Below, piece by piece: positions 1 through 22,488 of a stretch of 22,488 bases of DNA. Source of the stretch: a virus; IMG/VR virus record IMGVR_UViG_3300020442_002767, positions 1 through 22,488 of that record; one strand, given 5' to 3'. How positions within the stretch are numbered: position 1 is the stretch's first letter; each line of letters begins with the position of its first letter. A model generated the notes under the pieces. It was not told the DNA's origin, made no database searches, and saw only the letters and a list, made by a program, of their open reading frames with translations. Position numbers and translations under genes: made by a program.

Positions 1-1620
1 AACTCTGCATCTACATCTACTCTATTCAAAAACAACAATGCAGTTGTTAAGGTAAATCATAGAGATCATGGTTTTGAAGATAGTGGTAAATCTTATGTCT
101 TCTATAGAACTGCTCTAGAGACAGGTGGTATTACTGCTTCTACTATTAATAGCAACTTGTTCCAAGTTACTAATTCTGGTGTTGACTTTTACAATGTTCT
201 TTCCCCATCTCAAGCTGCAGGTAACTCTCTTGGTGGTGGAACTTCTGTTTACGCAAGTCACAACAGAAAATTTGAGACTCTATATCCACAAGTTCATTAC
301 TTGACATTCACAGGTACAACGTTGGATGTTTCTGTTAAGACAACTAATGTAGTTCCTGTAGATTCAACAACTACAAATTATACTTCATATTCACAAGCAG
401 AATATGAAAGAACTTTCTTGAATGAACCACATTACTTCACAAACCAGAAGATGATTGCTTCTGAGATCAATGAAACTCTTAACAGTCTGGAAAGATCTCT
501 AACTTATAAAATGAAATTATCTTCCACATCTAGTAATCTTTCTCCAATCATTGATCTTTCTAGTGCGTCTGTTAAAACAGTTAGCAATAGAATGGAAAAT
601 GCTGAGGGACAAGAAAATAGATTTGGTAGAAGAGATCAAGTTATTGAGTTCTATCCTGTATATCAGTTTGAACTTGCTGGTAATGCTGGAACTGAACTGC
701 AATCTAATCAAACAATTGAAGGTCAAACATCAAAGACAACAGGAACTATTGCTAGAGTCAATGGTCAAGTTGTATATGTCAGAGTTAAGACAAGTCAATT
801 CTTCCAGAAAGGAGAAAAAGTTTCTCTAGGCAATCAAACTCAATTAACAAATGTTAGCGTTGATTCTAATCCAACGCAAGTATTTGCATCTATTGATGAT
901 GGTTCTACTATTGTAGCACGTAATCCTTCTGTTATTCTTGAAACTTATGACAATATTATTACAGGTAAAACTGTTATCTGGAATGGTCAAACTCAAGAAT
1001 TGACTGCTAGGGTTGATATTAATCCAATCAATGATAACTACACTGATAGAATTATTGATAATACACTATACAATAGAAACGCTGTTGTAGGTGACCAGAT
1101 TGCAGACATCTTCCGTGTAGGAGACTTTATCAAGTATCCAAACCAACCAGATGAAGAAGCAAATTATCTAGAGGTAGGTAAAGTTACATATACAAATGGT
1201 GTTGACTTTGTTGCTGAAGATACTTCCAAAAATGGTTCGGCAGTTGCTAAGTATGTAACTAAGGAAGTTGTTATTAGCAACCCAGCAACTGCAATTGATG
1301 TACACCTGATGGCAAATGTCAAAGACATTTCAAATATCCAAGTTCTCTATAAGTTTAAGAAAGCATCTAGCCAAGAAAACTTTGAGGATATTGATTGGGT
1401 ATTGTTCAATGGTAATGGACAACCAGATACATTAGAGTTAGCAACTACAGAAAACACTATTTCCAGTGTTGTTGAAAAACAATCTTCATATCAAGATCTC
1501 AAGTATAGCGTATCTGATATTGATGAATATTCTTCGTTTGCTATCAAAATTGTAATGCGTGGTGTTGATCCTGCATTTGCTCCTAAGATCCAAGACATTC
1601 GCGCTGTAGCGGCATTCTAA
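1..1620 (+). CDS. Large virion structural protein, 3' end only (baseplate-associated, cyanophage type)
   Basis: The reading frame is open from base 1 without a stop and ends at TAA 1618-1620, so at least 539 residues of the C-terminal part are present and the start lies outside the window. A TTG at 157 is in frame but is not a credible start, because coding continues upstream (it includes HRDHGF at residues 20-25 of the visible part). The sequence is beta-rich and acidic, with a PHYFTNQKMIASEINETLNSL segment that looks helical, and it ends with a compact domain (VSDIDEYSSFAIKIVMRG). Long proteins of this style are known in T4-like cyanophages as virion structural proteins near the baseplate-wedge genes. 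Which T4 gene it replaces cannot be told from the visible part. The next gene starts 9 bases after the stop. Structural role is likely; exact place in the virion is inferred. Confidence 0.7.
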   Translation, partial: NSASTSTLFKNNNAVVKVNHRDHGFEDSGKSYVFYRTALETGGITASTINSNLFQVTNSGVDFYNVLSPSQAAGNSLGGGTSVYASHNRKFETLYPQVHYLTFTGTTLDVSVKTTNVVPVDSTTTNYTSYSQAEYERTFLNEPHYFTNQKMIASEINETLNSLERSLTYKMKLSSTSSNLSPIIDLSSASVKTVSNRMENAEGQENRFGRRDQVIEFYPVYQFELAGNAGTELQSNQTIEGQTSKTTGTIARVNGQVVYVRVKTSQFFQKGEKVSLGNQTQLTNVSVDSNPTQVFASIDDGSTIVARNPSVILETYDNIITGKTVIWNGQTQELTARVDINPINDNYTDRIIDNTLYNRNAVVGDQIADIFRVGDFIKYPNQPDEEANYLEVGKVTYTNGVDFVAEDTSKNGSAVAKYVTKEVVISNPATAIDVHLMANVKDISNIQVLYKFKKASSQENFEDIDWVLFNGNGQPDTLELATTENTISSVVEKQSSYQDLKYSVSDIDEYSSFAIKIVMRGVDPAFAPKIQDIRAVAAF

Positions 1621-1629
1621 TTTCCGCGT

Positions 1630-1845
1630 ATGGACTATATCAAAGTTGAAGGACATGATGGTCTCGTAAGAGACCAAAACACTGGTGCTATCATTAATTT
1701 GGACGATTCTGCCATCGTTGCAAGACGTAAATCAAAACAGCTCGGTTCCGCGTTAGAAGACATAAATATCTTGAAGAATGAAGTTTCTGAGATCAAATCT
1801 TTACTTAGAGAGTTAATTAAAAATGCCAGCAATTCAAGTCGCTAG
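1630..1845 (+). CDS. Small conserved phage protein with C-terminal coiled coil
   Basis: This is a 71-aa protein starting MDYIKVEGHDGLVRD. The first about 30 residues form a short unit containing GLVRDxxTGAIIN. From about residue 32 the protein is charged, and residues 40-66 form a likely coiled coil (LEDINILKNEVSEIKSLLREL, with hydrophobic residues in heptad positions). No signal peptide or membrane segment is seen. Short proteins of this look occur among structural genes of T4-like cyanophages, but I know of no proven function. Its last 23 bases overlap the start of the 1,396-aa gene, so the two are probably translationally coupled. A role as a small oligomeric virion or assembly component is only an inference from the coiled coil and the position. 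Confidence 0.75.
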   Translation: MDYIKVEGHDGLVRDQNTGAIINLDDSAIVARRKSKQLGSALEDINILKNEVSEIKSLLRELIKNASNSSR

Positions 1846-4800
1846 AACTGATACATTTGAGGTTCAAAGACAAAAAATTAATGATATTGGAACTCAGATT
1901 TTTGCAATCTCAGAGGGAGGTAGTGATTTATCCACAGGCATTTTAAAACTTGGTGATGGAACAAAACCAGTTCCTTCTCTAGCATTTACTAGTGCTGCGG
2001 ATCTAGGTTTATATAAATCTGGTATTGGTAGACTTGGATTTGTCTCCAATGGAAAAAATATTATTGATTTTGAAACATCATTAGTTCAGATCTATAAAGA
2101 TTTTAAGTTTACCAAAAGAGAATTAACTACAGAAGGACTGACAAAAACTAGTTCTGGATCTGGTTATGATGTTGGATCATATTCAGACATCGCTCTTCAA
2201 GGAGGATCTGGAGCTGGTGCAATTATCAGTGCTGATGTTATCGCATTTAATGGAACCATTGGTAATAATGGTCTTAATTATAACGAAGGAACATACAATA
2301 GTATTGCTCTAGTTGGTGGTAATGGATCAGGTGCTACTGGTAGTTTTCTAGTTGAGGGAATTGATGGAAATATTTCAGATCCTGGATCTGGATATACAGA
2401 TGGAAATTATGTTGATGTTCCTCTTCAAGGCGGAACTGGTAGTGGTGCTACAGCAAATATTGATGTTGGTGCTGGAGAAATTGGACAATGTGAAATTGTT
2501 CTAGATGGTCAAAATTATGTTAATGGTGATGTATTAACTGTCAATGCGAGCGATGTTGGTGGAACTGGATCTGGATTCCAATTTACAGTATCAACAACAC
2601 CAGGAGTAATTCAAAACTTTACATTTGAAGATCAAGGATCTGGATATCAAACAGGAGATGTACTAAATCTCCCAGGAGTTATTACTGGAGTAACTGGTAA
2701 TACAAACGGACAAGTCACTGGAGTATCAACAACATTAAGTGATTTAAGTGCAGTAATCACTGTAGCATCTACAACTGGTATTCTAGCTGGAATGCAAGTT
2801 AATACAGAAGATGGATCTGTTGGTAATTTAGCAGAACAGACTACAGTTCAATCTGTTGATAGTGCTACTCAAATTACTTTATCTGCAACACCAAGCAGTG
2901 CTGGTACAGCATCTCTAACATTTCAATCTGTTGGAGGATTAACTGAGATTGTAGTTAGTAGTATTGCTGGTCTCGCAGTAAACTCCACAATTAGTGTAAC
3001 TGCTGGAACTGGATCTATTCCAGCAGCTGCTACAGTTACTAGCATCAATGCAGAATTTAATACGATTACCATAAGCGAAGATGCAACTCAAGCAGGTCCA
3101 GTAACTCTAAGCTTTACACCACCTTTTGGTGTAGGAACAACCTCATGGTTCTATACTGTTGCAGACACTGGAGTAGTAGATTCATTTACTATTACAAATG
3201 GTGGAATTGGTTATGATACTGGAGATCAGTTAAGTATTAACAATACTCTTTTATCACAACCGATCACATATACTGTAACTGCATCTGATTTAACAGAACT
3301 TGTTTTACAAGGAACAGTTTCATCTTCCGCATATACTGTTGGTAATACTATCACTATTACAACAGGAGAAGGAGATACAGATACTGTTATCCGACAAATT
3401 TATACTAGTGGTAGTAATATTTCTTCAATGTTAGTTGATGTTGTCTCAACTGCAAATGGAGATGCTGTTTCTGGTGGAAACACTGTAGATACAGCTACAG
3501 ACACCAAAAGATTTTTTATTGATACTGGCAGTGGAGCAACGATTACTCCAGACCTAACATTATATGCTGGTAGTAAGTATATTTTTAACACATCTCAGTT
3601 ATCTTCTCATGTATTTGTACTATCAAAATTTAGAGATGGTACTTATTCACCAAGTTTAATTGCAGGTGTTTCTACTACATTAAGTGATGCTTCCGATCAA
3701 ATTACAGTAACATCAACTACTGGTATTTTAGCAGGAATGTCTGTAACTACTACTGGTGGTACAGGTGCTCTTGCTGGTAATACAACTGTTGAATCTGTTA
3801 TTGATGCAACAACTATTAAATTATCAGAAATACCAACTAGTGCTGGATCAGTAACTTTACAGTTTAATGGTAATGATTATGAAGATGGTGTTCAGCAAAC
3901 AGGAAATGGACTAGAAATTTCTGTTAGTGAAACTACTCCTACGTTATATTATTATTGTTCAAATCACCCAGATATGGGTGGTAAGGATAATGATGAAGCT
4001 ACGATTACCATTGATCCAAATAATCCAAAAGTATTTGGTAGTGGATTATTATTTACAGCAACTACAATTACTTCCCAAGATTTAATTGTAAATGATATTG
4101 ACACAGGAACAGTAACAGCGGTTACATTTACAGGAACTAATGCAAATTTTTCTGGATTTACAGCAACTGGAACTGGTTCTGTACAGAATCTCACAGCTAC
4201 TGGTTCTGTATCAACACCAATTCTAACTTCTTCTTATGGTATTGATGTTAATGCCTCAAGTTTTGATGTTAACGCTAACGTTACTGTAGGACTTAATTTT
4301 ACTCTTGATAAAACCACAGGAGACTTAGCAACAACTGGAGAATTAAAAACTACAGATTCTTTAAATGTAAATGATCAGTTAGTAATTACAAATTCAATTA
4401 TCAGTAGTGGTACTGGTCAAGATATTGAAATGACTCCAGCAACTGGTCAAGTTGCTAAGGTCAATGGAACAACCGCATTTAAAATTCCTTCTGGTACTAC
4501 TGCTGATAGACCAACGACAAGTTTAGATGGATACATCAGATTTAACTCTGAGACCGCACAATATGAAGGATATAGCGCAGGATCTTCTTCATGGTCTTCT
4601 CTTGGCGGTGTAAGAGACTTAGATGGCAATACTTATATTCTAGCAGAAGAAACTGTAGGTGCAAACGATAACACATTATATTTCTTCAATGATGCTACAA
4701 ATACACTTAAGTTAACTCCATCGTTCTTAGATTTTAGAAGCGTTAAAAAAATCTCTTCTGGTAAGTTAGGTTTACCAACGTTTAGTGAATGGACTTCCAA

Positions 4801-6013
4801 TACACCCGTTTCTGTTGATGACTACATCAAATACAGAAATAATCTTTATAGAGTAACCAGCGCAGGAACAACTGGTTCTTCAGGAAATGAACCAACACAT
4901 ACAACAGGAGCTGAGAACAATGGTAGTGCTCAACTTACTTGGCATTCCAGTGCAGTAGATCCATTAACATTTGAAGAAGTTTCTGAAATAAGGATTGGTC
5001 CTAATAAAGATTGTTCTTTAATTATTGGAGCAGAACTTAAGTTAGATGACAATACAATCTCTACTAGCGTTCAAGACTTGGTTATTCAACCAAACGCTGG
5101 AAAACAAGTTATTGTTGACTCTGTAACTCACTTCAGAATTCCTGCTGGTAACAATAATCAAAAGTCTATTGCACCTGCTGGTCCTGGATCTATTAGATTC
5201 AATACAGAAATCCAGCAGTATGAAGGATATAGTGGTAGCAACTGGTCTTCTCTTGGTGGTGTTAGAGACGTTGATGGAAACACATACATTATTCCAGAAA
5301 CTGCTCCTGCAGCAAATGAGAACATCCTTTATTTCTACAATAACAACTCTAATACATTACAACTATCCGCAAATGCATTAGACTTTACTAACATTGACAC
5401 GATTACTACTAGTGGTGGTAATACACTTGCAATTAATACAGAAATATTTACTCTCAATAGTTTAGATACTACTATTGATAACAGTGATGCATCTTCGTCC
5501 TTTATCAGTACAACAAAACAGTATTTGGATCTTGGATTATCATCTGGTTTAAATGTAGACCCTGTTTTAAGATTAGATAATCAAGGTGATATTTATTTCA
5601 ATACAACATTTGGAACTGGATCTTTCAATGGAGTTAAAATTTTTGATGGAGATCTTAAAGAGTTTGAACTAGCTGATTATGCTATCAGAACATTTACATT
5701 CTCCCTAATCAAAGGTGGTTCCGAATCTTCTGCAGTTATCTTATATAATACCAGTACAGCAAAAGGTTGTAAAGTAACCGCATTATCAAAGTCTAGTTCT
5801 GGAAAGAGATCTATGGCTGAATATAATGTTATAGATAATGGTACTGATATTTTCCATAACGAATATGGATCTTTGAATACCTCGTTAGATCAATTTACAA
5901 CAGCATTTGATTTCACTGGTTCTTCTGAACCAAGAATTACATTTACTCTGTCAACTGATCATGCTACATCAGATATTGTTAACTTCACCGTACTAGTTCA
6001 GGAAATTAAGTAA
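1823..6013 (+). CDS. 1,396-aa mosaic fibre/baseplate structural protein with a cupredoxin-like domain
   Basis: The N-terminus (MPAIQVARTDTFEVQRQKIN, then LGDGT at about 44-48) is of a type seen in cyanophage fibre-like virion proteins. Residues about 111-290 carry five GSGY-like modules (GSGYxxGxYxxxPLxGGxGSGA). Residues 299-369 and 614-682 are two copies of a beta module (GVSTTLSD...TTGILAGM). The second lies inside a cupredoxin-like domain (about 563-735) with candidate copper ligands His596, Cys712, His715 and Met718. Residues about 900-970 and 1115-1190 are two copies of a fibre module with IRFN...QYEGY...WSSLGGVRDxDGNTYI (Trp924 and Trp1141). The C-terminus ends in a compact beta domain. 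The ATG at 1823 overlaps the upstream gene by 23 bases, and the next gene follows after one base. Virion location is inferred from module type and neighbours; a host-binding or connector role is possible. Confidence 0.75.
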   Translation: MPAIQVARTDTFEVQRQKINDIGTQIFAISEGGSDLSTGILKLGDGTKPVPSLAFTSAADLGLYKSGIGRLGFVSNGKNIIDFETSLVQIYKDFKFTKRELTTEGLTKTSSGSGYDVGSYSDIALQGGSGAGAIISADVIAFNGTIGNNGLNYNEGTYNSIALVGGNGSGATGSFLVEGIDGNISDPGSGYTDGNYVDVPLQGGTGSGATANIDVGAGEIGQCEIVLDGQNYVNGDVLTVNASDVGGTGSGFQFTVSTTPGVIQNFTFEDQGSGYQTGDVLNLPGVITGVTGNTNGQVTGVSTTLSDLSAVITVASTTGILAGMQVNTEDGSVGNLAEQTTVQSVDSATQITLSATPSSAGTASLTFQSVGGLTEIVVSSIAGLAVNSTISVTAGTGSIPAAATVTSINAEFNTITISEDATQAGPVTLSFTPPFGVGTTSWFYTVADTGVVDSFTITNGGIGYDTGDQLSINNTLLSQPITYTVTASDLTELVLQGTVSSSAYTVGNTITITTGEGDTDTVIRQIYTSGSNISSMLVDVVSTANGDAVSGGNTVDTATDTKRFFIDTGSGATITPDLTLYAGSKYIFNTSQLSSHVFVLSKFRDGTYSPSLIAGVSTTLSDASDQITVTSTTGILAGMSVTTTGGTGALAGNTTVESVIDATTIKLSEIPTSAGSVTLQFNGNDYEDGVQQTGNGLEISVSETTPTLYYYCSNHPDMGGKDNDEATITIDPNNPKVFGSGLLFTATTITSQDLIVNDIDTGTVTAVTFTGTNANFSGFTATGTGSVQNLTATGSVSTPILTSSYGIDVNASSFDVNANVTVGLNFTLDKTTGDLATTGELKTTDSLNVNDQLVITNSIISSGTGQDIEMTPATGQVAKVNGTTAFKIPSGTTADRPTTSLDGYIRFNSETAQYEGYSAGSSSWSSLGGVRDLDGNTYILAEETVGANDNTLYFFNDATNTLKLTPSFLDFRSVKKISSGKLGLPTFSEWTSNTPVSVDDYIKYRNNLYRVTSAGTTGSSGNEPTHTTGAENNGSAQLTWHSSAVDPLTFEEVSEIRIGPNKDCSLIIGAELKLDDNTISTSVQDLVIQPNAGKQVIVDSVTHFRIPAGNNNQKSIAPAGPGSIRFNTEIQQYEGYSGSNWSSLGGVRDVDGNTYIIPETAPAANENILYFYNNNSNTLQLSANALDFTNIDTITTSGGNTLAINTEIFTLNSLDTTIDNSDASSSFISTTKQYLDLGLSSGLNVDPVLRLDNQGDIYFNTTFGTGSFNGVKIFDGDLKEFELADYAIRTFTFSLIKGGSESSAVILYNTSTAKGCKVTALSKSSSGKRSMAEYNVIDNGTDIFHNEYGSLNTSLDQFTTAFDFTGSSEPRITFTLSTDHATSDIVNFTVLVQEIK
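2717..2929 (+). repeat. Beta module copy 1 (GVSTTLSD...ILAGM)
   Basis: This segment encodes residues 299-369 of the 1,396-aa protein. It shares GVSTTLSD, ITV.STTGILAGM, NTTV-like, and the ending LSxxPxSAGxxxLxF with the second copy at 3662-3868. A more distant relative follows directly (about residues 372-430, starting TEIVVSSIAGLAVNS). It is probably an immunoglobulin-like or jelly-roll beta unit of a fibre shaft. Confidence 0.7.
3509..4027 (+). other. Cupredoxin-like domain split by an inserted beta module
   Basis: Residues 563-735 of the 1,396-aa protein. The first half contains FFIDTG...YIFNTSQLSSHVFVLSKF with His596, and the second half contains LYYYCSNHPDMGG with Cys712, His715 and Met718. 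C-x2-H-x2-M is the ligand-loop spacing of amicyanin-type cupredoxins, and His...Cys-His-Met is the type-1 copper ligand set. Between the halves, residues 614-682 repeat the module at residues 299-369. Without it, His596 and Cys712 would be about 47 residues apart, a normal distance for small cupredoxins. Copper binding is inferred from ligands only. Many phage virion proteins carry similar YYYCxNHxxMGG segments whose function is not established. Confidence 0.6.
3662..3868 (+). repeat. Beta module copy 2, inside the cupredoxin-like domain
   Basis: This segment encodes residues 614-682. It is the closest relative of the module at 2717-2929 and shares GVSTTLSD, TSTTGILAGM, NTTVESV, and the ending SAGSVTLQF. 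It sits between the two halves of the copper-ligand domain. Confidence 0.7.
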
Positions 6014-6014
6014 A

Positions 6015-6515
6015 ATGACAGCAAATTTAGGAAAACTTGAATCCGCAGGTGGATTTTCTGTACAAGAAACAGTTCACGTAGATGAACTCCACAATGCAAA
6101 AGAATTCAATTCTATTGAGATGATGAATTCTTTTTATACTGATAGTAAAACAACAAACTATATCTTGAGAGGTGTTAATACTGCAACACTTCAACTAGAT
6201 GATGTTGGAACATCAATTACTATTGATAACAACACAATGAATTTTATTACTGGTCATTTTATTGCAGTAAATCCAACAGGTGTTGTTTATGCGGGAAAAA
6301 TTGAGAGTGCAGTATACTGCAGTCCAGTTGGAGCTGTCAGCGAACTTTCAAATATGTTGACAATTATTAAACATGATGTTCCAAGTAACGAGTCTTGGAC
6401 TATTGAATCTTTCACAGCAACAAATCGTTTTAGTTATTCCACCGTTAGAACTGGAACTGTACAAACAATTAAGTGGGCAGTATCTACAGAAGTTATAAGT
6501 ATTGCTTGGGCTTAA
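6015..6515 (+). CDS. Unknown 166-aa protein between fibre genes
   Basis: I do not recognise this protein. It begins MTANLGKLESAGGFSVQETV, has a central stretch of alternating hydrophobic and polar residues typical of beta strands (TLQLDDVGTSITIDNNTMNF), and ends KWAVSTEVISIAWA. No signal peptide, membrane helix or catalytic motif is visible. Its ATG follows the stop of the 1,396-aa gene by one base, so it is almost surely co-transcribed and coupled with it. A promoter-like box follows 1 base after its stop codon, making it the last gene of its unit. Size and position would suit a small virion protein capping or attaching to the fibre, but this is inference from context only. Confidence 0.7.
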   Translation: MTANLGKLESAGGFSVQETVHVDELHNAKEFNSIEMMNSFYTDSKTTNYILRGVNTATLQLDDVGTSITIDNNTMNFITGHFIAVNPTGVVYAGKIESAVYCSPVGAVSELSNMLTIIKHDVPSNESWTIESFTATNRFSYSTVRTGTVQTIKWAVSTEVISIAWA

Positions 6516-6516
6516 T

Positions 6517-6524
6517 GCTAAATA
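6517..6524 (+). promoter_or_regulatory. Late-promoter-like box GCTAAATA
   Basis: GCTAAATA differs from the T4 late -10 box TATAAATA at the first two bases. It lies directly after the stop of the 166-aa gene and 36 bases before the ATG of the giant gene, in one of the few real gaps of the region. A late start about 6-8 bases downstream would leave a leader of about 30 bases. There is no good Shine-Dalgarno next to the ATG; only a weak CGGGAA is seen. Confidence 0.5.
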
Positions 6525-6560
6525 TAAGATAGGAAAAAAAGTCAAGAGCACGGGAACACC

Positions 6561-9500
6561 ATGAGTTTTCATATTAATTCCGATAAAGAAAAAATTAGGG
6601 GCGTCAATCCTAAAATTATCGGTGATAATGAAGCAACTATCAGAGTTGGTACTGGGGTAAATGAAGTTGAAATCATGCGACTTCAGAAAGATCCTGTTAG
6701 TGGTCTTCCTCGTGTAGGTATCAATAGAAGTGGTCAAAAAGTCAATAATATTGACCTTGATAACCAAGGATCTGGATACAATCAAGCTCCACTTGTAGAA
6801 ATTGATCCACCTCCAGCTGGAGGAACTCAAGCGCAAGCATCTGCTAGTATCTTCAATGGTAGAGTAACATCTATCGTTGTTAATGATCCTGGTAGTGGAT
6901 ATACCTCTGCACCAAATGTAGTCCTTACAGGAGGAAATGGTTCTGGCGCTTCTGCAACTGCTTTCCTTGACACAGTTGAATTTGAATTAGATATCAATGG
7001 TGCTATTAGAACTTCAACGTCTATCATTTCTGATACGGCAAGAATTCTGAACATTGACGTTGAAAACTTTGTTACTCCAGATTTGAATCTGAGAGCACCA
7101 AACTTAAAGACATTTATGAACGGCACTGGCACGCCATGGGCTGCCAATGTTATTGTCCAAAAAGGGCAGTATAGATATTCTGTTTCTAATGTATATCAAG
7201 CATTAAATACAGGAACCACTGGGGTTCTAGCACCAGAGCATAAGGATGGAGTTGAAACCAACGGTGAGGTTCAATTTAAGCATATTGGTTTCAGAGTAAA
7301 TAACGCTACAGATTTTAGTTATTTACAGACTGGAGAGGCAGGAACTTTCCCAAGATCAATTACACCAATTCTTGGTGATAGATCTGATAAAATTGCTACT
7401 ACAGAATACGTCCTTAACCTAGCGACAAATGACGTTGGTGGTCGTGTTTATGTTTCTCAGCAGATTGGTTCTGACCTGAACGATGGTCGTTCAGCAGTTA
7501 ACCCTGTTCGTACCATTAAGAAAGCGGCGCAGATCGCATGGTCTACTCCTGGTGTAAAAGAGACACTGATTATTTCTGGTGGTGATTATGTAGAAGATAA
7601 CCCAATTTCACTACCACCAGATTGCTCGGTTGTTGGTGATAACCTTCGTTTGGTAATTATTAGACCAGGAAACGTTGGTAAACACATCTTTAAGTTTGGT
7701 GATAAGAACTACGTTACTGGAGTTACCTATAGAGACAAGGTTGACTCTAACGGAGATCCTACTGGAACGTGGGACTTTGCTATGGTCTTTGATGACAAGC
7801 AAAGAATTATTATTGATAATGAAGTAAATGGAGACTTTGGTGTTGAGTTTCCAATTGGTCATCAAGTTTTTGGACCAGATAGATTTAGAATTAGTTTCCA
7901 GAACAATACAGGATTAAGTCTTCTTGCATCTGGTGTTCAGATTTTAGGATTGAACACTGGTGCTAGAGCAAATGTATTTGATGTAAACTTCAGCTCTACT
8001 ACTGGTGCCAATGCATTTGTTGCTGGTACTATTGATGTACAGTTGACTTCTGGTTCCTTTATTGAAGGTGACCAATACAGTTATATTTCTTCTGCTGCTA
8101 CAGGTGGTGCATTAACACAAACCATTAGTGGAACTGCTGGGGAAAATACTCTTAGGTTCACTACAGACCCAACATCTGATCTTCCTGTAGGTAATGTTGT
8201 TTTCTTAGACGATACAGATAACTCATCATTTACTCAGGGATACTATCAAGTTTCTGTTATTAACAATGGTAATGCTCCAACTTATTGGGATGTTACTTTC
8301 AATCCTATTTTAGGAGCACAGGGTTGGAACTCAACCTTGACAGAGACAATTACAATTAACTCTGCTTCTCCAACAACTAATACAATTGATACTGTTAATC
8401 TAAAGTCAATTAGAGCTGAAGGTGAAGTTGTTTCATACGACGAAGACGTTACATCTACTCTACCGATTACTAGATTAGACTTCTCCTTGCAAGGAGATCC
8501 TAGTATTGCAACAGGTGGTTTCCAAGAGCAGCAATTTGGTAGTGCAGAAGACCTTGGTGGTATTGTCGTATATACTAGTGCTCTTGTAGGTAGAACTAAT
8601 ACTCACGAATTCAAAGAAGGTCAAGAAATTATTCTTGAAAATCTTCCAACCTCTGGTCCTGATCTATCTTTCTTGAACGGAAAACAAAGAATTTACAAAG
8701 TTCTAGAAGATGCTGACGGAAGAGCAAGACGTTTTGTTATTCCGAAGAAAGTTCCTTCTCTGACAACAGCGAATTTCCAACCAAGTGAATTTGCTGTCGT
8801 AAAATCTTACTCAAAGTCTGTTACTCTATCCTTACTTAACTCACCAAACAAGTTCCCACTTGCAACTCCTGTAGAAAGAAGGTATCAAGACGCTTGTCAG
8901 TTAATTAGAAACAATAGAGATTACATTGCCGAAGAAGTAATCGGTATTATTAACGATCAATTTAAAACTGATTACTATTCAGTATACAATATTGATACTG
9001 TTAACAACACATTTGATATTTACTTGGGTCCTCTAGACCACGAAAATACTTATGTTAGTGGTGGTACAGTAACATTTGGCGGAACTTCTTATGCAATTAG
9101 TGGTTTTGTTTACGACACTGCAGTAACAGGGGTCGCGACAATTACAACCACGGCAGCTGCTGTTGCTGCATTGTCTGAAGATGATACTGTTCAATTAGCA
9201 GACATTCTTATTTCCTGTAGTGCTGGTCAGAAAATTTACCCAGCATATAGTTCCCCAACTTCTGGAAACAACACTGGCACAGATGGTGATACACAGTGTA
9301 AGCAAGATATTATCCACTTCTTAAATGCTCTAGTAAGAGACCTTGAATTTGGATCTAACCACAATGTTATTGAAGCTGCCAAGAAATATATTGTTGGTGG
9401 TAAGATTGCTTTCATTGAAGATGAAATTATCCAAAATGTACGCGCTATTGAATATGCTAGAGAACTAGCAATTTATGCAATGTGCAATTGGAGGATCAAG

Positions 9501-12500
9501 AACAGAACAACTGCTGATCCTCTGTATGTAACAAAGCACGCTACCACTCCAAGATATACTGACCCTACTGTTATTAATACAACTGCAGGAACACCTGCTT
9601 GTGATGATGTAAGGTCTGCTATTGATACTCTATCGTTCCTTTGGGTAGATATCATTACCAATAATCAAAATGGAACATATCTTGATGCTGCATATTTAAT
9701 TGCTAGAAATGCCGATCTTATTGCAGATCAGGCACTTATTGATACTGAAATTGCCTATCCAACTTTAAATCTCAGTGATGTACATCAAAGAAAGTGTCGC
9801 AGAGATATTAAGATTGTACTAGAAGGTTTAACAAGAGACTTAGTTCTTGGTGGAAACCATGGTGTGGTTTCTACAGCAGAGTCATATTTCAGTGGCACAT
9901 CTCTTTCTGGTATTTCAGAAGCACAAAGACCACAAACAATCTATGCATTCCAAAGAGTAAAACTATACGCCATTTACGCAATGCGTAACTGGTCTGATGG
10001 AAACGTATTACAAACCACTCCAATTGGATCTACATATGTTCCTACTACAGGAGCAATGACGGTAACCATCCCAGATCCAGCAGTAATACCTGTAGCTAAC
10101 TCAGATAGAATCGCTTTTGCTGAAGGAGCTATTACATATAGTTGTGCTCATGATGGTGGTGGAAACGATGCAAGTCCATATAGAACTGATACTAATTTTG
10201 GACAAAGTTTCTTAATCACTAACGTTGTATCTAACGGTGGTAATACCACTATTAGTTTAAATGTTGGTGCAGCAGGAAGCAATACCGATGCACATACGTT
10301 TGTAAGTGCTATTGCTAATGGAACTAAAGTCATCTATGGTCCAGTTACACTTACTTCACCAATTCCTAAGTTTGAAGACTGGAGTATTTTAACTGATGTT
10401 AATGCATCTGCTCCTATTGGTATTTTCACTCCATCCAATGCTACTTACGATACTGCCACTGGTGATTTTGTATTGACCATGAATAGTCATGGATTAACAA
10501 CATCCAATACTATTCGTTTACAACCAGAATCCTTTGTGTTTACATGCACAATGGATGGCAATAAAACTGAACATGCTTTACCAGGAGACGGTCAATCTGC
10601 ATATGGTAACAACCTTGTAATTACTGGAACAACCACAAATACAGTCACTGTTAACGTTGGTGCTTCTGGTCCTAATGTACAGTTTACACCAAGTGCTGCA
10701 ACATACAATCCTTCAACTGGAGCATTAGTATTAGAGATTGGTTCTCATACTCTAGATGTTGGAGAAGGAGTTGTTATTGCTGACAATTCACTGTCCTTCA
10801 CTTGCGCGATGGATGGAAACCAGTCTACTAAGACTTATCCTCGCCCTGGTATTGATCCTTTTGCTGGTAGGTCTATGCCTATCACAGGAAAGACGGCAAC
10901 ATCAATCACAATCAATGCTGGTATTTCTGGTCCTAATAAGTATTTCCAACCAACTGGAGCTAACTACAATCCTTCCACGGGAGATCTAGTTCTTACTGTT
11001 GGACAACATGGTCTTGGTGTTGGACGTGGTGTTGTAATTGAAGATAATTCACTTACATTTACTTGCGATATTGATGGTAACGTTTCAAATGAAACATATC
11101 CACGTTCTACTGACCCTGCATCTGGTGCTTCTCTAGAAATTACTGCTGTTGGTACTACATCCCATACAGTTACGGATGCTCCATATGATGCAACGACTGG
11201 TATTGTAACACTGACTATTGCTGGTCATGGATTTGCAAATGGAGATTATGTCAAGGTTGCTGATGGATCTCTAACATATACATGTGATTTAGATGGCAAT
11301 ACAGTACAGAAGACATATCCTCGTGCTGGTTACGATTATCCAAGTGGTCGCTGGTTAGAAATCTCCAATGTCACTACAAATACGTTTGACATTAATGTTG
11401 GTGGATCTTCTTATCAAGGTGCTCATACATTTGTAAGTGCATCTGCTAATGGTCTTGAGCGTCAAGATGGAACGTTTACAGTTAATGTAGGTGGTGCTGG
11501 ATCTGCTTCTGGTTCTGTACATACTTTCGTAAGTGCTCAACCAAATGCTGTTAAGCACGAACCACAATCCGCACATACATTTGTAAGTGCCTCTACTAAT
11601 GCAGTATCTCATTCTCCACAATCTGCACATACGTTTGTAAGAACAAATACTGATTCTGTAAGTGCTTATTCTTCTACTGCTGGATCAATTTGTTCAGGTG
11701 TAGAATCTACTATTAACACAGCATTAGAGTTGTTTGAAGATATTTTAGATGGTACAACTGTTGCTGGTTCTACAACACAAACTTTTGGAACATTATATGA
11801 AACTAACGATATTATCACATATCCAGATAGTTTCATTAATGATTTCGGTAACAACCGCATGGCGGTTCGTGGTAGATATGATGACTTCCCAATTATTGAA
11901 GCTTCGCCATACACACAGAATGCTTCTGTTATTTCATTCAGAGGTGGTGGTGGTGCTCTAATTGATGGCACAAAGGTTAAGCAACCTAACTGTCCTTTCC
12001 CTGGTCTAGAACCAGACGGATCAGCATCGTTCCCCAACCAAGGTAAGTCCATGGTTGCGGCGGCATTCACGATTGTTTCCTTTGGTGGTACTGGTTATAA
12101 AGTTATTGAAGATGGTTACACACAGTTGGTTTCTGTGTTTGTTATCTTCTGTCAAGATGGTGTTCTCTGTGAAACTGGTGGATACGCTTCTATCACCAAC
12201 TCTGCTACTAACTTTGGTACTTTCGCTCTAAGAGGAACTGGATTTAGAAGAGATTGTTATGAGTTTGACGTAGCAACTGTTAACGTTGTATCTCAAACAC
12301 CAACTGGTAGAACTACTCTTACTATTGGTGGTATTGGTAGAGAACCACTTGAGCATTACATCTGTAAGTTTGATGGTTTTAGAAATGCAGATCCAGATAA
12401 GGAATTCTTCATTGATGCTGTAAGTGGCGTCACTGTTGGACCTCCTTTCACTGCAACACTTACTCTTGATGATGGTGTAGGAAATGGTCTTACTCTGATT

Positions 12501-15500
12501 AGAGAATCGGATGGAGCTACCATTTCTGGTTTGACTGCACTACAGAATGCGCTTACTCCTTCTAACGCAGCAAATGCAACCCTAAAACTACACAGACCTT
12601 CTATTGTTAACTCCTCTTCCCACACTTGGGAATTTGCAGGTTCTGGCACCAACTACCTTGCGCTACCTGAAAACGGTGGTACTAAAGTTGAGGCAAACGA
12701 ACAAGTTTCTGAAAACTATGGTCGTGTATATGTCTCTGGTACTGACGAACTAGGTGACTTTAAAGTTGGTACATTTGCTAGAATTGAAAACAGAACTGGT
12801 AACATTACCTTCACTGGTACGGTTACAATTTCTGAAGTTGAATTCTTGAAACTGAAAGGTGGCGACGTTGTTGTTACTGGATTTGACAATAGTAATACAC
12901 TTGGTGGTGCTAACTCTAGCGACTCCAAGTTACCTACTCAAAAGGCAGTTAAAGATTATATCACAAACTCTCTTGGACCTTACATCAACAAACCATACTC
13001 TACGAACGCAGTTCCTAGAGCACTAGTTGAACTTACTGACTCTGGTAAGATCTCTCTTGATCAGATTCCAGCACTAAGACCATTCAGTGTCTTTACTGTT
13101 GCTGATCAAGCAGAAAGACTAGCACTAGAGGGAGCACTTGCTGGTGACATCGCTATCCAACAGGATACTTCCACATCCTTCATTCTAAACAATGACCTAA
13201 CAAGTCTATATCTAGGATTTGCTGTTGATTCTAGTCTTGTATTTAATATTGGTGATGTATATACAGGATCGCCATCTACAGGTAGAATTCAGGCAACTGA
13301 ATACAGAGAAGGTGTAGTTCACACTATCAATATTACTGACGGTGGTTCTGGATATACCGTTGCTCCAACGATTCAGATTACTGGAGGGAACCCAGCAACT
13401 GGAGCAGTAGCAGCAACAGCTGTTGCTACAATTGCTAATGGTGAAGTTGTTACTATTACAATTACAGAAAATGCAAGTTTCGTTGGTGGTTTTGGATATA
13501 CCACACAACCATCAGTTAACATTAGTGCTCCAGCAGGAGCAGGATCTGCAGCTACTGCAGATGCATTTATTGAAAGCAGATTGTACGGTAACATCGTCAA
13601 CAGTATCAAGATGCTTGATACTGACACATTTGAAGATAGTGATTCTCCATCTCCAAATACTGTTAATATCACTAGAGTTGTCAATACTTCATCATCTACT
13701 GCAAGTAACTGGGTATCACTAAGTAGTGATTCGGTTGGTGTTGGATCTCTTACTGGTCCTGGTCTTATTTCAACAACCTTATTAGGTTCTGAGGCAGCAA
13801 ACTCTTTCACATTCTTGAGAGGAGACCAAAGATACGCAAAGGTTGTTCAATCACTCAAGGGTGCAGAAACAAGATATTTTGCAAGACTATTTGCACAAGC
13901 ATCTACAGGTGCAAGTTCCTTTATTTTCCAAGGACTATCTGACGTTCTTAAAGGACATGAAATTGTAGCTAATGTTGGTGGCATTGCTAATGATACCACT
14001 GTAAACGGTGTAACTGTTGTTGGCAACTTGACAACAGTTTCTTTCAACAATCCAATTACATCAACTATTGCAAACGGAACTGTTATTGAATTCAATCGTG
14101 GTGCTTCTCCACTAATCTTTGATTCTACTAATACTGGTGGTGAATTTATTGATTCAGTTGTTATTGCAAATCCTGGAACAGGATTTACTGATGGTCAATA
14201 TTTTGATATTCCTCTAGATGCACCTGCAGGAACAAATGGCAATGATTTAAGAGTCAACATTATTGTTGGTGAAAATGGACAATCTGGTCAAGTCACCACA
14301 TGTACTGTGACTAATGCTGGTTCTGGATACACTGCAGATTTCCAAGTCACACCAAACCCAAGCATTATCGGATCTGGTTCTAACCTAGTTCTACTTGCAA
14401 AAGTAGCAACTACACAGAAACAATTTGCTAACATCGCACTAGATGTCCAGAGAGTTTCTGATCTAACAATTTCTCAAGACCTCTTCGGAACAATTGGTGT
14501 TGCTAGATTTAAGAAATCTCAGTTTAACATTGGCGATGAAGGAAATGGATCTGTATCTATCAAGATGGGTCCAGATAGTGGTCTTGACGCTGACTTACTA
14601 GATGGTCAGCAAGGTAATTACTACCTAAATGGTGCCTTCTTCGTTGATAGTAGCATTAATCCAGACAAACTTGCTAGTGGAACATATAGTATTGATATCA
14701 GTGGTAGATCTACTAATACACTTCGTTTAGACACTGGTACTAGTAATGCTAATGCTAACCCAGGTCCAAGTGATGCTGTACAAGGCGTAACATTACAGAC
14801 TCTGTTCAACAGTTCTAATGGTCTACTATCAGCTTTCCCAAGCGTAGACACTGGATCATCTAACTCTGCTAAACATTTAGTCATGACTCTCCGTAATGGT
14901 GAGTCTGGTGGTGATGCTACTTTTGGTGGTGTAAGACAACTTGCATTTGCTAATGATGACAGAATTTATTTCCGTGGTTCTGGTGACGCTGTAACTTCTT
15001 ACGGTTCTTGGTATGAAGTTTGGAACTCTGGAAACATGGGTATTGACTCAGGTCTAGATGCAGACAAACTTGATAACAAACAAGGTGTATGGTATCAAGA
15101 TGGTTGGAATATCAAGAAGAATGAAATTTTTGATACTAGACTACCAACATGGAGAAGTTCTACTGCATTTAGAGATAAGATTGAAGTTAAATCTTATGCT
15201 GGAGCAGAAACATTCTATAGAATTTTAGTAAGACAAAATCTAGATATTGCTCCTGGTGGAGATTTTGAAGCTAACAAAACAATTGACATTTTTGATGTCA
15301 ATAAGATTAGTGTTGGTGACTTTACAATTACTGCAACTGATCAAGATGTTGATCAGAACGACTCTTCCAATACATACACGATGTTAATCGGAAGACTTTC
15401 TTCTGGTGGAAATATTAGCGCCGCTATCTATCTCGGATATGCAGGTGATGAAAGAGAATTTGAACATTGGGAAATTTTTGATGATAATACTGTTCAGTAT

Positions 15501-17141
15501 GCAGAGATTGGTAATTCTTCTGGAACTGGTTTCCTAAGACTTGGTAGAAATGACGGCATTGCTGCAACTCAACCATATATCTATTTCAACTCTTCTCAAG
15601 CACAAGCAGTAGATAATAACGGTGACCCTACTTACAACTCAGCTATTATTGCTGATGGTGGTAACGCTACCGAAGGATCTGGTACTCTTGAGTTTAAAGT
15701 CGTTAACGAAAACGAACTTAAAGTCAACAATAACATTATTTGGAACGCAGGTAATGTTGGATTCAACTCTTCTAATGTAGTCTCAACTTCTGGACTTAAG
15801 TCTGCTGTGATGAGAGACACCAACGGAGACTTCTCCGCTGGAACAATTACCGCTGCTTTGACAGGTGCTGCTTCGGATAACGTTCTGAAGACTGGCGACA
15901 CAATGACTGGCAACCTGATTCTAACAGGTGGTGCAAGTGTTAATATTCAAAGCACTGGTACTTTAGCAGTTGGTGCAAGTGCAACTGTTGGCACTGATTT
16001 CACAGTTGATAGTGGAACACTATTTGTCAACTCCACAAACAACAGAGTAAATATTGGTCAGACTGCAGATGCTAACGCAGTCAAGTTTAATGTTTACAGT
16101 GCTGCTGGTTCCCTTAATTTCCAGTCTAACCTAGCACTATCTTCACAGACAACACTTTATCAATCAAGTGTATTCAATCAAGTAGATGGTGGTGAATCTG
16201 GTTTAATTTTACAGCATGGTGCTTCTGCTGCTGCCCAGTGGGGTATTACAGCACATAGAACAGGTGCTAATGTTGGTGAACTTATTATCAGAACTAGAAC
16301 AGCTAATGCTACTTCTGCTGAGAGATTAAAAATTAGTAATGGTGGCAACGTCACACCTGGTGCAACCAACGACCAAGAACTTGGTTCAGGTTCTCTCAAG
16401 TGGTCCAATGTTCATACTCATATCGTTACTGTTAAGGACAGCACAAGAATTGGTGATGGATCTTCCAATGCCGAGGCAGACATTCATCTCAGAGGTGGTG
16501 GTACTGGAAACGGTGGTGGTAAAGGATTCCGTTTAGGATCTAATATTGGTGGTGGTGCAGATCTATTTGAAATCTATGCATCTCAAACTAATGGTGGTGA
16601 TGATTGGAAGAGTCTTGCATCTCCTAATGCATTACCTCCAGCACTCGCAATTCAAGGCACTAACAACAGAGTTGGTATTAATACCAACACTTTCAACGGT
16701 ACAGACACTACTGTCACACCTAATGTTGCTAGAGATTATATCCTGAATGTTCAGGGAGACATGAACTTAAATGGTCAGTTCTTCCAGAATAATGCAGAAT
16801 TTGTTACTTCTAGATGGACAGAAGCTACCAACCAAACGGATATCTACAGACTATCTAAAGTAGGTATTAATGTTGCTGATCCAACAGACACATTAGAAAT
16901 TTCTGGTAATGTCAACATTAAAGGTAATACTTTCACTAGCGGACAATGCGATGATGTATTGGAAGCAAATGGAGAAAAACAATATATTGACACCAAAGGA
17001 ATTATCAAGAGAAACAGTAATACCGTTTCCGAAAGTCTAACCATCGGTTCTAGTGATAGATGTATGTCTACTGGACCTATTGAAGTTACTGGTAATGCTG
17101 TGGTAACCGTACAGTCTGGTGGTGTATGGGTCGTGTTATAA
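6561..17141 (+). CDS. Giant 3,526-aa virion structural / tail-fibre-like protein
   Basis: One uninterrupted frame. In order: N-terminal segment with two GSGY modules (about 70-135); IATTEYVLN...GGRVYVSQQIGSDLNDGRS...RTIKKAAQIA (about 275-330), which looks like the first turns of a pectate-lyase-like beta-helix; a mixed beta region; a duplicated alpha-helical region (about 775-1144); five beta repeats of about 86 residues and four HTFVSA units (about 1150-1710); a second beta-helix-like block (ASPYTQN at 1781 to GGYASITNSATNFG near 1873-1886); KLPTQKAVKDYI and further GSGY modules (about 2110-2340); and a C-terminal third with LDG motifs (DADLLDGQ at 2676, DADKLDNKQ at 2833) as in T4-like long-tail-fibre proteins. 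It ends VVTVQSGGVWVVL. No signal peptide or membrane segment is seen. Similar very large fibre-like proteins are known in cyanophages. A receptor-facing or baseplate-attached fibre is likely; its exact position is unknown. Confidence 0.8.
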   Translation: MSFHINSDKEKIRGVNPKIIGDNEATIRVGTGVNEVEIMRLQKDPVSGLPRVGINRSGQKVNNIDLDNQGSGYNQAPLVEIDPPPAGGTQAQASASIFNGRVTSIVVNDPGSGYTSAPNVVLTGGNGSGASATAFLDTVEFELDINGAIRTSTSIISDTARILNIDVENFVTPDLNLRAPNLKTFMNGTGTPWAANVIVQKGQYRYSVSNVYQALNTGTTGVLAPEHKDGVETNGEVQFKHIGFRVNNATDFSYLQTGEAGTFPRSITPILGDRSDKIATTEYVLNLATNDVGGRVYVSQQIGSDLNDGRSAVNPVRTIKKAAQIAWSTPGVKETLIISGGDYVEDNPISLPPDCSVVGDNLRLVIIRPGNVGKHIFKFGDKNYVTGVTYRDKVDSNGDPTGTWDFAMVFDDKQRIIIDNEVNGDFGVEFPIGHQVFGPDRFRISFQNNTGLSLLASGVQILGLNTGARANVFDVNFSSTTGANAFVAGTIDVQLTSGSFIEGDQYSYISSAATGGALTQTISGTAGENTLRFTTDPTSDLPVGNVVFLDDTDNSSFTQGYYQVSVINNGNAPTYWDVTFNPILGAQGWNSTLTETITINSASPTTNTIDTVNLKSIRAEGEVVSYDEDVTSTLPITRLDFSLQGDPSIATGGFQEQQFGSAEDLGGIVVYTSALVGRTNTHEFKEGQEIILENLPTSGPDLSFLNGKQRIYKVLEDADGRARRFVIPKKVPSLTTANFQPSEFAVVKSYSKSVTLSLLNSPNKFPLATPVERRYQDACQLIRNNRDYIAEEVIGIINDQFKTDYYSVYNIDTVNNTFDIYLGPLDHENTYVSGGTVTFGGTSYAISGFVYDTAVTGVATITTTAAAVAALSEDDTVQLADILISCSAGQKIYPAYSSPTSGNNTGTDGDTQCKQDIIHFLNALVRDLEFGSNHNVIEAAKKYIVGGKIAFIEDEIIQNVRAIEYARELAIYAMCNWRIKNRTTADPLYVTKHATTPRYTDPTVINTTAGTPACDDVRSAIDTLSFLWVDIITNNQNGTYLDAAYLIARNADLIADQALIDTEIAYPTLNLSDVHQRKCRRDIKIVLEGLTRDLVLGGNHGVVSTAESYFSGTSLSGISEAQRPQTIYAFQRVKLYAIYAMRNWSDGNVLQTTPIGSTYVPTTGAMTVTIPDPAVIPVANSDRIAFAEGAITYSCAHDGGGNDASPYRTDTNFGQSFLITNVVSNGGNTTISLNVGAAGSNTDAHTFVSAIANGTKVIYGPVTLTSPIPKFEDWSILTDVNASAPIGIFTPSNATYDTATGDFVLTMNSHGLTTSNTIRLQPESFVFTCTMDGNKTEHALPGDGQSAYGNNLVITGTTTNTVTVNVGASGPNVQFTPSAATYNPSTGALVLEIGSHTLDVGEGVVIADNSLSFTCAMDGNQSTKTYPRPGIDPFAGRSMPITGKTATSITINAGISGPNKYFQPTGANYNPSTGDLVLTVGQHGLGVGRGVVIEDNSLTFTCDIDGNVSNETYPRSTDPASGASLEITAVGTTSHTVTDAPYDATTGIVTLTIAGHGFANGDYVKVADGSLTYTCDLDGNTVQKTYPRAGYDYPSGRWLEISNVTTNTFDINVGGSSYQGAHTFVSASANGLERQDGTFTVNVGGAGSASGSVHTFVSAQPNAVKHEPQSAHTFVSASTNAVSHSPQSAHTFVRTNTDSVSAYSSTAGSICSGVESTINTALELFEDILDGTTVAGSTTQTFGTLYETNDIITYPDSFINDFGNNRMAVRGRYDDFPIIEASPYTQNASVISFRGGGGALIDGTKVKQPNCPFPGLEPDGSASFPNQGKSMVAAAFTIVSFGGTGYKVIEDGYTQLVSVFVIFCQDGVLCETGGYASITNSATNFGTFALRGTGFRRDCYEFDVATVNVVSQTPTGRTTLTIGGIGREPLEHYICKFDGFRNADPDKEFFIDAVSGVTVGPPFTATLTLDDGVGNGLTLIRESDGATISGLTALQNALTPSNAANATLKLHRPSIVNSSSHTWEFAGSGTNYLALPENGGTKVEANEQVSENYGRVYVSGTDELGDFKVGTFARIENRTGNITFTGTVTISEVEFLKLKGGDVVVTGFDNSNTLGGANSSDSKLPTQKAVKDYITNSLGPYINKPYSTNAVPRALVELTDSGKISLDQIPALRPFSVFTVADQAERLALEGALAGDIAIQQDTSTSFILNNDLTSLYLGFAVDSSLVFNIGDVYTGSPSTGRIQATEYREGVVHTINITDGGSGYTVAPTIQITGGNPATGAVAATAVATIANGEVVTITITENASFVGGFGYTTQPSVNISAPAGAGSAATADAFIESRLYGNIVNSIKMLDTDTFEDSDSPSPNTVNITRVVNTSSSTASNWVSLSSDSVGVGSLTGPGLISTTLLGSEAANSFTFLRGDQRYAKVVQSLKGAETRYFARLFAQASTGASSFIFQGLSDVLKGHEIVANVGGIANDTTVNGVTVVGNLTTVSFNNPITSTIANGTVIEFNRGASPLIFDSTNTGGEFIDSVVIANPGTGFTDGQYFDIPLDAPAGTNGNDLRVNIIVGENGQSGQVTTCTVTNAGSGYTADFQVTPNPSIIGSGSNLVLLAKVATTQKQFANIALDVQRVSDLTISQDLFGTIGVARFKKSQFNIGDEGNGSVSIKMGPDSGLDADLLDGQQGNYYLNGAFFVDSSINPDKLASGTYSIDISGRSTNTLRLDTGTSNANANPGPSDAVQGVTLQTLFNSSNGLLSAFPSVDTGSSNSAKHLVMTLRNGESGGDATFGGVRQLAFANDDRIYFRGSGDAVTSYGSWYEVWNSGNMGIDSGLDADKLDNKQGVWYQDGWNIKKNEIFDTRLPTWRSSTAFRDKIEVKSYAGAETFYRILVRQNLDIAPGGDFEANKTIDIFDVNKISVGDFTITATDQDVDQNDSSNTYTMLIGRLSSGGNISAAIYLGYAGDEREFEHWEIFDDNTVQYAEIGNSSGTGFLRLGRNDGIAATQPYIYFNSSQAQAVDNNGDPTYNSAIIADGGNATEGSGTLEFKVVNENELKVNNNIIWNAGNVGFNSSNVVSTSGLKSAVMRDTNGDFSAGTITAALTGAASDNVLKTGDTMTGNLILTGGASVNIQSTGTLAVGASATVGTDFTVDSGTLFVNSTNNRVNIGQTADANAVKFNVYSAAGSLNFQSNLALSSQTTLYQSSVFNQVDGGESGLILQHGASAAAQWGITAHRTGANVGELIIRTRTANATSAERLKISNGGNVTPGATNDQELGSGSLKWSNVHTHIVTVKDSTRIGDGSSNAEADIHLRGGGTGNGGGKGFRLGSNIGGGADLFEIYASQTNGGDDWKSLASPNALPPALAIQGTNNRVGINTNTFNGTDTTVTPNVARDYILNVQGDMNLNGQFFQNNAEFVTSRWTEATNQTDIYRLSKVGINVADPTDTLEISGNVNIKGNTFTSGQCDDVLEANGEKQYIDTKGIIKRNSNTVSESLTIGSSDRCMSTGPIEVTGNAVVTVQSGGVWVVL
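9297..9491 (+). repeat. Alpha-helical unit 1 of the giant protein
   Basis: Encodes residues 913-977. It starts CKQDI, contains LxRDLEFGSNHNV and ends AIYAMCNW. It is preceded by a helix YQDACQLIRNNRDYIAEE (775-792). It matches unit 2 at 9795-9992 in length (65 against 66 residues) and in its key positions. Similar helical elements with CxxDI...LxxDL..GGN are typical of giant cyanophage structural proteins. Confidence 0.7.
9795..9992 (+). repeat. Alpha-helical unit 2 of the giant protein
   Basis: Encodes residues 1079-1144. It starts CRRDI, contains LTRDLVLGGNHGV and ends AIYAMRNW. It too is preceded by an LDAAYLIARNADLIADQA helix (1041-1058), so the duplicated block is about 100 residues long. 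In the first copy a beta segment of about 100 residues separates the helix from the C-x2-D-I unit. Confidence 0.7.
10023..11418 (+). repeat. Array of about five 86-residue beta repeats
   Basis: Units of the giant protein share FxPxxAxYxPxTGxLVLTxxxHxLxxGxxVxI..NSLxFTC.xDGN...TYPR..DP.SG..L.IT..TxxxxTVNVGxSG. Three starts are at Phe1289, Phe1375 and Phe1462, 86-87 residues apart, and a fourth starts near Val1537. A divergent unit precedes them (about 1155-1250) and ends in its own HTFVSA (His1245). The divergence between units points to an old duplication, not a fresh slippage tract. Confidence 0.75.
11424..11645 (+). repeat. Short HTFVSA repeats, 18-residue (54-base) period at the end
   Basis: HTFVSA or HTFVR occurs at residues 1622, 1654, 1672 and 1690. 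The last three are exactly 18 residues (54 bases) apart, with the unit approximated by QSAHTFVSASTNAVSHSP. The units look like the tail ends of the 86-residue repeats without their bodies. Confidence 0.75.
11901..12220 (+). other. Second beta-helix-like block of the giant protein
   Basis: Encodes residues 1781-1887 with ASPYTQNASVISF, GALIDGTKVKQ, GKSMVAAAFT, GGTGYKVIEDGYTQLVSVF and GGYASITNSATNFG. The succession of short strands with GG and N-S-x-x-N-F-G turns is that of a right-handed parallel beta-helix. It probably completes the fold begun near residue 293, about 1,400 residues upstream. Confidence 0.5.
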
Positions 17142-17144
17142 ATA
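17137..17144 (+). promoter_or_regulatory. T4-type late promoter TATAAATA before the adhesin cluster
   Basis: This is an exact match to the T4 late -10 box. It overlaps the TAA stop of the giant gene (17139-17141). A start a few bases downstream gives a leader of about 18 bases containing AAGGAA (17158-17163), a good Shine-Dalgarno 5 bases before the ATG at 17169. It probably drives the three adhesins and three oxygenases, since no other box is seen before 22066. Confidence 0.7.
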
Positions 17145-17168
17145 ATTAACACGCCTTAAGGAATAGAC

Positions 17169-18275
17169 ATGGGAGCTGTAAAAGCTGATATCTTTACTTC
17201 TACGGGTGGGTCCACTGGTGTTTTAGGTTTTCCAACAGGAACAACTGCACAAAGACCCAGCCCCGCCCAGGAAGGATTTGCAAGATACAATATTGATATT
17301 GGTGCTATTGAAATTTATTATTCTGGTGCTTGGAATAAACTTTCTTCTGGTGCTACTGGTGGAGCAGATGGATCTTCGTCAGCAAATGCTTTTGCAAATT
17401 TAGAAGATATTGTCGGATTGTACGACAATGGAACATACAATTTATGGACCACTGTTGGTGGAAATGTCAGTCCATTTCAAATGCCCATTTGTTTTGATCA
17501 TGGCGGTCCTTGGTATGTTTTAAGTTTCAGATTTCCAACATACGGATTTAATGAAGTTAATGATACATTGTGGTCCTGGGCATATAATACTGGAACTTCA
17601 AGTTCTTTAAAAAATATCCATGATGACTTTGTTCATCATCACTTCTCTAGATCTGGCAATCAATATGGTTGGCAGATGGCAAATGCCGAAAGAAATAGAG
17701 AAGATATGGCAGGAATTGGTGGATCTGGAGTTTCTGGATATAACCAAACCAATGGTGGAGGTGGTAATAGTGGATATGTTGGTATTAATTACTACAACCA
17801 CGCAACAAATGGTGATTTTACCAATGCTCAATTAAATGCTTTAAGAGACACCGTTACTCAGTTATCTCATTTGACACCACACTATTCATTTACAGCTGAT
17901 AGTGATGGTAATGCTGCAGGTAGTGTTGGTGATTGGACAGTTGACAATGATGAAACAACTCTAGGTTATGGACATTGCAACTGGATCAAAGATAAAAATG
18001 GTCAAGCACAAAGAACCAGTAATGGTTTTGAATCTTCTGATAACAATGGTTTTGTTGGTTTCTGGACTCATAATCAATACTCTAGAACTTCTATTCCTTA
18101 CAACTGGGGTTGGGCACAATCAGTTGGAGATCCTCAAGGATTAAAAACTAATGCTTTAATTATTCCAAATGAAATTAAAGGATACACTGGATCAGGTGGT
18201 GGTAGTGCATTTGGAACTTATTTCAGTGGTGCTGTAGGCAAAATCAATAACCGTGCTGTATTTCTCTGTAGGTAA
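17169..18275 (+). CDS. Tail-fibre adhesin paralogue 1
   Basis: A 368-aa protein. Residues about 19-59 form a fibre module (GFPTGTTAQRPSP...GFARYNIDIGAIEIYYSGAWNKL). Then GLYDNGTYNLWTTVGG...PFQ...FDHGGPWYV (Trp115) begins the C-terminal domain, which has INYYNHATNGDF (Tyr208) followed by ALRDTVTQLSHLTP and DSDGN. Near the end is a glycine-rich loop GYTGSGGGSAFGTYFSG (from Gly338) and a final strand NNRAVFLCR. These marks are shared with the next two genes, which are about equal in length. The LWTT..GG..PFQ...GGPWYV pattern recalls fibrinogen-C-like lectin domains, but this is a weak inference. It has the best ribosome site of the three (AAGGAA). A receptor-binding fibre tip is likely from module type and position. 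Confidence 0.7.
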   Translation: MGAVKADIFTSTGGSTGVLGFPTGTTAQRPSPAQEGFARYNIDIGAIEIYYSGAWNKLSSGATGGADGSSSANAFANLEDIVGLYDNGTYNLWTTVGGNVSPFQMPICFDHGGPWYVLSFRFPTYGFNEVNDTLWSWAYNTGTSSSLKNIHDDFVHHHFSRSGNQYGWQMANAERNREDMAGIGGSGVSGYNQTNGGGGNSGYVGINYYNHATNGDFTNAQLNALRDTVTQLSHLTPHYSFTADSDGNAAGSVGDWTVDNDETTLGYGHCNWIKDKNGQAQRTSNGFESSDNNGFVGFWTHNQYSRTSIPYNWGWAQSVGDPQGLKTNALIIPNEIKGYTGSGGGSAFGTYFSGAVGKINNRAVFLCR

Positions 18276-18280
18276 TAAAA

Positions 18281-19372
18281 ATGAGTAGAGTAGAAGCAGA
18301 TAATTTTTATAGTGCTGGTTCAGCGTCAACGGGTGCTATAGGACTTCCTAAAGGTCAGGAAAATGAAAAACCCGTAAGTAATTTACCCCAAGCTGGTCTT
18401 CGTTACAGTGAGACCACTGGAGGAATTGAGTTATATGCAGGTGGTGCGTGGTCTAGTTTCGGTACTGGAGGTGCTGATGGATCTACTTCTGCCTCTGCAT
18501 TTGGATATTTACATGAAGTAGAAGGTCTTTATACTGGCACTCAGAATTTATGGACTACTGCTGGTGGACAAGTTGCTCCATTCCAGATTAGTGTAAATTT
18601 TGATGTTGTTGGTGGACCTTGGTATGAAGCTTCTTTTGCATTCCCAGATGGTATTACTAGTGGTGGTATGAATAATGATATGTGTCATGTCACCAACAAT
18701 TCTACAAATGATGGATTCAAGGGTGCATATAATGAAAATGTAAATGTTGGATATGGACCACAAAACTTTCCTTCTTTGTATGGGCACAGTGTTACTGCTA
18801 CCCAAGGTGAGGGTATTACGGTAACAGGAGAAGTAACAACAGGATCTTCTGGTGGTACTACAAGTGTTAGAAGTATTAATTACTACAACCACGCAACTCA
18901 GTCCAATTTCTCATCCGCACAATTAAATGCATTAAGAAACATTATTAGTAAGTTGTGTCCAGCAACTCCTTTTGTTGGTTCTGATTATGATTCTGATGGT
19001 AATCAGCAAACTCAAATTGGTTGGGAAAGACCGTGGGATCGTTATGCTGAAGGTGGAACTGGGTATGCACATATTGTGTATATCCGCGATGTAGATGGAA
19101 ATACACAAATGGCATGTGTGGGGCAATCAGATCCATCAAATAATGGACAAGCATATCTTTGGACAGAAAATACATTCCAAAGAGTTAGAAATTATATTGA
19201 TGGTGAGGAAGCTGGTGTTGGTGCTGAACCATATGGTTTGTTAAATAGTAAAATGATTCTACCAGCACAGTGGTTCGGTTATACTGGATCTGGAGGAGGT
19301 GCTGCTTTTGGCGCTTACTACAATTCAAATATTGGTAGAAAAAACAACAGAGTAGTATTTTTATTCAAATAA
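18281..19372 (+). CDS. Tail-fibre adhesin paralogue 2
   Basis: A 363-aa protein starting 5 bases after paralogue 1. It has the same plan: fibre module with GLRYSETTGGIELYAGGAW, then GLYTGTQNLWTTAGGQVAPFQ and GGPWYEASF, then INYYNHATQSNFSSAQLNAL with DSDGN, and a C-terminal GYTGSGGGAAFGAYYNSNIG and NNRVVFLFK. The TTAxRP signature of paralogues 1 and 3 is replaced by GQENEKP. The middle (about residues 130-195), between GGPWY and YYNHAT, differs clearly from the other two and carries an insert with GEGITVTGEVTTGSSGG. Conserved ends with a variable middle are what one expects for adhesins that specialise in different surface ligands. Function is inferred from the fibre module and context. Confidence 0.7.
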   Translation: MSRVEADNFYSAGSASTGAIGLPKGQENEKPVSNLPQAGLRYSETTGGIELYAGGAWSSFGTGGADGSTSASAFGYLHEVEGLYTGTQNLWTTAGGQVAPFQISVNFDVVGGPWYEASFAFPDGITSGGMNNDMCHVTNNSTNDGFKGAYNENVNVGYGPQNFPSLYGHSVTATQGEGITVTGEVTTGSSGGTTSVRSINYYNHATQSNFSSAQLNALRNIISKLCPATPFVGSDYDSDGNQQTQIGWERPWDRYAEGGTGYAHIVYIRDVDGNTQMACVGQSDPSNNGQAYLWTENTFQRVRNYIDGEEAGVGAEPYGLLNSKMILPAQWFGYTGSGGGAAFGAYYNSNIGRKNNRVVFLFK

Positions 19373-19376
19373 AGTC

Positions 19377-20465
19377 ATGAGCACAGTACAAGCTAATCTC
19401 TTTGTAACGGTAGGTGGCGACACTGGAGCCATGAAACTTCCTGTTGGAACCACGGCAGAGAGACCACAAACACCACAAGATGGTTATTTTAGATTTAATA
19501 CAGAAGACAAGGCACTGGAATATTATGCCAGTAACCAATGGAAACAAATTGCTGGAACTAAAAAAGGAAGTAATCCCACATCAGCATTTGATAGTTTAAG
19601 TGAAGTTGCTGGAGCTTATACAGGAAAACAAGTTCTGTGGACTACAGCAGGTCAAGGAAGTAACATCATGCCGTTCAAAGTCTTGGTTGACTTTGATGCT
19701 ACTGGTGGTCCTTGGTATGTAATTACTCCACAAAATTATCCTGGTGGAACAGGAAACTCCAAATATGTGTTTGGTGGTGCTGGATATAACATGTCAGATA
19801 ATGACATCATGAAGCAATCATATACACAAAATGTAGACATTGGTTTAGGTCAAGGATCACAAAATGTCAGATCTCTTTTTGGACTTACTGATAACGCAAA
19901 CTATGGTCAATTAGAAACTAGTGTCAGTGGATCTTATGCTCCGTCTGATAATAGTAGTAACATGTATGCATGGTATCCATATTTTTATTATAACCACGCT
20001 ACATGCAGTCATTTTGCCGATGATCAGATAAGAGCAATTGCATCATCAATTTCTGTTCTATCATCAGAAACTCCATGGATTGGTGTTGATTCTGACTCAG
20101 ATAGAAATAGTTCTGGTAACTCTAATACTTCATGGAATTCTTATAATACCAGTGGTCTTAGCAATGGACACACCACTTGGGTTAGAGATATAAATGGCAA
20201 TATTCAAAGAATGATGAATGCCTTCTCTAATAATAATGAATCTTGCGTTTATGTTTGGACAAGAACTACTTTTTCTAGGTATAATACTGGTGGTGGATTT
20301 AATAATTCAAACGGATCTCCATCAGGATTACTCACAGATGCGATGATTCTACCAATTTTCCACAAATATTATACAGGATCTGGTGGTGGTTCTGGATTCG
20401 GACCTTATTTTAACCCATCTATTAATAACAGAATTAACGGATATACTTATCTACTTGTAAAATAA
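19377..20465 (+). CDS. Tail-fibre adhesin paralogue 3
   Basis: A 362-aa protein starting 4 bases after paralogue 2. Its fibre module is KLPVGTTAERPQTPQDGYFRFNTEDKALEYYASNQW. Then follow AYTGKQVLWTTAGQ...PFKVLVDFDATGGPWYV, FYYNHATCSHFADDQI with LSSETP and DSDRN, and the end YYTGSGGGSGFGPYFNPSIN with NNRINGYTYLLVK. Compared with its sisters it has a Ser/Asn-rich middle (about 165-200). All three lack a signal peptide or membrane segment, as expected for virion proteins. It is followed after one base by the first oxygenase gene. The three could form separate homotrimers or a mixed fibre tip; the sequence does not decide. Confidence 0.7.
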   Translation: MSTVQANLFVTVGGDTGAMKLPVGTTAERPQTPQDGYFRFNTEDKALEYYASNQWKQIAGTKKGSNPTSAFDSLSEVAGAYTGKQVLWTTAGQGSNIMPFKVLVDFDATGGPWYVITPQNYPGGTGNSKYVFGGAGYNMSDNDIMKQSYTQNVDIGLGQGSQNVRSLFGLTDNANYGQLETSVSGSYAPSDNSSNMYAWYPYFYYNHATCSHFADDQIRAIASSISVLSSETPWIGVDSDSDRNSSGNSNTSWNSYNTSGLSNGHTTWVRDINGNIQRMMNAFSNNNESCVYVWTRTTFSRYNTGGGFNNSNGSPSGLLTDAMILPIFHKYYTGSGGGSGFGPYFNPSINNRINGYTYLLVK

Positions 20466-20466
20466 T

Positions 20467-21027
20467 ATGAATGAACCTGTTGAATTTGGTGATGTTTTAC
20501 CAAAAGATTTATTTGATGAAATTGGGGAAGAATTATTTAAGAAAGGTTGGAGACTATCAAACAAATCTGCGAAGGGAACAAAAAGATTCTGGACGCAGCA
20601 TCAAGTAGATAATCCAATTTTCAATAGAGCTGGAAATATTGTATTAGAAAAAGTAAAAGAATATACTGACGAAAGTATTAAGTTAGTTAGAATTCACTGC
20701 AACGGACAAACAACAGGTCAAGATGGCGCTGCTCATGTTGATTTTTGGACAGATAACGTTTGGACTTTTATTTTATTCACCAATAAGTTTTGGGATGTTA
20801 GGTTAGGCGGTGGATTCAATGTTATAAATCCAGAAATAAAAAAACATCAATACTATCACTATGCATCTAATTGGGGTGTGTTGATTCCATCTAAATGGAT
20901 GCATTGGGGCGATCCTCCAAACTCCCATACTGATGAATTGAGAACTTCAGTTGCTTTTTCCTTTGCAACTGCCGATCAATATGATATCATTAGAGAGAAA
21001 GCAATTGAAAGTGAACCATCTAAATGA
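20467..21027 (+). CDS. 2-oxoglutarate/Fe(II) oxygenase 1
   Basis: A 186-aa double-stranded beta-helix oxygenase of the Fe(II)/2-oxoglutarate family. His90-x-Asp92 (AHVDFW) and a distal His146 (KWMHWGD) would hold iron. Arg159 (ELRTSVAFSF) would hold the 2-oxoglutarate carboxylate, 13 residues after the distal His. The order and spacing fit the small phage and prolyl-hydroxylase-like oxygenases, and the length is typical. Such enzymes hydroxylate proteins, nucleic acids or small molecules; the substrate here cannot be read. The gene follows the third adhesin after one base and overlaps the next gene by 4 bases (ATGA). It would be made from the same late message as the adhesins. Confidence 0.8.
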   Translation: MNEPVEFGDVLPKDLFDEIGEELFKKGWRLSNKSAKGTKRFWTQHQVDNPIFNRAGNIVLEKVKEYTDESIKLVRIHCNGQTTGQDGAAHVDFWTDNVWTFILFTNKFWDVRLGGGFNVINPEIKKHQYYHYASNWGVLIPSKWMHWGDPPNSHTDELRTSVAFSFATADQYDIIREKAIESEPSK

Positions 21028-21539
21028 TTTACAATCTAAGTAATCCTGTTACTGTAGATTATAAACAATTTAAAAACATTGTAACCTCACCAGATTTTCC
21101 GTGGTTGTACAGTAAGACTACGAACATTGATTGTGGGGAAGATGATTGTGAATTGTTTTGCCACCCTTTACTACAAAGACCAGGGCCAGGGTCAAGATTT
21201 ACAAAACAGTGTAGCAACTATACAGATTTAGCTGTGCATGTTGCTGAACAAATTTTAAGTTACAATAAAGTTGGGTTTGAAACGTTTTATCGTATGGCAG
21301 TCAACTTTACATATAACACTAAAGTTGGAAGTCCAAAACACGAAGATCATCCATTCCCACACAAAAATTTATTAGTATACCTCAGTTCTTTTAAAGATGG
21401 TTCTACTGTAGTATGTGATGAAGATGAAATATATAAATCAAAACCAGTAGAAGACTTGCCAATTGTTTTTGCTGGACCACATTACAATGAACCACCATCG
21501 TCTGGAAACAGAATTGTTCTTATCGCAACTTTTATATAA
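21024..21539 (+). CDS. 2-oxoglutarate/Fe(II) oxygenase 2
   Basis: A 171-aa protein with the full motif set: His106-x-Asp108 (PKHEDHPFPHKNLLVYL), distal His153 (AGPHYNEPP) and Arg163 (GNRIVLIATF), exactly 10 residues after the distal His. The strand after HxD (KNLLVYLSSF...GSTVV) and the closing RIVLIATFI are typical of the double-stranded beta-helix fold. Several Cys residues (DCGEDDCELFC at about 37-47) are unusual for the family and could be a small metal or disulfide site. It overlaps oxygenase 1 by ATGA, and oxygenase 3 begins directly after its stop. It resembles its neighbours only in the motif positions, so it is not a recent duplicate. Enzyme class is well supported; the substrate is unknown. 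Confidence 0.8.
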   Translation: MIYNLSNPVTVDYKQFKNIVTSPDFPWLYSKTTNIDCGEDDCELFCHPLLQRPGPGSRFTKQCSNYTDLAVHVAEQILSYNKVGFETFYRMAVNFTYNTKVGSPKHEDHPFPHKNLLVYLSSFKDGSTVVCDEDEIYKSKPVEDLPIVFAGPHYNEPPSSGNRIVLIATFI

Positions 21540-22067
21540 ATGACTATTGAAATTATTGATGATGCTTTAGCGCCAATGGAGATGGCTGCAATAGAAGGTC
21601 ATCTAATGGGACAAGACATTCTTTGGAACTGGAATGAAAATATTGTTGCCGAAGAATTGAGAGAGTGTGATAAAAAATATGATCAACAAATGACACATTT
21701 GTTTTATATGAATCCCACATTTATGTCTCCAGATTATAGATGTTTGGAACCTCTTTTCTATAAGTTAAATGCTAGTGTTATGGTTCGGGTCAAAGCTAAC
21801 CTAACATTTTGCACAGAAAAAAATATTCTTACAGGATGGCACACTGATGTAATTGAATCTTGGGGGAAAGAACATAAAACAAAAACAGCAATTTATTATG
21901 TAAATGACACTAATGGATACACTATGATTAGAGATGATGATGGTGTAGAAACTAAAGTAGAAGGTAATAAAAACAGACTAGTTATTTTCCCGTCGCACTT
22001 TAAACACGCAGGTGTTACTTGCACTTCTCCAAGGAAGAGAGTTGTAGTTAACATAAATTACCTATAA
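21540..22067 (+). CDS. 2-oxoglutarate/Fe(II) oxygenase 3
   Basis: A 175-aa protein with His101-x-Asp103 (GWHTDV), distal His156 (HFKHAGV) and Arg167 (RKRVVVNINYL), 11 residues after the distal His. KTAIYYVNDTNGYTMI...NRLVIFPSHFKHAG is the classic strand order of prolyl-4-hydroxylase-like phage enzymes (AIYYxN..GxT...P..G.xxxFxxxxxHxG). The N-terminus MTIEIIDDALAPMEMAAIEGHL is the usual opening of this group. The start codon follows the stop of oxygenase 2 with no gap. It is the last gene of the adhesin/oxygenase unit; a promoter-like box overlaps its stop codon. Substrate unknown; protein side chains or glycans on the virion or host surface are possibilities. Confidence 0.85.
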   Translation: MTIEIIDDALAPMEMAAIEGHLMGQDILWNWNENIVAEELRECDKKYDQQMTHLFYMNPTFMSPDYRCLEPLFYKLNASVMVRVKANLTFCTEKNILTGWHTDVIESWGKEHKTKTAIYYVNDTNGYTMIRDDDGVETKVEGNKNRLVIFPSHFKHAGVTCTSPRKRVVVNINYL

Positions 22068-22073
22068 TAAATA
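22066..22073 (+). promoter_or_regulatory. Late-promoter-like box AATAAATA before the small coiled-coil gene
   Basis: One mismatch to TATAAATA. It overlaps the stop codon of oxygenase 3 and lies 27 bases before the ATG at 22101, a geometry close to that of the exact box at 17137. Confidence 0.6.
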
Positions 22074-22100
22074 ATACACACACCATTTACTGTGATAACT

Positions 22101-22298
22101 ATGGACCCAGCAGCACTAAAGAAAAATTTTGAGGAGCAAATTGCCACCACAGAAAAGCAAATTGCAGAACTAGAAGAAAATCTCAAGAAAGCAAACGAGT
22201 ATAAGATTAAACTACAAGGTGGTCTTGAAACTCTAGGACTACTAGAAGGCGAAGGAGCAGCACCAGAAGGCGAACCCGAAGCTCCAGCAGCTGAATAA
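22101..22298 (+). CDS. Small coiled-coil protein with acidic Ala/Pro/Glu tail
   Basis: A 65-aa protein, MDPAALKKNFEEQIATTEKQ and so on. Residues about 6-42 have regular heptads (FEEQIATTEKQIAELEENLKKANEYKIKLQ) and form a long coiled coil. The last 15 residues are rich in Glu, Ala, Pro and Gly. A GTG at 22092 would add three residues, but the ATG gives the natural start. No clear Shine-Dalgarno precedes either. The gene has its own promoter-like box and is followed by a strong terminator, so it is probably made alone and in quantity. Small coiled-coil proteins like this are common next to neck genes in T4-like cyanophages, but the function is unknown to me. A scaffold, chaperone or minor virion part is possible. 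Confidence 0.75.
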   Translation: MDPAALKKNFEEQIATTEKQIAELEENLKKANEYKIKLQGGLETLGLLEGEGAAPEGEPEAPAAE

Positions 22299-22301
22299 AT
22301 A
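22294..22301 (+). promoter_or_regulatory. Promoter-like box AATAAATA overlapping the stop of the small gene
   Basis: One mismatch to TATAAATA and 47 bases before the neck gene. If used, transcription would start within the left arm of the terminator at 22304-22341, so most of the hairpin would still be made. It is a weaker candidate for the neck operon than the box at 22316. Confidence 0.35.
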
Positions 22302-22303
22302 CT

Positions 22304-22341
22304 AAATCCCTTCTTCCTAAATAGGTAAGAAGGGATTTTTT
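22304..22341 (+). terminator. Strong rho-independent-type terminator
   Basis: A 12-base perfect stem, AAATCCCTTCTT (22304-22315) with AAGAAGGGATTT (22327-22338), has an 11-base loop CCTAAATAGGT and a run of six T (22336-22341) on the 3' side. It ends the small coiled-coil gene's message just 7 bases before the next ATG. Confidence 0.9.
22316..22323 (+). promoter_or_regulatory. Late-promoter-like box CCTAAATA in the terminator loop
   Basis: CTAAATA, the same heptamer as at 6518-6524, lies exactly in the loop of the terminator and 25 bases before the neck gene ATG at 22349. This spacing matches that at 17137 and 22066 (24-27 bases). A start at about 22330 would keep only part of the right arm, so the new message could not form the hairpin. 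Confidence 0.5.
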
Positions 22342-22348
22342 GTGTGTA

Positions 22349-22488
22349 ATGGCATCTCCAAGTTCTAGAGCTGAACTCATCACATATTGCAAGAGGCAAC
22401 TTGGCGAACCCGTGTTGCAAGTTAACATTGATGACGAACAGGTCAACAACGTAATAGACGACACGTTTCAGTTCTTCCAGGAGAACTG
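22349..22488 (+). CDS. 13: Neck protein, gp13-like, 5' end only
   Basis: The frame begins MASPSSRAELITYCKRQLGE and runs to the end of the window (46 complete codons). The pattern SRxELxxYCxRxLGxPVLxxNxDDxQxxxxxDDxxxFFQE is that of the neck/head-completion protein gp13 of T4-like cyanophages, as I recall it. In T4, genes 13 and 14 follow the baseplate, short-fibre and fibritin genes, and this gene likewise follows the fibre cluster. gp13 sits at the head-tail joint with gp14. The ATG lies 7 bases after the terminator T-run. No strong Shine-Dalgarno is seen; the sequence before the start is TTTTTTGTGTGTA. Only the N-terminus is seen, so the assignment is moderate. Confidence 0.6.
   Translation, partial: MASPSSRAELITYCKRQLGEPVLQVNIDDEQVNNVIDDTFQFFQEN

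Follow-up and report, generated by a model that had tools for sequence, protein, structure and literature searches.

The window, by which we mean the whole stretch of 22,488 nucleotides analysed, is from a T4-like cyanophage (Kyanoviridae), and it raises the question of why three small 2-oxoglutarate (2OG)/Fe(II) oxygenases should be encoded directly behind three fibre-tip-like proteins and on what they might act. The gene order is a giant tail fibre, three adhesin-like paralogues (P0001-P0003, adhesins 1-3), three divergent oxygenases (P0004-P0006, oxygenases 1-3), a phrog_580 protein and the neck gene gp13. All six genes of the adhesin-oxygenase unit lie on the + strand, with successive gaps of 5, 4, 1, -4 and 0 bases. 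An earlier, sequence-only reading had described three paralogues of near-equal length followed almost without gaps by three small oxygenases, and the open reading frames, BLASTP comparisons and gaps confirm this description. The features are:

6561..17141, + strand: giant tail-fibre protein with 3526 aa, located before the unit, with N-terminal identity to annotated tail fibres
17137..17144, + strand: T4-type late promoter box TATAAATA, overlapping the end of the giant-fibre gene
17169..18275, + strand: adhesin-like fibre protein 1, 368 aa, with an orthologue in five relatives (L004-L008) at 59-97% identity
18281..19372, + strand: adhesin-like fibre protein 2, 363 aa, paralogue of adhesin 1
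19377..20465, + strand: adhesin-like fibre protein 3, 362 aa, paralogue of adhesin 1, with a TSP3-like stretch
20467..21027, + strand: 2OG/Fe(II) oxygenase 1 (P0004), 186 aa, phrog_274 at 2e-17, prolyl-hydroxylase-like predicted fold
21024..21539, + strand: 2OG/Fe(II) oxygenase 2 (P0005), 171 aa, phrog_274 at 5e-26, conserved HxD..H..R
21540..22067, + strand: 2OG/Fe(II) oxygenase 3 (P0006), 175 aa, phrog_274 at 5e-41, PF13640 at 31.4 bits (cut-off 27)
22067..22073, + strand: further box of the late-promoter type, ATAAATA, behind the last oxygenase
22101..22298, + strand: small phrog_580 protein (9e-20; synteny), which precedes gp13 in cyanophages
22304..22341, + strand: intrinsic terminator-like hairpin, from an RNA fold of 22300-22345
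22349..22488, + strand: first part of gp13, the neck protein (head-tail adaptor Ad2; phrog_211 at 8.5e-8), cut by the window end

Compared with L005, all six adhesin and oxygenase genes gave dN/dS values of 0.07-0.19, indicating that they are real genes constrained by purifying selection. The N-terminal 580 aa of the giant fibre are 70-88% identical to the annotated 'tail fiber protein' of ACG-2014e, S-CAM4 and S-RSM4. The three adhesins are mutually 34-41% identical (41% and 35% to adhesin 1; BLASTP E 7e-58 between adhesins 1 and 2). Residues 20-59 of adhesin 3 resemble a stretch of the CBA120 tailspike TSP3, and its C-terminal part weakly resembles COLFI/fibrinogen domains, with procollagen C-propeptides as structural matches (Z 5.0-5.9) and weak fibrinogen matches (E 0.05-0.3). 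COLFI and Fibrinogen_C matches, weak and below cut-off, were also obtained for one S-IOM18 and one P-RSM4 fibre-locus protein among three tested. No Pfam domain was found in P0001-P0003, and a PDB sequence search with the adhesins gave no match. Among 50,697 phage records, a DNA-level search with the locus gave no match and P0002 had no relative at E 0.01, while P0001 and P0003 matched in their N-terminal part only. A collagen-type substrate among the window proteins P0001-P0012 was considered and rejected, the longest G-X-Y (G-X-X) run being 4.

The box TATAAATA occurs exactly once in the window, against 1.74 copies expected by chance, and all five relatives have it 23-25 bases ahead of adhesin 1. 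No box of this type was found upstream of the other genes of the unit, in line with the earlier observation of a sole promoter-like box before adhesin 1. The shorter ATAAATA occurs further at 1762, 22067 and 22295; TATAAATA with one mismatch is not enriched (156 versus 150 expected), and the number of sigma-70-type matches is what chance would give (23 versus 21.5). Downstream, the fold of 22300-22345 has a free energy of -19.3 kcal/mol (z -5.2), and none of 200 shuffled sequences was equally stable. Gene order and late box support the proposal that adhesins and oxygenases form one unit, presumably expressed late.

The family assignment of the three enzymes is likewise supported by their sequences. 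The hallmarks of the 2OG/Fe(II) superfamily, an HxD...H metal triad and a distal Arg for 2OG, are present in each, as had been claimed: H90/D92/H146/R159 in P0004, H106/D108/H153/R163 in P0005, and in P0006 H101/D103 followed by H153 or H156 and R165 or R167, all invariant. A loose HxD/H/R-type pattern was found in 76 of 88 oxygenase ORFs and 92 of 604 other size-matched ORFs of ten genomes, although in P0004 the script took H131/K143, not the invariant H146/R159. Pfam 2OG-FeII_Oxy_3 (PF13640) is above cut-off for P0006 only, below it for P0004 and absent for P0005; NCBIfam gave no match over cut-off, P0004 and P0006 show no similarity to each other (BLASTP E 0.65, hhalign probability 0.2), and a PDB sequence search with P0006 returned only chance matches to designed repeat proteins. 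All three match phrog_274, a family of cyanophage 2OG oxygenases of which many members, unlike these, are located away from fibres. Its label, 'DNA endonuclease V' (DenV), was rejected as a function, since P0004-P0006 show the 2OG oxygenase motif (and P0004, in its model, the fold) and no endonuclease or glycosylase family appears among their Pfam matches at E<=1.

The fold evidence comes from P0004, for which one of five models was confident. This model is a double-stranded beta-helix with 180 matches in the PDB at E<=0.001, led by the HIF prolyl hydroxylase PHD2 (Foldseek E 1.1e-5); nearly all of the best 50 matches (E about 1e-5 to 1e-4) are to PHD2/EGLN1 or the Pseudomonas putida prolyl 4-hydroxylase (P4H), enzymes whose identity to oxygenase 1 is about 10-17%. 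By Z score, PHD2 (13.7 over 168 residues) and P. putida P4H (12.9) are tied with the small-molecule enzymes SnoN (13.4) and OkaE (13.0). The predicted fold of oxygenase 1 thus resembles that of prolyl hydroxylases, with small-molecule enzymes scoring equally.

Cyanophage 2OG oxygenases are already known, at 4-15 genes per genome in 19 records. The arrangement most similar to that of the window is found in S-WAM2 (Cymopoleiavirus), where the same position holds three paralogous small tips followed by oxygenase-like genes, then a small protein and finally gp13. Its parts differ: the tips belong to phrog_6942 and are unrelated to the window adhesins, and the enzymes number two instead of three, namely a phrog_1644/DUF6445 protein with an additional phrog_274 match (8e-6), followed by a phrog_81 2OG oxygenase. 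Oxygenases also lie between giant fibre and gp13 in S-CAM4, ACG-2014j and S-RSM4, the last with at least six, whereas in ACG-2014e, ACG-2014i and S-H9-1 the same giant fibre is present with no oxygenase annotated at the site. The relative L008 has three adhesins (54-60% identical) but two oxygenases, oxygenase 2 being missing. With such unequal numbers in L008, S-WAM2 and S-RSM4, the equality of three and three in the window is meaningless, and the suggestion of one enzyme per adhesin is not supported. A scan of the neck site covered 11 records with a clear phrog_580 match, leaving out W08 and W16 (weak phrog_580 matches), S-CAM4 and S-RSM4, and found a phrog_274 match within 25 kb in S-WAM2 only; S-B43, whose region lacks gp13, was excluded, and the weak-match records L035, L036 and L046 were left out.

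The nearest named relatives of P0004-P0006 are mostly found away from fibre loci. That of oxygenase 1, in Sf-CH8, adjoins tRNA and sugar genes, with dehydratase and heptose genes at a distance of a few kb; another, in S-CAM1, adjoins the clamp-loader gene gp44, and one in S-RIM2 lies near psbA, with an S-RIM2 fibre-locus copy equally near for P0006. The fibre-downstream region of syn9 also houses halogenase, ferrochelatase and methyltransferase genes.

A tail-fibre anchor gene was available for 18 of 19 genomes. In these 18 cyanophages, the interval 0-20 kb downstream of the anchor holds 51 of 151 oxygenase genes, against 15.5 expected and with 0 of 4000 rotations doing as well (matches whose starts were no more than 380 bases apart counted as a single gene). 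The result is exploratory because this interval was picked after the positions had been seen, and its counts are not independent because some genomes are related (e.g., the two Nerrivikvirus, W04 and W07). At least one oxygenase gene occupies the interval in 18 of 18 genomes. This analysis supersedes an earlier rotation test whose fibre marker was incomplete; that test dropped records without a marker match and gave a weak signal (8/72 within 5 kb, p 0.14; 16/72 within 10 kb, p 0.04).

The most serious rival explanation, possible if somewhat unlikely, is that the space behind the fibre genes tolerates insertions and that the oxygenases there are ordinary auxiliary genes, serving 2OG/nitrogen balance, DNA repair or other metabolism, with no relation to fibres. 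Nitrogen/2OG and DNA-repair roles have been suggested for cyanophage 2OG oxygenases (Sullivan 2010, PMC3037559), and the region is accessory-rich in general, as its neighbours in syn9 illustrate: the same 0-20 kb hold 73 of 273 size-matched accessory ORFs. Relative to these ORFs the oxygenase excess is modest (35 of 88, 23.4 expected, 2 of 3000 draws); compared with rarer accessory genes (in <=4 genomes) it persists at 15 kb (p 0.004) and fades at 20 kb (p 0.078). Nor is location conserved on the enzyme tree, where 28 changes compare with 30.0 and 29.7 after shuffling (138/500 and 150/500 as low), giving no sign of fibre-dedicated enzyme lineages. The box TATAAATA speaks for a link with fibres in that it is present in the units of 17 of 44 fibre-locus oxygenases versus 7 of 44 others (p 0.03), and against it in that accessory genes of the fibre region have a late box at about the same frequency (28/85, p 0.56). 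Against this explanation, the two fibre loci combined hold 44 of 88 oxygenases compared with 85 of 273 accessory ORFs (p 0.002), the window oxygenases share one unit with fibre genes inside a structural block, and the architecture recurs in S-WAM2 with non-orthologous parts. The condition that the sequence-only reading had set against itself, oxygenases equally common away from adhesins, received a mixed answer: half of them lie outside the two fibre loci (44/88, ten genomes), yet their density at these loci exceeds that of size-matched accessory genes. Judged from gene positions, the association looks real, and both the named cyanophages and the genome-wide excess extend it beyond the window.

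Alternatively, the substrate could be a sugar of the host surface, LPS or a metabolite, and its hydroxylation might, for instance, block superinfection or free progeny from receptor debris. A halogenase/carbamoyltransferase/2OGFeDO cluster of S-SSM6a has been proposed to make a metabolite or decorate the capsule (Iyer 2021, PMC7824862). The Sf-CH8 relative near dehydratase and heptose genes and the structural tie of the P0004 model with SnoN and OkaE would fit such a role, which we nevertheless regard as improbable, as ORF list, Pfam and phrog profiles revealed no sugar or metabolite gene in the unit and its neighbours are structural. Less probable still is hydroxylation of non-virion host or phage proteins late in infection, such as translation factors, which the match of the P0004 model to P. 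putida P4H, an enzyme whose substrate is EF-Tu, would allow but which would leave the linkage to fibre genes unexplained.

The best reading, which we hold tentatively, is that the oxygenases are late protein hydroxylases acting on fibre proteins. Late-type transcription from 17137 would co-produce the three fibre-tip proteins and the three small oxygenases; the latter, as putative protein hydroxylases of the prolyl-hydroxylase structural group, would hydroxylate residues of fibre or baseplate proteins made at the same time (the tips, the 3526-aa fibre or both), either ahead of assembly or in its course, and this modification of virion proteins may alter fibre stability or the receptor-binding surface. 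A P4H is encoded by PBCV-1, a eukaryotic algal virus, and the title of the paper on it, as cited in PMC9301287, announces evidence for 4-hydroxyproline in viral proteins. The PBCV-1 enzyme, however, has substrates of collagen- or proline-rich type, which were not seen in the window. The nearest prior idea is in PMC9301287, where viral prolyl 4-hydroxylase genes are mentioned alongside tail-fibre collagen of viruses and described as cryptic in their use. The literature searched, mostly excluding subscription papers and including PMC3037559, PMC2984593, PMC7824862, PMC9301287 and PMC12542629, yielded no report of a fibre-locus linkage of 2OG oxygenases, and no measured hydroxylation of phage virion proteins was found in it.

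Earlier guesses for the role of cyanophage 2OG oxygenases were nitrogen signalling, DNA repair, and metabolite or capsule chemistry; the statistical link to fibre loci points to a concrete, testable target, the virion proteins. More speculatively, and on balance unlikely in this full form, mobile sets of 2OG protein hydroxylases may have been recruited repeatedly to the two tail-fibre loci of T4-like cyanophages to hydroxylate receptor-binding proteins, which would make host recognition dependent on oxygen and 2OG and perhaps tuned by host nitrogen and light. The pairing of fibres and oxygenases, recurring with different parts in related viruses, suggests that the enzymes may chemically modify the fibres and, if true, the host range of ocean phages would be set in part by post-translational chemistry that is invisible to sequence-based host prediction.

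Judged by its gene content, the 22,488-base window, an IMG/VR virus record, is a T4-like cyanophage; its structural protein P0010 shares 72% identity with the S-WAM2 counterpart, and the N-terminus of the 3526-aa giant tail fibre is 88% identical to that of ACG-2014e. The giant fibre gene is followed by three adhesin-like paralogues, three 2OG/Fe(II) oxygenase genes and, at the 3' end of the window, a phrog_580 gene and the neck gene gp13, all on the + strand. The gene arrangement described in the sequence-only reading was confirmed as a whole: the six adhesin and oxygenase ORFs form one unit with gaps of 5, 4, 1, -4 and 0 bases, and the T4-type late promoter box TATAAATA stands solely before the first adhesin.

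Features of the adhesin/oxygenase unit
17137-17144: late box TATAAATA, single copy in the window
17169-20465, + strand: adhesin-like fibre proteins 1-3
20467-22067, + strand: oxygenases 1-3 (P0004-P0006)
22067: ATAAATA, after the last oxygenase
22304-22341: strong intrinsic-terminator-like hairpin (z -5.2) between phrog_580 and gp13, missed by a simple scan

The single copy of TATAAATA is not above chance (1.74 expected), but the box is kept 23-25 bases ahead of adhesin 1 in 5/5 relatives examined (L004-L008), and no box of this type precedes the remaining genes of the unit. From the conserved box, the lack of an internal one, the ATAAATA and the hairpin before gp13, we infer that the enzymes are probably made late, together with the fibres. 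The six genes evolve under purifying selection, with dN/dS of 0.07-0.19 against the relative L005 and, where computable, 0.14-0.38 against L008, for which synonymous sites are close to saturation.

All three oxygenases match phrog_274 in profile searches and keep the iron and 2OG ligands, while P0004 and P0006 gave no detectable match to each other. The best of five models of P0004, built from five sequences, had a mean pLDDT of 70.8 (the others ≤56.4); its best Foldseek matches were PHD2 and P. putida P4H. Since a second aligner scored PHD2 (Z 13.7) close to the small-molecule enzymes SnoN (13.4) and OkaE (13.0), the modelled fold allows a protein substrate without proving one. Many public records and PHROGs label cyanophage 2OG oxygenases of phrog_274 'DNA endonuclease V / denV'; contrary to this label, the sequences examined (e.g., L014 9001-9531 and L029 5983-6552) carry the oxygenase motif. 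A non-cyanobacterial phage, Pelagibacter phage HTVC008M, has two genes annotated 'DNA endonuclease V' clustered with a 2OG oxygenase after the baseplate hub gene (L026 6001-8821).

We then called oxygenases by phrog_274 or PF13640 in 19 named records, 16 chosen by matches to window proteins (15 oxygenase, one adhesin) and three by P0010 synteny. A second fibre gene (the 1320-aa fibre of P-RSM4), present in all but HTVC008M, served as anchor. In these 18 genomes, 51 of 151 oxygenase genes lay 0-20 kb downstream of the anchor, against 15.5 expected (0/4000 rotations as high), and 18/18 had at least one there. As this region is accessory-rich, we compared size-matched ORFs in ten records and found 35/88 oxygenases, 73/273 accessory and 5/331 core ORFs within it; within-genome draws gave 23.4 oxygenases expected, and 2/3000 reached 35. 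Much of the raw signal thus comes from an accessory-gene hotspot, yet an excess of oxygenases persists. That the hotspot is the whole explanation is the main rival to fibre-protein hydroxylation, and we consider it somewhat less likely than that reading. Half of the oxygenases lie away from the two fibre loci, yet their density at these loci exceeds that of accessory ORFs (44/88 versus 85/273, p 0.002). Oxygenases shared a unit with TATAAATA more often at fibre loci (17/44) than elsewhere (7/44, p 0.03), with no clear difference from fibre-locus accessory genes (28/85, p 0.56).

The hotspot does gain from a tree of 91 enzymes, made by a quick method and rough, poorly aligned and with 16/88 inner branches starred, on which location switches 28 times, hardly fewer than with shuffled labels. 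The enzymes most closely related to window oxygenases 1 and 2 also lie outside fibre loci. Oxygenases thus seem to move between loci, and a long-term fixed enzyme-adhesin pairing appears unlikely, but they may still be recruited to fibre loci.

The adhesins are closer to their L008 orthologues (54-60% identity) than to one another (34-41%), which places the triplication before the split from L008. Adhesin 3 was modelled with a mean pLDDT of 66, a modest confidence, and its residues 20-59 align structurally with part of CBA120 tailspike TSP3 (rmsd 1.1 over 39). Over the remainder of the model, the six highest-ranked matches are procollagen C-propeptides, at Z 5.0-5.9, a level that may reflect no more than a common arrangement. 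Fibrinogen matches weakly, and further matches are cyanophage proteins that carry the labels 'Fibrillar collagen NC1' and 'Fibrinogen C-terminal'. S-IOM18 and P-RSM4 each have one fibre-locus protein with sub-cut-off COLFI and Fibrinogen_C matches. The window adhesins are therefore putatively FReD/COLFI-like, and they would presumably bind the host.

The equal number of adhesins and enzymes, which the sequence-only reading put down either to chance or to one enzyme per adhesin, is not meaningful. The 3+3 arrangement is kept on four contigs (L004-L007), and the 4.2-kb L009, with oxygenases 100% identical to those of the window, ends inside adhesin 3. L008 contradicts the pairing, having three adhesins with oxygenases 1 and 3, no space for oxygenase 2 and no further copy of it anywhere on its 43.9 kb, as does S-RSM4, with six oxygenase ORFs by profile and two more annotated 2OG oxygenases at this site. 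S-WAM2 has three fibre tips of one family (phrog_6942) different from the window adhesins, then a phrog_1644/DUF6445 protein also matching phrog_274 and a phrog_81 oxygenase. In S-CAM4 and ACG-2014j, annotated oxygenases are interspersed among fibre-like genes, and ACG-2014e, ACG-2014i and S-H9-1 have no annotated oxygenase at the site, only one protein of ~300-320 aa and a smaller one. The S-WAM2 phrog_1644 protein (L057 37945-38664), labelled 'minor coat protein', also matches 2OG-FeII_Oxy_3 below the cut-off, and genes with this label also neighbour oxygenases in syn9, S-CAM4 and HTVC008M; phrog_1644/DUF6445 is possibly a misnamed oxygenase-like family.

In the portions of the literature available to our search, 14/16 cyanophages were reported to hold numerous 2OG-FeII oxygenases, with nitrogen/2OG and DNA-repair roles suggested (Sullivan et al., 2010; PMC3037559), and an S-SSM6a cluster was suggested to make a halogenated metabolite or decorate the capsule (Iyer et al., 2021; PMC7824862). 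In syn9, tail-fibre and tail-fibre-assembly genes are immediately followed by two tryptophan halogenases and then by an oxygenase run (32.9-44.8 kb; L052 6966-18789); the halogenases are possibly further enzymes modifying fibre residues. The nearest prior idea in these texts is a Baltic Sea study (PMC9301287), which found viral P4HA genes abundant, called their viral use cryptic, mentioned collagen in viral tail fibres and cited the PBCV-1 enzyme; the same portions yielded no report of fibre-locus/oxygenase linkage or of measured hydroxylation on phage virion proteins. The virion-modification interpretation stands in part: the late unit, the intact enzymes and the fibre-locus excess speak for it, while the 3+3 pairing falls away. 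Tentatively, the most likely reading is that the window oxygenases may be late hydroxylases for fibre proteins.
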